Shown piece by piece: positions 1 through 64,000 of a stretch of DNA of 64,000 nt. Made by a program: the position numbers and the translations under genes. This DNA comes from Tistrella mobilis KA081020-065 (GTDB lineage: Bacteria; Pseudomonadota; Alphaproteobacteria; Tistrellales; Tistrellaceae), in the NCBI RefSeq assembly GCF_000264455.2, contig NC_017956.1:541501-605500 (forward strand). The letters are read 5' to 3'. Position 1 is the stretch's first letter; each line of letters begins with the position of its first letter. The notes below the pieces were generated by a model that was not told where the DNA came from, ran no database searches, and saw only the letters and a list, made by a program, of their open reading frames with translations.

Positions 1-3000
1 GCGGGCTGAATTACGGCCCGGCCTTCCAGGCCATCGCGGCGCTGTCGCGCGGGCCGGCCGAGGCGCTGGCCCGGCTGACCCTGCCGGCCGCGGCGCGGGC
101 GGGCGACGGCGCGCCGGATGCCGCGGGCGGCTATCTCTTCCATCCCTCGCTGCTGGATGCCTGTTTCCAGGCGGTGCTGGGCGCGATCGACAGCCGCAGC
201 GCGGCCGCCGGTGCCTATCTGCCGGTGGCGGTGGAGCGGCTCAGGCTGTCGGGGCCGATCGACGACGGTGCCGAACTCCACGCCCATGCCCGGCTGCTGA
301 CGCTGAATTCCAGGCAGCTGGATGCCGATATCCGTCTGACCGATGCGGCGGGTCGGGTGCTGGCCGAGGTGCAGGGCTTCTCGTGCATGGCGCTGGATCA
401 GGCCGAGGGCGGCCGCGGCGCCGGCCGCGACATCGACCGCCGGCTGTTCGCCGAGCATTGGGTGGAGCAGGCGGCGGGCGTCGTGGCGGCGGATCTGCCC
501 GATCCGGCCGATCTGGTCGACGAAACCCGGCCGATGGTGCTGCCGCTGATCCGCAAGCTCGACCGCGCCGGCTATTATGCCGAGGCGCAGCCGCTGCTCG
601 ACCGGCTGACCGCCGCCTATGCCGCCCGCGCCTTCGCCGAGCTGGGCATCGACGCCGATGCGCCCGATCCGGCGCGGGTCGATCCCGTTCATCACCGGCT
701 GCTGGCACGGCTGGCCCAGGTGGTCAGGGCCGAGACGGCGACGGGCCCGTTGCCCGAGCCCGAGGTGCTGGGCGCCGAGATCGACCGCCGTCATGCCGGG
801 CTTGCGCCTGAGATGGTGCTGATCCGCCGCTGCGGCGAAGCGCTGGCCCGGGTGCTGACCGGGGCGCAGGATCCGCTGGATCTGATCTTCCCCGACGGGT
901 CGCAGGTCGATGCCGAACGGGTCTATCGCGACAGCCCGAGCTTCGGCACCTATAACCGCATCCTGGAACAGGCGGTCCGCGCCCTGATCGACCGGCTGCC
1001 GGCCGACCGGCCGCTCAGGATCCTGGAGATCGGTGCCGGCACCGGCGCCACCGCCGCCCATCTGCTGCCGGTGCTGCCGGCCAGCCGCACCGATTATGTC
1101 TTCACCGACATTTCCACCGCCTTCACCACCAAGGCCGAGCAGAAGTTCCGCGCCTTCGATTTTGTCCGCTACCGCCTGCTCGACATCGAGAAGGAGCCGG
1201 CGGCCCAGGGCTTCGCGCCGGCGAGCTTCGACCTGGTGGTGGCGACCGACGCGCTTCACGCGACCCGGGCGATCGACACCGCAATTGCCCATGCCGCCGG
1301 TCTGCTCCGTCCGGGCGGGTTGATGGCGCTGGTCGAGCTGACCGCGCCGCCGCCCTGGTTCGATCTGGTCTTCGGCATGCTCAAGGGCTGGTGGGCCTTC
1401 GACGACGCCGGAACCCGTCCCGATCATGCCTGCATGACCCTGCCGGCCTGGGAAGCGGCGCTCATGCGCGCCGGCTGCCCGGCGGTGGCGGCGCTCGACG
1501 ACCGCGAGGATGGCGGGGCGACCGTTCACAGCGTCATCCTGGCCCGGCGGTCGACCACCGAGACCGCCCGGACTACCGGCGAGGCGCCGGCGGCCGAGAC
1601 CGACGAGTTGGATGCTCTGCTGGGGCTCAGCACCATCACCCGGGCAAAGCCCGGCTGGCTGGTGCTGGCCGATGGTCGTGGTGTCGGTGCGGCGGTTGCC
1701 GCAGCGCTTGAGGCGCGCGGCCATCCCGTGAGCACCGTGACGGCCGGCGAGGTTGCCGACATCCGTGGCCTGGTGGACCGGGCGCTGATGGATCTGCCCG
1801 AGGTGGGCGGCATCCTGCATCTCTGGTCGCTCGATGCCGGCCCGACCGAAGCGGCCGACATGACGGCCGTGGAGGCACGTGGTGCTGCGGTCCTGATGGA
1901 GCTGGTCCAGGCGGTGACCGATCCGAGTTTCGGCAATCCGCCACGCCTGGTGCTGGCGACTTCGGGTGCCCGGCGGGTGCGGCCCGACGATCCGGCCCCC
2001 GAGGCTGCCCAGGCGCCGGCCTGGGGCTTCGCCCGGGTGCTGACCAACGAGCATCCGGAACTGGGGACGGTGATGGTCGACCTGCCGGCCGCCGTCTCGT
2101 CCGACAGGGCCGACGAGATCGAGGCACTGGCCCGGATCTGCGCCGAGGGGGCCGGCGACGAGACCGAGATCGCGCTTCGCGGCGCGCGGACCCATGTCGC
2201 CCGCATCCGGGCCGAGACGCTGGACGGGCTCCGCCGCCGGGCGCTCGACCCCAGGCCGGCGGCGGCGGGGACCGCCTTCCGGCTCGATGCCCTCAAGACC
2301 GGCGCACTCGACAATCTGATGCTGACCGAGGCGCGTCTGCGCGAGCCGGGGCCGGGAGAGGTCGAGATCGACGTCGCCTTCACCGGGCTCAATTTCCGCG
2401 ACGTGATGAAGGTGATGGGCATCTACCCGACCGAGGGCGACGAGCCCCTGGTGCTGGGCGACGAGGTCGCCGGCACCATCCGGCGGGTGGGGCCGGGGGT
2501 GGATGATCTGGCGCCCGGCGACCGGGTGATGGCGATCGCGCCCGGCTTTGCCAGCCGCACCGTGGTCGGCCGCGGCTTCGTGGCGAAGCTGCCGGAAGGC
2601 GTGCCGCTGGATGGTGGCGCCACCATCCCGATCACCTTCGTCACGGTCTGGTATGCGCTGCATCATCTGGCCCGTGCCGAGGCCGGGGAGCGGATCCTGA
2701 TCCATGCCGCCGCCGGCGGTGTCGGCCTGACCGCGATCCAGGTCGCGCAGCGGGCGGGGCTGGAGATCCATGCCACGGCCGGCTCGCCCGAGAAACGCGA
2801 TTTCGTGCGCAGCCTGGGCGTCACCCATGTCTATGACAGCCGCAGCCTCGACTTCGCCGACCAGATCATGGCGGCGACCGACGGCGAAGGTGTCGACATG
2901 GTGCTGAACTCGCTGGCGGGTGAGGCCATCCCGAAATCGCTCGGCCTGCTCAGGGCCTATGGCCGCTTCCTGGAGATCGGCAAGACCGACATCTACGGCA

Positions 3001-4373
3001 ATTCCCGCATCGGTCTCCGGCCGTTCCGCAACAACCTCTCCTATTTCGCCATCGACCTCGACCGGGTGTTCCGCGAGCGGCCGAAGCTCGCCGCACGGCT
3101 GATGACCGAGGTGGCCGATGCCTTCGCCGAAGGTGGGCTTCAGCCGCTGCCGCGGCGGGTCTGGCCGGTGTCCAGGGCTGAACAGGCCTTCCGCCACATG
3201 GCCCAGGCGCGCCATATCGGCAAGATTGTGCTCGCCATGGAAGACGATGCCGCGCGCATCGCCCGGCCGCTGCCCAAGCCGCTGCCGCTCAAATCCGACG
3301 GCACATATCTGATGACCGGCGGTCTGGGCGGCTTCGGCCTTGCCGTCGCCGAATGGCTGGTGGCCAAAGGTGCAGGGACGGTGGTGCTGGCCGGCCGGTC
3401 CGGCGCCGCCACGCCCGAGGCCCAGGCCGCGGTCGACCGGCTGCGCGCCGGCGGCACCCGGGTGCGGGTGGAACGCTGCGACGTCACCGACCGGGCGGCG
3501 GTCGAGGCCATGCTCGGCCGGATCCGGGCCGATCTGCCGCCGCTCAAGGGCGTGCTGCATGCGGCCATGGTGCTGGACGACGATTTCGTGCTGAAGCTCG
3601 ATCGCGATCGCCTGCACCGGGTGATGGCACCTAAGATCGAGGGTGCGCTCAACCTGCATCTCGCCACCCGCGACGATCCGGTCGAGATGTTCGTGATGTT
3701 CTCGTCCTTCGCGGCGATGGTCGGCAATCCCGGCCAGGCCAATTACGTCGCCGCCAACCAGTATCTGGTGGCGCTGGCCGAACGGCGCCGGGCGCAGGGG
3801 CTGCCGGCGCTGGCGGTCGACTGGGGGGCGATCGGCGGCGTGGGCTATGTCGCGGCCCATGACGAGATCGCCCGGCATTTCGAACGCCATGGCCTGACCC
3901 CCGTCCAGGCCCCGGACGCGCTGGCCTCGCTCGAAGCCCTGCTCGGGGCGGGGGCGGTCGCCTCGGGCGTGATCGACATCGATTGGGCGGTCTGGGCCCG
4001 CTACATGCCCGAGCTGGCGCGCAACCCGCGCTATGCCGACCTGCCGCTGACCGAAGGCGCTGGTGGCGCCGGCGGTGGCGGCGGAGAGGGCGACCAGGTC
4101 CTGGCCCGGATCCGCGAGGCGGCGGCCGAGGATCGCCAGGCCATGGTCGAGGCGGCGCTTGCGGCACGGCTTGCCACCGTCCTCGGCACCAGCGCCGAAA
4201 CGCTCGATACCGGCCAGCCGCTGGCCGAACTCGGGCTCGATTCGCTCATGGCCGTCGAACTCAGTTGCCTGATCGAGGACGATCTGGGCGTGAAGACACC
4301 TGCGATAGAATTGACCCAGAGCCCGTCGCTCTCCAAGCTGGCGGAGCGGTTGCTGCCTGCGATCGCACCCTGA
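1..4373 (+). CDS. Type I polyketide synthase, C-terminal part (DH-MT-ER-KR-ACP), 5' end outside window
   Basis: The frame is open from base 3, so the KS and AT domains lie upstream. Visible order: C-terminal half of a dehydratase (YGPAF, then HPSLLDACFQ with the catalytic Asp); a C-methyltransferase with SAM motif LEIGAGTG near base 1025; an enoyl reductase (LNFRDVMKVMG near 2390, NADPH loop HAAAGGVGLTA near 2705); a ketoreductase (Rossmann TGGLGGFG near 3315, LDD motif of B-type KRs, Ser and Tyr in VMFSSFAA and GQANYVAAN); and an ACP with the phosphopantetheine Ser in LGLDSLMAVEL near 4230. This is the layout of a fully reducing, C-methylating module. No thioesterase or reductase follows the ACP, so release must happen in trans; a hotdog thioesterase lies 52 bases downstream. 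All five domains look intact. The product is not predictable from this fragment. Confidence 0.95.
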   Translation, partial: GLNYGPAFQAIAALSRGPAEALARLTLPAAARAGDGAPDAAGGYLFHPSLLDACFQAVLGAIDSRSAAAGAYLPVAVERLRLSGPIDDGAELHAHARLLTLNSRQLDADIRLTDAAGRVLAEVQGFSCMALDQAEGGRGAGRDIDRRLFAEHWVEQAAGVVAADLPDPADLVDETRPMVLPLIRKLDRAGYYAEAQPLLDRLTAAYAARAFAELGIDADAPDPARVDPVHHRLLARLAQVVRAETATGPLPEPEVLGAEIDRRHAGLAPEMVLIRRCGEALARVLTGAQDPLDLIFPDGSQVDAERVYRDSPSFGTYNRILEQAVRALIDRLPADRPLRILEIGAGTGATAAHLLPVLPASRTDYVFTDISTAFTTKAEQKFRAFDFVRYRLLDIEKEPAAQGFAPASFDLVVATDALHATRAIDTAIAHAAGLLRPGGLMALVELTAPPPWFDLVFGMLKGWWAFDDAGTRPDHACMTLPAWEAALMRAGCPAVAALDDREDGGATVHSVILARRSTTETARTTGEAPAAETDELDALLGLSTITRAKPGWLVLADGRGVGAAVAAALEARGHPVSTVTAGEVADIRGLVDRALMDLPEVGGILHLWSLDAGPTEAADMTAVEARGAAVLMELVQAVTDPSFGNPPRLVLATSGARRVRPDDPAPEAAQAPAWGFARVLTNEHPELGTVMVDLPAAVSSDRADEIEALARICAEGAGDETEIALRGARTHVARIRAETLDGLRRRALDPRPAAAGTAFRLDALKTGALDNLMLTEARLREPGPGEVEIDVAFTGLNFRDVMKVMGIYPTEGDEPLVLGDEVAGTIRRVGPGVDDLAPGDRVMAIAPGFASRTVVGRGFVAKLPEGVPLDGGATIPITFVTVWYALHHLARAEAGERILIHAAAGGVGLTAIQVAQRAGLEIHATAGSPEKRDFVRSLGVTHVYDSRSLDFADQIMAATDGEGVDMVLNSLAGEAIPKSLGLLRAYGRFLEIGKTDIYGNSRIGLRPFRNNLSYFAIDLDRVFRERPKLAARLMTEVADAFAEGGLQPLPRRVWPVSRAEQAFRHMAQARHIGKIVLAMEDDAARIARPLPKPLPLKSDGTYLMTGGLGGFGLAVAEWLVAKGAGTVVLAGRSGAATPEAQAAVDRLRAGGTRVRVERCDVTDRAAVEAMLGRIRADLPPLKGVLHAAMVLDDDFVLKLDRDRLHRVMAPKIEGALNLHLATRDDPVEMFVMFSSFAAMVGNPGQANYVAANQYLVALAERRRAQGLPALAVDWGAIGGVGYVAAHDEIARHFERHGLTPVQAPDALASLEALLGAGAVASGVIDIDWAVWARYMPELARNPRYADLPLTEGAGGAGGGGGEGDQVLARIREAAAEDRQAMVEAALAARLATVLGTSAETLDTGQPLAELGLDSLMAVELSCLIEDDLGVKTPAIELTQSPSLSKLAERLLPAIAP

Positions 4374-4425
4374 CCCATCCAGGGCTCCGCAGACGAGCCC
4401 TTTCCCAAGCCGGAGAGAGACGCCG

Positions 4426-4860
4426 ATGTTCGAACCCCGCAACCCCGCTTTCGCCGAAGCCGCCCGCGCCATCTTCGGTCAGGCCGGTTTCATCACCGAT
4501 CTCGGCATCGAGCCGGTGACGGTCGAGCCGGGGCTGGTCGAAAGCCGTGTCATGATCCATCCGCGGCACATGCAGCATGACGGCGTGATCCATGCCGGCG
4601 TGCAGATGACCATCGCCGACCACACCGCGGGGGCCGCGGCCTTCACGACCATCGCCGCCGATGAATTCGTGCTGACCACCAGCTTCACCACCAGCCTGCT
4701 GAAGGCGGCGCTGGGCACGGAGCTGCGCTGCCGGGCGACGGTGCTGCAGGCGGGGCGCCGTCTGGTGGTTTGCGAATCCGAAGTCTTCGCCGTCAGGGAC
4801 GACACGCCCGTGCGGGTGTCCAAGGCGGTGGTGTCGCTGGCGGTGCTGCAGCGGCGCTGA
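4426..4860 (+). CDS. PaaI-family hotdog thioesterase
   Basis: A 144-residue single hotdog domain. The segment HDGVIHAGVQMTIADHTAGAA matches the PaaI/YbgC-type active-site helix, in which Asn/Asp and a helix dipole polarise the acyl-thioester carbonyl. The start follows GGAGAGAGAC at good spacing. It sits between the PKS and a free ACP, all on the plus strand, so a role in releasing or proofreading acyl chains from the PKS or ACP is likely. A general acyl-CoA thioesterase function cannot be excluded. Confidence 0.85.
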   Translation: MFEPRNPAFAEAARAIFGQAGFITDLGIEPVTVEPGLVESRVMIHPRHMQHDGVIHAGVQMTIADHTAGAAAFTTIAADEFVLTTSFTTSLLKAALGTELRCRATVLQAGRRLVVCESEVFAVRDDTPVRVSKAVVSLAVLQRR

Positions 4861-4930
4861 GCCGCCGCCTGCGGGCCCGCCCGAAAACTGCCGACCGGCG
4901 GAGCCGGCGGCCGGAAGGAGGAGATCCCCC

Positions 4931-5182
4931 ATGACCGATACGCTCTTCAATGATGTGGTGACCCGCATCGGCGAGTATCTGGAAACCGATGTGAGCCATC
5001 TCACGCCCGACTCCAAGCTCGCGACCTCGATCGACGGGCTCAACTCGCTCAAGATGTTCGAGATGATCCTCTATCTGGAGGATTGTTTCGGGGTCGAATT
5101 CGACGAGGCGGTGATGGATCAGATCGACACCCTGGGCGGGCTCGTCGACCATATCCGTGAACAGCGCGCCGCGGCGGCCTGA
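4931..5182 (+). CDS. Stand-alone acyl carrier protein
   Basis: An 83-residue acidic protein of ACP size. The phosphopantetheine site is Ser39 in IDGLNSLKMFEM; Asn replaces the Asp of the usual DSL. A clear AAGGAGG precedes the start. It lies between the hotdog thioesterase and the KS-like gene, with 17 bases to the latter, so the three form an operon with the PKS. It is not the FabD/FabF-linked housekeeping AcpP, which has a different core sequence. It probably holds a starter or modified acyl unit for this PKS pathway. Confidence 0.85.
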   Translation: MTDTLFNDVVTRIGEYLETDVSHLTPDSKLATSIDGLNSLKMFEMILYLEDCFGVEFDEAVMDQIDTLGGLVDHIREQRAAAA

Positions 5183-5199
5183 CGGAGGCAGCGGCACCC

Positions 5200-6534
5200 A
5201 TGAAGCCGATGCGCTGGCCCTGGCGGCGGATGGCCGCCGGAGACGATCCCCTGCCGTCCGGTCAGCCGGCCGGCGCTGCGGCAGACAGGCCCGCCGTTGC
5301 GGTGACCGGCATTGGCTGTGTCACCGCCTTCGGCGTGGGGCGGAACGTGCTCGACGACGCCCTGGCCGAAGGCCGGGTGGCGGCAGCTCCGATCACCCGG
5401 TTCGATCCGGCCCGCTTCACCTGCCGGATCGCGGCCGAGGTGCCGGAACCGTCCCTGCGCTTCGCTCGTGATCACCTGTCGCACGAGCTGGAGCGGATGA
5501 GCCTGTTCGTCCGACTCGCCGTTCATGCCTCGATGACGGCACTGGGTGCGGATCCGGCCGCGACCGGCCGGCCGCGCCTGCCCGAAGGCCGCGGGCTGAT
5601 CGCCATGGGGGTCGCCATGGGGGGCCTGCCCCATATCGAGCAGGGGGTGCTGAAGCAGGAACGCGCGGGCCCGCGCAAGACCACGCCTTTCCTGATCCCC
5701 TCGCTGATCCCGAACATGGCGGCGAGCATGACCGCACTCAGGCTCGGCTTCGAGGGGCCGCAGGTGACGCTTGCCGGCGCCTGCGCCAGCGGCACCCAGG
5801 CGATCGGTCATGCGCTCGCCGAACTTCGGGCCGGGCGGATCGACTGGGCGCTGGCCGGCGGATCGGAAGCCGTCACCACCCCCATCACCTGGTCGGGCTT
5901 CGAGGCAATGCATGCGCTTTCGCGCGGGAGCGGGGACGAGAGGCCGGCCGCGCGGCCTTTCGACGGGGCGCGTGACGGCATGATCTGTGGCGAGGCCGCC
6001 GCCATGCTGCTGCTGCACCGGGCCGATGCCTGCGACGGCCGGGCGGTGCTGGGCCGCATCCTGGGCTATGCCACCAATTCCGGCGCGCCGGACCTGACCC
6101 GCATTCCCGACCGCGAAGGCCTGGCCTGCATGCGCCTGGCGCTGGAAGATGCCGGCGTCGATCCGACCGATCTGGGCGCGGTGATGGCCCAGGCCTCGGG
6201 CATGATCACCGGCGATGCGATCGAGGCGGCGGCGATCGCGGAGCTGACCGGCAGCCACCGCCCGCCGGTCACCTCGGTCAAGGGCGCCACCGGCTATCTC
6301 TTCGCCGCCAACGGGCCGGTCAGCACGGTGGCGGCGCTGGGCGCCCTGTCACGCCGGCGCCTGCCGCCGGTCGCGGGGTTCCGGGCCGCATCGGAGGACA
6401 CCGCCTGCATCGACGTGGTGGCAGGCGCACCGCGGGACATCGATCCCGGCCGGCCGGTGCTGGTCAACAGCTTCGGCTTTGGTGGCATCAATGCCTCGCT
6501 GGTGGTCGCCGGATCTGACGGGATCGGCAGATGA
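5200..6534 (+). CDS. Beta-ketoacyl synthase-like protein lacking both catalytic histidines
   Basis: A 444-residue KAS II-type thiolase-fold protein. The nucleophile is present: Cys195 in AGACASGTQA. The glycine-rich end NSFGFGGIN is also conserved. Where FabF has AHGTST the sequence is AQASGM (Gln331), and where FabF has KSMTGH it is KGATGY (Lys361 kept, Tyr366 for His). Both decarboxylation histidines are therefore replaced. The protein could be a non-elongating acyltransferase, a condensing enzyme using another chemistry, or a structural partner like chain-length factors, though those usually lose the Cys. GGAGG precedes the ATG. It is the last gene of the PKS-TE-ACP group. Family assignment is firm; activity is unknown. 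Confidence 0.85.
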   Translation: MKPMRWPWRRMAAGDDPLPSGQPAGAAADRPAVAVTGIGCVTAFGVGRNVLDDALAEGRVAAAPITRFDPARFTCRIAAEVPEPSLRFARDHLSHELERMSLFVRLAVHASMTALGADPAATGRPRLPEGRGLIAMGVAMGGLPHIEQGVLKQERAGPRKTTPFLIPSLIPNMAASMTALRLGFEGPQVTLAGACASGTQAIGHALAELRAGRIDWALAGGSEAVTTPITWSGFEAMHALSRGSGDERPAARPFDGARDGMICGEAAAMLLLHRADACDGRAVLGRILGYATNSGAPDLTRIPDREGLACMRLALEDAGVDPTDLGAVMAQASGMITGDAIEAAAIAELTGSHRPPVTSVKGATGYLFAANGPVSTVAALGALSRRRLPPVAGFRAASEDTACIDVVAGAPRDIDPGRPVLVNSFGFGGINASLVVAGSDGIGR

Positions 6535-6746
6535 CGGTCCGGCTCTGATATCAATTCTTGATGTGGTGCATTTTGGCGCAGAATTGATCGCGCTCTTCTG
6601 CACATATGTAGTGACTTGAAAGCATGATCAGGCGATGATGGCCGGGATCCATCAACCCGGCCGTCCATCTCTGTCCGATGCCCGGGCTATGCCAACCTGC
6701 CGGGCCGGTACCGCCTGCCCGGGACATGCATGAAGGAGGAACGGGG
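6535..6746. other. Intergenic region between the polyketide group and the tail-collar genes
   Basis: About 210 bases, less GC-rich than its surroundings. It contains a short palindrome ATCAATTCTTGAT (6550-6562) and an inverted repeat GCAGAA/TTCTGC (6578-6601). It probably holds the promoter for the tail-collar operon. No confident -35/-10 pair or known operator was recognised. Confidence 0.4.
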
Positions 6747-7265
6747 ATGGACCCGTTCATCGGAGAGATCCGCATTTTCGCCGGCGGCATAGTGCCAACC
6801 GGCTGGGCCCCCTGCGAGGGCCAACTGATGTCGATCCAGCAGCACCAGGATCTCTTTGCGCTTCTGGGCGATCGCTATGGCGGCGACGGCCGGACATATT
6901 TCGCGTTGCCGGATCTGCGCGGCCGCACGCCCGTCTGCATCACCAGCCAGCCGGTTCAGGGGGTGAGCTACAGTATCGCCCAGACGGCCGGCGTCGAGGG
7001 CGTCCTGCTCGCCGCCTCTGAAATTCCGGCGCACGACCATCCGCTGGCCGCTGTCTCGACCGCGGCCTCTTCGGTCTCGCCGTCGGGGGAGGTCTTCGCA
7101 TCGGCGCAGCCTGCGGTCTATGCCGCGGGTGGCGGCAACACCATTCCCCTTGCCGCCGGGTCCGTCACCTCGGTCGGTGACGCCGGTACGCATGAGAACC
7201 GCCAGCCGGGTCTTGCGCTCTTCTATTGCATCGCGACCACCGGCAACTGGCCGCAGCGCAGCTGA
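6747..7265 (+). CDS. Tail-collar (MdpB-like) protein, paralogue 1
   Basis: A 172-residue protein. The N-terminal segment reads FIGEIRIFAGGIVPTGWAPCEG and continues to YGGDGRTYFALPDLRGRTPV, the phage tail-collar/microcystin-dependent-protein signature. A Ser/Ala/Gly-rich beta region follows and the C-terminus is THENRQPGLALFYCIATTG, the usual end of this family. The start was chosen for the strong AAGGAGGA ribosome site 6 bases upstream; an earlier in-frame ATG lacks one. It is the first of three tandem paralogues. The domain is known from phage fibres, but chromosomal stand-alone copies are common and have no settled function. Confidence 0.88.
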   Translation: MDPFIGEIRIFAGGIVPTGWAPCEGQLMSIQQHQDLFALLGDRYGGDGRTYFALPDLRGRTPVCITSQPVQGVSYSIAQTAGVEGVLLAASEIPAHDHPLAAVSTAASSVSPSGEVFASAQPAVYAAGGGNTIPLAAGSVTSVGDAGTHENRQPGLALFYCIATTGNWPQRS

Positions 7266-7284
7266 CGCCGATCGGGAGAGCCTC

Positions 7285-7833
7285 ATGTACAAGTATCTCG
7301 GCGAGATCCGGCTCTTCGCCGGCGACGTCGCGCCATCCGGCTGGGCCTTCTGCAACGGCCAGGCCATGTCGATGACCGAATATCCTGCACTCTATACCGT
7401 GCTGACCACGAAATACGGTGGCGACGGCATCAAGACCTTCAATCTTCCGGATCTGCGGGGCCGGATCCCCGTCCATATCGGCCAGGGGCCGGGTGTGGAC
7501 AGTTACTACCGTCTGGGCCAGACCTTCGGGGAAGAGACGGTGCCCCTGACCACGCAGCAGATCCCGCCGCACAGCCACAGCTTCGAGGTCGCAGCGACCA
7601 CGGCTGACGCTACGGCGCCCGCCGGTGCAATGCTGGCCGAAGCGCCCGTGCAATCGGGGTTCACCGGCCTTTATACCGATGCGCCGCTTCAGCCCGGCAC
7701 CACCGGTGCCCTGGCACCCCAGGCGATCGGCAGCACCGGCGGTGGTCAGGCGCATCCCAACATGATGCCGTCCACCGCGATCAACTACATCATTGCCATC
7801 ACCGGCAGCATCGCCACCGCGGCGACATCCTGA
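7285..7833 (+). CDS. Tail-collar (MdpB-like) protein, paralogue 2
   Basis: A 182-residue paralogue of its neighbours: YLGEIRLFAGDVAPSGWAFCNG at the start, YGGDGIKTFNLPDLRGRIPVH in the collar, and PNMMPSTAINYIIAITG at the end. GGGAGAG precedes the ATG. It starts 19 bases after the first copy, so the two are co-transcribed. The conserved collar ends and divergent middle suggest a common trimeric or beta-rich scaffold with different exposed loops. That is inference from the domain family. Confidence 0.88.
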   Translation: MYKYLGEIRLFAGDVAPSGWAFCNGQAMSMTEYPALYTVLTTKYGGDGIKTFNLPDLRGRIPVHIGQGPGVDSYYRLGQTFGEETVPLTTQQIPPHSHSFEVAATTADATAPAGAMLAEAPVQSGFTGLYTDAPLQPGTTGALAPQAIGSTGGGQAHPNMMPSTAINYIIAITGSIATAATS

Positions 7834-7846
7834 AGCAGGCACCACC

Positions 7847-8380
7847 ATGGCAGATGCTTTCACCGGAGAAATCCGGGTCTACAGCTTCGACTATGCCCCG
7901 CAGGACTGGGCCTTCTGCAATGGCGGCAGGCTGCTGATCGATCAGAACAAGGCCCTGTTCTCGGTGATCAAGAGCCTTTACGGCCCGGCGGACGGGACGT
8001 TGTTCTATCTTCCCAATCTGCAGGGGACCGCGCCGATGGGCGCGGGGCAGGGGACCGGCCTTACCAATCGGACGCTCGGCAGTATGACCGGCACCGTCTC
8101 GGTCACGCTGACCACGGCGCAGCTGCCGGCGCATACGCACGGCATTCAGGTCGATACGTCGACCACGGCCACGATCCAGACCACGCCCACGGCCAATGTC
8201 TCGGTCATCGCCACGCCGGTCTCGGGCGATGTCTTCGCGCCCTGTGATCAGACGGCGGCCGTGACCCTGGATGTCGGGGCGATCGGCACGACCGGCGGGG
8301 GCCAGCCGCATGAGAACCGCTCCCCCCTGCTCGCCCTGAACTTCTGCATCTGCCTCACGGGCGTCTATCCCGGCTCGTAA
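7847..8380 (+). CDS. Tail-collar (MdpB-like) protein, paralogue 3
   Basis: A 177-residue third copy: FTGEIRVYSFDYAPQDWAFCNG, then YGPADGTLFYLPNLQGTAPMG, then HENRSPLLALNFCICLTG. The collar is more divergent (LPNLQG for LPDLRG). The middle is Thr-rich. It follows paralogue 2 by 13 bases and is closed by a strong hairpin. No sheath, baseplate, holin or recombinase gene is near, so a prophage remnant is not supported. Confidence 0.87.
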   Translation: MADAFTGEIRVYSFDYAPQDWAFCNGGRLLIDQNKALFSVIKSLYGPADGTLFYLPNLQGTAPMGAGQGTGLTNRTLGSMTGTVSVTLTTAQLPAHTHGIQVDTSTTATIQTTPTANVSVIATPVSGDVFAPCDQTAAVTLDVGAIGTTGGGQPHENRSPLLALNFCICLTGVYPGS

Positions 8381-8387
8381 GGCAAGA

Positions 8388-8419
8388 ATGCCGCCGCCGG
8401 AGAGGCCCGGCGGCGGCAT
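8388..8419. terminator. Hairpin between convergent genes
   Basis: A perfect 13-base inverted repeat, ATGCCGCCGCCGG and its complement, around a 6-base loop. It lies between the ends of the tail-collar operon and the convergent hydrolase gene. There is no clear T-run, so it may act as a bidirectional transcript-end structure rather than a classic intrinsic terminator. Confidence 0.7.
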
Positions 8420-8439
8420 GCCCGGTGGCTACATGACTT

Positions 8440-10167
8440 TCAGTCTTGCCGGACCAGCGGCAGGTAGTGATGGACCTGGCGCATGGCCACCAGATCCTTG
8501 CGGCGCACGACATTGGTCGGATAGGGCGAGCCCGGCAGCGTGCCGGTGTCGATGGTGGCGGTCACCAGGCCTTCGCCTTCGGGAATGAAGGCTTCGCGGC
8601 GGGGGAAGGCGAAGCTGTCGGGACCGAAGATGCCGCTCTTGCCGGCGAAGCCCTTGGCCTCGTCGATGTGGTTAGCGGCGACCAGCCAGACATTGTTCTC
8701 GCCCGCCCGCACCCGGAACAGCAGCCAGTGATGCGGATCGGCGCCGGTCGGGATCGGCGGGTTCTGCGCCACTTTGCTGCCCGGATGGCCGAAGGAGATC
8801 CGCCCTGCGATGGCGGCCGGTGCCGCGATCACGTCGACCCCGCGCAGCGCCAGGACGCGGCCGGCCTCGGGGAAAGCGAGGTCATGGCCGATCAGCAGGC
8901 CGAGCCGCCCGAAGGGCAGGTCGAACACCGCCCAGTCGTCACCGGCCGTCGCCCAGCCGGCCTCGGCGGTGGTGAGATGGATCTTGCGATAGCGGCCGAC
9001 GATGCCCTCGGGGCCGACCAGAACCGCGGTCGAATACCGGGCCTCGCCCTCGGCCTCGATCAGGCCGGCAACGATGTGGAGGCGGTGGCGGATGGCGATG
9101 TTGACCAGCCGTGCCACCTCCGGTCCGTCGAGCCCGACGGCATTGGCGGGGGCGGTTCCGGTCAGCGCATATTCCGGCAGGACCAGCAGCACGGACCCCT
9201 TCGCCGAGGCCTCGGCTGCATACCGGGTTGCGCGGTCCAGATTGGCGGCCGTGTCGTCGCCGGGTGTGAACTGCGCGGCCGCAACCTCGAACACGCCACC
9301 CTGGGGCAGGGCGCGGTAGCCATAGAGGCGGAAGAAGTCGAGCGGATTCCAGAGGAAGGTGTTGGTCATCAGCTCGGCATAAAGCGCGGGCCGGCGCTGG
9401 GCGAAGACCGGCTCGCCCAGAACCTTGCGCGCCCGGGCGCGGGCCAGGTCGACCGTGCCGTAGACGACGCCGTCGCCGCAGTCGAGCACCGCTTCCATGC
9501 TGCCGTCGGGCCCCAGGATGCAGCTGCCGCCCGAGAATTCGACCGTCCGCTCCAGCCCCCAGCGATTGGCCTCGATCACATAGCAGCCGTTCTCGAAGGC
9601 ACGGGTGATCCAATAGGGCGCCGGGCAGCGTTCGGCCAGCCAGTTGCTGATATGGCAGATCACATCGGCTCCGCCGAGCGCGTCGAGACGGGCGGTCTCG
9701 ATGAAATGGATGTCCATGCAGACCAGCATGGCGATGCGGCCGATCGGGGTCTCGAACACCGCATGCTCGTCGCCGGCCACCGCCCATTTGGGCTCGGCGA
9801 TGTAGGAATGGCTTTTGCGGTGGCGGCCGATCACGCCCTCGGGGCCGATCAGCACCGCGGTGTTGTGATAGAGGTTCGTTTCAGGATCGACCTCGGGCAT
9901 GCCGATGACGATGTAGCAGTCATAGGCATGGGCCAGCACCGCGAAACGGTCGGTGGTGGGGCCGGGCACCGCTTCGACGAAGGGGGCGACTTCGGCGCGG
10001 TCGTACCAGCAATAGCCGGTCGTCCCCATCTCGGGCGTCACGATCAGCTTCGCGCCGCCCTGTGCGGCCGTCTCTACCAAAGCGAGGAGACGGGTGATGT
10101 TGCGCTCCTTCTCGTAGAGCGTCGGCTCGAACTGGACGGCGGCGACCTTGTAGGACGTCTCGGTCAT
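8440..10167 (-). CDS. Tandem-domain carbon-nitrogen hydrolase (nitrilase superfamily), second domain degenerate
   Basis: 575 residues made of two nitrilase-fold domains, about 1-285 and 292-575. Domain 1 has the full Glu-Lys-Cys triad: Glu46 in VTPEMGTTGY, Lys118 in RHRKSHSY, Cys150 in MLVCMDIHF. Domain 2 keeps Glu332 (VLPEYALTG) and Lys395 (RYRKIHL), but the Cys position is Gly427 in LLIGHDLAFPE, so it cannot act by the usual thiol mechanism. It is the last gene of the amiCR-urtABCDE unit, 46 bases after urtE. It probably hydrolyses the imported amide or related C-N compound to ammonia and an acid. Substrate is inferred from context only. Confidence 0.88.
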   Translation of the reverse strand: MTETSYKVAAVQFEPTLYEKERNITRLLALVETAAQGGAKLIVTPEMGTTGYCWYDRAEVAPFVEAVPGPTTDRFAVLAHAYDCYIVIGMPEVDPETNLYHNTAVLIGPEGVIGRHRKSHSYIAEPKWAVAGDEHAVFETPIGRIAMLVCMDIHFIETARLDALGGADVICHISNWLAERCPAPYWITRAFENGCYVIEANRWGLERTVEFSGGSCILGPDGSMEAVLDCGDGVVYGTVDLARARARKVLGEPVFAQRRPALYAELMTNTFLWNPLDFFRLYGYRALPQGGVFEVAAAQFTPGDDTAANLDRATRYAAEASAKGSVLLVLPEYALTGTAPANAVGLDGPEVARLVNIAIRHRLHIVAGLIEAEGEARYSTAVLVGPEGIVGRYRKIHLTTAEAGWATAGDDWAVFDLPFGRLGLLIGHDLAFPEAGRVLALRGVDVIAAPAAIAGRISFGHPGSKVAQNPPIPTGADPHHWLLFRVRAGENNVWLVAANHIDEAKGFAGKSGIFGPDSFAFPRREAFIPEGEGLVTATIDTGTLPGSPYPTNVVRRKDLVAMRQVHHYLPLVRQD

Positions 10168-10213
10168 GATGCGGAACTCTCCGTAACCGGAAACTCTGAT
10201 GCGGGGGTGCTGG

Positions 10214-10909
10214 TCACACCGCCATATGGCGGTGGACCAGATCGTCGGTCAGCGTCTCGATCGGGCCACATGCGGCGATGCGGCCCTTTTCGAGCATCAC
10301 GAAGCCATGGGCGACCGCGCGGACGAAGTCGATGTTCTGCTCGACCAGGATCACGGTCAGCCCGTGCTCGCGGTTGAGCCTGGCGATCACCGCGTGGATC
10401 TCTTCCACGATCGAGGGCTGGATGCCCTCGCTCGGCTCGTCGAGCAGCAGCAGCTTGGGGTTGGCGGCCAGCGCCCGGGCGATGGCGAGCTGCTGCTGCT
10501 GCCCGCCCGAGAGCACGCCGCCGCGGCGGTCGTAATTCTCGGGCAGATAGGGAAACAGCTCGGGCACCAGTGCCGGCACCTCGATGCGGCCGTCGGTGCG
10601 GGCGAAGGCGCCCATCAGGATGTTTTCGTGGATGGTGAAGTCGGGAATGATCTCGCGGCCCTGGGGCACGTAGCCGATCCCGGCCCGCGCCCGGCGGAAG
10701 GTCGGCTCGTGGCCGATTTCGGTACCGTCGAGCCGGATGCTGCCCGACATGCGGTCGGTCAGGCCCATGATCGTCTTCATGAGCGTGGTCTTGCCGGTGC
10801 CGTTGCGGCCCAGCACCGCGGTGATCCGGCCGGCGGGCGCTTCCAGCGCCACGCCCTGCAGCACATGGCTGCGGCCGTAATAGCTGTCGATCGCGGACAT
10901 CTGCAGCAT
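10214..10909 (-). CDS. urtE: Urea/amide ABC transporter ATP-binding protein UrtE
   Basis: 231 residues. Walker A is GRNGTGKTT, the signature is LSGGQQQQLAIARAL and Walker B runs into LLLDEPSEGIQPSIVEEI, the last being typical of UrtE rather than LivF. It powers the UrtBC permease with UrtD on the cytoplasmic face. The ATG overlaps the urtD stop (ATGA), so the two are translationally coupled. Similar proteins serve short-chain amide uptake (FmdF-like), and no urease genes are present here. Confidence 0.93.
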   Translation of the reverse strand: MLQMSAIDSYYGRSHVLQGVALEAPAGRITAVLGRNGTGKTTLMKTIMGLTDRMSGSIRLDGTEIGHEPTFRRARAGIGYVPQGREIIPDFTIHENILMGAFARTDGRIEVPALVPELFPYLPENYDRRGGVLSGGQQQQLAIARALAANPKLLLLDEPSEGIQPSIVEEIHAVIARLNREHGLTVILVEQNIDFVRAVAHGFVMLEKGRIAACGPIETLTDDLVHRHMAV

Positions 10910-11673
10910 CAGCCGATCCCCTTCGTGCCGAGATAGGCGGCGCGCACATCCGCATTGGTCTCGATCTCGGCGACCGTGCCCTCGGCCAGAACCCGGCCCA
11001 GATGCAGTACGGTGATCTGGGTCGCGATCTCGCGGACGAAGGCCATGTCGTGCTCGACCACCAGCAGGGTGTGGCTGCCCTTGAGGTCGTTGATGATCCG
11101 CGCGGTCTTGAGCGTCTCGGCCTGGGTCATGCCCGCGGTCGGCTCGTCGAGCAGGATCACCCGCGGGCTGCGGACCACCAGCAGGCCCAGCTCCAGCCAC
11201 TGGGTCTGGCCGTGGCTGAGGAAACCCGCCACGGTCTCGGTCTCTTGTGCAAGGCCGGTCAGCTCCAGCACCTCGTCCACGCGCCTTCGGCCGGCGGCAT
11301 CCAGGCCGAAGCCCAGATTGGCGCGGACGCTGGGCGCGCGGAAGGCGGCGACCTCCAGATTGCGGCGCACGGTCAGCTCGCGGAACACGCTCGGGATCTG
11401 GAACTTGCGCCCCAGCCCGGCGCGGGCGATGCGGTGTTCGGGCCAGTTGGTGATCTCGGTGTCGTGCAGATGCACGCGGCCGCGGCTCGCCCGGGTGCGG
11501 CCCGAGATCAGGTCCATCAGCGTGGTCTTGCCGGCACCATTGGCGCCGAGCAGCACCCTGAGTTCGCCGTCGGCCACCGTGAGGTTCACCTCGTCCACGG
11601 CCCTGAAGCCGCCGAAGGAGACGCCGAGCCCGTCGAGGGTCAGGGCGATGCCGTGTCTGGTTCCGGCGGTCAT
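10909..11673 (-). CDS. urtD: Urea/amide ABC transporter ATP-binding protein UrtD
   Basis: 254 residues. Walker A is GANGAGKTT, the signature LSHGQTQWLELGL is the UrtD version (Gln-Trp-Leu-Glu), and Walker B is VILLDEPTAGM. It is the second nucleotide-binding subunit of the Urt-type importer. It overlaps urtC by 4 bases at its start and urtE by 1 base at its end, so it sits in a tightly coupled operon. Confidence 0.93.
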   Translation of the reverse strand: MTAGTRHGIALTLDGLGVSFGGFRAVDEVNLTVADGELRVLLGANGAGKTTLMDLISGRTRASRGRVHLHDTEITNWPEHRIARAGLGRKFQIPSVFRELTVRRNLEVAAFRAPSVRANLGFGLDAAGRRRVDEVLELTGLAQETETVAGFLSHGQTQWLELGLLVVRSPRVILLDEPTAGMTQAETLKTARIINDLKGSHTLLVVEHDMAFVREIATQITVLHLGRVLAEGTVAEIETNADVRAAYLGTKGIG

Positions 11674-12788
11674 TTCCGGCCCTCCGCCTTGCGCGTCGCA
11701 CCGCTCACCCGGTCGATCAGGTCATGGGCGAGGCCGCCCAGGCCGCGCGGCATGAACAGCACCACCAGGACGAAGATCAGCCCGATCACCGCTTTCCAGG
11801 CCTCGACCAGGGCCTCGGTCTCGCTGGCGCCGGCCTCGATCATGTTGATGAGGATGGCGCCGATGCAGGCGCCGAGCAGGCTGGAGCGGCCGCCGACCGC
11901 CGCCCAGACCACCATGGTGATCGAGAAGGCGAGGTCCATGAAGGTGGGGGAGGCGAACTCCGCCACCACGACGTAGAGCATGCCGGCAAGCCCGGCGATC
12001 CCGGCCGAGACCGCAAAGAAGAAGATCTGATAGGCCGGCACGTCGAAGCCCAGATAGCGGGCGCGGGTGGCGTCGTCGCGGATCGCCTGCAGCACCAGGC
12101 CGGCGCGGGTTTCGACCAGCAGCCGGGTGGCGGCCAGCACCACCAGCAGGGTGATGGCGACCAGATAATAGGTGGCCTGCGAATAGGGATCGAATTCGAA
12201 GCCGCCGATGGTCAACCAGCCGAGATCGGTGAGCCCGTTGAAGCCGTTGGTGAAGGGCTGGGCGTCGATGACCAGCAGCCGGACCAGCAGCACCAGCGCA
12301 AGCGTGATGATCGAGACGAACACCCCGGCGATGCGTTTGCGGAACACCACCATCCCCAGCAGGAAGGCGACCGTCACCGGCAGGGCCAGCCCCATGAAGA
12401 TGCCGAAGCCCTGAGAGATGAAGGGCTTCCACAGAAAGGACGAACCGGTGATGCAGCAGAGATCCGTGGGCGCGCCCGGCTCGGCATTCCAGAGCATGAA
12501 GTCGGGCACCGGCGTGTCCGAGCCCTGGGCAAGGCTGGTCGGGCTCGCGAGTTTCAGCGACATGGCGAGCATGTAGGCGCCGAAGCCGAAGAACAGGCCC
12601 TGGCCGAGATTGAGGATGCCGGCATAGCCCCAGGAAAGCGAGATGGCCACGCCCAGCATGCCGAAGACCAGGTACTTCGCCATGCGGTTCAGCCAGAAAT
12701 CATCCAGGAAGGCCGGGGCCACCAGAACCAGGCCGGCGAAGGCCAGATAGGCGAGGAGGGTGGTGGTGGTCGAGAGACGCATCTGCAT
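11670..12788 (-). CDS. urtC: Urea/amide ABC transporter permease UrtC
   Basis: 372 residues with many hydrophobic helices from about residue 10 to 345. The sequence YLVFGMLGVAISLSWGYAG and the conserved LQAIRDDATRARYLGFDV loop, which contacts the ATPases, mark the LivM/UrtC family. It is longer than LivM because of an extra region near residues 80-115 (DTPVPDFMLWNAEPG and an NPF/SF stretch) typical of UrtC. Two start codons, 12788 and 12782, are both possible. It follows urtB by 3 bases. Confidence 0.92.
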   Translation of the reverse strand: MQMRLSTTTTLLAYLAFAGLVLVAPAFLDDFWLNRMAKYLVFGMLGVAISLSWGYAGILNLGQGLFFGFGAYMLAMSLKLASPTSLAQGSDTPVPDFMLWNAEPGAPTDLCCITGSSFLWKPFISQGFGIFMGLALPVTVAFLLGMVVFRKRIAGVFVSIITLALVLLVRLLVIDAQPFTNGFNGLTDLGWLTIGGFEFDPYSQATYYLVAITLLVVLAATRLLVETRAGLVLQAIRDDATRARYLGFDVPAYQIFFFAVSAGIAGLAGMLYVVVAEFASPTFMDLAFSITMVVWAAVGGRSSLLGACIGAILINMIEAGASETEALVEAWKAVIGLIFVLVVLFMPRGLGGLAHDLIDRVSGATRKAEGRK

Positions 12789-12791
12789 GGC

Positions 12792-13685
12792 TCAGCGCCC
12801 CTTGAAGGAAAAGAGGCCGGCCGGCTTCACGATGATGATCAGGATCACCACCCCGAAGACGATGGCACGTGCCAGAATGTCGTTGGTGACCGCGGCCGCG
12901 ACCGCGTTGATCTCGCCCAGCATGCCGGCCGAGAGCACCGAGCCCAGCAGGCTGCCGACACCGCCCGCCACCACGACCAGGAAGCCGTCGACCACCATGG
13001 AGCTGCCCATGTCGGGAAAGACGGTCTTGAAGCCCGACATCATCACGCCCGCGACCCCGGCGAGGCCCGATCCGAAGGCGAAGGTCAGGGCATTGACCCG
13101 GGCGACGTCGATGCCCGAGGCGGCGGCCATACGCGGGTTGCGGATGATCGCGCGGACCTGCATGCCGATGCGGGTGCGGTACATGATCGCCCAGGTGAGC
13201 AGGGTCAGCACCAGGGTGACCGCCACGATGAACACCCGGTAGGCGTTGATCGAGCTGCCGGCGATGGTGATCGTGGTCTGCAGGATATGGGGGACGGCGA
13301 CGTTCTGCAGGCCCGGGCCCAGGCCCTGGATGTGGATGCCGAAGAAGCTGAGGCCGAATTCCAGGCGCACCGCCTGCTGCAGCAGGATCGCGATGCCCCA
13401 GGTGGCGAGCAGGGTGTCGAGCAGGCGGCCATAGAGCCGGCGCACCACCACCCGCTCGATCGCCCAGCCGATGGCCGCAGCCGAGAGGAAGCCGAGCGGC
13501 AGGGCCGCGAACAGGCCCAGATCCAGCCAGATGCCGGAGAGCACGGCGGTATAGGCGCCGATCATCACCAGTTCGCCATGGGCCATGTTGATGACCCCCA
13601 TGGCGCCATAGGTGATGGCGAGGCCGAGTGCGACCAGCAGCAGGATCGAGCCCAGGCTGAGGCCGATGAAAAGGATGTCGAGCAT
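12792..13685 (-). CDS. urtB: Urea/amide ABC transporter permease UrtB
   Basis: 297 residues, a LivH/UrtB-type permease. The N-terminus (LDILFIGLSLGSILLLVALGL) and the motif GAMGVINMAHGELVMIGAYTA are diagnostic. The start at 13685 was preferred to an in-frame ATG 17 codons upstream: GGAG lies 10 bases before it and the hydrophobic helix begins at once. Some UrtB proteins carry a long periplasmic N-terminal extension; this one does not, which is closer to amide/branched-chain permeases. Confidence 0.92.
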   Translation of the reverse strand: MLDILFIGLSLGSILLLVALGLAITYGAMGVINMAHGELVMIGAYTAVLSGIWLDLGLFAALPLGFLSAAAIGWAIERVVVRRLYGRLLDTLLATWGIAILLQQAVRLEFGLSFFGIHIQGLGPGLQNVAVPHILQTTITIAGSSINAYRVFIVAVTLVLTLLTWAIMYRTRIGMQVRAIIRNPRMAAASGIDVARVNALTFAFGSGLAGVAGVMMSGFKTVFPDMGSSMVVDGFLVVVAGGVGSLLGSVLSAGMLGEINAVAAAVTNDILARAIVFGVVILIIIVKPAGLFSFKGR

Positions 13686-13775
13686 GTGGGACGGACTCCA
13701 CCCGTTGTCGGCCGCCGCAAAGGACCTGTGGGACACACGAAAGGCCGGAACCTTCGCAGCGGCCGGAATTGGGCG

Positions 13776-15029
13776 TCAGCCCTTCAGCTTGGCGCTGTCG
13801 AGGCCCTTGGCGGTGCAGAACAGGTTGTCCGCGGTCTCGCCATAGGCGGCATAGGGCAGCGGGCGGATCGGCTCGGGATAGGCGTTGACCACCTTGCTCT
13901 GGCCGTCGGCCTGCCACTGGCCGATGCGCGGGGTCAGGTAGGCGTGCAGATTGTCGCCGTCGATGGTGACCTTGCCGCCCGGCGCGTCATAGCTCTGGCC
14001 GCCGATCGCGGCACGGATGTCGTCGGTCTTGACCGACCCCGCCTTCTCGGCCGCCTGCTTCCACAGGAAGACCTGGAAATAGGCGGCTTCCAGCGAGTGA
14101 TAGGTGAGGGCGGCCGGGTCCTTCACGAAGGCGCGATAGCGCTCGATGAAGGCCTTGTTGGCGGGGGTGTCGAGCGACATGAAATAGGGGAAGGATGTGT
14201 AGCTGCCGGCGGCGTATTCGGCGCCCATGGCCGCGATCTCGATCTCGGAGGTCACGGTCGCGCAGATCGGCACATCGGCCTGGGACATGCCCTGGTTCTT
14301 GTACTCGCGATAGAAGGCGACGATCGAGTCGCCGACCACGTTCGAGAGTACCACATCCGCGCCGGATTCCTTGATCTTGCGGACCATGGTCGCCCATTCG
14401 GAATGGCCGAGTTCCAGATACTCGTCCGCCACCCATTCGGCACCGGCCTCTTCGATCAGCTTCTTGCTGACCTTGGCCATCTCACGCGGATAGACATAGT
14501 TCGAGCCGACGATGAAGAACTTCTTCTTGCCCAGCGTCTTGACGATCCAGGGAATGTAGTTGCCCAGCTGCTGGTTCGGCACCGCACCGGTATAGACCAC
14601 ATTCTTCGAGCATTCGAAGCCCTCGTAATGGGTCTGGTAGAACAGCATGCCGTCGCGGCGCTCGAACAGCGGCAGCACCGCCTTGCGGCTGGCCGAGGTG
14701 TGGCAGCCGAAGACCGCGTTCACCCGGTCGCGGACCAGCAGCTTCGAGGCCTTCTCGCTGAAGGTCTTGGGGTCCGAGGCGCCGTCCTCGACGATCACCT
14801 CGACCTGGCGGCCGAGCACGCCGCCCTGGGCGTTGACTTCCGAGACCGCCATCATCACGGCATCGGCCAGCATCTTCTCGACGATCGAGAGACCGCCGGT
14901 CTGGGAATAGAGCGCGCCGACCTTGATCGTGTCGGCGGCAAGCGCCCGGCCGATCAGCGAGGGGGCGGCCACGGCGGCAAGTGAGGCGGCAGCGGTGGAT
15001 TTCAGCAGCGAGCGTCGGGTGATGCTCAT
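13776..15029 (-). CDS. urtA: Urea/amide ABC transporter substrate-binding protein UrtA (Tat signal)
   Basis: 417 residues. The N-terminus TRRSLLKSTAAASLAAVAAP is a twin-arginine signal, so the protein is exported folded. The mature part has the UrtA/FmdD/AmiC fold with landmarks YSQTGGLSIVE, FGCHTSASRKAVLP, YQTHYEGFECS, VGSNYVYPREM and the end PYAAYGE. It is a close structural relative of the cytoplasmic sensor encoded upstream (16113-17276), which shares SNYVYP and YEGFE. Translation begins about 280 bases downstream of an attenuator. Ligand is urea or a short amide; context (hydrolase, AmiC/R) favours an amide. Confidence 0.9.
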   Translation of the reverse strand: MSITRRSLLKSTAAASLAAVAAPSLIGRALAADTIKVGALYSQTGGLSIVEKMLADAVMMAVSEVNAQGGVLGRQVEVIVEDGASDPKTFSEKASKLLVRDRVNAVFGCHTSASRKAVLPLFERRDGMLFYQTHYEGFECSKNVVYTGAVPNQQLGNYIPWIVKTLGKKKFFIVGSNYVYPREMAKVSKKLIEEAGAEWVADEYLELGHSEWATMVRKIKESGADVVLSNVVGDSIVAFYREYKNQGMSQADVPICATVTSEIEIAAMGAEYAAGSYTSFPYFMSLDTPANKAFIERYRAFVKDPAALTYHSLEAAYFQVFLWKQAAEKAGSVKTDDIRAAIGGQSYDAPGGKVTIDGDNLHAYLTPRIGQWQADGQSKVVNAYPEPIRPLPYAAYGETADNLFCTAKGLDSAKLKG

Positions 15030-15309
15030 GGGGTCGGTCTCCCGATGACGGTGAGGTGAAGCCTCGGGCGTTTTCGCCCGTGATGTTTGGCGCGCGTGGC
15101 GCAGGTCGGAGCCGTTCAAAAAAGGGCCGGAAGACCGGGGGTGTCCGGTCGGCATCCGGGGGGAGGAAGGCCGTCGGTGGAGGGATTTCACGCCTGTCGG
15201 ACAGAGCATGAGGCGCACTTCTCCCGTTCTGCGTTCAAGTAGAACGCAGTGGGTTCTGCCTCGTTTTCTGGTCGAGGGTGAGTGCCGACAGCCCTGTCGG
15301 CATGGGCAT

Positions 15310-15348
15310 AAAAAAACCTCGCAGACCCCGGAAGGCGGGGTCGCGAGG
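15310..15348 (-). terminator. Intrinsic terminator (attenuator) in the urtA leader
   Basis: On the minus strand CCTCGCGACCCCG, a 5-base loop, then CGGGGTC-T-GCGAGG and seven T. Thirteen base pairs with a single bulge make it a very stable intrinsic terminator inside the operon, 281 bases before urtA. It would block the transporter genes unless antitermination occurs. Confidence 0.88.
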
Positions 15349-15383
15349 CATCCTTGCCACGTGCCGGTCGAACATCCCCGTTC
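15344..15383 (-). promoter_or_regulatory. Putative ANTAR-target RNA (two hairpins, P1 and P2)
   Basis: On the minus strand P1 is GAAC-GGGGAU-GUUC (15370-15383). Eight bases later P2 is CGUGGC-AAGGAU-GCCUCG (15344-15361), a stem with one U-U mismatch and a hexaloop with A at position 1 and G at position 4. The 3' arm of P2 is the 5' arm of the terminator that follows, so the two are mutually exclusive. This matches the known ANTAR antitermination design. The P1 loop begins with G instead of A, a weak point. Confidence 0.65.
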
Positions 15384-15477
15384 TTCCGGCGGCAGAACGG
15401 CGTGGTCTGAATTTATACCGGGTGGCCCGATTTCAGAGGACGCCGACTGCTGCTCAGATCTTGAGCATGCGCGAATG

Positions 15478-16086
15478 TTAATCAGCTTTGCGGGGCAGGG
15501 TCAAGAGGTCCTCGGTCTTCACGATCGCGGCGGCGATTTCTTCCATCGGCACCCGGCGCGCCATGGCCTGGCGGCGGATGAACTGGTGCGCCTCGTTCTC
15601 GCTCAGGCTCTTCGATGCCATCAGGATCGCCTTGGCGCGGGCGAGCGTCTGTTCGCCGACCATCTTGCGGCGCAGCTTGCGCGCTTCCTTCAGCAGCCGC
15701 TGGCGTTCCAGCCACAGGCTGCGGGCGATGGCGAGGTTGGTGAGAAGCCCGAAGGGCTTGAGCGGCTTTTCCAGCACCGCGAAGGCACCGCTTTCCAGCA
15801 CGATCTGGAGCGTGCCCGGATCCTCGTAGCCGACGATGGCGATGATCGTCGGCGGCACCGGCCCCAGAGATTTCAGCAGGCGCTCGATCCCTGCCCGGTA
15901 TTCGACCGCGATGGTCAGCAGCACCACTTCGGCATTGGCCGGCAATTCCGCCGGCACCGGCCAGAGCGTGGTGACCATGCAGCCGATACGGCGGAGATGA
16001 TCGACCAGGAAGGCGCCCTCCTCGTCCGGCGGATGGACCACCAGGACCTTGAGGCCGAGAAGATCACGCAGCAGGGCGACCGACAC
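15478..16086 (-). CDS. AmiR/NasT-type ANTAR antitermination regulator
   Basis: 202 residues with a GTG start. Residues 10-125 form a receiver-like domain (KVLVVHPPDEEGAFLVDHL) but the phospho-acceptor position is Thr in EVVLLTIAVEY, so it is a pseudo-receiver like AmiR. A coiled linker (ERQRLLKEARKLRRKM) leads to a C-terminal ANTAR domain (ARAKAILMASKSLSENEAH and AMARRVPMEEIAAAIV), which binds paired hexaloop RNA. It follows the AmiC-like gene by 26 bases. By analogy with Pseudomonas AmiC-AmiR, the sensor should hold it inactive until ligand binds. Two matching RNA targets lie in this operon. Confidence 0.9.
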   Translation of the reverse strand: MSVALLRDLLGLKVLVVHPPDEEGAFLVDHLRRIGCMVTTLWPVPAELPANAEVVLLTIAVEYRAGIERLLKSLGPVPPTIIAIVGYEDPGTLQIVLESGAFAVLEKPLKPFGLLTNLAIARSLWLERQRLLKEARKLRRKMVGEQTLARAKAILMASKSLSENEAHQFIRRQAMARRVPMEEIAAAIVKTEDLLTLPRKAD

Positions 16087-16112
16087 GTGGGGGCGCTCCC
16101 GGGAAAGGAGGG

Positions 16113-17276
16113 TCAGAGGCCTGCCACCGGCAGGCCATCGGCCGCCGGGGCGTCGAGACGATATTCCAGCATGTACGGGTCCGGGCGGACCCGGGTCTTC
16201 GGGTCATACACCAGGTCGAACTGACCGGCGGCCGTCACCCGGCCGACCTTGGGCCAGAGATGGGTGTGGTTGTTGTCGCGCTCGATCCGGATCCGGCCCT
16301 GAGGGGCATCCACCTCGACCTCGTAGAGCTGGGGCAGCAGATCCTGCGCCCGGTCGCTTTCGGCCCGGGCGAGGGCGGCTGCATAGAGATGGACCTGGAA
16401 ATACGCCGCTTCGGCCGCCGCTGCAATCACCGCATCGGGGCCGAAGCGGCGCCGGAAGGCCGCCACGAACCTGTGGTTGGCGGGGGTGTCGATCGCGGCG
16501 AAATAGGGCGAGACGCCGATATGGCCCTCGGCGATGCCCGGGCTCATCTGGGCGATTTCGGCCTCGCTGGTCGACTGGCTGGCGATCGGCATGGTGGCCG
16601 GGTCGAAGCCGGCGGCACGATAGGCTTCGTAGAACCGGGCGATGCCGTCGCCGACCACGGTCGAATAGATCACGTCCGGCCGCGTGCGCCGGATCTGGGC
16701 GATGACCTCGTCCATGTCGATTTCGTCCACCGCCAGCGGCACATACATCTCGTGCAGCACGGTGCCGCCGGATTGCAGATAGAGATCGGCGATGATCCGG
16801 TTGGATTCGTAAGGGTAGACGTAGTTGGAGCCCACGATGAACAGCCGCTTGCCGTAATGGGCGGTCAGATAATTCACCAGCTGGACCGAGTTCTGGTTGG
16901 GGCAGGCGCCGGTATAGATGCAGCTGCGGGAATATTCGAAGCCTTCATAGAGGGTGGGGTAGAACAGCAGCGCCTTGCGCGCCTCCACCACCGGCAGCAC
17001 GGCCTTGCGGGTGCTGGACATGTAGCAGCCGAAGATCACCGGCACCCGCTCCACATCCAGCAGGTGTTCAGCCTGATCGCGATAGAGCCTGGGCGTCGAG
17101 GCGGGGTCCAGGACCACCGGCTCGATCTGCCGGCCTGCAATGCCGCCCGCGGCATTGATCTCTTCGATCGCGAGCAGCGTGCCATGGCGCTGGGTGCGTT
17201 CCACTGCGGCGGTGACGCCGGTGTCGGAGAACAGCACGCCCACGCGCCAGCTATCCGGTATCGATCTCTTGCCCAT
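16113..17276 (-). CDS. AmiC-like cytoplasmic amide sensor / UrtA paralogue
   Basis: 387 residues with the periplasmic-binding fold of UrtA and AmiC but no signal peptide: the start MGKRSIPDSWRVGVLFSDTG enters the fold directly. Landmarks are FGCYMSSTRKAVLPVVEARK, YPTLYEGFEYS, YTGACPNQN and VGSNYVYPYESNR. The family senses short amides and controls AmiR by direct binding. The start at 17276 was chosen for length; another ATG lies 4 codons upstream, abutting the terminator U-run. The gene is preceded by its own attenuator, suggesting autoregulation. A gene divergent to it encodes an MFS protein. Confidence 0.88.
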   Translation of the reverse strand: MGKRSIPDSWRVGVLFSDTGVTAAVERTQRHGTLLAIEEINAAGGIAGRQIEPVVLDPASTPRLYRDQAEHLLDVERVPVIFGCYMSSTRKAVLPVVEARKALLFYPTLYEGFEYSRSCIYTGACPNQNSVQLVNYLTAHYGKRLFIVGSNYVYPYESNRIIADLYLQSGGTVLHEMYVPLAVDEIDMDEVIAQIRRTRPDVIYSTVVGDGIARFYEAYRAAGFDPATMPIASQSTSEAEIAQMSPGIAEGHIGVSPYFAAIDTPANHRFVAAFRRRFGPDAVIAAAAEAAYFQVHLYAAALARAESDRAQDLLPQLYEVEVDAPQGRIRIERDNNHTHLWPKVGRVTAAGQFDLVYDPKTRVRPDPYMLEYRLDAPAADGLPVAGL

Positions 17277-17288
17277 GGCCCTGCACAT

Positions 17289-17327
17289 AAAAAAAGCCCC
17301 CGGCCGGCACGAAATGCCGACGGGAGC
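17289..17327 (-). terminator. Intrinsic terminator (attenuator) before the AmiC-like gene
   Basis: On the minus strand GCTCCCG-T-CGGCA, loop TTTCG, TGCCG-GC-CGGGGGC, then seven T. It ends a few bases before the first possible start codon of the AmiC-like gene, so readthrough is required for expression of the regulators and probably of the whole operon. Confidence 0.88.
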
Positions 17328-17364
17328 TGCCCTGCTCACAATCACATGGCGGAGTCTGCCCGCC
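17322..17364 (-). promoter_or_regulatory. Putative ANTAR-target RNA upstream of the AmiC-like gene
   Basis: On the minus strand P1 is GGCGG-GCAGACU-CCGCC (17348-17364). Eight bases later P2 is GUGAGC-AGGGCA-GCUCCC (17322-17339), one mismatch in the stem, with a hexaloop carrying A1 and G4. The P2 3' arm is also the 5' arm of the following terminator. The spacing and overlap are the same as in the urtA leader. The P1 loop reads as 7 or 5 bases, not exactly 6. Confidence 0.65.
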
Positions 17365-17549
17365 TCTCCGAACAGGCTACGCCCAATGACGGTGCGTTGC
17401 AACATGATCGGCGGTGCCTCCGCATGGCTGCCATGCGGGGCGGGTTGCATCGCGGGCTCGACAGCGGCCCCCCGGCGCCGGCCATAATCCGCCCAATGAA
17501 ACGCGCGCGCGGCAGTGCACCGGCGCGCCTGGGTGTGGGAGGCCGGATC

Positions 17550-18737
17550 ATGAGTGCGCGCGACCCTGCAACGCCGGACGAGGACCGGATCCCCTGGCGG
17601 GCGGCTGCGGCGGCCTTCGCCTCGGTGCTGATCGGCCTGGGGCTTGCCCGCTTCGCCTATACGCCGATGATCCCGGCCCTGGTCGAGGGCGGCTGGTATG
17701 ACGGCGCGGCAGCGGCCAGCCTGGGAGCGGTCAATCTGGGGGGCTATCTGGCCGGAGCCCTGGCGGCCGCACCGCTGGCCCGCCGGGTGCCGGTCGCCAT
17801 GCTGATCCGGATCGCGATCGCGCTCACCGTCATCTCCTTCGCCGCCTCTGCGGTGCATCTGGGCTATGGCTGGCTGGCGGTCTGGCGCGCGATCGGCGGC
17901 ATCACCGGCGCCATCCTGATGATCGTCGCCGTGCCGGCGGCGCTGTCGGCGACACCGATCCGGCGGCGCGGCCGGGTGGCCGGGCTGGTCTTCACCGGTG
18001 TGGGCCTGGGCGTGGTGGTCTCGGGTCAGCTGGTGCCGATCGCAGCAGGTTTCGGCGTGGTCGAGGCCTGGGGCATGCTGACCATCTTCGCCCTGGTGCT
18101 GGGCGTTGTCGGCTGGAGCGGCTGGCCGCGTGAGGCAACGGGACCGGCGGTCGGGGGCGGCCATCTGGGCGTGCCGCCGGCAGCCACCGGTGCGGCGCTG
18201 GCGCTGATCGGTCTTGCCTATGCCCTGGATGCCTTCGGCTTCGTGCCCCATACCCTGTTCTGGGCGGATTACGTCGCCCGCACCCTGGGCCTCGGCCTTG
18301 CGGCCGCCGGCGCGTCCTGGAGTCTGTTCGGTCTGGGCGCCGCTTTCGGGCCGATCACCGTCGGGCTGGTCGCCGAGCGGATCGGCTTCGGGCGCACGCT
18401 GGTGGGGGGGCTGGTCATCAAGGGCACCGCCATCGGCCTCGCCGCCTTCACCACCGCCCCCTGGGCATTGGCGGCGAGTGCCGCGGTGGTCGGGCTGCTG
18501 ACGCCGGGCATGGGCACGATGGTCGCCGGGCGGATCACCGAGATCGCGAGCCCGCATCGCCAGCGCCAGGCCTGGGCGGCGATGACCGTGAGCTTCGCGG
18601 TGGCGCAGAGCCTTTCGGGTTTTGCGATGACGGAATGGTATGCGGTGTCCGGCGAGCACCGGCCGCTGTTCATCGCAGGCGCCGTGGCGCTGTTCCTGGG
18701 GGCGATCGCGGCGGCGCTGACGCTTCGCCGACGCTGA
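17550..18737 (+). CDS. YbfB/YjiJ-family MFS transporter
   Basis: 395 residues with about twelve hydrophobic helices. The first helix, AFASVLIGLGLARFAYTPMIPALV, is the hallmark of the YbfB/YjiJ (MFS_4) family. The start was chosen at 17550, with GGGAGG 8 bases upstream; an in-frame ATG at 17496 would add 18 basic residues. It is divergent from the AmiC-like gene, with 273 bases between. Substrate is unknown; it may export a metabolite related to the neighbouring amide system. Confidence 0.85.
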   Translation: MSARDPATPDEDRIPWRAAAAAFASVLIGLGLARFAYTPMIPALVEGGWYDGAAAASLGAVNLGGYLAGALAAAPLARRVPVAMLIRIAIALTVISFAASAVHLGYGWLAVWRAIGGITGAILMIVAVPAALSATPIRRRGRVAGLVFTGVGLGVVVSGQLVPIAAGFGVVEAWGMLTIFALVLGVVGWSGWPREATGPAVGGGHLGVPPAATGAALALIGLAYALDAFGFVPHTLFWADYVARTLGLGLAAAGASWSLFGLGAAFGPITVGLVAERIGFGRTLVGGLVIKGTAIGLAAFTTAPWALAASAAVVGLLTPGMGTMVAGRITEIASPHRQRQAWAAMTVSFAVAQSLSGFAMTEWYAVSGEHRPLFIAGAVALFLGAIAAALTLRRR

Positions 18738-18747
18738 ACCCTGCGGC

Positions 18748-19404
18748 TCAGGTCAGGAAGTGCACCAGGGCGTAGACCAGCGCCTTGAACAGGGCGACCA
18801 CGACGGCGGCAGCCAGGGCGCAGCTGAGCAGGCCCAGCACATAGCCGATCAGCACCGTCAGCCCGTCGCGTTCGATCAGGCCGAGGGCGATCACCGAGAT
18901 TGCGATCGCCGGCGGGTTGTTGCCGAAGGGGATGGGTAGCACCAGCACGATCGACAGGATCACCATGATCACGCCGAGCAGCCGTTCGGCCTTGCCTTCG
19001 ATCACCCAGGCGCAACGCGGCTTCAGCAGGCGCTCGACCTTCTCAAGCCAGGGCAGAGCCTTGTTGAAGACCATCATGAAATCGGTCTTGCGGAACGACC
19101 GGCGGGCCAGGAAGGCCGGCAGCCAGGGGCTGCGCTGGCCGAGCATCAGGCCGATGGCGAAGGGAACGATCGGCGCGCCCAGCACGGCCGAGAGGCCGGG
19201 AATGCCCAGCGGCAGACAGTTGGGCAGGGCAAACAGCAGGATCAGGGCGGCAAAGGCGCGATCGCCCATCACCGTGGTCAGATCGTGCAGGCTGATACGT
19301 TCACCGGGCCAGTCCCGGATCAGCCGCTTCAGAACGTCCGACGTCCGTTCAGGACGAGGCGGATGCCCGCCGCTGGAGGCGGCATCCTCGTGGAGCGTCA
19401 TCAT
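18748..19404 (-). CDS. ExoD-family membrane protein
   Basis: 218 residues. The segment GDRAFAALILLFALPNCLPLGIPG and the later LPIPFGNNPPAIAISVIALGLIERDG match the ExoD family, first linked to exopolysaccharide production in rhizobia. About five membrane segments are visible. The start at 19404 is the first of two adjacent ATGs; an in-frame start at 19479 is possible, neither having a strong ribosome site. It converges on the MFS gene with 10 bases between. Confidence 0.82.
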   Translation of the reverse strand: MMTLHEDAASSGGHPPRPERTSDVLKRLIRDWPGERISLHDLTTVMGDRAFAALILLFALPNCLPLGIPGLSAVLGAPIVPFAIGLMLGQRSPWLPAFLARRSFRKTDFMMVFNKALPWLEKVERLLKPRCAWVIEGKAERLLGVIMVILSIVLVLPIPFGNNPPAIAISVIALGLIERDGLTVLIGYVLGLLSCALAAAVVVALFKALVYALVHFLT

Positions 19405-19737
19405 CCCATCCGTCACGCGGCTCGTTCCGTTCCTGTATGGCCCGCTTCCGGCCCGGAAGCTGTTGCCTGCGGCCGCCATTCTGTCGGGCGGTCCTCCCCC
19501 CGGATCGTCCGTCGGGCGATCCTCGGGTCAAGCATGCGGCCTGCATATTAACCAATGCTTTCGGACGGAGGGAGGCGCAGAATTTCATAAAATTTGCATG
19601 TCGGCCTCTCGTCATCCGGAAAGACGATGTCCATGTGACACGCTCGTGCCGCCCGGCATGCCGAGGCCGGTTGCAAGCAGGCGGGCAGCGGCGGTACCGT
19701 CGGTCTGCCCATCCCGAAACCGAGGCTCGGACCACCC
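19405..19737. other. Intergenic region between exoD-like and DUF1007 genes
   Basis: 333 bases between divergent genes, so promoters for both should lie here. AT-rich stretches occur at 19541-19560 (CTGCATATTAACCAATGC) and 19580-19605 (GAATTTCATAAAATTTGC, an imperfect inverted repeat). The first resembles CTGCATATTGTAACCA at 21479-21494 before the histidine kinase gene. No gene or recognised operator was seen. Confidence 0.5.
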
Positions 19738-20355
19738 ATGATCCGGACGCGTTCCCGCACCGCTCTTTTCATCGCTGCGGTCGCGGCCGCGCTTGTGCCC
19801 CTGCTTCGGCCGTCTCCGGCCCGCGCACACCCGCATGTCTGGGTCACGGCGGAGGCGACGCCCGAGACGGTTGACGACAAGGTGACGGCGATCGAGCTGA
19901 GCTGGACCTTCGATCCGATGCTGAGCGCGGTTCTGATCCAGGATTTCGACAGGAATGCCGACGGCCGCTACGATGCCGACGAACAGGCGGCTCTGACGGC
20001 CGAACTGTTGAAGAACATGTCGGAATACGGTTATTTCACCCATATCCAGGTCGACGCCTCCTTCGTCGACCTGGCCGGGGTGGACGGCATGGCCGCCGCG
20101 ATCGGCGACAAGGTCGTGACCATGAGCTTCCGCGCCCGCCTCACCGAGCCGGTCGACCCGCGGAAGCACCGGATCACCCTCGGGGTCTACGATCCGGAAT
20201 ATTATATCGCCTTCGACCTGCCGGCTGCGTCGCTGCATCTCAATGCACCGCCGCTCGACCTCTGCCGCCCGGTCGCGCGGGAGGACACGCTTAACCCCAT
20301 CTATTTCGGCTATGTGAACCCCGAGGTGATCGATGTCGTCTGCCCTGCGCGCTGA
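19738..20355 (+). CDS. DUF1007 periplasmic metal-handling protein (ZevA-like)
   Basis: 205 residues. A signal peptide (ALFIAAVAAALVPLLRPSPARA) precedes a mature protein starting HPHVWVTAEA, whose N-terminal histidines are typical. DFDRNADGRYDADE resembles a calcium-type EF loop and is common in DUF1007. The gene overlaps the NicO transporter by 23 bases, so they are coupled. The same pair in Haemophilus influenzae, ZevAB, supports zinc uptake; nickel or cobalt is the other possibility. Confidence 0.85.
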   Translation: MIRTRSRTALFIAAVAAALVPLLRPSPARAHPHVWVTAEATPETVDDKVTAIELSWTFDPMLSAVLIQDFDRNADGRYDADEQAALTAELLKNMSEYGYFTHIQVDASFVDLAGVDGMAAAIGDKVVTMSFRARLTEPVDPRKHRITLGVYDPEYYIAFDLPAASLHLNAPPLDLCRPVAREDTLNPIYFGYVNPEVIDVVCPAR

Positions 20356-21460
20356 CCGGATGCGGAGGATCCGGGCGGCGGTGCCCGCCTGTGTCGCGAC
20401 CCTGCTGCCGGCCTTCCTGCCGACTTTGGCCATGGCCTCCAGCTATCTGGGGCGTGCCGGTGGAGGCACGCCACCGCCGGCACCGGTGACCGAGGCGGCG
20501 GTCGGGGCCGGCATTCTGGGCCCGGTGCTGATGCAGATCATCACCTGGCAGGGCGAACTCAATGCGCTGATCTCGGGCCGGCTGGGCGAGGCGGTGCGCG
20601 AGGGTACCATCCTGCCCGCCCTGACCGTGATCGGCCTCGCTTTCGTCTATGGTCTGCTGCATGCGGCCGGCCCCGGTCATGGCAAGGTGGCGGTGGCGGG
20701 CTATCTGGCGGGCCGACCGGCCGATGCGCGAACCAGCATGGTGATGGGTGTCGCCATCAGCCTGATGCAGGGGGCGGTGGCCATTCTGGTGATCGGGGGC
20801 CTTGCCCTGATCCTGGGACGGCAGGGGCTGGGACGGATGACCGATCCGCTGGCACTGGAACTGGCGAGCTATGCCCTGATCGCGACGATGGGCGGCTGGA
20901 TGATCGTAAACCTGCTGCGCGGTCGCGCCGCCTGCGGCCATGATCACGGGCACCACGATCACGGGCACCACGATCATGATGATCACGCCCATCACGACCA
21001 TGGGCACCACGATCACGGGCACCACGATTACGGGCACGACCATTCCTCCGGGTGCCATGCCTGCGGCCACGATCATCATCATGATGACCACGATCACGGC
21101 CACCACGCCCCACCGGCCCGGCGACACCCCGACGCCTTCTGGGGCATGATCGTCGCGGCCGGCATCCGCCCCTGTTCCGGAGCGATCCTGCTGCTGCTGT
21201 TCTCGATGAGCCAGGGCGCCTTCCTGCTGGGGGTCACGGGCGTCGTCGCGATGAGCCTTGGCTCGGCCATCACCGTCGTGCTGATCGGCCTGGGCGTGGT
21301 CGGGGTCCGGCGATCGCTGATGGCGCTGGCGGCCGGCGGCGGGTCGCGCACCGCACGCCTGCTGGATCGTGGCCTGGGCTTCCTGGCGCCGGGCATGATC
21401 CTGGTCTTCGGCATATTGATGGCCTGGGCGACCTGGATTCGCATCACTGCCGGTATTTGA
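20333..21460 (+). CDS. NicO-family metal transporter with His-rich loop (ZevB/RcnA-like)
   Basis: 375 residues. After an export-like N-terminus come helices with LLHAAGPGHGKVAVAGYLAGR, the HxxxxD-type NicO signature region, and later AAGIRPCSGAILLLLFSM. Between helices, residues about 200-265 are dominated by His, Asp and Gly (repeated GHHDH units and CHACGHDHHH), a likely metal-buffering loop. The DNA there is an internal near-repeat of CACGATCACGGGCAC units. Partner of the DUF1007 protein. Metal specificity (Zn, Ni or Co) and direction are not decidable from sequence. Confidence 0.88.
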   Translation: MSSALRADRMRRIRAAVPACVATLLPAFLPTLAMASSYLGRAGGGTPPPAPVTEAAVGAGILGPVLMQIITWQGELNALISGRLGEAVREGTILPALTVIGLAFVYGLLHAAGPGHGKVAVAGYLAGRPADARTSMVMGVAISLMQGAVAILVIGGLALILGRQGLGRMTDPLALELASYALIATMGGWMIVNLLRGRAACGHDHGHHDHGHHDHDDHAHHDHGHHDHGHHDYGHDHSSGCHACGHDHHHDDHDHGHHAPPARRHPDAFWGMIVAAGIRPCSGAILLLLFSMSQGAFLLGVTGVVAMSLGSAITVVLIGLGVVGVRRSLMALAAGGGSRTARLLDRGLGFLAPGMILVFGILMAWATWIRITAGI

Positions 21461-21583
21461 CCGCATCACCAGTAAAGGCTGCATATTGTAACCATTCGGT
21501 CGCCTCATGGTCGACAAGTGCAGACGATTGGCCTAGTCTGAATGTAATCCGTGTTTTCGCCACCCGGTGGGACATGCCTGCGC

Positions 21584-23092
21584 ATGAAAACGGACCCGAC
21601 GCTGCCAGAAGATCCGGGCCTGTTTGCCGATATCGTCGACGCCACCCACGACGCGATCGTGGTGATCGACGAACGCGGGATCATCAGGCTCGTCAATCGC
21701 GCGGCGGAGCTGATCTTCGGCTATACGCCTGACGAGCTGGTCGGCCGGAATGTCAGCCTGCTGATGCGATCAGAGGAAGCCGAGGCCCATAACGGCTATC
21801 TGGCCGCTGCCGACAGCGATCTGCGCCGCCGGATCGTCGGCCGCGGCCGCCAGCTGCTCGGCCGGCGGCGTGACGGATCTCCGGTGCCGATCGATCTGGT
21901 GGTCAGCATGCTGCCGCGGCCGGGCGGGACCCGGTTCTATATCGGCACAATCCGCGACCTCTCGGACCGGAAACTTGCCGAGGAAAGCCTGCGCCTCGGT
22001 TTCGAGAGCAGCGGCGTGGGCCAGGCGATGATGTCCCCCGACGGCCGCCTGCTTCGGGTGAACGGGGCGCTGGCCAGAAGTCTTGGGCATGAACAGGGGC
22101 GGCTGATAGGCGGCGATATCCGTGCAATCCTGCATCCCGATGATGTCGAGGCCGCGCATGAATGGCTTGCGGCCATCCGCGCGGGCGGGCGGTTGCGGGA
22201 CGGCATGCGGATCTGCCGTCATGCCGACGGGCGCAAGGTCTGGTTCCGGGTCGCAGGTGCCGTCATCCGGGACGGCAAGGGCCACCATGCGCATTGCATC
22301 GTTCAGTTCGCCGACGTGACGCCCCTGGTCGAAGCCGAGCACCGCCTGACCATGGCACTGGCCGCGGCCGAGACCGCGAGTGCGGCCAAGACGGCCTTCC
22401 TCGCCCATATGAACCACGAACTGCGCACGCCGCTGAATGCGGTGATCGGCTTTGCCGAACTGCTGATCGCGGGCCTGCACGGGGCGCTGCCGCCCCGGCA
22501 GCGCGATTATGTGGATGCCATCCATCAGGCGGGCTGCCGGCTGCTCGCGATCGTGGACGACATCCTCGACCTCACCCGGCTGGACGATCCGTCGATGCTG
22601 GAGACCCAGGACGTCGATGTGAGCGGGGTGGTGCGCAAGGGCCTGGAACGGGCGGCCGTGGCCGAGGGGCGGGCGGATGTGGTCGTCACCGTCACCATCG
22701 ATCAGGGTGTGACCCTGTCGGGCGATTCCGCCGCGACGGTCCGGATCATCGCCAATCTCGCCTCCAATGCGATCAAGTTCTCAGGCCCTGGCGGGCGGGT
22801 CGCCATCGAAGCCAGCCGCTATGACGGCGATGCCGGTCATGGGGTGATCATCCGGGTTCGGGACGAAGGGCCCGGCATGCCGGCGGGGCTCGCCGCGGAT
22901 GTCGGCTGGCCGTTCGAGACCGGCGGCGGGGTTCTGTCGCGCAACCATGGCGGCGCCGGGCTAGGCCTCGCCATCGTGCGCCGGCTGGTGATGCTGATGG
23001 GGGGCACGATCTCGGTCGATACCAGTACCGGTGGCGGCACCACCGTCGTCGTCGATCTGCCGGACCGGCAGCGGGTAGGGCAGGTCGCCTGA
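21584..23092 (+). CDS. Soluble PAS-PAS sensor histidine kinase, paralogue 1
   Basis: 502 residues without membrane segments. PAS1 spans about 10-130 (DATHDAIVVIDERGIIRLVNRAAE, GTIRDLSDRK) and PAS2 about 135-260. The HisKA box is HMNHELRTPLNAVIGFAELL with the phospho-His. The ATPase domain has the N box NLASNAIKF, G1 DEGPGMP and G2 GGAGLGLAIVRRL. No receiver domain or adjacent response regulator. The ATG at 21584 was chosen; a GTG 11 codons upstream is possible. It is highly similar throughout to the kinase at 24490-25986. Confidence 0.87.
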   Translation: MKTDPTLPEDPGLFADIVDATHDAIVVIDERGIIRLVNRAAELIFGYTPDELVGRNVSLLMRSEEAEAHNGYLAAADSDLRRRIVGRGRQLLGRRRDGSPVPIDLVVSMLPRPGGTRFYIGTIRDLSDRKLAEESLRLGFESSGVGQAMMSPDGRLLRVNGALARSLGHEQGRLIGGDIRAILHPDDVEAAHEWLAAIRAGGRLRDGMRICRHADGRKVWFRVAGAVIRDGKGHHAHCIVQFADVTPLVEAEHRLTMALAAAETASAAKTAFLAHMNHELRTPLNAVIGFAELLIAGLHGALPPRQRDYVDAIHQAGCRLLAIVDDILDLTRLDDPSMLETQDVDVSGVVRKGLERAAVAEGRADVVVTVTIDQGVTLSGDSAATVRIIANLASNAIKFSGPGGRVAIEASRYDGDAGHGVIIRVRDEGPGMPAGLAADVGWPFETGGGVLSRNHGGAGLGLAIVRRLVMLMGGTISVDTSTGGGTTVVVDLPDRQRVGQVA

Positions 23093-23153
23093 TCCATGGC
23101 CGGCCCGCATGCGTAAGACGACAGGCGTCATACCCTTTGCCGGAGGCTTCCCC

Positions 23154-23771
23154 ATGCATGCGCCTGGCGTCTTCCGTCTGTGTTCCCTGGCCCTGATAGT
23201 GGCTGCGGCCGTTCTGCGTCCGGCCCAGGCGGAGGATACGGTCCAGGCGGAGGATACGGTCCAGGCGGAGGATACGGGCCGTGTGGTCGAGCTTCTGGAT
23301 CTCCCCCGCCACGCCGCCCTGATGCGCCATGCCACGGCCCCGGGCACCGGCGACCCCGACCATTTCCGCCTGAACGATTGCACCACCCAGCGCAACCTGT
23401 CCGAGGCGGGGCGTGCCGAGGCGCGCGAGACCGGCCGTCTGCTTCGGGCAGCGGGGCTGGCCGAAGCCCTCGTGCTCACCAGCCGCTGGTGCCGGGCAAC
23501 CGATACCGCCCGCGAACTGGATCTGGGCGAGGTGGATCCGTTTCCGCCGCTCGACAGTTTTTTCCGCGACCGCAGCCGCGAAGATGCGGTGCGGCGCGAT
23601 ATCCTGGCGCGGATCGCCGGGCGCAAGGCCGGCGATCCGCCGCTGATCATGGTCAGCCACCAGGTCAACATCACCGCCATCACCGGCATCTTCCCGGCAT
23701 CGGGAGAGATCGTCGTGGTCGAAGTGCTGCCGGAGGGAACCGCCGCGGTGCGGGCGCGGCTCTCCCCTTGA
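23154..23771 (+). CDS. Exported histidine phosphatase-superfamily protein
   Basis: 205 residues with a signal peptide (FRLCSLALIVAAAVLRPAQA). The mature part has the phosphohistidine motif LMRHATAPG (His as nucleophile, Ala for the usual Gly) and the second His in MVSHQVNIT. RNLSEAGRAEARETGRLLR is the usual helix after the catalytic loop. GGAGG lies 7 bases before the start. Just after the signal cleavage site an 18-bp unit is repeated, giving VQAEDT copies. It lies between the two PAS kinases; a link to them is only positional. Confidence 0.85.
   Translation: MHAPGVFRLCSLALIVAAAVLRPAQAEDTVQAEDTVQAEDTGRVVELLDLPRHAALMRHATAPGTGDPDHFRLNDCTTQRNLSEAGRAEARETGRLLRAAGLAEALVLTSRWCRATDTARELDLGEVDPFPPLDSFFRDRSREDAVRRDILARIAGRKAGDPPLIMVSHQVNITAITGIFPASGEIVVVEVLPEGTAAVRARLSP
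23225..23276 (+). repeat. 18-bp in-frame tandem repeat, almost three copies
   Basis: Unit GTCCAGGCGGAGGATACG: one 16-base partial copy and two identical full copies back to back. It encodes VQAEDT at the start of the mature phosphatase. The copies are identical at DNA level, so the expansion is recent or prone to slippage; the length change keeps the frame. Confidence 0.9.
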
Positions 23772-23817
23772 CCGCCCGGCCGGCGTCTCCCCCCTCGGAA
23801 CCATCAGGATGCTACCC

Positions 23818-24420
23818 ATGACCTCCCCTTCTGCCGGCCTCCCCCGCACCGCCCGCCCCCCCGTCTTCTCGGGGCGGTCGCTGCTGGCCCTGCTGGGGTT
23901 CCTCGCGCTCTCTGCCGTGGTCTCGGGGCTTGGCGGCGCGGTCACCACGCCCGAAATCGACGGCTGGTACCGCACCCTGCCCAAGCCCGGTTTCACCCCG
24001 CCCGACTGGGTTTTCGCGCCGGTCTGGACCACGCTCTATATCCTGATGGCGGTGGCGGCCTGGCGGGTCTGGCGCAAGGCCGGCATCGCCGGGGCACGCG
24101 GGGCCCTTGGCCTGCATCTCGTGCAGCTGGCGCTCAACCTCGCCTGGTCGGTGCTGTTCTTCGGCCTGCATCAGGTCGGTCTGGCGCTGGTCGACATCCT
24201 GGTGCTGCTGGTGGCCGTCACGGCGACCGCGATCGCCTTCGGCCGTCATGATCGTCCGGCGGGGCTGCTTATGCTGCCCTATCTCGCCTGGGGGCCTTTG
24301 CTACCGCGCTCAATGCCTCGATCTGGCTCAATCTCAGCCCAGGACTGTGACGAAGTGCACAGGAGAGGCGGGTTCGGGCTTGCAGGGATCGGGCAGGTGG
24401 TCCCCGTTTCCGGTGCATAG
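23818..24420 (+). CDS. tspO: TspO/MBR-family protein with 3' frameshift
   Basis: The frame encodes a tryptophan-rich sensor protein: FTPPDWVFAPVWTTLYILMAVAAW and LNLAWSVLFFGLHQVGLALVDI are classic TspO segments, with five helices expected. At PYLAWG the frame changes: adding one G to the G5 run at 24290-24294 restores AFATALNASIWLNLSPGL and a stop at 24348-24350, the normal family end. As written, a non-homologous 40-residue tail continues to 24420. Either a real frameshift mutation or a base-calling error. TspO proteins bind porphyrins and act in redox or light signalling. Confidence 0.8.
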   Translation: MTSPSAGLPRTARPPVFSGRSLLALLGFLALSAVVSGLGGAVTTPEIDGWYRTLPKPGFTPPDWVFAPVWTTLYILMAVAAWRVWRKAGIAGARGALGLHLVQLALNLAWSVLFFGLHQVGLALVDILVLLVAVTATAIAFGRHDRPAGLLMLPYLAWGPLLPRSMPRSGSISAQDCDEVHRRGGFGLAGIGQVVPVSGA

Positions 24421-24489
24421 ACGCAAGGGCCGCGCCTCCGTAGATTGCGGCATCTCCGACTTGCTGCTTTGCGGAAACCTGCCCCTGCC

Positions 24490-25986
24490 ATGCAGACCGG
24501 ACCTGCCATCTCCCACGATCCGGCGCTGTTCGCGGATATCGTGGACGCCACGCATGATGCGATCGTCGTGATCGATGATCACGGCATCGTGCAGTTCGCC
24601 AACCGTGCCACCGAACTGATCTTCGGCTACAGCCCGGTCGAGCTGGTCGGGCAAAGCGTCAATCTGCTGATGCGGCCCGAAGAGGCGGCGGGCCATGACC
24701 GCCATCTGCGCACGGTCGATCCCGACATTCGCCAGCGGATCATCGGCCGGGGCCGGCAATTGACCGGCCGCCGCCGCGACGGCACGCCGGTGCCGATCGA
24801 TCTGGTCGTCAGCATGCTGACCCGCAGCGACGATGTCCGGCTTTATATCGGCACGATCCGTGACCTGTCGGACCGGAGGCTGGCGGAAGAAAGCCTCAGG
24901 CTGTCCTTCGAAAGCACCGGCGTCGGTCAGGCCGTGGTCGGGCTCGACGGGCGGATGCTGCGGGTCAATCTGGCGCTGGCGCGCAGCCTGGGCCGCGAGG
25001 CGGCAGCCCTGGCCGGGGCGGATTTCCGCAGCCTGATCCATCCCGACGACCTGGCGGCCGCGGAACGCTGGCTGGCAGCCGCCCGGGTCGACGGCCGGCC
25101 GCTCGACGGCATGCGCCGCTACATTCATGCCGAAGGCCATATCGTCTGGTTCCGGGTGGCCGGCGCCGTGATCCGCGATGCCGACGGCCATCCCGCCCAT
25201 TGCATCACCCAGTTCGCCGATGTGACGCCGTTGGTCGAGGCGGAGCGCCGTCTGACCCGGGCGCTCGCCGCCGCCGAGACCGCGAGTGCGGCCAAATCCG
25301 CTTTCCTGGCCCATATGAACCACGAGCTGCGCACGCCGCTCAATGCTGTGATCGGCTTTGCCGAACTGCTGATCGAAGGGCTGCACGGGCCCTTGCCGCA
25401 GTGCCAGCGCGACTATGTCACCGCCATTCATCAGGCCGGGCGGCGACTGCTCGCCATCGTCGACGACATCCTGGATCTCACCCGCTTGGACGACCCGTCG
25501 CTGCTGGCGTCCGAGGCGGTGGATCTGGACCAGATCGTGCGCCAGGGGCTGGATCGGGCGGCAGCGGCCGAGGGCCGGCCCGATGTCACGGTCAAGGTGG
25601 CGATCGCCCCCGATGCGGCGCTTGCCGGCGATGCCACGGTGATGGTGCGGATCATCGCCAATCTGGCGTCGAACGCGATCAAGTTCGCGCGGCCCCGGGG
25701 TCAGGTCCGCATCGAGGCGATGCCGGGCACGGCCGGGGTGGTGATCCGGGTCGAGGATGACGGTCCCGGCATGCCCGATGCGCTGGCCCGCGACATCGGC
25801 CGGCCCTTCGAGACCGGCGGCGGCGTGCTGTCGCGCAACCATGGCGGGGCAGGGCTGGGCCTTGCCATCGTCCGCCGGCTGGTCACGCTGATGGGCGGCC
25901 GGATCCGGGTCGAAACCGGCCGCCTGGGCGGTGCGATGGTGATCGTCGACCTGCCGGACCGGCATGTCGACGAGCGTGCGGCCTGA
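24490..25986 (+). CDS. Soluble PAS-PAS sensor histidine kinase, paralogue 2
   Basis: 498 residues with the same plan as the kinase at 21584-23092: PAS1 (DATHDAIVVIDDHGIVQFANRA), PAS2, HisKA box HMNHELRTPLNAVIGFAELL, N box NLASNAIKF, G1 DDGPGMP, G2 GGAGLGLAIVRRL. Long stretches are identical between the two, including the RDLSDR and DILDLTRLDDPS regions, so this is a local duplication. The PAS1 region and the middle of the ATPase domain differ most, suggesting different signals. No dedicated response regulator nearby. Confidence 0.87.
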   Translation: MQTGPAISHDPALFADIVDATHDAIVVIDDHGIVQFANRATELIFGYSPVELVGQSVNLLMRPEEAAGHDRHLRTVDPDIRQRIIGRGRQLTGRRRDGTPVPIDLVVSMLTRSDDVRLYIGTIRDLSDRRLAEESLRLSFESTGVGQAVVGLDGRMLRVNLALARSLGREAAALAGADFRSLIHPDDLAAAERWLAAARVDGRPLDGMRRYIHAEGHIVWFRVAGAVIRDADGHPAHCITQFADVTPLVEAERRLTRALAAAETASAAKSAFLAHMNHELRTPLNAVIGFAELLIEGLHGPLPQCQRDYVTAIHQAGRRLLAIVDDILDLTRLDDPSLLASEAVDLDQIVRQGLDRAAAAEGRPDVTVKVAIAPDAALAGDATVMVRIIANLASNAIKFARPRGQVRIEAMPGTAGVVIRVEDDGPGMPDALARDIGRPFETGGGVLSRNHGGAGLGLAIVRRLVTLMGGRIRVETGRLGGAMVIVDLPDRHVDERAA

Positions 25987-26002
25987 TCTGGAGAAGAGCT
26001 GA

Positions 26003-27202
26003 TCAGAAGAAGGCCTGAATGCCGGTCTGGGCACGGCCCAGGATCAAGGCATGGATGTCGTGGGTGCCCTCGTAGGTGTTTACGGTTTCCAGGTTCACCA
26101 GGTGCCGGATGACGTGGAATTCGTCCGAGATGCCGTTGCCGCCATGCATGTCGCGGGCGAGGCGGGCGATGTCGAGCGCCTTGCCGACATTGTTGCGCTT
26201 GAACAGCGAGATCGCCTCGGGCGCCGCCCGCCCCTCGTCCATCAGCCGGCCCAGGCGCAGCACGCCCTGCAGGCCCAGCGTGATCTCGGTCTGCATGTCG
26301 GCCAGCTTCTTCTGGATCAGCTGGTTGGCGGCCAGCGGCCGGCCGAACTGCTTGCGGTCGATCACATACTGCCGGGCCTGGTGCCAGCAGAACTCGGCCG
26401 CGCCCATCGCCCCCCAGGCGATGCCGTAGCGGGCCTTGTTCAGGCAGCCGAACGGGCCCTTCAGCCCCTTCACGTTCGGCAGCAGGTTTTGCTCGGGCAC
26501 GAAGACGTCGTCGAGCACGATCTCGCCGGTGATCGAGGCGCGGAGCGACATCTTGCCCTGGATCTTGGGCGTCGAGAACCCGTCCATGCCCCGCTCGACC
26601 ACGAAACCGCGGATCACGTCGTCATCGGTCTTGGCCCAGACCACCGCGATATCGGCGATCGGCGAATTGGTGATCCACATCTTGGCGCCGTTCAGCCGCC
26701 AGCCGCCATCGACCTTCGTGGCCCGGGTCTTCATGCCGCCCGGATCCGAGCCGTGATCGGGCTCGGTCAGGCCGAAGCAGCCGACCATCTCGCCGGTGGC
26801 GAGTTTCGGCAGGTATTTCCGGCGCTGCTCTTCCGAGCCATAGGCATAGATCGGGTGCATGACCAGCGACGACTGCACGCTCATCGCCGAGCGGTAGCCG
26901 CTGTCCACCCGCTCCACCTCGCGGGAGATCAGGCCATAGGCGACATGCGAGACGCCCGGGCAGCCGTATTCCTCGGGCAGGGTCGGGCCCAGCAGGCCCA
27001 GGGCACCCATCTCGTTCATGATCTCGCGGTCGAAATGCTCACGCCGGGTGCCGTCGATCACCCGGGTCAGCAGCCGGTCGCGGGCGAAGTCGCGGGCTGA
27101 ATCGCGGATCATCCGTTCGTCTTCGGTCAGCTGGTCATCGAACAGCAGCGGGTCGGACCAGTCGAAGGCGGCGGCTTTGGGCGAGGTTTCCATATGGCTC
27201 AT
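26003..27202 (-). CDS. gcdH: Glutaryl-CoA dehydrogenase
   Basis: 399 residues of the acyl-CoA dehydrogenase family. [20 protein letters not shown] is nearly the same as in characterised glutaryl-CoA dehydrogenases, including the Arg that holds the substrate carboxylate. The catalytic base is the Glu of [24 protein letters not shown] is the FAD region. It oxidises and decarboxylates glutaryl-CoA to crotonyl-CoA in lysine and tryptophan breakdown. It is monocistronic, facing away from the nitroreductase gene. Two starts (27202 or 27193) are possible. Confidence 0.93.
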
Positions 27203-27350
27203 CGGTGTTCTGGCCTTGTCGCGGGTCTTGTGGAGCGTCTCCTGCCGTCGAATATAAGGAGGCGACAGGGCGGTGTGGCCGAAAAATCGGCCATGTCCGC
27301 TTTGCGGAATATATGACTGCCACGCGGAATAAAATCAGCGGAGACGGAGC

Positions 27351-28019
27351 ATGAGCGAAGCCCTGACCGGCGAGGATCTGGCCCCCTATGGCTGGAACGG
27401 GCATGCGCCCGAAGACTGGGCGCCCGATCTGGCGGCGATCAAGCGCGCCGCGGCGGAGCCGGAGATCCTGCCGCTGCTCTCGGCACGCTGGAGCCCGCGG
27501 GCCTTTGCCGATGTCGATCTGTCCCTCGACGATCTGGCGCCGGTCTTCGAGGCGGCACGCTGGGCGCCCTCGGCCAATAATCAGCAGCCCTGGGTGTTCG
27601 TGGCTGCCAGCCGGTCCGAGGATCCGGAGGGCTTCGAGCGTCTGGCCAATTGCCTGCTGCCGGGCAACCGGCGCTGGGCACCCCGGGCGCCGGTGCTGAT
27701 GCTGGCTGCGGCGCGGACGCTGCGTCCTGACGGCAAGCCGATCGGCACGGCGCTCTACGATCTGGGGCTGGCCGTCGGCATGATGTCGGTGCAGGCCACC
27801 GCCGAGGGGTTGTGGCTCCACCAGATGGCCGGCTTCGATGCCGGGGTCGCCACCGGCACGCTCGGCCTGCCGGAAGACGTGCAGCCGGTGGCGATGATTG
27901 CGATCGGCCCGATCGGCGATGCCGCCGAGCTGCCCGAAGATCTGCGCGGCCGGGAAATCTCGGCGCGGGAACGCCAGCCCCGCGACGCCTTCGTTCACCG
28001 TGGCCGCTTCGGCGGCTGA
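27351..28019 (+). CDS. Nitroreductase-family flavoprotein
   Basis: 222 residues. SARWSPRAFADVDLSLDDLAPVFEAARWAPSANNQQPW is the FMN-binding N-terminal region of the NfsB/nitroreductase family, and the C-terminus carries VQPVAMIAIG. NAD(P)H-dependent reduction of nitro compounds or quinones is the family role. Monocistronic, divergent from gcdH with 148 bases between, and closed by a strong hairpin. Confidence 0.87.
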   Translation: MSEALTGEDLAPYGWNGHAPEDWAPDLAAIKRAAAEPEILPLLSARWSPRAFADVDLSLDDLAPVFEAARWAPSANNQQPWVFVAASRSEDPEGFERLANCLLPGNRRWAPRAPVLMLAAARTLRPDGKPIGTALYDLGLAVGMMSVQATAEGLWLHQMAGFDAGVATGTLGLPEDVQPVAMIAIGPIGDAAELPEDLRGREISARERQPRDAFVHRGRFGG

Positions 28020-28032
28020 GGCTGACGTCCTT

Positions 28033-28058
28033 GCGGCCGGCCGGGTCGGGCCGGCCGC
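28033..28058. terminator. Hairpin between convergent genes
   Basis: Inverted repeat GCGGCCGGCC and GGCCGGCCGC around a 6-base loop, between the nitroreductase and the convergent substrate-binding protein gene. Likely a bidirectional terminator; no T-run. Confidence 0.7.
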
Positions 28059-28065
28059 GGATGTC

Positions 28066-29298
28066 TCAGTTCAGGATCGGGCAGAGCGCCGGATCCATCG
28101 GCCGGATGACATCGGCTGCCGGCACCCGGTCGAGCACCCTGTAATAGTCCCAGGGACCCGTCGACGCGGCGGGGGTCTTCACCTCCACCAGGTGGTAGTC
28201 GCGCATCAGCCGGCCGTCCCTGCGGACCTCGGCGTCCCTGGTGAAGAAATCATTCACCCGGATCTCGCGCATCTTCGCCGCCACCGCCCGCGGCTCGTCG
28301 GTGCCGGCGGCCTCCACCGCCTTCAGATAGTGCAGCACCGCCGAATAGGTGCCGGCATGGATCTGGGACGGCATGTTGCCGCCGGTGGCGGCCTCGAAAC
28401 GTTTCGCGAAGGCGCGGGTGGCGTCATCCATGTCCCAGTAGAAGCCGGTCACCACCTGCAGCCCCTGGGCGACCTCCAGTCCCAGCCCGTGGACGGTGTG
28501 CAGATAGAATACCGTCGCCGCCAGCTTCTGCCCGCCCTGGGTGAGGCCGAATTCCGAGGCCTGCTTGATGGTGTTGATGGTATCGACGCCGGCATTGGCG
28601 AGCGCCACGATTTTGGCACCCGAGGCCTGGGCCTGCAGCACATACGAGGAATAGTCGGTGGTGCCGATCGGGTGGCGCACCGCCCCCAGAACCTTGCCTC
28701 CGGCCGCTTCCACCACCGGGGTCAGCGCCCCTTCCATCGCCTTGGCGAAGGCGTAATCGGCCGAGATGTAGTACCAGCTGTCTCCGCCCTGGGCGACCAC
28801 GGCCTTGCCGATCGCCTGGGCGATCGAGAAGGTGTCGTAGAGCCAGAGGAAGCCGGTTTCGGCACAATCCTGGCCATAGATCCGGTCATTGGCCGAGCCG
28901 ACATGGACCACCAGCCGCCCGTCGCTTTTGGCCAGTTCCTGGACGGCCAGCGAGACTGCCGAATTGGCGATGTCGAAGATGCCGTCGACGCCGTCCTGAT
29001 CATACCAGCGCCGCGCGGTGCCGGCGCCGATATCCGGCTTGTTCTGATGGTCGGCCGCGACGACCTCGATCGGCTTGTCGAGCACGGTGCCGCCGAAATC
29101 CTCGATCGCCAGCCGCGCGGCAGCGGCCGAGCCGGGGCCCGAGGTATCGGCATAGGCGCCCGACTGATCGTTCATCACCCCGATCCGCACCACCTCGCCG
29201 CTGATCTCTGCCGCTGCCGCCATGCCGGCCGTGCCGCAGATCAGGCCGGCCGCCAGCGCCGTGCCGAACAGACCCCGCTTCACCCGTTCCATCGTCAT
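28066..29298 (-). CDS. Orphan LivK-type ABC substrate-binding protein
   Basis: 410 residues with a signal peptide (RGLFGTALAAGLICGTAGMAAAA). The mature part (VRIGVMNDQSGAYADTSGPGS, then IEDFGGTVLDKPIEVVAADHQNK) belongs to the branched-chain amino acid type periplasmic-binding family often found with aromatic or acyl substrates. No permease or ATPase gene is next to it, so it must use a transporter encoded elsewhere. GGAGG precedes the start. It is divergent from the acyl-CoA synthetase gene, and TetR-type operators lie in the shared control region. Confidence 0.88.
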   Translation of the reverse strand: MTMERVKRGLFGTALAAGLICGTAGMAAAAEISGEVVRIGVMNDQSGAYADTSGPGSAAAARLAIEDFGGTVLDKPIEVVAADHQNKPDIGAGTARRWYDQDGVDGIFDIANSAVSLAVQELAKSDGRLVVHVGSANDRIYGQDCAETGFLWLYDTFSIAQAIGKAVVAQGGDSWYYISADYAFAKAMEGALTPVVEAAGGKVLGAVRHPIGTTDYSSYVLQAQASGAKIVALANAGVDTINTIKQASEFGLTQGGQKLAATVFYLHTVHGLGLEVAQGLQVVTGFYWDMDDATRAFAKRFEAATGGNMPSQIHAGTYSAVLHYLKAVEAAGTDEPRAVAAKMREIRVNDFFTRDAEVRRDGRLMRDYHLVEVKTPAASTGPWDYYRVLDRVPAADVIRPMDPALCPILN

Positions 29299-29373
29299 CG
29301 TCTCCCTCCCTCTGGTCCGGCTCGTGGCCGGGCTCGTTTGCGGGCGAGTTTAGCAGAGCTTCCGACATTAGAA

Positions 29374-29388
29374 AAACAAGTGTTTGGT
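29374..29388. promoter_or_regulatory. TetR-type operator, site C
   Basis: AAACAAGTGTTTGGT lies 75 bases upstream of the substrate-binding protein start. It is nearly the core of the operator next to the TetR gene at 48541-49131 (AAACAATTGTTTGGT), differing at one base. Confidence 0.55.
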
Positions 29389-29454
29389 AGTTTTAGGGGC
29401 GGGCCGCTTTCGGCCTGGACAGGCGGGAAGATGCAGGCCAGAGTCGATATAATG

Positions 29455-29476
29455 AACCAAACAATGGTTTGTTTAA
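29455..29476. promoter_or_regulatory. TetR-type operator, site B
   Basis: AACCAAACAATGGTTTGTTT lies 55 bases before the acyl-CoA synthetase start. Read against the complement of the site at 49275-49298 (AACCAAACAATTGTTTGTT), 18 of 19 bases agree. This predicts control by the same TetR regulator. Confidence 0.65.
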
Positions 29477-29531
29477 TCGCCGCCCGCCGGGCCACTCCGG
29501 CGGGAAGAGCCAGACGGAGGACACGCAGGAG

Positions 29532-31163
29532 ATGACCGTGGTGACGCAGCCGGCCCTCTCTGACCGGACGGGATCCGGGGAGAGTGAGGGTGCCTGGGAC
29601 CGGCCCGACGACATCCATGTCTATCTGCCCGAAATCTGGGCGGTGCATGCCCGCCATTTCCCCGAGAAGGACGCCATCGTCTGTGGCGAAGACCGGCTCA
29701 GCTGGCGCGGTTTCGACCAGGCGATGAACCGGCTGGCCAATGCCCTCCATGCCCGCGGGCTCGGCCGCGGCGACAAGGTCGCGGTGCTGCTCGGCAACGA
29801 GATCCTCACCATCCCGGTGATGTTCGGCGTGGTCAAGGCCAGGGCCTGTCTGGTGCCGCTGTCGGCCATGCTGACGCCTGACCAGCTGGCCCATCTGATC
29901 ACCGATTCCGGGGCCACGACCCTGATCGTCGCCTCCGGGCTGATCGAGCGGATCGCACCGGTCCGGGACCGGCTCGACCAGATCGCACCGGACCGGTTCG
30001 TGGTGCTGGGCGGCGAGCGGCCGGGCTGGGTGGCTTACGAAGATTTCCTGGGCGATGCGCCCGCGACCCAGCCGCCCGTGCGCTATGCCCCGGATGACCC
30101 GTTCAACATCATCTACAGCTCCGGCACCACCGGCCTGCCCAAGGGCATCGTCCAGACCCACCGGGCGCGGCAGCACTGGTCATTCTCCAACGCCATCGAG
30201 ATGCGCTTCGATCAGACCTCGCAGGCGCTGACCACCACCGCGCTCTACTCAAACGGCACCTGGCTGATGGTGCTGCCGGTGCTGTTCACCGGCGGCACGC
30301 TCCATATCCTGCCGCAATTCGACCCGGCGGCTTTCATTGAGACGGTGGCACGGGAGCGGATCACCCACACCTTCATGGTGCCGACCCAGTACATCCTGAC
30401 CCTGGCCTCTCCGGCGCTCGATCAGGCCGACCTCTCCAGCCTCAAGACCATGCTCTCGGCCGGATCCCCCCTCAGGCCCGACACCAAGCAGGCGGTGCTG
30501 GCGCGGATGGGGCCGGGGCTTTACGAGCTTTACGGCCTGACCGAAGGCTTCGCGACCATGCTGAAGCCCGAATTCCATGCAACCCGGTTGAGCTCGGTCG
30601 GCACGCCGGTGCTGGGTTTCGAGGTCCGGATCATTGACGACGAGGGGCGCGAGTTGCCGGCAGGCGAGGCGGGCGAGATCGCCGGTTATGGCGCCGGCAT
30701 GATGGCCGGCTATCACGGCCGGCCCGAGGCGACCGCCGCCGCGATCTGGCGGGACGAGCGCGGCCGCAGCTTCATCCGCACCGGCGATATCGGCAGGCTG
30801 GACGAGGCGGGCTTCCTCTACATCCTCGACCGCAAGAAGGACATGATCGTCTCGGGCGGCTTCAACGTCTTCCCGACCGATGTCGAGACCGTGCTGGGCG
30901 GCCATCCCGATGTGCTCGACGTGACGGTGATCGGCGTGCCGCATGAAAAATGGGGCGAGGCGGCGCTGGCGCTGGTGATCCCGCGCGACGGCGCCCGGGT
31001 CACAGAGGCCGATCTCAAGGCTTGGGCGAATGACCGGCTGGCCAAGACCCAGCGCCTGACGGCTGTGGAGTTCCGCGCGGAATTTCCGCGCAACGCGCTC
31101 GGCAAGGTGCTGAAGCGCGAGCTGCGCGCGCCCTATTGGGCGGCGGAGGGGCGGGTGATCTGA
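29532..31163 (+). CDS. Acyl-CoA synthetase (AMP-forming)
   Basis: 543 residues of the ANL adenylate-forming family. The P-loop is IIYSSGTTGLPKGIVQTH, the adenine region YELYGLTEG, the hinge IRTGDIGRLDEAGFLYILDRKKDMI, and the catalytic Lys is in ALGKVLKREL near the end. It makes an acyl-CoA from a free acid and ATP. The start at 29532 follows GGAGG. TetR-type operators upstream link it to the P450/crotonase region near 49-51 kb, suggesting activation of a substrate then broken down by those enzymes. Acid specificity unknown. Confidence 0.9.
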   Translation: MTVVTQPALSDRTGSGESEGAWDRPDDIHVYLPEIWAVHARHFPEKDAIVCGEDRLSWRGFDQAMNRLANALHARGLGRGDKVAVLLGNEILTIPVMFGVVKARACLVPLSAMLTPDQLAHLITDSGATTLIVASGLIERIAPVRDRLDQIAPDRFVVLGGERPGWVAYEDFLGDAPATQPPVRYAPDDPFNIIYSSGTTGLPKGIVQTHRARQHWSFSNAIEMRFDQTSQALTTTALYSNGTWLMVLPVLFTGGTLHILPQFDPAAFIETVARERITHTFMVPTQYILTLASPALDQADLSSLKTMLSAGSPLRPDTKQAVLARMGPGLYELYGLTEGFATMLKPEFHATRLSSVGTPVLGFEVRIIDDEGRELPAGEAGEIAGYGAGMMAGYHGRPEATAAAIWRDERGRSFIRTGDIGRLDEAGFLYILDRKKDMIVSGGFNVFPTDVETVLGGHPDVLDVTVIGVPHEKWGEAALALVIPRDGARVTEADLKAWANDRLAKTQRLTAVEFRAEFPRNALGKVLKRELRAPYWAAEGRVI

Positions 31164-31188
31164 TCGGCGGTCGGTTGGCTGGTCGTGG

Positions 31189-32373
31189 TCACGCCCGCGC
31201 CGGCCGCTGCGATATCTCGAGCGCGAGCATGGCGACCACCACGAAGGCGAGCGAGGCGGCGGGCAGCAGCAGTGGCCCCGCCCCGCCATGTACCGCCACC
31301 CCCACGCCCGAGCCCAGCGACATGCCTGCATAGAGCGCGGACGCATTGAGCGCGAGAGCGAGGCCGGCGCGATCGCCGGCCAGATCCACCAGGCGCTTCT
31401 GCTGGGGGGCCATGAACGACATGGCCGTGATTGCCCAGACCGACATCAGCAGATAGAGCGGAACCAGCCCGCCCGGCACCACCAGTGCCGCGGCGAAGCC
31501 CAGACCCAGGGCGGTGAGGGTGATGCGCAGCGTGCTGACGGCACCGAAACGGCGTTCCAGCACGGCACCCAGCGCATTGCCGATCAGCCCGCCGGCGCCG
31601 TAGATGAACATGGCGGTGGGGACCGCGGTTTCGGGCAGGACGCGGCCGCCGGCCTCGGCGACGGCGGTCATCCAGGGGGCGAGCAGGGCGTAGGTGACGA
31701 AGATGCCGGACATCTGCATCAGCGGCACCACCAGCGCCATGCCGATCCGCCGGTCGACCATCATACGCAGCAGCACTCTCGCACCCGAGCGGGAGCCGCG
31801 CAGCCCCCCGGGCACGGTCGCGCGCACCGCCAGGGCGACCAGCACGGCAATTGCAGCGATCCCCCAGGTGACGCCGCGCCAGCCGATCGCGATCCCGGCC
31901 ATGCTGCAGATCGGCACGCCGATCACCACCGCCGCAGTCATGCCGCCGAAGACGGTAGCCAGTGCCGAGGCCCGGCGGTCTTCGTCGACCAGAATGGCAC
32001 CGGTGGCCGAGACGGTCGGGCCGACCAGACCCGCCCCCAGCGCCATCACCGTGCGGCCGGCGACCAGCATTCCGTAGCTTTGTGCCAGCGCACAGAGCAC
32101 GGCGCCCAGGCACACGCCTGCAAGCCCGGTCATCACCATCCGTCGCCGGTCGCGATCGCCGAACAGGATCTGCATGGCCGGTGCGGCGAGCGCATAGGTG
32201 ATGGCGAAGGCCGTGACCAGCCCGCCCACGGCAGACGGGGGGAGGTTGAGGTCGGCGGTGAGCGGCTGGGCGAAGCCGATCACCGACATGGAGGCGACAC
32301 CCACGGTGAAATAGCCGCCGGCAAGAGCCAGCAGGGCAGGAAGACGGCGGGTGGCGCGGGTGTGACGGGGCAT
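31189..32373 (-). CDS. MFS transporter (YnfM/AraJ-like)
   Basis: 394 residues with about twelve hydrophobic helices; ALLALAGGYFTVGVASMSVIGFAQPL is the first, and motif A is in FGDRDRRRMVM. The start at 32373 precedes the basic MPRHTRATRR. It converges on the acyl-CoA synthetase gene and is divergent from a LysR gene, the usual arrangement for an efflux pump and its regulator. Substrate unknown. Confidence 0.85.
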   Translation of the reverse strand: MPRHTRATRRLPALLALAGGYFTVGVASMSVIGFAQPLTADLNLPPSAVGGLVTAFAITYALAAPAMQILFGDRDRRRMVMTGLAGVCLGAVLCALAQSYGMLVAGRTVMALGAGLVGPTVSATGAILVDEDRRASALATVFGGMTAAVVIGVPICSMAGIAIGWRGVTWGIAAIAVLVALAVRATVPGGLRGSRSGARVLLRMMVDRRIGMALVVPLMQMSGIFVTYALLAPWMTAVAEAGGRVLPETAVPTAMFIYGAGGLIGNALGAVLERRFGAVSTLRITLTALGLGFAAALVVPGGLVPLYLLMSVWAITAMSFMAPQQKRLVDLAGDRAGLALALNASALYAGMSLGSGVGVAVHGGAGPLLLPAASLAFVVVAMLALEISQRPARA

Positions 32374-32511
32374 GCGGACGTCCTGTGCGCCGGCAGGGCC
32401 GGCGATTGCGATGGAATGTCGGGTGCGGAGATCGGATGGCTCCGGCCGTTGAAGCTGCCTTCGGCTCTGGCATAATTCAAATCGATGTTTCGTATAGGAA
32501 GGATAATCTGC

Positions 32512-33438
32512 ATGGATCTGCCGCGGCATGATCTGGGCCTGCTGCTGTCGCTGGATGTGCTGCTGGCGGAACGCAGCGTCACCCGCGCCGCCCGCCGGCT
32601 GGGGATCAGCCAGCCGGCGCTGTCGGCCCAGCTCGCGCGCCTGCGCGACCTGTTCGACGACCCCCTGCTGGTCCGATCTGGCCGCACGTTGGTGCCGACC
32701 AGCCGCGCCGAGGCACTGCGCCAGCCGCTCAATCGCCTGCTCGACGAGCTTCAGTCTCTGGTTGCCGCGGAACTCCCCTTCGATCCCATGGCCGGGCCGG
32801 TGACGGTGCGGGTGATCGCCACCGACTATATTCACGCCGCGGTGACCGGCCGGCTGGTTGCGGCCTTCGAAGGCCGCGGCGATGTGCCGGCACCGGATAC
32901 ACGGGTTGTGCCCGACACCCGGGTGGTCATGATGGCCCACGACCCGCAGCGCAGCCGTCAGGATCTGGAAGAGGGCTGCGCGGATCTGATGATCGCCTCA
33001 GAGCCCCTGTTGCCCCAGGGGGCGATCCGCAGCCGGCTGTTCGACGAACGTTTCGTAGCCGTGCAACGGCGCGGGCATCCGCGTGGTACGGGGCCGTTCG
33101 ATCTGGATGAATTCTGCCGCCTGCCTCATGTCCTGGTGTCGCCGGTCGGTGGCGCACTGCGCGGGGTGACCGACGAGGCGCTGGCGGCCCTCGGCCGTAC
33201 CCGCCGGATCGCGGCCTCGGTGTCGAGTTTTCTGCAACTGCCGCCGCTGCTGGCCCGCACGGACCTGATCGCCATGGCGCCAGAGCGTCTGGCCATGGCC
33301 TGCACCCGCGATCTCGACATCTTCGAGCCGCCGGTGACCGTGCCGGGGTTTACCATCCATCTGGCCTGGCATCCGCGCCGCGACCGCGATCCCAAGATCT
33401 GCTGGCTGCGCCGTGAAATTCAGGCGCTGCATCTGTGA
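32512..33438 (+). CDS. LysR-family transcriptional regulator
   Basis: 308 residues. The N-terminal winged helix reads [38 protein letters not shown], of the NodD/LeuO-like subgroup. The C-terminus is a ligand-binding domain. AAGGA lies 11 bases before the ATG at 32512; an in-frame start at 32485 is less likely. It is divergent from the MFS gene, with 138 bases between, and probably controls it. Confidence 0.87.
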   Translation: MDLPRHDLGLLLSLDVLLAERSVTRAARRLGISQPALSAQLARLRDLFDDPLLVRSGRTLVPTSRAEALRQPLNRLLDELQSLVAAELPFDPMAGPVTVRVIATDYIHAAVTGRLVAAFEGRGDVPAPDTRVVPDTRVVMMAHDPQRSRQDLEEGCADLMIASEPLLPQGAIRSRLFDERFVAVQRRGHPRGTGPFDLDEFCRLPHVLVSPVGGALRGVTDEALAALGRTRRIAASVSSFLQLPPLLARTDLIAMAPERLAMACTRDLDIFEPPVTVPGFTIHLAWHPRRDRDPKICWLRREIQALHL

Positions 33439-33499
33439 CCGGTTCCGCCCGGCCATGCTATATCTCCGCCGTCACATTCGTGCAGGAAGGCGGCCCGTC

Positions 33500-33991
33500 A
33501 TGGCGAAATCCGGGAAACCCACGGCATCCACCCGCGCCACCCAGGCCCTCGCCCGCGCCGGCATCGCCTTCGAGACGCTGACCTATGACTATGATCCCGA
33601 TGCCGAGCGTATCGGCCTGCAGGCGGCCGAGGCGATCGGGGAGCCGCCGCGGCGGGTGCTGAAAACGCTGATGGCCGAGGTCGACGGCCGCGCGGTCTGC
33701 GTGGTGGTGCCGTCGGATCACGAGGTGAGCATGAAAAGGCTCGCCCAGGCCTTCGGCGGCAAGGCGGCGGTGATGATGCGCCCGACCGATGCCGAGCGCA
33801 TCACCGGCTATCATGTCGGCGGCATCAGCCCCTTCGGCCAGAAGAAGCGGGTGCCGACCGCGGTCGAGGCGGCGGCGATGGCCGAGCCTTATGTCCTCGT
33901 GAATGGCGGCCAGCGCGGGCTTCAGGCGAAGCTCGCACCGGCCGATCTGGTCCGGGCGCTGGGGGCGGTGACCGCGCCGCTGATCGCCTGA
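33500..33991 (+). CDS. ybaK: Cys-tRNA(Pro)/Cys-tRNA(Cys) deacylase YbaK
   Basis: 163 residues matching YbaK/EbsC: GEPPRRVLKTLMAEVDGRAVCVVVPSD and VGGISPFGQKKRVPT are the family core, with the essential Lys in VLKTL. It clears Cys mischarged on tRNA(Pro) by ProRS. AGGAAGG precedes the ATG. It ends 5 bases before the convergent esterase gene. Confidence 0.92.
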   Translation: MAKSGKPTASTRATQALARAGIAFETLTYDYDPDAERIGLQAAEAIGEPPRRVLKTLMAEVDGRAVCVVVPSDHEVSMKRLAQAFGGKAAVMMRPTDAERITGYHVGGISPFGQKKRVPTAVEAAAMAEPYVLVNGGQRGLQAKLAPADLVRALGAVTAPLIA

Positions 33992-33996
33992 CCCCG

Positions 33997-34617
33997 TCAG
34001 ACGGATCCGAAGCCCAGCTTCCCGGCGAGGAACCGCCCCGCCTCCATGGCGCCCGCCTGGGAGATGGTGTGGCCGAGCCCGGGCTCGAACCGCGCCTCGA
34101 CATCCATCCCGGCTTCGGCCAGCCGCTCGGCGGCCTGCCGGCTCTCTTCCGCCGGCACCACCGGATCGGCCAGGCCGTGGATCAGCAGCAGCGGCGTCAG
34201 ATGCGCCGGCGTCAGCGGATCGGCCGTGCCGAGCCGCCCCGAGAAGGCGACGCCCGCCGCCACCGGCCAGCGGCCGCGGGCGATGCCGTCCAGCAGCATC
34301 ATCGAGCCCTGCGAGAACCCGACCAGCGCCACCCGGTCCAGCCGGTCGCGAAAGCCCTGCTCCGTCACGATCCGGTCGAGGAGCGCATCGAAATCCGCCC
34401 GTGCCGCGGCAATCCTGGCGGCCCGGTCGGCGGCCGTGATCGACCCGATCGAGAACCACTGGAAGCCGGTCGGCGCCTGATCGAAACGATGCGGCGCATC
34501 CGGCGACACGAACACCGCCCCCGGCAGCGCCCCCTGCCAGAAATGCCCGAGCGGCTCCAGATCGGCGCCATTGCTGCCGACCCCGTGGAGCATGATGACG
34601 AGGGCGGTGGCTGTCAT
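33997..34617 (-). CDS. Alpha/beta-hydrolase carboxylesterase
   Basis: 206 residues of the phospholipase/carboxylesterase group (YpfH-like). Nucleophile Ser in GFSQGSMMLL, acid Asp in HGLADPVVP, and His in GLGHTIS complete the triad. HGVGSNGADLEPLG is the oxyanion region. It overlaps the preceding reductase gene by 4 bases and is co-transcribed with it. Natural ester unknown. Confidence 0.88.
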   Translation of the reverse strand: MTATALVIMLHGVGSNGADLEPLGHFWQGALPGAVFVSPDAPHRFDQAPTGFQWFSIGSITAADRAARIAAARADFDALLDRIVTEQGFRDRLDRVALVGFSQGSMMLLDGIARGRWPVAAGVAFSGRLGTADPLTPAHLTPLLLIHGLADPVVPAEESRQAAERLAEAGMDVEARFEPGLGHTISQAGAMEAGRFLAGKLGFGSV

Positions 34618-35720
34618 GCCCCCGGCACGCCCTTGGTGGTGGAATATTCGAAATGCATCACCTCGCCCGGGCGGCAGATCTCGCGGGCGGCATGGGTTGC
34701 CGAGGCGGCCTCGGCGAAGCCCGAGAGGATCAGCTTCAGCTTGTGCGGATAGCGGGCGATGTCGCCGATGGCGAAGATGCCGGGCAGGCTGGTCGACATG
34801 GTCGCCTGTTCGACCGTGATGTGGTTCTGGTCCAGCGCCAGGCCCCAGGTCAGGATCGGGCCCAGATTCATCGACAGGCCGAAGAAGGGCAGTAGCACGT
34901 CGGCCTCCAGCCGGCGGATATTGCCGTCCAGATCGGCGACCGTCACGACATCCAGCCGGCCGGTTTCCGGATCACCCTCCAGGCCGTGGAGCTGGTAGGG
35001 CACGACCAGGTCGATTTTGCCCTGGGCCGCCAGGGCATGCAGTTTCGCCACGCTTTCCGGCGCCCCACGGAATTTCGGGCGGCGATGGATGACCATGATC
35101 GCAGAGGCGATATCGGCAAGCTCGATCGCCCAGTCGAGCGCGCTGTCGCCGCCGCCCGCGATCACCACCCGCTTGCCGCGGAAGGCTTCCTTGCGGGCGA
35201 CACGATAGAAGACCGCGCGTTCTTCATAGGCCTCGATGCCGGCAAGCGGCGGCCGGTTGGGTCCGAAGGCGCCGACGCCGGCGGCGATCAGCACCGCCTT
35301 GGCCTGGATCTGCGTGCCCTTGTCGGTGCCCACGATCCAGTCGCCCGTGGCCTCGTCGCGGGAAAGATCCGTGACCTGCTGGCCCAGATGCCAGACCGGG
35401 TCGAAGGGGGCGGCCTGGGCGGCCAACTGGTCGATCAAGGCCTGCGCCTCGATCTTCGGCCAGCCGGGGATGTCGTAGATCGGCTTTTCCGGATACATGG
35501 CACTGCACTGGCCGCCGACATGCGGCAGGGCGTCGATGACATGCGTCTTCAGCTTCAGCATGCCCGCCTCGAACACCGAGAACAGGCCCACGGGGCCGGC
35601 CCCGATCACGGCGATGTCGGTCTCGTGCCGCCCGCCGGGCTGGGTTGCGACGATGTCGCCGGCGGCACCCGGCGCGATGCCATAGGCGGCGGGATCGAAA
35701 GTGGTCGAGGTCGCGGTCAT
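34614..35720 (-). CDS. Ferredoxin/flavodoxin-NADP+ reductase, thioredoxin reductase-like type
   Basis: 368 residues. The FAD motif is DIAVIGAGPVGLFSVFEAGM and the NADPH motif VVIAGGGDSALDWAIELA, with FAIGDIARYPHKLKLILSGFAEAA at the end. There is no CxxC disulfide, which separates this YumC-type ferredoxin-NADP reductase from thioredoxin reductase. An N-terminal extension of about 30 residues precedes the FAD fold. First gene of a two-gene unit with the esterase. It can feed electrons to ferredoxins, perhaps including the P450 of this window; that link is inference. Confidence 0.88.
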   Translation of the reverse strand: MTATSTTFDPAAYGIAPGAAGDIVATQPGGRHETDIAVIGAGPVGLFSVFEAGMLKLKTHVIDALPHVGGQCSAMYPEKPIYDIPGWPKIEAQALIDQLAAQAAPFDPVWHLGQQVTDLSRDEATGDWIVGTDKGTQIQAKAVLIAAGVGAFGPNRPPLAGIEAYEERAVFYRVARKEAFRGKRVVIAGGGDSALDWAIELADIASAIMVIHRRPKFRGAPESVAKLHALAAQGKIDLVVPYQLHGLEGDPETGRLDVVTVADLDGNIRRLEADVLLPFFGLSMNLGPILTWGLALDQNHITVEQATMSTSLPGIFAIGDIARYPHKLKLILSGFAEAASATHAAREICRPGEVMHFEYSTTKGVPGA

Positions 35721-36005
35721 CGGACTCCGGTTTCCGTATCAGGTCGACAATGGATGCGGACCGGCGCCAGGCGCCGCCCGTTCCCCAGATGGGGGCGATC
35801 TTGTGGCTAGTCCATCCGGCTCGGCAACCACAATACGATCCTGGCGGGCCGGATCAGCCTGCCGCTCCCGGACCACCGGGCACCGGACGGCCCGCGGATC
35901 GAGAATTTATCACGTCCAGGTTGAATTCAGCAGCCATTCCGGACCGTGGCGCCGGTTTTTTGCCCGGGGGATCACCAGGCGGAACGGAATCCGGCGACAG
36001 CCGGG
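35721..36005. other. Intergenic stretch between the FNR gene start and the FMO gene end
   Basis: 285 bases, which must contain the promoter of the FNR-esterase unit. No ORF of interest and no clear operator or hairpin were seen. Confidence 0.4.
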
Positions 36006-37352
36006 TCAGATCCCGGCCTGCCCCCGGGCCATGTCGCGCCTCAGCTGTCGGGCATAGGTTTTGTAGTCCACCTCCAGCGCGTAGCGCGGGCTGTCGAGCC
36101 AGGTCCGGCGCTGAACCGCGTGATGACGGGCGATTTCGCGACGCTGATCCTCGGGCCCCGCCGGGGCCATCGCACCGGACAGCAGGCTGGCGAGCCAGCG
36201 GGCCTGGATCTCGACCAGTGGAATTGTCGGCCCGATCGGCTGCACCAGCCCGGCAAAGGCGAGGCCGGGGCAGGCGGGGGAGAGGATGCGGCGATAGAGC
36301 GCCGGCCGGCTCTCGTCGCCGAGGGCCTGCCGGGCGAGGCCGGGATCGAGGAAGGGGAAGCTGGTCCGATAGCCGGTGGCGTAGATGATCGCATCGAAGG
36401 GATCGCGGGCGCCGTCGGTGAAGACCACGCCATCGCCGTCCAGCCGGGCGATGTCGGGGCGCATGGTGATCCGTCCATGGCCGATCGCCGGCAGCAGATC
36501 CTGGCTGAGCGTCGCGTGTTCCCGCCACATCGGATGGGCCGGACGCGGCAGGCCGAAGCGCCGCTGATCGCCGACCGCCAGCCGGATCAGCCGGGCCATG
36601 ATCATGCGGGTCAGCCGGGTCGGCAGATGCAGACGGCGCGAGAGGAGCGCCGACCAGCGGTCGACCGGCACACCCATCAGGTATTTGGGCATGATCCAGG
36701 CGCCGCGGCGGGTGGAGATCGCGACATGGGCGGCCCGCCGGCACAGGTCGACCGCGATGTCGACCGCCGAATTGCCGAGGCCGACCACCAGCACGCGCCG
36801 CCCTTCGAAGGGATCGCTGGTGCGGTAATGATGGGCATGCAGCGTCGTGCCGTCGAATTGCCCCGGAAAATCAGGCAGGCGCGGATCCCAGAGATGGCCG
36901 TTGGCGACGACGACATGGCGATAAGGGATCCTGCGGCCGTCGGACAGCGAGACCTGCCAGCGCCCGTCGCCCGCCGGCGTGACCGCGGTGACTGCGGTGC
37001 GGAAGGTGATCAGGGGGCGGATGCCGAAATGGTCGGCATAGGCCTCCAGATGGGCCAGGAACTGGGCGTGGGAGAGAAAGTCGGGCAGGTGCTTCGGGAT
37101 CGGGAAATCCGGATAGCCCAGATTGTCCCGGCTGGTATCGATATGCAGCGCCGCATAGGCCGAGGACATGCCGTTGTCGTTGCGATAGCGCCACATTCCG
37201 CCGATATCGGAACCGGTTTCGTAGCAGGCGAAGGCGATGCCGCGCTCCTTCAGCGCCTTGGCGACCGCCACACCCGACGAGCCGGCGCCGATGATGCAGA
37301 TGTCGGGACAGCCGGTGCCGTCCTCCACGCCCCTCCGATCAGGACCCGACAT
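36006..37352 (-). CDS. Flavin-containing monooxygenase
   Basis: 448 residues. FAD motif CIIGAGSSGVAVAKAL, NADPH motif VVGLGNSAVDIAVDL, and the FMO fingerprint FDGTTLHAHHYR (Ala for the usual Ser) in between. FMOs oxygenate N or S atoms, or carry out Baeyer-Villiger reactions. The start at 37352 has GAGGGG upstream; an ATG 5 codons earlier is possible. It overlaps the end of the DenD-like gene by 14 bases, so the two are co-transcribed. Confidence 0.88.
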   Translation of the reverse strand: MSGPDRRGVEDGTGCPDICIIGAGSSGVAVAKALKERGIAFACYETGSDIGGMWRYRNDNGMSSAYAALHIDTSRDNLGYPDFPIPKHLPDFLSHAQFLAHLEAYADHFGIRPLITFRTAVTAVTPAGDGRWQVSLSDGRRIPYRHVVVANGHLWDPRLPDFPGQFDGTTLHAHHYRTSDPFEGRRVLVVGLGNSAVDIAVDLCRRAAHVAISTRRGAWIMPKYLMGVPVDRWSALLSRRLHLPTRLTRMIMARLIRLAVGDQRRFGLPRPAHPMWREHATLSQDLLPAIGHGRITMRPDIARLDGDGVVFTDGARDPFDAIIYATGYRTSFPFLDPGLARQALGDESRPALYRRILSPACPGLAFAGLVQPIGPTIPLVEIQARWLASLLSGAMAPAGPEDQRREIARHHAVQRRTWLDSPRYALEVDYKTYARQLRRDMARGQAGI

Positions 37353-38316
37353 GGCCGGCCCCCTCATGCCTCAGATGATCGGCGATGAGGGCGTCGAGGC
37401 TGGCATCCGGCCGGATACCCAGAGGCTCGGCCCGGGCCGAGACGAAGTGCTGCGGCCAGCCCTGGACGATGTGGGCCAGATCAGCCTCTGGCGCGAAACC
37501 GATCCCTCCGGTGGCGCCGCGGGCTTTCACGGCGGCGGCGATCTCGCCGATGGTCACGGTGAGCGCCGGCAGATTGAGGGCGCGTCCGGGCGGCAGATCG
37601 TCCTCCGCCACCGCCACCAGCCGCAGCAGCGCCTGTACCACCGCACCCGCCGAGGCGAGCGGCACCAGGGTTTCGGGCGGCAGGGGCGAGACGACGTCGC
37701 AGCCGGCCAGCGGCTCGCGGATCAGTGCGGCGATCCGGTCAGAGACGGCCGGTGTCGGTGCGCCGGGGCGGGTGACCACGATCGGCAGGCGCAGGGAGCG
37801 GCCGTCGATCCGGCCCCGGCGCGACAGATCGGCCAGCATCAGCTCTGCGATCGCCTTGTGGGTGCCATAGCTGGTGGCGGGCATCGGCCTGAGGTCGTCG
37901 CTGGTCTCAGGCGGCAGGTCGCCGCCGAAAACCGCGATCGAACTGGTGAAGATGAAGCGGGGGTGGCCCGTTGCCGCTTCGGCCATCCGGCGCGGCGCCT
38001 CCACATTCACCGCCCAGGCGGCATCCGGCGCGCGTTCGGCATCCAGCGTCAGGCTGGCGGCCAGGTGAAAGACGATGTCGGCGCCCCTGGCGCCAAGAGC
38101 CGCGGCCGTTGCCGGATCGGCCAGGTCGGCGGCGGTGCAGGCAACGGGCATCGCCGTTCCGGCCGGCGGTTCCGGTGCCGTCAGATCGACCAGTTCCAGC
38201 CGGCTGGCCGGCCCCTTGCCGCCATCCGCCCCCGGTAGTGGGGCTCCTGCGGCAATCACCCGGGCCAGGCGCCGGCCGAGAAAGCCGCCGGCGCCGGTGA
38301 TCAACACGTTCGTCAT
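37339..38316 (-). CDS. NAD-dependent epimerase/dehydrogenase, DenD-like
   Basis: 325 residues of the extended short-chain dehydrogenase family. NAD motif VLITGAGGFLGRRLA; active site Ser in TSSIAVFGG and the YxxxK of SYGTHKAIAE; LRLPIVVTRPGAP and IREPLAG are typical of D-erythronate dehydrogenase DenD. No erythronate pathway genes are next to it, so the substrate is open. The start at 38316 was chosen because the fold begins there and GGAGGAG lies upstream. A 19-base palindrome is about 60 bases before the start. Confidence 0.85.
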   Translation of the reverse strand: MTNVLITGAGGFLGRRLARVIAAGAPLPGADGGKGPASRLELVDLTAPEPPAGTAMPVACTAADLADPATAAALGARGADIVFHLAASLTLDAERAPDAAWAVNVEAPRRMAEAATGHPRFIFTSSIAVFGGDLPPETSDDLRPMPATSYGTHKAIAELMLADLSRRGRIDGRSLRLPIVVTRPGAPTPAVSDRIAALIREPLAGCDVVSPLPPETLVPLASAGAVVQALLRLVAVAEDDLPPGRALNLPALTVTIGEIAAAVKARGATGGIGFAPEADLAHIVQGWPQHFVSARAEPLGIRPDASLDALIADHLRHEGAGHVGS

Positions 38317-38373
38317 GGACGGCGTCTCCTCCCAGGGTGCCCGAACCGGTTGATCCGGTGGGATGTTTATTAA

Positions 38374-38392
38374 CATACTACTGAGTAGGATG
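38374..38392. promoter_or_regulatory. Palindromic operator between DenD-like and TetR genes
   Basis: CATACTACTGAGTAGGATG: arms CATACTACT and AGTAGGATG agree at 8 of 9 positions around a central G. It lies between divergent genes and is the probable site of the adjacent TetR regulator. Confidence 0.65.
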
Positions 38393-38456
38393 TTTCCGGG
38401 CAAGCTGCTGCCGCTGATCTGGCCCCTCGGGACGGCTTGGCTTAGGATGCCCGGCC

Positions 38457-39128
38457 ATGAAGATCGCGGAGGACGGCGTGGCGCGACGCGGGCGGAAGAT
38501 CGACGAGGCCGAGGCGGCGAGCCGCCGCATGGAACTGCTGGAGGCGGCGGCCAACTGCTTCATGCGCACCGGCTATCACGCCACCAGCATCGACGACGTC
38601 GCCCGGTCGATGGGCTGCACCAAGGGCTTCATCTACCACTACCACGCCACCAAGACCGATCTGTTCTTCGACGTCCATCGCGAGGGCATGCGGCGGCTGT
38701 TCGCGGCCGTGGAGCCGGCCATGGCATCTGCCGGCGATGCGCTGGCGGTGCTCCGCGCCATGCTGCTGGCCCATGCCCGGGCAATGATGGACCATCATGC
38801 CTTCGAAACCGTGGTTGCCCAGGGCGTGCAGATCCACCGGTTCGGGGCGACCACCCCCGATCAGCGCCGCACCCTGGACGAGTTGATCGCCAGTCGCGAC
38901 CGCTTCGAAGCCCTGTTCAAGGCCCAGACCCTGCGCGCGGCCGAGGCGGGGCTGCTGGGGCCGGTCGCCCCCTCGATCGCGGTCAAAATGATGCTGGGCG
39001 CGCTGCAATGGTCGATCTTCTGGTATCGCCCCGAAGCCGATGCCGGAGAGGGGGCGCGCGACCGTCTGGCGGAGGAAATGGTCCGGACGATCATCGATGG
39101 CCTGCGCGCGCGACCCGCTGCGGGGTAG
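38457..39128 (+). CDS. TetR-family transcriptional regulator
   Basis: 223 residues. The DNA-binding domain is at 20-70 (LEAAANCFMRTGYHATSIDDVARSMGCTKGFIYHYHATK); the C-terminal half is a helical ligand domain. An N-terminal basic extension (RRGRKIDEAE) is present. It lies ahead of the acyl-CoA dehydrogenase/CoA transferase/hydratase genes by 40 bases and divergent to the DenD-FMO unit, so it may control both through the palindrome at 38374-38392. Confidence 0.88.
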   Translation: MKIAEDGVARRGRKIDEAEAASRRMELLEAAANCFMRTGYHATSIDDVARSMGCTKGFIYHYHATKTDLFFDVHREGMRRLFAAVEPAMASAGDALAVLRAMLLAHARAMMDHHAFETVVAQGVQIHRFGATTPDQRRTLDELIASRDRFEALFKAQTLRAAEAGLLGPVAPSIAVKMMLGALQWSIFWYRPEADAGEGARDRLAEEMVRTIIDGLRARPAAG

Positions 39129-39168
39129 ACTGCCTGGATAACGAAAAAGTCCAGGGAGGTTCCGGAGG

Positions 39169-40332
39169 ATGCAGACCGTCGGTGACGAGGCCCATCCCGA
39201 GATCCGGGCGGCGGTGCGGGCGCTCTGCGCCGGTTTTCCACCTGAATATCACCGCAGGGTGGATGCCGGTCGCGCCTATCCCGAGGCCTTCGTCGAGGCC
39301 CTGACCCGTGCCGGCTGGATGGCGGCCCTGATCCCGGAACAGTATGGCGGCGCCGGGCTGGGCCTCGCCGAAGCGTCCGTGATCATGGAAGAGATCAACC
39401 GCTCGGGCGGCAATTCCGGGGCCTGTCACGGCCAGATGTACAACATGACCACCCTGGTCCGCCATGGATCGGAGGACCAGCGCCGGCGCTATCTGCCGGC
39501 GATCGCGGCGGGCGAACTCAGGCTGCAGTCGATGGGCGTCACCGAGCCCGGCGCCGGCACCGACACCACCCGGATCCGGACCACCGCGATCCGGCGCGGC
39601 GACCGCTGGGTGATCAACGGCCAGAAAGTCTGGATCTCGCGCATTCAGCATTCCGACCTGATGATCCTGCTGGCCCGGACCACGCCGCTCGATCAGGTGG
39701 CGAAGAAATCCGAGGGGCTGTCGATCTTCATCGTCGACCTGCGCGACGCGATCGGCCGCGGGCTCAGCGTCCGGCCGATCGCCAACATGGTCAATCACGA
39801 GACCAACGAGCTGTTCTTCGACGAGTTGGAGATCCCGGCCGAAAACCTGATCGGCGAGGAAGGCCAGGGCTTCCGCTACATCCTGACCGGGCTGAATGCC
39901 GAACGGGTGCTGATTGCGGCCGAATGCATCGGCGACGGCTACTGGTTCATCGACAAGGTCTCGGCCTATGCCTCGGAGCGGCAGGTCTTCGGCCGGCCGA
40001 TCGGCCAGAACCAGGGCGTGCAGTTCCCGATCGCCGAAAGCTTCATCGAGGTCGAGGCCGCCAATCTGATGCGCTGGGAAGCCTGCCGCCTCTACGATGC
40101 CGGCCGCCCCTGCGGGGCCCAGGCGAACATGGCGAAATACCTGGCGGCCAAGGCCTCGTGGGAGGCGGCCAATGCCTGCATCCAGTTCCATGGCGGCTTC
40201 GGCTTTGCCGCCGAATACGATGTCGAGCGCAAGTTCCGCGAAACCCGGCTCTATCAGGTGGCGCCGATTTCCACCAACCTGATCCTCGCCTATGTGGCCG
40301 AGCATGTGCTCGGCCTGCCGCGGTCGTTCTGA
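39169..40332 (+). CDS. Acyl-CoA dehydrogenase with displaced catalytic base
   Basis: 387 residues. FAD and substrate regions include MGVTEPGAGTDTT and VINGQKVWISR. At the canonical catalytic Glu site (YEGT in most members) the sequence is LYQVAPIST, with Gln363. A Glu245 in GLNAERVLIA lies where isovaleryl-CoA and long-chain acyl-CoA dehydrogenases keep their base. The enzyme is therefore probably active with the alternative base. First of three tightly linked acyl-CoA genes (next one 14 bases on). GGAGG precedes the start. Confidence 0.9.
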   Translation: MQTVGDEAHPEIRAAVRALCAGFPPEYHRRVDAGRAYPEAFVEALTRAGWMAALIPEQYGGAGLGLAEASVIMEEINRSGGNSGACHGQMYNMTTLVRHGSEDQRRRYLPAIAAGELRLQSMGVTEPGAGTDTTRIRTTAIRRGDRWVINGQKVWISRIQHSDLMILLARTTPLDQVAKKSEGLSIFIVDLRDAIGRGLSVRPIANMVNHETNELFFDELEIPAENLIGEEGQGFRYILTGLNAERVLIAAECIGDGYWFIDKVSAYASERQVFGRPIGQNQGVQFPIAESFIEVEAANLMRWEACRLYDAGRPCGAQANMAKYLAAKASWEAANACIQFHGGFGFAAEYDVERKFRETRLYQVAPISTNLILAYVAEHVLGLPRSF

Positions 40333-40346
40333 CGGGGGAGGGGCTG

Positions 40347-41471
40347 ATGGATCCGCAGGTGCGGCCGCTTGAAGGCCTGACCGTGATCGCCCTGGAACAG
40401 GCGGTCTCGGCCCCGTTCTGCACCGTGCGCCTGGCCGATGCCGGGGCACGGGTGATCAAGATCGAGCGCCCCGAGGGCGATTTCGCCCGCGGCTATGACG
40501 ATGTCGCCCATGGTGAAAGCAGCTATTTCGTCTGGCTGAACCGGGGCAAGGAGAGCCTGGTGCTCGACCTTGCTCAGGCTGCGGGGCGGGTGGCCTTCCG
40601 CGAGCTTCTGGCCCGGGCCGATGTGCTGGTCCAGAACCTGAAGCCGGGCGCTCTGGCCCGGATGGGCTGTGCGGTTGCGGATCTGCGGCGCGATTTCCCG
40701 AGGCTGATCATCTGTTCGATCAGCGGCTATGGCGAGACCGGGCCGCTCGCCGACCGCAAGGCCTATGACATGCTGGTCCAGGCGGAAGCCGGATTGTGTT
40801 CCATCACTGGCGGGCCGGACGCGCCGGCGCGGGTCGGCACCTCGATCGTCGACATCGCGACCGGGGCCACCGCTCATGCCGCGATCCTTGAGGCGCTGAT
40901 CGCGCGGGGGATCAGCGGCCGGGGGGCGGCGATCGCGGTGTCGATGTTCGACGTCGCCGCCGACTGGCTGACCGTGCCGCTGCTGCATCAGGAAGGCGGG
41001 CGGCCGCCGCGGCGGGTGGGGCTGTCCCATCCCTCGATCGCGCCCTATGGCACCTTCCGCACCCGCGACGGCGCCATTCTGCTGGTCGCGATCCAGAGCG
41101 ACCGGGAATGGGCGGCCTTCGTGCGCGAGATTGCGGGCCGGCCCGGGCTTGCGAGCGATCCGCGCTTTGCCGGCAATCGCGGCCGGGTGGCGCATCGCGC
41201 CGAGGCCGATGCGGTGGTGGCGGCGGCGATCGGCGCCGATGACGGTCCGTCGATCCGGGCGCTTCTGCAGCGCGTGGGGATCGCTTTCGCCGACCTCAAC
41301 GACATGGCCGGCCTTGCCGCCCACCCCCATCTCCGCCGGATCACCGTCGACACGCCCTCGGGGCCGGTCGCCATGCCGGCCCCGGCCCCGGTCTTCGACG
41401 GTCCGCCCCGGCGCTACGGGCCGGTGCCGGCGCTGGGTGACCATCTCCCTCTCGATCCGGAGGCGGCATGA
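40347..41471 (+). CDS. Class III CoA transferase (CaiB/BaiF family)
   Basis: 374 residues. LEGLTVIALEQAVSAPFCTVRLADAGARVIKIE is the family N-terminus; the catalytic Asp is in RKAYDMLVQAEAGL; WLNRGKESLVLDL binds CoA. It moves CoA between carboxylic acids, activating one without ATP. The stop overlaps the next start by 4 bases. With the adjacent dehydrogenase and hydratase it suggests breakdown of a branched or dicarboxylic acid; members of this family act on mesaconate, itaconate and citramalate. Confidence 0.9.
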   Translation: MDPQVRPLEGLTVIALEQAVSAPFCTVRLADAGARVIKIERPEGDFARGYDDVAHGESSYFVWLNRGKESLVLDLAQAAGRVAFRELLARADVLVQNLKPGALARMGCAVADLRRDFPRLIICSISGYGETGPLADRKAYDMLVQAEAGLCSITGGPDAPARVGTSIVDIATGATAHAAILEALIARGISGRGAAIAVSMFDVAADWLTVPLLHQEGGRPPRRVGLSHPSIAPYGTFRTRDGAILLVAIQSDREWAAFVREIAGRPGLASDPRFAGNRGRVAHRAEADAVVAAAIGADDGPSIRALLQRVGIAFADLNDMAGLAAHPHLRRITVDTPSGPVAMPAPAPVFDGPPRRYGPVPALGDHLPLDPEAA

Positions 41472-42337
41472 CGACCGATATCGACCTCGATCATCTGCGC
41501 GGCTGGATCGGCCGCCAGGAGACCACGACCGAAGCGGTGACCCCCGATCTGGTCCGGCGCTTCCGCGCCACCTTCGACATCGGCGGCCCGATCCCGCAGC
41601 CGGGGGAGGCGGCCCCCCGGCTGATCCACTGGTGTCTGGGGCAGCCGGCCGTGGCCACGGCCGCCCTCGGCCCCGACGGCCATCCCGCCCGCGGCGGCTT
41701 TCTGCCGCCGGTGCCGCTGCCCCGGCGGATGTGGGCGGGCGGCGCGGTTCGCTTCACCGGCGATCTGCGGGTGGGCCAGGTGATGGACCGCCTGTCGCGC
41801 ATCGCCGAGGTCACGCTCCGCGAGGGACGCAGCGGCAGTCTCTGCTTCGTGACGGTCGAGCACCTGATCTCGGCCGCCGGCCGGGTGGTGGCGACCGAGC
41901 GGCAGGACATCGTCTATCGTGGGGCCCCCGACCCCGCCGCAGCGGGGCCCGGGCCTGCGCCGGAACCGGCCTTCCTCAAACCTGCCCCGGCCGGTCGTCA
42001 TCACCGTCCGGTCGGGATCGGCCCGGCGCTGCTCTTCCGTTATTCGGCGCTCACCTTCAACGGTCACCGCATCCATTACGACAGGGATTATGCGACCGGT
42101 GTCGAGTGTTATCCCGGTCTCGTCGTCCACGGGCCGCTTCAGGCGACCCTGCTGTTCAACTATGCAGCCGGCCTCGACGGCCGCGCCCCGGACCGGTTCA
42201 GCTTCCGCAGCCTGTCACCGCTTTTCGACGGCGATGCGGTGCGCCTGCATGCTTCCGAGACCGAGGACGGGTTGAAGCTCTGGACCGCGCGTGACGGCGG
42301 GCCGGTTGCGATGACGGCGGAGGCGGGATGGGACTAG
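41468..42337 (+). CDS. MaoC/HTD2-type acyl-CoA hydratase (mesaconyl-C4-CoA hydratase-like)
   Basis: 289 residues with two hotdog halves. The C-terminal half has the hydratase motif SALTFNGHRIHYDRDYA (Asp/His pair) followed by GLVVHGPLQATLL. The N-terminal half (GWIGRQETTTEAVTPD) matches FAS1-like dehydratase/mesaconyl-C4-CoA hydratase proteins. It hydrates an enoyl-CoA, and is translationally coupled to the CoA transferase. Exact substrate is inferred from family and neighbours only. Confidence 0.87.
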   Translation: MTTDIDLDHLRGWIGRQETTTEAVTPDLVRRFRATFDIGGPIPQPGEAAPRLIHWCLGQPAVATAALGPDGHPARGGFLPPVPLPRRMWAGGAVRFTGDLRVGQVMDRLSRIAEVTLREGRSGSLCFVTVEHLISAAGRVVATERQDIVYRGAPDPAAAGPGPAPEPAFLKPAPAGRHHRPVGIGPALLFRYSALTFNGHRIHYDRDYATGVECYPGLVVHGPLQATLLFNYAAGLDGRAPDRFSFRSLSPLFDGDAVRLHASETEDGLKLWTARDGGPVAMTAEAGWD

Positions 42338-42368
42338 GACACATGCGGGCAGAAACAGGGTTTTAAAA

Positions 42369-42383
42369 TGTTATAATATAACA
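42369..42383. promoter_or_regulatory. Zur box
   Basis: TGTTATAATATAACA, a perfect 15-base palindrome with a central A, is the known proteobacterial Zur operator core. An extra partial half-site (TAACATAA) follows. It sits in a short AT-rich stretch 37 bases before the COG0523 start and should repress the five-gene operon when zinc is plentiful. Confidence 0.92.
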
Positions 42384-42419
42384 TAACATAATTGGTCTTC
42401 CGATACAGGGACCAGTTCC

Positions 42420-43640
<1,221 letters not shown>

Positions 43641-43648
43641 GCATCCGT

Positions 43649-43682
43649 CCCCCGCGCCGCCTCCGCCCCCGCGCCGCCTCCG
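43649..43682 (+). repeat. 17-bp perfect tandem duplication
   Basis: CCCCCGCGCCGCCTCCG occurs twice end to end in the gap between the COG0523 and folE2 genes. A slippage duplication in a low-complexity stretch; a role is not apparent. Confidence 0.85.
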
Positions 43683-43715
43683 CCCGTCTCCAGGATTGTC
43701 CGGGAAAACATAACC

Positions 43716-44618
43716 GTGTCTGCCGATCATCCTTTCCGCGCCGCCGATACCCGGCTTCCCGACGTTTCCGTGACCGATCGCCCCGATTTTCCCCTGCCCT
43801 TGCGCTGGGTGGGCTTCGAAGGCGTGGATCTGCCGGTCGTTCTGCCCCGGCATGGCCGGCTTCCGGCGCGTGCCGGTGCCAGGGTCGATCTGCCGGCACC
43901 GGCAGTGAAGGGCATTCACATGTCCCGGCTCTACCGATTGCTTGATGGCCTGACCGACGGCCAGCCCGTCACGGCATCGCGCCTGCGCGCGGTGCTTGAG
44001 GCGATGGTCGCCAGCCATCAGGATTGCGGCACGACCGCCGCCGGGGTGGTGCTCGATATCGGCCTTCCGATACGTCGCGCCGCCCTGGTTACGGAAGGGC
44101 TGGCGGGCTGGCGATCCTATCCGGTGCAGATCCGGGCGAAGCTGCGCGACGGCGTGTTCCGCATCCGGATGCGGGTCACCGTGACCTATTCCTCCACCTG
44201 CCCCTGTTCCGCCGCCCTTGCCCGGGAACTCGTGGCCGACGGATTTGCGGCGGCTTTCGACGGTGATGCCGTCGACCCGGCGGCGGCGGCCGGCTGGCTG
44301 CGCCGGCATGCCACGCTCGCCACCCCTCATGCCCAACGCAGCGAGGCCGAAGTGGAGGTCGACGCAGACCTCGACGACCTGATGCCCGAGCGCCTGATCG
44401 ACCTTGTCGAGCAGGCACTCGGAACTCCCGTTCAGGCCGCCGTGCGCCGTGCGGATGAGCAGGCCTTCGCGGCCCTGAACGGGGCCGGACAGATGTTCGT
44501 GGAGGATGCCGCCCGCCGGTTGCGGGCGATGCTGGATGATCGGTATCAGGCGCCGTCGATCCGCGTCCGGCATCTGGAGAGCCTGCATCCTCATGACGTC
44601 GTGGCGGTGGCCGATTGA
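43716..44618 (+). CDS. folE2: GTP cyclohydrolase FolE2 (type IB)
   Basis: 300 residues with a GTG start. The family core is present: [34 protein letters not shown] with the conserved Cys, and [13 protein letters not shown]. FolE2 makes 7,8-dihydroneopterin triphosphate, the first step to folate, like FolE but does not need zinc and works with manganese or iron. Its place under Zur control, second in the operon, fits replacing zinc-dependent FolE in zinc starvation. Confidence 0.94.
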
Positions 44619-44655
44619 TGCCCGACCATCCGATGAAGCCCGGACGGAGACCCTC

Positions 44656-45216
44656 ATGATCCGCAAGAACCCGCGTGGCGATCTGCCGCGTGTCCACCCT
44701 GATGCCTTCGTCGACCCCACGGCCATTCTCTGCGGGCTGGTGATCGTCGAGGCGGATGTCTTCATCGGCCCCTATGCGGTGATCCGTGCCGACGAGATGG
44801 ATGCCGACGGCCATATCGAGCCGATCGTGATCGGGGCGCATTCCAACATCCAGGACGGGGTGGTGATCCACTCCAAATCTGGTGCCGCGGTCACAATCGG
44901 CGAGCGGACCTCCATTGCCCACCGCGCCATCGTTCACGGCCCCTGCCGGGTGGGCAATGGTGTGTTCATCGGCTTCAACAGCGTGCTGTTCAACTGCACG
45001 ATCGAGGATCGCTGCGTCGTCCGCCACAATGCCGTGGTCGATGGCTGCCATCTGCCGGCGGGCTTCTACGTCACCTCCACCCAGCGCATCGGTCCTGCGA
45101 CCGATCTTGCCCGGCTGCCGCGGGTCTCCGCCGATGCCAGCGAGTTCTCCGAAGACGTGGCGCGCACGAACAATGCGCTCGTCCGCGGCTACAAGACCAT
45201 CCAGAACGAGTTCTGA
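44656..45216 (+). CDS. Gamma-carbonic anhydrase family protein
   Basis: 186 residues of left-handed beta-helix repeats. Metal-binding histidines of the gamma family are placed at His72 (GVVIHSKSG), His89 and His94 (SIAHRAIVHG). Gamma-class enzymes can use Fe or Co in place of Zn, and this type is a recurrent member of Zur operons, probably backing up zinc-dependent beta or alpha carbonic anhydrase. It lies 6 bases before the ThrRS gene. Confidence 0.9.
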   Translation: MIRKNPRGDLPRVHPDAFVDPTAILCGLVIVEADVFIGPYAVIRADEMDADGHIEPIVIGAHSNIQDGVVIHSKSGAAVTIGERTSIAHRAIVHGPCRVGNGVFIGFNSVLFNCTIEDRCVVRHNAVVDGCHLPAGFYVTSTQRIGPATDLARLPRVSADASEFSEDVARTNNALVRGYKTIQNEF

Positions 45217-45222
45217 TCCCCG

Positions 45223-47211
45223 ATGACCCAGCCCTCCATCATCGTCACCCTGCCCGACGGAGCGCGTCGCAGTTTTCCGCATCCCGTCACCGTGATGGAC
45301 CTTGCAGCCGCGATCGGCCCCGGCCTCGCCCGCAATACCGTGGCCGGCATGATCGATGGCCGCCTGGTCGATGCCTCGGATCTGATCGAGCGGGATGCGG
45401 CGGTCAGGATCATCACCCCTGCCGATTCCGAAGGGGTTGAGATCATCCGCCATTCCTGCGCCCATCTGCTGGGCCAGGCGGTCAAACAGCTCCATCCGGC
45501 GGCGCGGATGGTGATCGGGCCGGTGATCGAGGACGGGTTCTATTACGACATCGCCATCGACCGGGGCTTCACGCCCGAGGATCTGGCGGCGATCGAGGCG
45601 CGCATGACGGAGCTGATCGCTCGCGAGCGCCCCGTGGTGAAGCGCATGCTGCCGCGGGACGAGGCGATCCGGATCTTTGAGGCCCGCGGCGAGGATTACA
45701 AGCTCCGGCTGATCGAGGACATGCCCGACGAGGCAGAACTCGCCCTCTATTTCCACGACGAGTATGTCGACATGTGCCGCGGACCGCATGTGCCGAACAC
45801 CCGCTTCCTGAAGGCGTTCCGGCTGATGCGGATCTCGGGTGCCTATTGGCGCGGCGATGCCCGCAATCCGCAGCTTCAGCGGATCTACGGCACCGCCTGG
45901 GCGGACCGGGCGGCGCTCGATGCCCATCTGACACGCCTCGCCGAAGCCGAGGCGCGCGATCACCGCCGGCTCGGCCGGGAACTCGACCTCTATCATTTCC
46001 AGGACGAGGCGCCAGGGGCGGTGTTCTGGCATCCGCGCGGCTGGACGTTGTTTCAGGAGCTGTTGGCCTGTATGCGCCGTCGCCAGGCGGCCGCCGGCTA
46101 TGTCGAGGTCAACACGCCCGATGTCATGGATCGCGGTCTCTGGGAGACGTCGGGCCACTGGCAGAACTACCGCCGGCACATGTACACCACCGAAACCGGC
46201 GACGGCCGGGCCTTCGCGCTGAAGCCGATGAACTGCCCCGGCAGCGTGCTGCTCTACCGCCATGCCCTGAAGAGCCATCGCGATCTGCCGCTGCGGATGG
46301 GCGAGTTCGGCAAGGTGCATCGCTACGAGCCGTCGGGCGCGCTGCACGGGCTGATGCGGGTGCGCCACTTCACCCAGGACGATGCCCATATCTACTGCAC
46401 CCCGGCGCAGGTGGATGACGAATGCCGCACCGTCATCGCCCTGGTGCTCGACGTCTACCGCGCCTTCGGTTTCGAGGACGTCACCATCAAGCTCTCGACC
46501 CGGCCCGAGAGCCGGATGGGGGAAGATGCCGATTGGGATCTGCTGGAAGGGGCACTCGCCGACGCGCTTGAGCGTCTCGGGCTTTCGTGGCGGACCAATC
46601 CGGGGGAGGGGGCGTTCTACGGCCCCAAGCTTGAATTCGTCCTGCACGATGCGATCGGGCGCGACTGGCAGTGCGGCACGCTGCAGGTCGACATGAACCT
46701 TCCGGAACGCTTCGACATCGACTATGTCGACAGCGACGGCGCCCGGCGCCGGCCGGTCATGCTGCACCGCGCATTGTTCGGCTCGCTGGAGCGGTTCATC
46801 GGCATTCTGGTGGAGCATCATGCCGGTCGGCTGCCGACCTGGCTGGCGCCGGTGCAGGCGGTGGTGTTGCCGGTATCGGATCGCCATGCCGCCCATGCCG
46901 CCGCCGTGGCGCAGGTTCTGACCGGCGCCGGCGTGCGGGCGGAGGCCGATCTTCGCAACCAGCGTCTGGGCTGGCGGATCCGCGATCAGCGCCTGCAGCG
47001 CATCCCCTTCCTGCTGGTGGTGGGGGATGCTGAAATGGCGGCGGGGCAGGTGGCGATCACCGCCCGCGACGGCGAGGATCCGGGAACAGTGCCGTTGACC
47101 GAAGCCGTGGCGCTGCTGGCGGAACGTGGCCGGGCGCCGGATCTGGCAGCGGGTATTGTGGCGCAGGATGCGCGCCTGCGGGGGCTGATACCTGTGGCGG
47201 TGCCGGCATGA
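45223..47211 (+). CDS. thrS: Threonyl-tRNA synthetase, Zur-linked paralogue
   Basis: 662 residues with every usual part: TGS domain 5-65; editing domain with His77 and His81 (HSCAHLL) and Cys185 and His189 (CRGPH); class II core (motif 2 [22 protein letters not shown]); anticodon domain at the end. The zinc site for threonine recognition is retained: Cys338 (MNCPG), His389 (DDAHIYC), His515 (MLHRALFG). So it is not zinc-free by sequence, though ThrS2-type paralogues are known to be induced under zinc limitation. A second copy would be expected elsewhere in the genome. Confidence 0.93.
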
Positions 47212-48563
47212 CGGGGACGGCGGATCTTCTGGTGCGGGGCGGCGTGGTCATCACGCCCGGCGGCCGCGTCCGGGCCGATATCGCCTGTCGGGCCGGCCGG
47301 ATCGTGGCGCTCGGCGACCTCGCCGGATCCTGGTCGGCGAAGACGGTGGTCGATGCGGCCGGGCTGCATGTGCTGCCGGGGGTGATCGACAGCCAGGTGC
47401 ATTTCCGCGAACCCGGCCTCACCCACAAGGAGACGATCGCAGCCGGCACCCAGGGCGCCGTGCTGGGGGGCGTGACCACCATCTTCGAGATGCCCAACAC
47501 CACGCCGCCCACCCTGACAGCGGCGGATCTGGAGGCCAAGCTTGCGATCGCGGCCCGTGATGCCTGGTGTGATCATGCCTTTTATATCGGCGGCGCCGCG
47601 GCCAATGCGGATGATCTGGCGCAGCTGGAGCGGCTGCCCGGTTGCGCCGGCGTGAAGGTCTTCATGGGCAGTTCCTTCGGCGATCTGCTGGCGGATGACG
47701 AGACGGTGCTGCGCCGGATCCTTGCCAATGGCAGGCGTCGGATGGCGGTCCATGCCGAGGACGAGGCGCGGCTTCGCGACCGCCGGGCAATCGTCGAGGC
47801 GGCGGGCGATGTGCGCCTGCACCCGGTCTGGCGCGACCCCGAGAGCGCCATGCTCGCCACCCGGCGCATCGTCCGGCTGGCGGCGGAGGCGGGGCGGCTG
47901 CTGCATGTGCTGCATGTCTCGACCGCCGGGGAGATGGCGTTCCTGGCGGGCCACAAGCAGCGGGTGAGCGTCGAAGTCACCCCCCATCATCTGACGCTTG
48001 AGGCGCCCGGCTGCTATGAGCGGCTTGGCAGCCTTGCCCAGATGAACCCGCCGGTGCGCGATGCGGCACATCGCGCGGCGCTGTGGCGTGCCGTGCGCGA
48101 CGGTGTGGTCGACGTGCTCGGCAGCGACCATGCCCCCCATAGCCGGGCCGAGAAGGCCCGACCCTATCCCGCCTGCCCGAGCGGCATGACCGGGGTGCAG
48201 ACCCTGCTGCCGGTGATGCTGAACCATGTCGCTGCCGGCCGGCTGAGCCTGGAGCGGCTGGTCGATCTCACCGCGGCCGGGCCGGCGCGGATCTTCGGGA
48301 TTGCGGGCAAGGGTCGGATCGCGGTCGGGTCCGATGCCGATCTGGTGCTGGTCGACCTGGGCGCGCGCCGCAGGATCGCCGATGCCGACATTGCCAGCCT
48401 GGCCGGCTGGACGCCCTATGACGGGATGGAGGTGACCGGCTGGCCGATGGCGACCGTTCTGCGCGGGCAGGTGGTGATGCGCGAGGGCGAGCTGTCGGGC
48501 CTCCCGTGCGGCCGGCCGGTAGGCTTTCTGGACGTGCCCGTCAGCCCATCGGCCCCTGCCTGA
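47208..48563 (+). CDS. pyrC: Dihydroorotase (PyrC-type amidohydrolase), Zur-linked
   Basis: 451 residues. The amidohydrolase core has [18 protein letters not shown], Lys150 (GVKVFMGSS, the carboxylated bridging Lys), [16 protein letters not shown] and GSDHAPHS. The usual first metal pair His-x-His reads Gln63-Val-His65. It closes the pyrimidine ring from carbamoyl aspartate. A duplicate dihydroorotase under Zur control is known in other bacteria. It overlaps the ThrRS stop by 4 bases and the convergent TetR gene by 23. Confidence 0.9.
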
Positions 48564-49131
48564 GCAGGCGCACCATCTCGCGCCCGATCTCGGCCGGGGT
48601 CTTGCGTCCCGGGCGATACCAGGTCCGTGCCCAGTTGAGCATGCCGAGCAGCCCCAGCCGGAACATCGGCCGGTCGGCCCCTGCGGGCAGCGGCAGGGCA
48701 TCGACGAAGGTGGCGAACATCCGCTCATAGGCGTCGCGCTGGGCGATCAGCCGTTCGGTCGCCTGGCCGAGTTTGGTGGAATATTCCGGCGTCACCACCG
48801 AGGCGAAGCCGTTATCGGCCAGCAGGGCGTCCATATGTCCCGCGGCGGCGGCCTCCAGCCGCTCCCACGGGTCGGTCAGACCCTTGACCGCCTCGCGGAC
48901 CGAGTCCGTGATCTGGCGCACGCCTTCGTCGTGGACCGCGACGAACAGATCCTCTTTCGACGGAAAGTGATAATAGACCGAACCGGGCAGCATGCCGACC
49001 GCGCCGGCGATGTCGCGCATCGAGGTCGCCTCGTAGCCCTGGCTCGAAAACAGCTGGGCGGCCGCTTCCAGCAGCTTGTCCCGGCGGTTGTTCTGGCGTT
49101 GCGCCTCGCTGCCTTCGGTCTCGATCGCCAT
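48541..49131 (-). CDS. TetR-family regulator (FadR/PsrA-like group)
   Basis: 196 residues. The helix-turn-helix is KLLEAAAQLFSSQGYEATSMRDIAGAVGMLPGSVYYHFPSKEDLF, close to TetR repressors of fatty-acid and acyl-CoA degradation. Its divergent neighbour is a P450 gene, and a near-perfect operator lies in the shared gap. Its 3' end overlaps the dihydroorotase gene by 23 bases. The ligand is probably an acyl-CoA or related thioester. Confidence 0.9.
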   Translation of the reverse strand: MAIETEGSEAQRQNNRRDKLLEAAAQLFSSQGYEATSMRDIAGAVGMLPGSVYYHFPSKEDLFVAVHDEGVRQITDSVREAVKGLTDPWERLEAAAAGHMDALLADNGFASVVTPEYSTKLGQATERLIAQRDAYERMFATFVDALPLPAGADRPMFRLGLLGMLNWARTWYRPGRKTPAEIGREMVRLLRQGPMG

Positions 49132-49274
49132 GCCCGTTTCCCGTCTCTGTCGTCAAAGCCCGGCCTCGTCCCGAAGCCGCATGAAACCCAACGCCGATTG
49201 AATTGCCGCGCTCCTGTATAGGCACCTCCGCGGAGGGCGGCAAGCCGGCGGATCGGCGCAGGCAGGCAGCTGGC

Positions 49275-49298
49275 CATTTAACAAACAATTGTTTGGTT
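49275..49298. promoter_or_regulatory. TetR operator, site A
   Basis: TTAACAAACAATTGTTTGG followed by TTAA forms a 24-base palindrome with 10 of 12 positions matching. It lies between the divergent TetR and P450 genes. Sites B and C near 29.4 kb share its core. Confidence 0.8.
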
Positions 49299-49385
49299 AA
49301 GATTCACCTGCTAGCTTCGGAGGAATGGCACCAAACGTTCGTTCGCTCAATCCCCAATCTCACCCGAGACCAAGGCCGCGACAAG

Positions 49386-50621
49386 ATGACCGTCGACTAC
49401 GACCCCCGCGATCCGCAGATCCGCAACAACCCCTTCCCGTCGTTCCGCCGTCTGCAGGACGAGGATCCGGTGCATTGGAACCCGCATCTGCGCGCCTGGG
49501 TCATCACCCGCTATGCCGATGTTCGCAAGGTGGCCCTGAGCAGGCGGATGTCGCCCGACCGCCTGACGCCTTTCTACGACAGCCTGCCCGAGGCGCGGCG
49601 CGGCGTGGTCGGAGAGCTGATCCGCTATCTGAACCTGTGGATGGTGTTCCGCGACCCGCCCGAGCACACAAGGCTGCGGCGGCTGATGAACGAGGCCTTC
49701 ACCCCCAAAGCGGTGGAGCGGCTGCGCCCCAATGTCGAGCGGATCGTCGGCCGGCTGCTCGACGATCTGCTGCCGCGGGGGGAGATGGATCTGGTGCGGG
49801 ATTTCGCCTATCCCCTGCCGGCGACGGTGATCATGGACATGCTGGGCGTGCCGCATGATCAGCTGGACCGGTTCAAGGACTGGTCCGACGATCTGGCGCT
49901 GTTCCTGGGCAGTGCCCGCGACGTGCCCGACAAGTATGAGCGCGCCCGTCGCGGGGCCCTTGAGATGTCGTCCTATTTCCGCGAGGTGATCGCCGATCGC
50001 CGCCGGCGGCCGGGCGAAGACGTGTTGAGCGCCCTGATCGCCGTCGGCACGCCCGAGGAACGGCTGACCGAGGACGAACTGATCGCCGCCGCCATGCTGT
50101 TCCTGTTCGCGGGCCACGAGACCACCACCAACCTCATCTCCAACGGCATCTATTCGATGCGGATGCATGCCGATGCCTGGGCGCGGCTGGTGGCCGATCC
50201 CTCGCCTGAGCTGCTGGCGACGGCGGTGGAGGAATGCCTGCGCTATGACGGCCCCTCGGGCGGCATTGCCCGGGTGGTGCGGGTGACCCACGAGATGGAG
50301 GGGCGGGAACTGAAAGAGGGCGACCGGGTCTTCGCGATGCTCAACGCCGCCAACCGCGACCCGCGGGTTTTCGAGGCGCCGGACGACTTCGTCATCGACC
50401 GCAGCCCCAACCGCCATCTGACCTTCGGCCAGGGCATCCATTTCTGCCTGGGCGCGCCGCTCGCCCGGCTGGAAGCCGAGATCGCCTGTCGCGAGATTGC
50501 CCGGCGCATCCCCGACCTCACCCTCGGCACCACCGCCCCCGACTGGCATGACTCGTTGATCATGCGCGGCATCACCTCGCTGCCGGTGCACTTCCGGCCG
50601 GTCAAATCGGCGGCGGCCTGA
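49386..50621 (+). CDS. Cytochrome P450 (bacterial class I, CYP10x-like)
   Basis: 411 residues. Haem Cys354 in FGQGIHFCLGAPLARLE; I-helix AGHETT (242-247); ExxR at 283-286 (EECLR). It is soluble and needs a ferredoxin and reductase, neither encoded next to it. The start MTVDYDPRDP was chosen at 49386; an in-frame upstream extension lacks homology-like sequence and runs through the operator. Followed by a crotonase gene 50 bases on, so it likely begins oxidation of a terpenoid, steroid or fatty side chain. Substrate unproven. Confidence 0.92.
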   Translation: MTVDYDPRDPQIRNNPFPSFRRLQDEDPVHWNPHLRAWVITRYADVRKVALSRRMSPDRLTPFYDSLPEARRGVVGELIRYLNLWMVFRDPPEHTRLRRLMNEAFTPKAVERLRPNVERIVGRLLDDLLPRGEMDLVRDFAYPLPATVIMDMLGVPHDQLDRFKDWSDDLALFLGSARDVPDKYERARRGALEMSSYFREVIADRRRRPGEDVLSALIAVGTPEERLTEDELIAAAMLFLFAGHETTTNLISNGIYSMRMHADAWARLVADPSPELLATAVEECLRYDGPSGGIARVVRVTHEMEGRELKEGDRVFAMLNAANRDPRVFEAPDDFVIDRSPNRHLTFGQGIHFCLGAPLARLEAEIACREIARRIPDLTLGTTAPDWHDSLIMRGITSLPVHFRPVKSAAA

Positions 50622-50671
50622 GGTAAGCTGGGGGCTCAATCAAAAGCCGACCCCCAGGAGACGCCCGCCCG

Positions 50672-51583
50672 ATGACCCGTGAAGCCGACGCCGCCGAGAC
50701 CTCTGAAACGCCCGAGACGCCCCTGATCGAGATCGACCGCCCGGCGCCGGGCGTGGCACTGGTGCGCATCGATCCGGGCCCCGAGGGGCTGATGGATGCC
50801 GCCGCCGCCGATGCGCTTGCCGGTGCGGTCACGGCGCTCGATGCCGATCCGGGCGTGCGGGCCGTGGTGCTGACCGGCGCAGCGCCGGGCATGTTCGTGC
50901 GCCATTACAGCCTGATCGAACTCGGGGCAACGGCGGAGAAGGTGGCGGCCTCCGGCCGGCGGTTCAACGACCTGTCGCGGCCGGTGAAACCCGCCCCGTT
51001 CAATGCCTGTCTCGACCGGATCCAGGCGAGCCCCAAACCCTGGATCGCCGCGCTGAACGGCTGGGCGATGGGCGGCGGTTTCGAACTGGCGCTGGCCTGC
51101 GATCTGCGGGTGGCGCTCGACGGGCCCTGGAAGTTCGGCCTGCCCGAGGTGCGCGCCGGGCTGTTGCCGGGCGGCGGCGGCACCCAGCGCCTGACCCGCC
51201 TGCTGGGCGAGGCGCGGGCGCTGGATTTCGTGCTCCGCGGCCGCATCGTCTCTCCGGCCGAGGCCGATCGGCTGGGGTTGCTCTCGGCACTGGTGCCCGA
51301 GGGCGGAGACGTGACCAGTACCGCCCTTGCGCTCGCCGCGGACCTTGCCGCCCTGCCGCGGCTGGGGATCGCCCATGCCAAGCGGCTGGTCCGCACCGCC
51401 CTCGACGGCACGCTGGAACAGGGGCTTGCGGCCGAGCGCACGCTCTTCGTCGACACCCTGACCGACCCCGACACCCGCGCTCTGGTCGACCGCATGGCGA
51501 GGGATGCCGACGGACGGATCGACGAGGCGGCCCTTGCTGCCGCTCAGGCGCCGGTCAAGGCGCCCGAAGCTGGTACGGCATGA
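50672..51583 (+). CDS. Enoyl-CoA hydratase/isomerase (crotonase family)
   Basis: 303 residues, of which about 45 at the N-terminus are an extra low-complexity Glu/Thr/Ala stretch. Crotonase landmarks: NGWAMGGGFELALACDLRVA and LPEVRAGLLPGGGGTQRLTRLLG, with both glutamates at the hydratase positions (GGFEL and LPEV). It is probably co-transcribed with the P450. Hydration of an enoyl-CoA is the likely reaction. Confidence 0.88.
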   Translation: MTREADAAETSETPETPLIEIDRPAPGVALVRIDPGPEGLMDAAAADALAGAVTALDADPGVRAVVLTGAAPGMFVRHYSLIELGATAEKVAASGRRFNDLSRPVKPAPFNACLDRIQASPKPWIAALNGWAMGGGFELALACDLRVALDGPWKFGLPEVRAGLLPGGGGTQRLTRLLGEARALDFVLRGRIVSPAEADRLGLLSALVPEGGDVTSTALALAADLAALPRLGIAHAKRLVRTALDGTLEQGLAAERTLFVDTLTDPDTRALVDRMARDADGRIDEAALAAAQAPVKAPEAGTA

Positions 51584-51647
51584 TGTCGGGCGGCATAGTG
51601 GTCGCCGGCCGTCGCGGCCTGTCGTATCGCCATAGCGGAGGGATCTG

Positions 51648-52292
51648 ATGACCGTGCGATTTTTCTGGGAAGATCCCTATCTCGACCGGCTGGACAGCAG
51701 GGTGGCGGCGGTCGACGGCGACTGGATCACCCTCGACCGGACGATCTTCTTTGCCTTCTCTGGTGGTCAGGAGAGCGATCGGGGCCGGATCGGCGGCCAT
51801 GACGTGCTCGAGGCCGTGGCGGACGGGCCTGAAATCCGCTACCGCCTCGCCCCGGATCACGGCCTTGAACCGGGGGCCCCGGTCATGGCCGAGATCGATA
51901 TGACCCGCCGCTACCGGCTGATGCGGCTGCACTTCGCCGCCGAGCTGGTGCTGGAACTGGCCGACCGGCACATGCCGGGGGCGGCCAAGATCGGCGCGCA
52001 TATCGCCGAAGACAAGGCGCGGATCGACTTCCTCTGGCCCACCCCCGTGACGCCGCTGCTGCCGGCCTTCCTGGCCGATGTGGCCGAACTCGTCGCCGCC
52101 GACCTCCCGATCATCTCGGCCTTCTCGGATCAGGCGGCCGGCCGCCGCTATTGGGAGGTCGAGGGTGTCGCCCGGGTCCCCTGCGGCGGCACCCATCTCC
52201 GGCGCACCGGCGAAGTGGGCGCGATCACGCTCAAGCGGGTGAATGTCGGCAAGGGCAAAGAGCGGATCGAGATGCGGCTTGTGGCGCCGTGA
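51648..52292 (+). CDS. AlaX-like alanyl-tRNA editing protein
   Basis: 214 residues of the AlaX/ThrRS-editing fold. The C-terminal metal motif is intact: Cys179 and His183 in PCGGTHLRRTGEVG. In the first motif, HxxxH is HFAAE (His95, Glu99), so the second ligand is Glu. These proteins hydrolyse Ser or Gly wrongly attached to tRNA(Ala). GGAGGG precedes the start. The substitution may be a subfamily trait rather than loss of activity. Confidence 0.85.
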   Translation: MTVRFFWEDPYLDRLDSRVAAVDGDWITLDRTIFFAFSGGQESDRGRIGGHDVLEAVADGPEIRYRLAPDHGLEPGAPVMAEIDMTRRYRLMRLHFAAELVLELADRHMPGAAKIGAHIAEDKARIDFLWPTPVTPLLPAFLADVAELVAADLPIISAFSDQAAGRRYWEVEGVARVPCGGTHLRRTGEVGAITLKRVNVGKGKERIEMRLVAP

Positions 52293-52336
52293 GTGTCGCG
52301 GCAGAAGCACCGCCTTCGGGAACGGTTGGAGTGACG

Positions 52337-52388
52337 GCCGGAAGCCTGGTCCGCGGTGGCATCACCGTCGCCGCCACCGGCTTCCGGC
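52337..52388. terminator. Inverted repeat between convergent genes
   Basis: GCCGGAAGCC and GGCTTCCGGC are perfect 10-base arms, with an inner GGTGGC/GCCACC pair. It lies between the AlaX-like gene and the convergent HD gene and probably forms the shared transcript end. Confidence 0.6.
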
Positions 52389-52439
52389 GCGCGGGGGCAA
52401 AGCTCGACGCCGTGCTGACGGCTTGATCGTTGATACCGC

Positions 52440-53081
52440 CTACTCTGTCCAGGGTGCGTTGAGGATCAGGCTGCAGAAGTCCGTCCGGCGATAGCCGGGC
52501 TCGTTGCGGGCCAGCACGTCAGCCTTCACATTGCCGAAAGTGGTCTCGGGCTTGAGCCGGGTACCATTCGCAAAGGCGCGGATGATGCCTTCCTTGAAGC
52601 CGTGGCCGCGCGGATGGCATGCGCAGACCGCGTCCCGGTCCTCGGTAGTGAAATCGTGATAGCCGATGCCGAGCACATCCGCTTCCACGCCAGCGGTGAC
52701 GAGTGCGACCACGGGGCGCTTGTGCTGAGGAATGCCGGGCGTGGTGTGGAGGGCGATTGCGTCCCAGACATCATCGATATCGCCTTCGTCGATATGGTGG
52801 CCGCGCAGGAAGTCGCGGGCGGCATTGGCTCCGTCGACCTCGAAACGTTCTGTGGCACTGGCATAGGGTGGCTGAAGGCCCATGTCGTGGAACATCGCGC
52901 CAACATAGAGCAGTTCGTGATCGACCGGCAGTTTCTTGCGGCGTCCGGTCAGCGCGCCGAACAGAAAAACCCGGTTGGAGTGGTGGTACAGCAGATCGGA
53001 CTCGGTATCGCGCACCAGCTGATCGCATTGGCGGGCAAGTGCGCTGTCAGGGATACGGATTCCGGCGACGGTCCTGGTCAT
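52440..53081 (-). CDS. HD-domain hydrolase, cyanamide hydratase-like
   Basis: 213 residues. HD ligands: His34 (LYHHSNRVFLFG), His65-Asp66 (AMFHDMGL), then RFEVDGANAARDFL and IALHTTPGIPQHKRP. This pattern resembles the DDI2/cyanamide hydratase branch of the HD family, though a general phosphohydrolase is possible. It is divergent from a GlxA-type regulator. Codon use in this gene and its partner is visibly less GC-biased than around them. Confidence 0.82.
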   Translation of the reverse strand: MTRTVAGIRIPDSALARQCDQLVRDTESDLLYHHSNRVFLFGALTGRRKKLPVDHELLYVGAMFHDMGLQPPYASATERFEVDGANAARDFLRGHHIDEGDIDDVWDAIALHTTPGIPQHKRPVVALVTAGVEADVLGIGYHDFTTEDRDAVCACHPRGHGFKEGIIRAFANGTRLKPETTFGNVKADVLARNEPGYRRTDFCSLILNAPWTE

Positions 53082-53248
53082 GGCTGCCTCTTGTTATCGA
53101 AAATGTAGTGGAGGAGAGTGGCCGGTCCGCAGCCATCTCATGCGTGCTGAGTGTTGCAGGCGTGCCGGAGCCTGGGCAACGCGACCAGTCCGCGGTTTCC
53201 GGCCGTCTGTGCGTGCTTTTCGGACGAACGGGCGGAGGCATAAGGGGA

Positions 53249-54256
53249 ATGACAGCGCAGCGTGTAGCGATCCTGATCCACGAGGGTGTGCAACTGCTCG
53301 ACGTTGCAGGCCCGGCAGACGTGTTCGCTGAGGCCAACGGCTTTATCGACGCCAAGGCAGACTACGAGATCGTGCTGGTTGCGGGACGTGCAGGCTCTGT
53401 CCGCGCCACGGCGGGCCTCCGCCTGTCAGCCGATTTGTCTGTCGATGAAGCGGGCCTCGACTACCATGCAGTTCTGGTCGCGGGCGGGCCGGACCTCCCC
53501 GAGGCTGTGCCTGATGCCGCTGTGACGCGCTGGCTGAGGCAGGTGGCAGAAGCCGCGCCACTTTACGGCTCGATCTGTACCGGCGCCTTCGTCCTGGGCC
53601 ATGCCGGGTTGCTCGACGGCCGGTCGGTTACCACCCACTGGCAGAACGCGGCCCGACTTGCCCGCATGTTCCCCTCGGCTCGGGTCGAACACGACCGCAT
53701 ACATATACGTGATGGCCGTCTGGTGACGTCAGCGGGTGTGACCGCTGGTATCGATCTCGCTCTCGGCATGGTTGCCGAGGCGCATGGGCGTGCGGCGGCA
53801 CTGGCTGTCGCCAGAAGGTTGGTGGTGGTGGCACAGCGTCTGGGCGGCCAGTCGCAGTTCAGCCCGTTCCTGACCGCTCCTGCCGACGAACGTTCGCCTG
53901 TCGCCCGGGTCCAGGCCCATGTGATGGAGCAGCCGTCAGCGCCGCATGGATCGGAGGATCTCGCGCGCATCGCGAGCATGAGTCCTCGCAATTTCACGCG
54001 GCTCTTCTTCCGGGAGACCGGTACTACGCCACGTGACTTTGTTGAGAGCGCCCGAATTGATGCCGCTCGCCGCCTGCTCGAGGCGGATGATGCGCCGCTG
54101 AAGGCAATAGCCTGGACATCCGGCTTCGGTGGCGTGGACCGGATGCGGGCTGCTTTCCTGCGCCGGCTGGGCGTGACACCGGCCGAGTACCGCGCCCGAT
54201 TCCGGATGCCGGAGGTGATCAAAGCTCCAGCTTCATCCCCAGATGACTGCCGGTGA
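53249..54256 (+). CDS. GlxA-family transcriptional regulator (DJ-1/PfpI domain plus AraC HTH)
   Basis: 335 residues. Residues 1-170 form a DJ-1/PfpI domain with the Cys elbow YGSICTGAFVLGHAGLLDG and THWQNAARLA; residues 225-320 are a two-helix-turn-helix AraC domain (LARIASMSPRNFTRLFFRETGTTPRDFVE). The start has AAGGGGA upstream. It is divergent from the HD hydrolase by 167 bases and probably controls it. The 3' end overlaps the convergent GNAT gene by 38 bases. Confidence 0.9.
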   Translation: MTAQRVAILIHEGVQLLDVAGPADVFAEANGFIDAKADYEIVLVAGRAGSVRATAGLRLSADLSVDEAGLDYHAVLVAGGPDLPEAVPDAAVTRWLRQVAEAAPLYGSICTGAFVLGHAGLLDGRSVTTHWQNAARLARMFPSARVEHDRIHIRDGRLVTSAGVTAGIDLALGMVAEAHGRAAALAVARRLVVVAQRLGGQSQFSPFLTAPADERSPVARVQAHVMEQPSAPHGSEDLARIASMSPRNFTRLFFRETGTTPRDFVESARIDAARRLLEADDAPLKAIAWTSGFGGVDRMRAAFLRRLGVTPAEYRARFRMPEVIKAPASSPDDCR

Positions 54257-54683
54257 AGCCCAGCCTTTCGTAGAAGCGGTGGGCGTCCTTGCGGGTGAGG
54301 TCGGTGGTCAGCTGAACCAGGCTGCAGCCGCGATCGGCGGCAAGGCCGATGGCGTGGCGGATGAGGGTTTCGCCCAGGCCCTGGCCGCGGGCGGTGCCGG
54401 CGACGCGCACGCCCTCGATCTGGCCGCGGATGCGGCCCTTGCGCGAGAGGCCCGGAATGATGGTGAGCTGGAGCGTGCCGAGGATCTGGCCCGCCGCGTC
54501 CGCGACCAGCTGGATCTGGTTCGGATCGGCGGCCATCGCCCGGAAGGCCGAGACATAGGCGGGGTCGAGCGGCAGGCGCGGATCCTCGCGGGTCCGGCCC
54601 AGCACGTCATCGGCGAGCAGGGCGACGATTGCTGGCAGATCGGCTTCGGTGGCCGGACGGATCACGAGGGCGGGGGCGGTCAT
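54219..54683 (-). CDS. GNAT-family N-acetyltransferase
   Basis: 154 residues. The acetyl-CoA loop is VAGTARGQGLGETLIRHAI (R/Q-x-x-G-x-G type). LVQLTTDLTRKDAHRFYERLGF is the usual motif B end. Substrate unknown. It overlaps the end of the GlxA regulator gene. The 186 bases upstream to the thiolase end hold no gene. Confidence 0.88.
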   Translation of the reverse strand: MTAPALVIRPATEADLPAIVALLADDVLGRTREDPRLPLDPAYVSAFRAMAADPNQIQLVADAAGQILGTLQLTIIPGLSRKGRIRGQIEGVRVAGTARGQGLGETLIRHAIGLAADRGCSLVQLTTDLTRKDAHRFYERLGFTGSHLGMKLEL

Positions 54684-54869
54684 AAGGCATCTCCTCCGGG
54701 CGGGTGCCCGAGGCTGTCATGCCTGTGCGGCGTCGTCCAGCCGGCGAGAGAAAAATGCGGGACGGCCCGGGGGATAAGGGGCCGCCCCGCAAGAGAGCCG
54801 CTGCTGCCAGGGACGTGCGAGCGCGGCCGGAAAGATCATGGCGCGTGCGCCGGACCCTTGTGGTACCGG

Positions 54870-56126
54870 TCAGGCGTCGGCGCGGGCCAGGATGGCGACC
54901 GCGCAGGCGGCTTCGTCGAAGCCGACCACGCCGCCGCCATTCTCGGCGAGGGCGATCTTCGCATCTGCCACCTGGCGGTCGCCCGCCTCGTGGCGGAGCT
55001 GGGTGGCCAGTTCCGAGACCATCGACAGACCGGTCGCTCCCACCGGATGGCCCTTGGAGACCAGCCCGCCCGAGGTATTGACCGGCAGCCGGCCACCGAG
55101 CCGGGTCTCGCCCGCTTCGATGAAGCGGCCGCTGGTGCCGGGCTCGCAGAAGCCCAGCATCTCCAGCTGATAGAGTTCGCAGAACGAGGTGGCGTCGTGC
55201 AGTTCGACCAGATCGATGTCGGCGGGGCTGAGCCCGGCGCGGGCATAGGCCTTCTTTGCCGCCACCGAACTCAGGCCCGGCTCGTCGAGATCGCGATATT
55301 TGCCGCCCGACATGGCGAGGCCGGCGATGCGGATCGCGCGGTCGCGAATATGGGCGGGCTGACCATCGAGATAATCCTTCGAGCAGACCAGCACACCGGC
55401 GGCACCGTCGCCGATGGGGGCGCACATCGACCGGGTGAGGGGGAAGCTCACCGGCCGGTCGGCCAGCACCTCGTCGGGCGAAACCTCGAACCGGTACTGG
55501 GCCTTGGGGTTCAGGCTGCCATGCCAGTGGTTCTTCGAGGCGGCAATGGCGATCTGGTGCTGGGTCGTGCCCCATTTCGCCATGTGATAGCAGGCCTGCA
55601 TGGCATAGGTGTCCATGAACACCGTCCGGTCGGGGCCGTATTCAAAGGGCTTGTTGGCGGTCTCGCCGGCCGCGGCGTAGTACTGCCGCCATTCGTCCGG
55701 GTCCATCTGGTCGATGCCGCCCTCGAAGATCTCCTTGGTGCGTTCGGCATCGCCGGGCACGAAGGTCTTCTCGACGCCCATCGCCATCGACAGCTCGACC
55801 TCGCCCGAGGCGACATCCTTGAACGCGCCCGACAGCGCCATCATCGCCGAGGCGCAGCCGCCCTCGACATTGACCATCGGCACCCGCTCGGGGAACAGGC
55901 CGTCGCGCACCAGCGGCGTGAAGCAGACCTGACCGCGGATGTTGCGCTGGCCCCAGCTGCCCATGCCGCAATTGCTGAACCAGCCGGTTTCGATCCCGGC
56001 CCCCGTTTCCAGCCCGGCATCGGCCAGGAGGCCGGTATAGGCCTCGCGGGTCAGTGCCTTGAAGCCGGTCTCGGGCTTCTTGCCGAAGGCGGTCGAGAAG
56101 GCACCGATGATATAGACGTCGCGCAT
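54870..56126 (-). CDS. Thiolase (SCP2-type acetyl-CoA acetyltransferase)
   Basis: 418 residues. Catalytic Cys in EGGCASAMMAL, His in VELHDATSFCELYQ and the second His in SKGHPVGATGLS. The SCP-x-like thiolase class is indicated by the NHWHGSLNPKAQ and TRSMCAPIGDGAAG segments. It cleaves 3-ketoacyl-CoA, often branched or steroid-derived. The start at 56126 begins the fold (MRDVYIIGAFSTAFGKK). With the P450, crotonase and acyl-CoA synthetase of this window it could complete a side-chain degradation route; that link is inferred. Confidence 0.9.
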   Translation of the reverse strand: MRDVYIIGAFSTAFGKKPETGFKALTREAYTGLLADAGLETGAGIETGWFSNCGMGSWGQRNIRGQVCFTPLVRDGLFPERVPMVNVEGGCASAMMALSGAFKDVASGEVELSMAMGVEKTFVPGDAERTKEIFEGGIDQMDPDEWRQYYAAAGETANKPFEYGPDRTVFMDTYAMQACYHMAKWGTTQHQIAIAASKNHWHGSLNPKAQYRFEVSPDEVLADRPVSFPLTRSMCAPIGDGAAGVLVCSKDYLDGQPAHIRDRAIRIAGLAMSGGKYRDLDEPGLSSVAAKKAYARAGLSPADIDLVELHDATSFCELYQLEMLGFCEPGTSGRFIEAGETRLGGRLPVNTSGGLVSKGHPVGATGLSMVSELATQLRHEAGDRQVADAKIALAENGGGVVGFDEAACAVAILARADA

Positions 56127-56286
56127 GGTCGGGCAGCTCCGGCGTGGGGATCGTCTCTTGGGATGGGAACTTACCAATGGGTCATTTGGCAGGCAAGTGT
56201 CGTGATCGGCCAACTCCCCGTCGCCAGGGTCGATCGCTCCGGCTATATGCTGACAGCACGGAACAGTGGGGGACTGGCAGGAACCG

Positions 56287-58431
56287 ATGCGGGCCTTGCT
56301 CATCGACAACCATGACAGCTTCACCGGCAATCTGGCCCGGCTGTGGTGGCAGGTCACCGGGCAGCTGCCGCTGGTGGTGCCGCATGATGCCGCGCGCTGG
56401 GCGGAGCTTGCGGCAGAGGGCTTCGAGGCCGTGCTGATTTCGCCCGGCCCCGGGCGGCCGGACACGCCGGCGGATTTCCGGCTGGGGGCCGAGGTGCTGC
56501 AAATGGCGCTCAGCCCCGGCGCCCGGCTGCCGGTGCTCGGCATCTGCCTTGGCCATCAGGGCATCGCCGCGGCGGCCGGCGGGCGGGTGGTGCGGGCGGC
56601 AGAGCCGCGCCATGGCCGGACCAGTCCCGTGCATCATCAGGGCCATCCGCTGTTCCAGGGCGTGGCCTCGCCTTTCGACGCCGTGCGCTACCATTCCCTG
56701 ATCGCCGCCGAACCGCTGCCCGATGGGGTCGAGGTTCTGGCCCGCGCCGGCGATGACGGCGCGGTGATGGCGCTCGGCCATGTCTCGGCGCCGGTCTACG
56801 GCCTGCAATTCCATCCGGAATCGATCCTGACGCCCGATGGTGCGCGACTGCTGGCGAATTTCGCCGGCCTGGCCGGCCCCGGGACCGTGGCGGCGGCGGT
56901 CCCCGTGCAGCGGCTTGCAGTGCCGCCGGTAGACGATCCCTGGCCGTCCGGCCTGCTGCCCGAAGCCGGGGCAGAGGGGTGGAGGGTGCTGCGCCGGCCG
57001 CTCGCCGAGGGCGTCGATATCGAGGCGGCGGCCGACCTTGTCCGCCGGCTGAGCGGCTGGTCGGTCTGGCTGGATCCCGCCGATGGCGATCCGGCGGCGC
57101 AGCCGGTGCTGATCCCCGATCAGGGACCGCTGGCACGGCGTCTGTCCTATCGCGTCGCCGACCGCCGGATGACCGTTGCGGACGGCGGCGGGCAGCGGCT
57201 GGGGCAGGTTGCGGGCGACGCCTTCGATCTGCTGGGGGCGGCGATCGACCGGATTGGTCCGCTGGCGCCGCTTGCCGACGGCGCCGGCGGGCGGCTGCCC
57301 GGTCCCGGCTTTTACGGCTATCTGGGCTACGAACTGGCGGAGCTGTCCACCGGCGTGGCCCACCACCCCTCCGGCCGGGATGATCTGCGCCTGATCCTGG
57401 CCGACCGGCTGCTGATGGCCCGGGCCGGCGCCGATGGCCGTTATGCGATCGAGGCGGTGATGCTGGTGCCGGCAGGCGATGCCGGGGCATCCGCTCAGGC
57501 CGATGCCTGGGCGGAGGCCTGGGCCGACCGTCTGGCATCGGCCGGCCCTCTGCCGCCGCCCGACATGACCCCCGTCGCCCTGCCGGTGGCGGCAGCCCAT
57601 GATCGCGTCGCCTATCGCCGCCGCATCCGCGCTGCCCAGCGGTTGATCCGCATGGGCCAGTCCTTCGAAATCTGTCTGACCACCCGCTTCCGGGTGCGCG
57701 GGGCGATCGATCCCTGGCAGAGCTATCGCCGGCTGCGCCGCGCGGCACGGGCACCGCTGATGGCCTGGCTGGGCTTCGGCGACATGGCGGTGCTGTCGGG
57801 CTCGCCCGAGCTTTTCCTCGATCTGGATCCGGTGGCGGGCATCGCGACCGCCCGGCCGATCAAGGGCACCGTCCGGCGGGCCGCCGATCCCGTCGAGGAT
57901 GCGAAACTTGCCGCGGGACTGGCGGCGAGCGAGAAGGAACGGGCCGAAAACCTGATGATCGTCGATCTGATGCGCAACGATCTGGGCCGGGTTGCGCGCC
58001 CCGACGGGGTGGCGGTGCCGGTGCTGTTCGGGATCGAGAGCTTCGCCACCGTCCATCAGCTGGTGAGCACCGTCACCGCCCGGCTGGCATCCGCGCCGCC
58101 GGGGCGCCGGGCGGGGGAGCTGCTGCGGGCCTGCTTCCCGGGCGGGTCCATGACCGGTGCGCCGAAACGTCGCACGCTCGAGATCATCCACCGGCTGGAG
58201 GGCGAGGCGCGCGGGGTCTATTCGGGCGCCATCGGCCGCATCGGCCTCGACGGTTCGATGCGCCTCTCCATGGTCATCCGCACGGCCGTGGTCGATGGCG
58301 ACGGTGCGACCGTGGGGGCGGGCGGTGCCATCACCCATCTGTCGGACCCCGAGGCCGAGATCGATGAAGTGGCGCTCAAGGCCTCGGCACCGCTGGCGGC
58401 ACTTTTTCCCGAAGGTTTTGCGAAGGCTTGA
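56287..58431 (+). CDS. pabB: Fused aminodeoxychorismate synthase (PabA-PabB)
   Basis: 714 residues. Residues 1-195 are the glutamine amidotransferase: LLIDNHDSFTGNLARL, Cys87 in LGICLGHQG and QFHPESILT. The rest is the chorismate-using domain: GQSFEICLTTRF, and RPIKGTVRR with Lys526, then ENLMIVDLMRNDLG and GSMTGAPKRRTLEII. Lys in PIKGT is the aminodeoxychorismate mark; anthranilate synthases have PIAGT. Makes the precursor of p-aminobenzoate for folate. The gene order GATase-first fusion is known in some proteobacteria and actinobacteria. Confidence 0.9.
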   Translation: MRALLIDNHDSFTGNLARLWWQVTGQLPLVVPHDAARWAELAAEGFEAVLISPGPGRPDTPADFRLGAEVLQMALSPGARLPVLGICLGHQGIAAAAGGRVVRAAEPRHGRTSPVHHQGHPLFQGVASPFDAVRYHSLIAAEPLPDGVEVLARAGDDGAVMALGHVSAPVYGLQFHPESILTPDGARLLANFAGLAGPGTVAAAVPVQRLAVPPVDDPWPSGLLPEAGAEGWRVLRRPLAEGVDIEAAADLVRRLSGWSVWLDPADGDPAAQPVLIPDQGPLARRLSYRVADRRMTVADGGGQRLGQVAGDAFDLLGAAIDRIGPLAPLADGAGGRLPGPGFYGYLGYELAELSTGVAHHPSGRDDLRLILADRLLMARAGADGRYAIEAVMLVPAGDAGASAQADAWAEAWADRLASAGPLPPPDMTPVALPVAAAHDRVAYRRRIRAAQRLIRMGQSFEICLTTRFRVRGAIDPWQSYRRLRRAARAPLMAWLGFGDMAVLSGSPELFLDLDPVAGIATARPIKGTVRRAADPVEDAKLAAGLAASEKERAENLMIVDLMRNDLGRVARPDGVAVPVLFGIESFATVHQLVSTVTARLASAPPGRRAGELLRACFPGGSMTGAPKRRTLEIIHRLEGEARGVYSGAIGRIGLDGSMRLSMVIRTAVVDGDGATVGAGGAITHLSDPEAEIDEVALKASAPLAALFPEGFAKA

Positions 58432-58560
58432 TCCGGATCAAGGTTCGGATGCATCCAGGGTTTAGAGTGATGGCCATCGGACGGGATGCCAGCCCCGCCC
58501 GGTGCCGCACCGGCGGTCGCCGGTGGAGCTTTCGCGCAGTCCCCCCAGGAGGTCCGGTCA

Positions 58561-59406
58561 ATGTCCTACAAGAGCCTGCTCGTCCATGTCGATGATCGTC
58601 CGTCGACCGAAGCCCGTCTCGACGTCGCGCGCATGCTGCAGGAGCGGTTCGACGCGCATCTCACCGCCGTCTACCTCTCGGTCGACGTGGTGATGCCCGG
58701 CTACATGATGGAGCATGTCCCCTCCAGCGTGCTGGAAGCTGCGGCGGAAGAGCGCAAGAAGCAGGCGAAGCAGCGCCTGGCCGAAATCGACACGATGCTG
58801 CAGCGGCGGCACATGACCGTCGAGATGCGCTCCGAGAGCGTGATCGCCACCGATTACATCGACCGCGTCGCCCTGCATGCCCGTTATGCCGATCTGACCA
58901 TCCTGGGCCAGCCCGAGCCCGGCACCGACGATGCTGGCGATCTGCTGATCGAGGAGACCATGTTCGGTGCCGGCCGGCCGGTGCTGGTCGTCCCCTATAT
59001 CGGCCTGCCCAAGGGCGGCAAAGTCGGCAGCAAGGTGCTCGCCGCCTATGACGGCGGCCGCGAGGCCACCCGCGCCCTGGTCGATGCCCTGCCGATGCTG
59101 AAGACCGCGGATACCGTGAAGCTGCTGGTGATCAATCCCAAGCCCGGCCGCCATGGCGAGGCCCCCGGCCACGACATGGCCCGCTATCTGGCCCGCCACG
59201 GTGTCAAGGTCGAGGTGGCGGTCGAGAAGATGTCGACCAGCGATGTCGGCATCGGCGATGCGGTGCTGAACCATGTCGCCGAGAACGATATCGATCTGCT
59301 GGTGATGGGCGCCTATGGCCACAGCCGCCTGCGCGAGCTGGTGCTGGGCGGCGTCACCCGCCACATCATGGGCCATATGACCGTGCCGGTGCTGATGTCG
59401 CACTGA
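58561..59406 (+). CDS. Universal stress protein, two UspA domains
   Basis: 281 residues. The N-terminal UspA domain (YKSLLVHVDDRPSTEARLDVA) is followed by a second, with the ATP-binding loop region VMGAYGHSRLRELVLGG and VTRHIMGHMTVPVLMSH. Only the second has the G-x2-G-x9-G ATP motif. AGGAGG precedes the ATG. The function in stress survival is family knowledge. Confidence 0.9.
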   Translation: MSYKSLLVHVDDRPSTEARLDVARMLQERFDAHLTAVYLSVDVVMPGYMMEHVPSSVLEAAAEERKKQAKQRLAEIDTMLQRRHMTVEMRSESVIATDYIDRVALHARYADLTILGQPEPGTDDAGDLLIEETMFGAGRPVLVVPYIGLPKGGKVGSKVLAAYDGGREATRALVDALPMLKTADTVKLLVINPKPGRHGEAPGHDMARYLARHGVKVEVAVEKMSTSDVGIGDAVLNHVAENDIDLLVMGAYGHSRLRELVLGGVTRHIMGHMTVPVLMSH

Positions 59407-59459
59407 TCGCCGACCGCCCATACCGATCAGGTCCTGAGCCATTGAGGTTCCGGGCCCAT

Positions 59460-59496
59460 GACGGCCCGCCGGGGATGCCCCCCTTGGCGGGCCGTC
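59460..59496. terminator. Hairpin between convergent genes
   Basis: Arms GACGGCCCGCC and GGCGGGCCGTC around a 15-base loop between the universal stress protein gene and the convergent quinone reductase gene. Probable bidirectional terminator. Confidence 0.7.
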
Positions 59497-59514
59497 GGTC
59501 GTTTCGGCTGAAGA

Positions 59515-60507
59515 TCAGGCGCCGGTATCGAGTAGCAGGGCGCCGGTGCCGAGACCGGATTCAAGCCTGTCATGCGCGTCCGCGATGCGGTCGAGCGGGA
59601 AACGACCGCCGACGGGCACCACGAGCCCGTCGGCCATGCGCGCGATCACGGCGGTGCCGGCGCTCCGATAGGCGTCGCTGTCCGAGATGAAACCGATCAC
59701 GCTCGGCCGGGCGAGGGCAATGGATCGCGCCGGGCCCAGATCGTAGACGGAGACCGGCGGGATCCGCCCCGCCGCCTCGCCCAGGCTCGCGACCATACCG
59801 AAACGGCGGGCCATGCCGAAGCTCCGGGCCAGCATGTCGCCGCCGATGCCGTCGATCACCAGATGGGCGCCACCACCGGTTGCCGCCTGCACCGCAGCCA
59901 CCGGGTCTTCCGCCCTGCGGTCGATCACCAGATCGGCGCCGGCCGCGCGGGCGAGCGCCGCCTTTTCGGCCCCGCCGGCGATGCCGATCATCCGCAGCCC
60001 CAACCGCCGGCCATGGGCGATCGCCATGCGGCCGATCCCGCCGGCGGCGGCGTGCACCACCACGGTCTCGCCCGACTGCATCGGCCGCACCCGCGTGAAC
60101 AGCATCTCGACCGTCAGCGCCCGCAGCAGAGAGGCGGCGGCCATGTCGTCACCGACGGCATCCGGCAGCTTCAGGGCCCGCCAGGCCGGCAGCAGGTGAT
60201 GGGTGGCATAGCCGCCATAAGGGGCGCCGGCCCAGGCGATCCGGTCGCCCGGCGTCAGCCCCGTGACATCTGCGCCCACCGCCTCGACCACGCCGGCGGC
60301 CTCGGCGCCGATCACCGTCGGCAGGGCCGGCAGCGGATAGAGCCCGCGGCGGTGGTAGATGTCGAGGAAGTTCAGCCCGGCCACCGTCTGGCGGATCAGG
60401 ATCTCGCCCGGCCCCGGGGCCGGCACCGGCAGCTCCTCGACACGGAAACCTTCGGTGCCCCCGGCCGCATGAAGGCGGACGGCGCGGGTGGTGGCGACAG
60501 CGGACAT
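59515..60507 (-). CDS. Quinone oxidoreductase (zeta-crystallin type, MDR family)
   Basis: 330 residues. NADPH motif VVVHAAAGGIGRMAIAHGR; TVAGLNFLDIYHRRGLYPLP and PTVIGAEAAGVVEAVG are the quinone-reductase N-terminal motifs. No zinc ligands are seen. The start at 60507 begins the fold and has GGAG upstream. Divergent from a LysR gene, with inverted repeats between them. Confidence 0.9.
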   Translation of the reverse strand: MSAVATTRAVRLHAAGGTEGFRVEELPVPAPGPGEILIRQTVAGLNFLDIYHRRGLYPLPALPTVIGAEAAGVVEAVGADVTGLTPGDRIAWAGAPYGGYATHHLLPAWRALKLPDAVGDDMAAASLLRALTVEMLFTRVRPMQSGETVVVHAAAGGIGRMAIAHGRRLGLRMIGIAGGAEKAALARAAGADLVIDRRAEDPVAAVQAATGGGAHLVIDGIGGDMLARSFGMARRFGMVASLGEAAGRIPPVSVYDLGPARSIALARPSVIGFISDSDAYRSAGTAVIARMADGLVVPVGGRFPLDRIADAHDRLESGLGTGALLLDTGA

Positions 60508-60569
60508 GGAACGGATCTCCTTCAGTCCCGGCCGCGGCGGGGTGCTGCGGCCCTGAGGCTGAGGATAGA

Positions 60570-60631
60570 TCTGTGGACATCCACCCAAACAGCTGGCAGC
60601 TTTGCGTAATCTCTGTGGAATTATCCACAGA
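60570..60631. promoter_or_regulatory. LysR-type operator region, two related palindromes
   Basis: TCTGTGGACATCCACC at 60570-60585 and TCTGTGGAATTATCCACAGA at 60612-60631. The second has perfect 8-base arms. Both share TGTGGA/TCCAC, 42 bases apart, between the divergent quinone reductase and LysR genes. Typical of a recognition and an activation site. Confidence 0.7.
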
Positions 60632-60649
60632 TCCGGGCGTGAGCGGGCG

Positions 60650-61552
60650 ATGAACTGGGACGATCTGCGCTATTTCCTGGCGCTTCAGCGCAGCGGGTCG
60701 CTGTTGGGGGCGGCGCGGGTGCTCAAGGTCGACCACACCACGGTTGCCCGGCGGGTGGACGCGCTGGAAACCGCGCTCGGCCTCAGGCTCTTCGACCGGC
60801 TGCCGCGCGGCTGGGTGCCAACGGCCGACGGTGAGCGTCTGCTGCCGGCCGCCGAACGGGTGGAAGAGGGGGTGATCGCTCTCGGCCGTGCCGGTGCGGC
60901 GGCGGGCGGGCTTGCCGGCACGGTGCGGGTGGCGGTACCACCGGTCTTCGGCGCGCATTTCCTGGCGCCGCGGCTGGCGCCCTTGGCCCTTGCCCACCCT
61001 GAGCTTGAACTGGAACTGGCCGGCGATATCGGCGCGGTCAGCCTGCTGCGCCGGGATGCGGATTTGGCGGTCCGGCTGGAGCGCGCCGGCGACGGCGAGC
61101 TGATCAGCCGGCATCTGGGCCGGATGGGCTTCGCTCTCTACGGCACGCCCGAACATGCCGCCCGTCCGCCGGCGCGCTGGGAATTCGCCGGCTATGACGA
61201 CCGTCTGGCCGGGGTGGCGCAGCAGCGCTGGCTGATCCGCCAGGCGGCCGGCCGGCCGGTCCGGCTGCGGGCCAATGATCTGGCGGCGCTGGCCGAATAT
61301 GCGGCGACCGGCCTGGCGCTCGCCGCCCTGCCGCATTTCCTTGCCGATCCCGATCCCCGGCTGGTCAGGGTGGTGGAAGACACCGAAGGCGAGGCCGGCC
61401 GCGACATCTGGCTGCTTGTCCATGCCGATCTGCGCCGCTCCCCCCGGGTTCGGGCGGTCATGGATGCGGTGATCGGCGCCTGTGCCCGCGACCGGGCGCT
61501 GCTCGACGGCTCCGGCGTGGTAAAGCCCACGGGGGCGTCCGCCACCCCCTGA
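60650..61552 (+). CDS. LysR-family transcriptional regulator
   Basis: 300 residues. The winged helix is WDDLRYFLALQRSGSLLGAARVLKVDHTTVARRVDALE, a typical LysR subgroup 'HTTV' form. The effector domain follows. The start at 60650 was chosen because the helix begins at once. It is divergent from the quinone reductase gene and should control it through the palindromes between them. Confidence 0.9.
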   Translation: MNWDDLRYFLALQRSGSLLGAARVLKVDHTTVARRVDALETALGLRLFDRLPRGWVPTADGERLLPAAERVEEGVIALGRAGAAAGGLAGTVRVAVPPVFGAHFLAPRLAPLALAHPELELELAGDIGAVSLLRRDADLAVRLERAGDGELISRHLGRMGFALYGTPEHAARPPARWEFAGYDDRLAGVAQQRWLIRQAAGRPVRLRANDLAALAEYAATGLALAALPHFLADPDPRLVRVVEDTEGEAGRDIWLLVHADLRRSPRVRAVMDAVIGACARDRALLDGSGVVKPTGASATP

Positions 61553-61615
61553 TCTGCCGGCGATGGCGACCCGATATGCCCTGTCTCAGACCATCGATGG
61601 GGGAGGGGGAAGGTC

Positions 61616-62206
61616 ATGGCCGATATCCGGGATCGACAGCCGTCGCGGCGGCGCCTGCTGCATCTCTCGGCCGGTGCGGCCGTGCTGCTGCCCTTTGCGG
61701 GCCTCGTCCGGCCGGGCATGACGCGTGCCGCGACGCCGGCCTGCGGGGCAGGGGATCCCACGCCCCGGCAGACCGCCGGCCCCTATTTCAGCCCGGGATC
61801 ACCGCAGAAGGCGGATTTCACGGCCGATGCGTCTGATGGCGAGGTGATGCAGGTCAGCGGGCGGGTGCTCGATACCGACTGCCGGCCGGTTGCGGGCGCG
61901 CTGCTCGACATCTGGCATGCCGATCCGACAGGTGCCTACGACAATCAGGGCTTCCGCATGCGCGGCCACCACTTCGCCGACGATGCCGGGCGCTACCGCC
62001 TGACGACGCTTAAGCCCGGTCTCTATCCCGGCCGCACCCGCCATATCCACATCCGGGTTCAGGCTCCGGGCGGGCCGGTGCTGACCACTCAGATCTATTT
62101 CGCGGACGAGCCCGGCAATGATCGCGACCGGATCTTCCGGCCCGACCTGGTGATGGCCCAGGGGGCCGATGGCGGTTACGGCTTCGATGTCGTGGTGGCG
62201 AAATAG
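61616..62206 (+). CDS. Exported intradiol ring-cleavage dioxygenase-like protein
   Basis: 196 residues. A twin-arginine-like signal (SRRRLLHLSAGAAVLLPFAG) sends it out of the cytoplasm. The iron ligands of the family are all present: Tyr108 (PTGAYDNQG), Tyr137 (GLYPG), His143 and His145 (RHIHIRV). It is about the length of one dioxygenase domain. Intradiol enzymes split catechols; exported forms are little studied. It overlaps the convergent AraC gene by 31 bases. Confidence 0.88.
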   Translation: MADIRDRQPSRRRLLHLSAGAAVLLPFAGLVRPGMTRAATPACGAGDPTPRQTAGPYFSPGSPQKADFTADASDGEVMQVSGRVLDTDCRPVAGALLDIWHADPTGAYDNQGFRMRGHHFADDAGRYRLTTLKPGLYPGRTRHIHIRVQAPGGPVLTTQIYFADEPGNDRDRIFRPDLVMAQGADGGYGFDVVVAK

Positions 62207-62967
62207 CGGGCGGGCGAGGTGCCGAAGCACCGTCGGAACATGGCGATGAAATTGCTCGGCCCCGCATAGCCCAGCGCATCCGAGACGATCGCCACGGGCT
62301 CGCCGGCCGCGAGCATCTCCAGCGCCCGCACCAGCCGCGCCTGCCGGCGCCATTCTCCGAAGGTCATGCCGGTCTGGGTGATGAAGGCCCGGCGGGCCGT
62401 GCGGGGCGACAGCCCCACCTGGCTCGCCCAGTCTTCCAGGGTTCTGTCATCGGCTGGATCGGCCGCAAGCGCGGTCGCGATCCGGGCCAGCCGCCGCTCG
62501 GTCGGCATGGGCAGGTGGAGCGGTTCGGCCGGGGCGGCTGCGATCTCGTCGAGCAGCACGGCGGTCAGCCGTTCCTGGCGGGCATCCAGCCGGTCGGCCT
62601 GCCACCAGCCTGCGGCACGGCGCACCAGCGCCCGCATCACCTCGCTCACCGCCAGAACCTGCGGTCCGGCCGGCAGCCCGGCGCAGGCTTCGGGTGCCAC
62701 CAGCACGCTCCAGCCCGAGGTGACGCCGGTCATCGCTCCCCAATGAGGTATGCCGGGCGGCATCCATCCCGCCCGGTGAGGCGGCAGCAGCCATGAACCA
62801 TGGGGCGTGCGGCTGTGCATCAGCCCGGTCTCGATGCAGATCAGCTGGCCGCGGCGGTGGGCATGCCAGTCCACTTCATGGCTGCCGAGCGGGAAATCGT
62901 TCTGAAGTCCGATACCGCTCGCGAACGCGATGACCGGCGGGCCGTCGGGGCGGTCGAACGGATCCAT
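62176..62967 (-). CDS. AraC-family transcriptional regulator (cupin sensor)
   Basis: 263 residues. An N-terminal cupin-like part (HEVDWHAHRRGQLICIETG, WMPPGIPHWG) is followed by a C-terminal AraC DNA-binding domain (LEDWASQVGLSPRTARRAFITQTGMTFGEWRRQARLVRALEML, then GYAGPSNFIAMFRRCFGTSPARY). The start MDPFDRP at 62967 has GGGGAG upstream. Target genes unknown; the small gene at 63108 is divergent. Confidence 0.9.
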   Translation of the reverse strand: MDPFDRPDGPPVIAFASGIGLQNDFPLGSHEVDWHAHRRGQLICIETGLMHSRTPHGSWLLPPHRAGWMPPGIPHWGAMTGVTSGWSVLVAPEACAGLPAGPQVLAVSEVMRALVRRAAGWWQADRLDARQERLTAVLLDEIAAAPAEPLHLPMPTERRLARIATALAADPADDRTLEDWASQVGLSPRTARRAFITQTGMTFGEWRRQARLVRALEMLAAGEPVAIVSDALGYAGPSNFIAMFRRCFGTSPARYFATTTSKP

Positions 62968-63107
62968 GCGCAGCGCATCTCCCCTGCGATCTGGCAGCTT
63001 CTCAACATTTATTGTCCGGATGCGGTTACCGCTGCAAGCGCCCGGGCGTCTAGCGTGATCGTCAGGGCGCATCCGTGCCCCGATCCGTCAGAGGAGACCC
63101 TTCCGTC

Positions 63108-63518
63108 ATGTCCGCTATCCCCGGCGCCGATCTCCGGTTCATCGTTCACGACCTGTCCGCCTTCCCGCTGGTCCGCGCCCGGCCCGATGCCGTGCAGCCC
63201 GGCTATGCCGTCGCCTGGGAAGAAGAGATGCAGGCCCTGCTCGACCGCGGCACGCCTTTCGTCGTGATCTTCTCAGGCCCGCAGCCGGAAGAGACGCACG
63301 AGGACCGCAGGCGCCGGGCGCTCTGGCTCAAGCGCAGCCGCGAGGTGCTGGGCCTGATCTGCAAGGGCATGATCGTCGTCGAGGAGAGCCGCAGCCGGCG
63401 GCTGGTGATGGAGGCTCAGGCGCTGATGGCCGAGAAGGCCTTCGGTGTTCCGGCCCGGGTGGTGGCGTCGGAAGCCGGGGTCGAAGAGGCGGCGCGCGAT
63501 CTTCTCGCCCGCGGTTGA
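63108..63518 (+). CDS. Hypothetical protein, 136 residues
   Basis: I do not recognise a family. It is a compact, charged alpha/beta-like protein without signal or membrane segments. A basic patch THEDRRRRALWLKRSRE lies in the middle and the end is alanine-rich (EEAARDLLARG). GAGGAG lies before the ATG at suitable spacing. It is divergent from the AraC gene and may be its target. A repeat region and a hairpin follow it. Confidence 0.75.
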   Translation: MSAIPGADLRFIVHDLSAFPLVRARPDAVQPGYAVAWEEEMQALLDRGTPFVVIFSGPQPEETHEDRRRRALWLKRSREVLGLICKGMIVVEESRSRRLVMEAQALMAEKAFGVPARVVASEAGVEEAARDLLARG

Positions 63519-63532
63519 CGCGGGCGGTCGTC

Positions 63533-63581
63533 TTGCGAAGTTTGCGAAGATGGTGGCAGAAGAATTGCGAAGTTTGCGAAG
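63533..63581. repeat. Four TTGCGAAG units in two pairs
   Basis: TTGCGAAGTTTGCGAAG occurs at 63533-63549 and again at 63565-63581, 32 bases apart (about three helical turns). The direct-repeat half-sites recall those of RamB/ScfR-type regulators. The position, between convergent gene ends, is unusual for an operator. Confidence 0.75.
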
Positions 63582-63596
63582 GTGCCGAAACGGCAA

Positions 63597-63639
63597 CCGG
63601 GATCATCCCCGCCCAAGCCGGCGGCGAGGATGATCCCGG
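63597..63639. terminator. Hairpin between convergent genes
   Basis: Perfect 12-base arms CCGGGATCATCC and GGATGATCCCGG around a 19-base GC-rich loop. It separates the hypothetical gene from the convergent oxidoreductase gene and likely ends transcripts from both sides. Confidence 0.7.
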
Positions 63640-63652
63640 AGATTGACGGCGG

Positions 63653-64000
63653 TCACTCCGCGGCGGCGCGACTCGCCTCCGGCCCGGCATCGAGGCGGGC
63701 GAGGAGGCGCTTCTCCTCAACCTCGGCCGTGCGCATGGCGCTTTCCTTGATATGGCCATAGCCGCGGATCTTCTCGGGCACGGCGGCAATGTCGCGGATC
63801 AGGTCGCGATTGGCCGTGGTCAGCCGCGGCAGCAGCCCGTCGATCCGGCTGATATAGCTCTCGATCAGCGCCCGTTCGGCCCGGCGCTCCGCCGTGCGGC
63901 CGAAGGGATCGAGGGCCGTGCCGCGCAGCCGCTTCATCCGGGCGAGCAGGCGCATGGCGCTGAACATCCACGGACCGAACGTGGTCTTGCGCGGCTTGCC
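63653..64000 (-). CDS. Indolepyruvate ferredoxin oxidoreductase, C-terminal fragment (gene continues beyond window)
   Basis: 116 residues visible, open to the window edge. GKPRKTTFGPWMFSAMRLLARM and LDPFGRTAERRAERALIESY, then IRGYGHIKESA, are the conserved end of the large fused indolepyruvate ferredoxin oxidoreductase of proteobacteria. The enzyme oxidatively decarboxylates aryl pyruvates to acyl-CoA in aromatic amino acid breakdown. The catalytic and iron-sulfur parts lie outside. Confidence 0.88.
   Translation of the reverse strand, partial: GKPRKTTFGPWMFSAMRLLARMKRLRGTALDPFGRTAERRAERALIESYISRIDGLLPRLTTANRDLIRDIAAVPEKIRGYGHIKESAMRTAEVEEKRLLARLDAGPEASRAAAE

Follow-up and report, generated by a model that had tools for sequence, protein, structure and literature searches.

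The closest described counterparts of the locus reported here are leaders controlled by ANTAR proteins, in which hairpins carrying a hexaloop with A at position 1 and G at position 4 (A1/G4) compete with an intrinsic terminator. In the Pseudomonas aeruginosa amiE leader/AmiC–AmiR system, ligand-bound AmiC releases AmiR (partial text of PMC3369931). Our locus shares with this system an AmiC-like sensor, an AmiR-like ANTAR protein and a P2 hairpin that overlaps an intrinsic terminator. The described Pseudomonas target leader precedes amiE (partial text of PMC3369936), whereas the leaders found here precede the sensor gene and an Urt-type transporter, and the P1 hairpin of the sensor leader, unlike that of amiE, lacks an A1/G4 hexaloop.

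The Enterococcus faecalis eut leaders, which are controlled by EutV, resemble the present case in that several leaders serve one ANTAR protein and in the mutual exclusion of P2 and terminator. Both hexaloops are A1/G4 there, and a P1 with A1/G4 is needed for full EutV induction (according to an extract of PMC3369931); the sensor is a histidine kinase, in contrast to the ligand-binding AmiC-like protein here. The Klebsiella oxytoca nasF leader differs in that its regulator, NasR, is a one-component NIT-ANTAR protein and that the P1 rule is kept. The P2 of our sensor leader, with its C:G closing pair, A1 and G4, fits the NasR SELEX consensus, and the reported NasR affinity is ~12 µM for a single hairpin versus ~1 µM for the pair (both from an extract of PMC7496416). 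From a EutV–RNA structure, one hexaloop has been argued to be the minimal site, with the dimer visiting hexaloops in succession; the proposal rests on structure and SPR, and the antitermination described with it still used two hexaloops (extract of PMC8934654). One good hexaloop of this kind fits the sensor leader, and the hairpin P3 described below is a further single hexaloop.

Organization of the locus

The window, by which we mean the whole 64-kb stretch of DNA analysed, is part of a 6.5-Mb genome (G000:C1:541501-605500). Its minus strand carries, in order, genes for an AmiC-like sensor, an AmiR-like ANTAR antiterminator, a UrtA-like protein, UrtB, UrtC, UrtD, UrtE and a double nitrilase (Table 1). 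After AmiR, the regulator's next PDB match is the response regulator 6wsh. An AmiC-type sensor is thus adjacent to an AmiR_N–ANTAR protein, the arrangement of an AmiC–AmiR pair. The Pfam ANTAR profile has a single match in the whole genome: this AmiR-like protein, encoded beside the sensor gene and in the same operon as the leader. The sensor gene has a second in-frame ATG at 17288 besides that at 17276.

Elsewhere in the window, two PAS-type histidine kinases on the plus strand (21551-23092 and 24445-25986), 71% identical over 496 positions, flank two open reading frames as a tandem paralogue pair, and three consecutive plus-strand open reading frames at 6678-8380 each contain a phage tail collar domain.

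Table 1. Features of the sensor and urtA leaders and of the genes that they precede
Feature	Position	Strand	Description or evidence
-35-like box, sensor promoter candidate	17397..17402	-	TTGCAA; TTGCAA-17-TAGCCT, 7/12 matches, under the threshold of the ready-made scan
-10-like box, sensor promoter candidate	17374..17379	-	TAGCCT; 36 nt before P2
P1 hairpin, sensor leader	17348..17364	-	GGCGG-GCAGACT-CCGCC; read from sequence, folding
P1–P2 linker, sensor leader	17338..17347	-	10 nt; sequence
P2 antiterminator hairpin, sensor leader	17324..17337	-	GAGC[AGGGCA]GCTC; C:G closing pair, A1 and G4; covariation
Intrinsic terminator stem-loop, sensor leader	17296..17327	-	GCTCCCGTCGGCATTTCGTGCCGGCCGGGGGC; 14 pairs, one bulge; covariation
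Seven T (U tract), sensor leader	17289..17295	-	sequence
AmiC-like amide sensor gene	16113..17276	-	Pfam Peripla_BP_5 5.5e-144; closest PDB match Pseudomonas AmiC (1pea, E 3.1e-109)
AmiR-like antiterminator gene	15478..16086	-	AmiR_N 1.1e-36, ANTAR 1.3e-14; closest PDB match AmiR (1qo0 chain D, E 3.5e-25)
urtA-leader promoter candidate	15475..15504	-	TTGACC-18-TAACAT, sigma-70-like, 9/12 matches; overlaps amiR stop codon
P1, urtA leader	15363..15390	-	extended hairpin, inner GAAC[GGGGAT]GTTC (G1, G4); scan, folding
P2, urtA leader	15347..15358	-	GGC[AAGGAT]GCC; scan
Terminator, urtA leader	15310..15349	-	seven T at 15316-15310; scan
P3 hexaloop hairpin	15283..15302	-	TGCCGAC[AGGGCT]GTCGGCA, A1/G4; scan, covariation
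urtA-like substrate-binding protein gene	13776..15029	-	below NCBIfam cut-off for UrtA
urtB, urtC, urtD, urtE	10214..13736	-	each above its own NCBIfam cut-off
Nitrilase-type hydrolase gene	8440..10167	-	two CN_hydrolase stretches; domain matches

Architecture of the sensor leader

The sensor element spans 76 nt from P1 to the U tract. As the initial annotation described, the AmiC-like gene has its own terminator with seven T, overlapped by a hairpin with the hexaloop AGGGCA (A1, G4). The tetranucleotide GCTC (17327-17324) is common to P2 and to the 5′ arm of the terminator, and the two structures are mutually exclusive by sequence. The P1 loop comprises 7 nt, or 5 nt if a G.U pair closes it. 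The sensor leader differs in sequence from the urtA leader, in agreement with the earlier description, but the statement that hairpin spacing repeats that of the urtA leader holds only roughly: the linker measures 10 nt, compared with 11 nt in the urtA leader, counted from the inner stem of its P1. P2 has 4 pairs in the sensor leader versus 3 in the urtA leader. A promoter between terminator and start codon, raised at the outset as an argument against attenuation, cannot apply, because the ATG lies either directly at the T run or 12 nt beyond it.

The predicted fold of the sensor leader is better than those of all 200 shuffled sequences (z -3.73), with folding energies of -22.9 kcal/mol for the terminator hairpin versus -4.0 kcal/mol for P2. 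P1 and P2 are both present in prefixes of 50, 54, 60 and 64 nt, and P2 is lost from the fold at 70 nt. At 76 nt a P2 of 3 bp coexists with a shortened terminator, and the full terminator forms in the complete leader of 85 nt. In these calculations the terminator is predicted to win over P2 when no protein is bound. Forcing P2 leaves a 10-bp remnant of the terminator stem that ends four bases short of the U tract.

The combination of P2 and an overlapping terminator exceeds chance. Our own scan sought T-tailed hairpins of at least 8 pairs, bulges allowed, together with an overlapping A1/G4 P2. It found 12 T-tailed hairpins on both strands of the 64-kb window, and the ANTAR-type overlap occurs in two of these, the sensor and urtA leaders. 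The same combination appeared in 4/2000 dinucleotide shuffles of the sensor leader and in 3/2000 of the urtA leader. The motif is small and hexaloop hairpins are not uncommon where DNA is GC-rich, so one might suspect a chance hairpin beside a real terminator; with the shuffle result of 4/2000, and with conservation in several genera accompanied by covariation, we find this reading scarcely credible. A ready-made terminator scan listed neither the sensor nor the urtA terminator and found two other sites, with 1.5 expected. Both terminator stems contain a bulge, and we take the rule of that scan to miss bulged stems, which would leave both unlisted. Rfam gave no matches in the window at gathering score, and in the region 15000-17600 two matches far below gathering scores, neither on the sensor leader.

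The 3′ arm of the terminator contains the sequence GGGGG, eight bases before the ATG at 17288 in the window. A translational switch would therefore be conceivable, in which this arm hides GGGGG as a ribosome-binding site and P2 formation frees it. The window T run abuts the ATG, as such a switch would allow, and ANTAR RNAs over ribosome-binding sites have been predicted for actinobacteria, with translational repression by them stated for mycobacteria (extract of PMC8164766). Reading by eye of leaders from Variovorax, Agrobacterium and Rhizobium showed, however, that a Shine–Dalgarno-like sequence follows the T run and is not part of the stem, and that the U tracts are kept. The shared logic is therefore transcriptional, and we regard a purely translational switch as very unlikely, although translation could add to transcriptional control in this genus.

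Relation to ANTAR motif definitions

The P2 hairpin (17337-17324) agrees with the dual-hexaloop motif of Ramesh 2012, which calls for at least 3 bp and an A1/G4 hexaloop, and its 3′ arm is common to the intrinsic terminator, as that motif also specifies. P1, for which the motif likewise calls for at least 3 bp and an A1/G4 hexaloop, does not conform, and a strict scan finds P2 alone. A canonical P1 with A1/G4 was sought in this leader both by scan and by eye, with other registers, 7-nt loops and bulges allowed, and none fits all three leaders of the genus. The sensor leader therefore lies outside the strict dual-hexaloop motif (PMC3369931), because its P1 breaks the A1/G4 rule.

The P1 hairpin is kept with a changed loop in two relatives (L128 and L112). 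A hairpin is present at the place of P1, near the predicted start, in most of the 17 leaders that were folded, with L134 and L143 doubtful; its loop comprises 3 to 8 nt depending on the register, and A1/G4 is rare. A strict P1 was seen among the relatives' sensor leaders only in L040 and L042. The window P2 does agree with the single-hexaloop minimal ANTAR site (Walshe 2022), a hexaloop with G4. Judged by its sequence, this leader may be a naturally occurring example of reliance on P2. Most likely, the sensor element works like an ANTAR attenuator, yet is not a member of the strict dual-hexaloop class.

Conservation of the sensor leader

Relatives were taken from the best 80 of 473 sensor loci in a contig search, together with same-genus and same-species genomes. 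A plasmid collection contributed 17 records, picked for variety from 95 with a close sensor, of which 74 are from Agrobacterium or Rhizobium. The gene order amiC–amiR–urtABCD(E) recurs among these relatives. A P2/terminator leader lies directly before the sensor gene in 24 of the 36 fetched homologues of at least 450 bits, a count that was 23 in the automated scan, from which L044 was dropped as chance-like and to which L037 and L039 were added by eye. Among the 18 best-scoring sensor genes the leader is present in all 18. The 12 close homologues without it include L033, L034 and L043, despite the same gene order. Sensor genes of 380-450 bits gave one chance-like match in 58 (L096), scored by the automated scan alone, which missed 2 of the 24 above; L105, at 376 bits under this limit, also has P2 and terminator before amiC. 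In L134 the automated scan chose a hairpin other than the true P2, and in L062 the start of the sensor gene is misplaced.

Including the window, there are 25 leaders, which reduce to 13 distinct P2–terminator sequences, many of the plasmid copies being near-identical. Among the leaders, automatic P2 picks were replaced for L037, L136, L139 and L148, and the pick for L035 was supplied. A close AmiR is found in 13/398 genomes of a random phylum draw, own genome included, and in 6/385 of a class draw, three of which are the own genome, own species and own genus. For the copy on the plasmid of Agrobacterium C58, a term search in the main text of published papers returned no transcript data on this operon.

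Upstream of the sensor gene in L044, L047, L048 and L145 is a 6-bp A1/G4 hexaloop hairpin, GGAAAC-AGTGNC-GTTTCC, with no T-tailed terminator downstream in L047, L048 and L145; it is possibly another control mode. The matches to the L146 sensor gene and to the L137 urtA are split across two reading frames in the deposited plasmid sequences.

Covariation

The 13 distinct leaders were aligned (alignment A2; L035 is shifted by one column). Pairing amounts to 96.2% in the P2 helix, where both partners change at 2/4 pairs, and to 95.6% in the outer terminator helix, where they do so at 3/7 pairs. These paired percentages were matched by 0/500 shuffles, as were the numbers of cells changed on both sides (4 in P2, 8 in the terminator). 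Covariation scores were matched by 11/500 shuffles for P2 and 0/500 for the terminator; shuffle fractions are not probabilities where sequences are related. Two measures are not above shuffles: the number of pairs changed on both sides (matched by 72/500 for P2 and 39/500 for the terminator) and further pair types (375/500 and 407/500). When the terminator partners are slid by 1-3 columns every whole-structure measure drops; with the P2 partners slid likewise, two versions tie one measure each and the rest are lower.

The arm shared by the two structures is informative at column 13, where T faces A or G in both partners. In L037, L039 and L042 this column is C, and both alternative partners are G. 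Judged from the alignment, changes in the shared arm are accompanied by matching changes in both sequences with which it can pair, in P2 and in the terminator. In the P2 loop, position 4 is G in 13/13 distinct leaders, partly by construction, and the C:G closing pair is present in 13/13, whereas position 1 is A in only 9/13.

A plain attenuator or insulating terminator, which would lower basal amiC transcription and leave AmiR idle here, with the urtA leader as the sole regulated gate, could account for the degenerate P1 and for the leader's absence from 12 of the 36 close homologues. It would not need the conserved P2-making arm, which pairs with both P2 and the terminator. Nor is there anything co-directional directly upstream to insulate, as the neighbour at 17550-18737 is transcribed in the opposite direction. 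We consider this explanation improbable. Conservation and covariation in relatives, with the genome's single ANTAR match adjoining, support what was first proposed from the sequence, an ANTAR-type attenuator directly before the AmiC-like sensor gene.

Model for control by AmiR

The observed anatomy, sequence-based mutual exclusion, conservation, covariation and single ANTAR match are in keeping with the following model. The sensor element is likely to be the leader of amiC–amiR and an ANTAR-dependent attenuator opened by AmiR, with the pair autogenously controlled. From the weak promoter candidate we infer that RNA polymerase starts just upstream of P1. P1 and P2 would fold first on the nascent sensor leader. 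With no signal, the GCTC arm would quit P2 for the strong terminator, and transcription would end at the run of seven U that precedes the sensor gene. By analogy with Pseudomonas AmiC–AmiR, a sensor binding an amide or urea-like ligand would release AmiR. The free AmiR would grip the P2 hexaloop and GCTC would stay in P2; the 10-bp remnant stem being four bases from the U tract, polymerase would read on into amiC–amiR. The same AmiR would open the urtA leader, and hence the transporter and hydrolase genes. With both amiC and amiR behind the switch, control would be autogenous, and the uninduced pair must live on basal read-through. On sequence evidence, AmiR very probably opens the sensor-leader switch, and the pair would control both its own supply and nutrient import.

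With a model built from the sensor leaders (R1), the sensor leader is recovered in each of G000, G001 and G448, by construction at 58.6 bits. One other full-length match, the urtA leader, appears in G000 (22.2 bits, the model having been built without it) and in G448 (23.7 bits), whereas the matches listed for G001 at E up to 1 do not include it. Matches to the terminator part alone reach 22.5 bits, no lower than the urtA leader of G000. In the search of these three genomes for a third AmiR target, in which 150 of about 18,000 first-look candidates were scored per genome, R1 returned weak partial terminator matches only. Only two AmiR targets are seen, at this modest sensitivity.

If the model is right, a ligand-sensing antitermination pair uses an attenuator of its own to gate its synthesis, and this self-gating is conserved among alpha- and betaproteobacteria as well as on large plasmids of Rhizobium and Agrobacterium. 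The two-hexaloop rule for finding ANTAR targets would then miss real ones.

Promoter candidates

The initial annotation placed two gates in series, which is not established. Each leader has a weak promoter candidate (Table 1), and the gates may therefore be parallel, serial or both: if the urtA-leader promoter works they are parallel, and otherwise they are in series. Of the 25 sensor leaders, 22 have a promoter-like -10 box 27-41 nt upstream of P2, 13 of them, many near-identical, at 36 nt; these counts use a lax threshold of 7/12 matches and no shuffle control. Seven rhizobial sensor leaders have a further promoter-like site 4 nt before P2 that overlaps P1 and scores higher in L135. A ready-made promoter scan of 15000-17600 found one site, the urtA candidate, with 0.4 expected, and did not list the sensor promoter candidate. 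Among the 19 urtA leaders scored, window included, a site is present at the amiR end in 5, elsewhere in 3 and in none of the other 11.

A third hairpin in the urtA leader

The urtA leader contains a further A1/G4 hexaloop hairpin, P3, located past the terminator. As scored, its distance from the terminator hairpin is 12 nt in the window and 11-18 nt across 17 leaders. We defined close urtA genes by a score of at least 480 bits, which gave 31 leaders, or 29 once 2 without a scored terminator were set aside. P3 is present in 26/29, versus 0.17 expected from shuffles, a count that includes near-identical plasmid copies. The hairpin was seen in the window and, downstream of the urtA terminator, in L032, L035, L037, L039, L040, L044, L047, L048, L112, L128 and L133-L149. 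L033, L034 and L043 lack it. L096, in which the hairpin is P1, was taken out of the set, and for L040 the terminator end or the place of P3 was set by hand.

In 18 distinct sequences, 6/7 pairs of P3 change on both sides, which 0/500 shuffles reach; further pair types are reached by 18/500. All 18 sequences form the inner five pairs, four of which vary at both partners, though for the most part in a single sequence each; either outer pair is open in 9/18. The closing C:G pair is invariant, though it was not a search requirement, whereas A1 and G4 were required.

P3 would be of no help at the U tract, because it should not yet be transcribed there, which raises the question of why an ANTAR-type hairpin lies beyond an already passed terminator. 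P3 may take over AmiR, counter a later stop or titrate AmiR. One tentative possibility, which we hold to be rather doubtful, is a relay in which AmiR is passed along the hexaloops of the nascent RNA: P2 would suffice in the sensor leader, whereas in the urtA leader P2 would open the terminator and P3 would take over just past it. Through P3, AmiR would then stay on the elongating complex over the 74-359 nt of leader that remain, for example against Rho; alternatively, each read-through mRNA would titrate AmiR via P3. If true, antitermination systems would gain a new component, an ANTAR site located after the terminator. Literature searches of open-licence papers, in the partial texts that these returned, yielded no description of P3 or of a leader before amiC–amiR–urt.

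The idea that P3 is the first hairpin of a lost second attenuator was rejected: the scan shows no second P2/terminator unit in the P3 leaders, and L041 and L108 have tandem units without P3. An argument for Rho from C-over-G bias after P3 was given up as too weak, the bias being present in 13/17 leaders.

Several urtA leaders of relatives contain additional elements. In L041 and L108, two tandem P2/terminator units between amiR and urtA form two gates in one leader, and L097 and L105 likely have tandem units before urtA as well, as read by eye. The urtA-leader P1 of L033, L034 and L043, also read by eye, seems to have a G4 hexaloop, with a T/C mismatch immediately beneath its C:G closing pair. 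A further long hairpin lies between the amiR stop codon and the urtA-leader P1 in L032 and L134 and in L133, L135 and L136, with compensatory differences between relatives, such as GGTCGCATC/GATGCGACC versus GGCTGCATC/GATGCAGCC.
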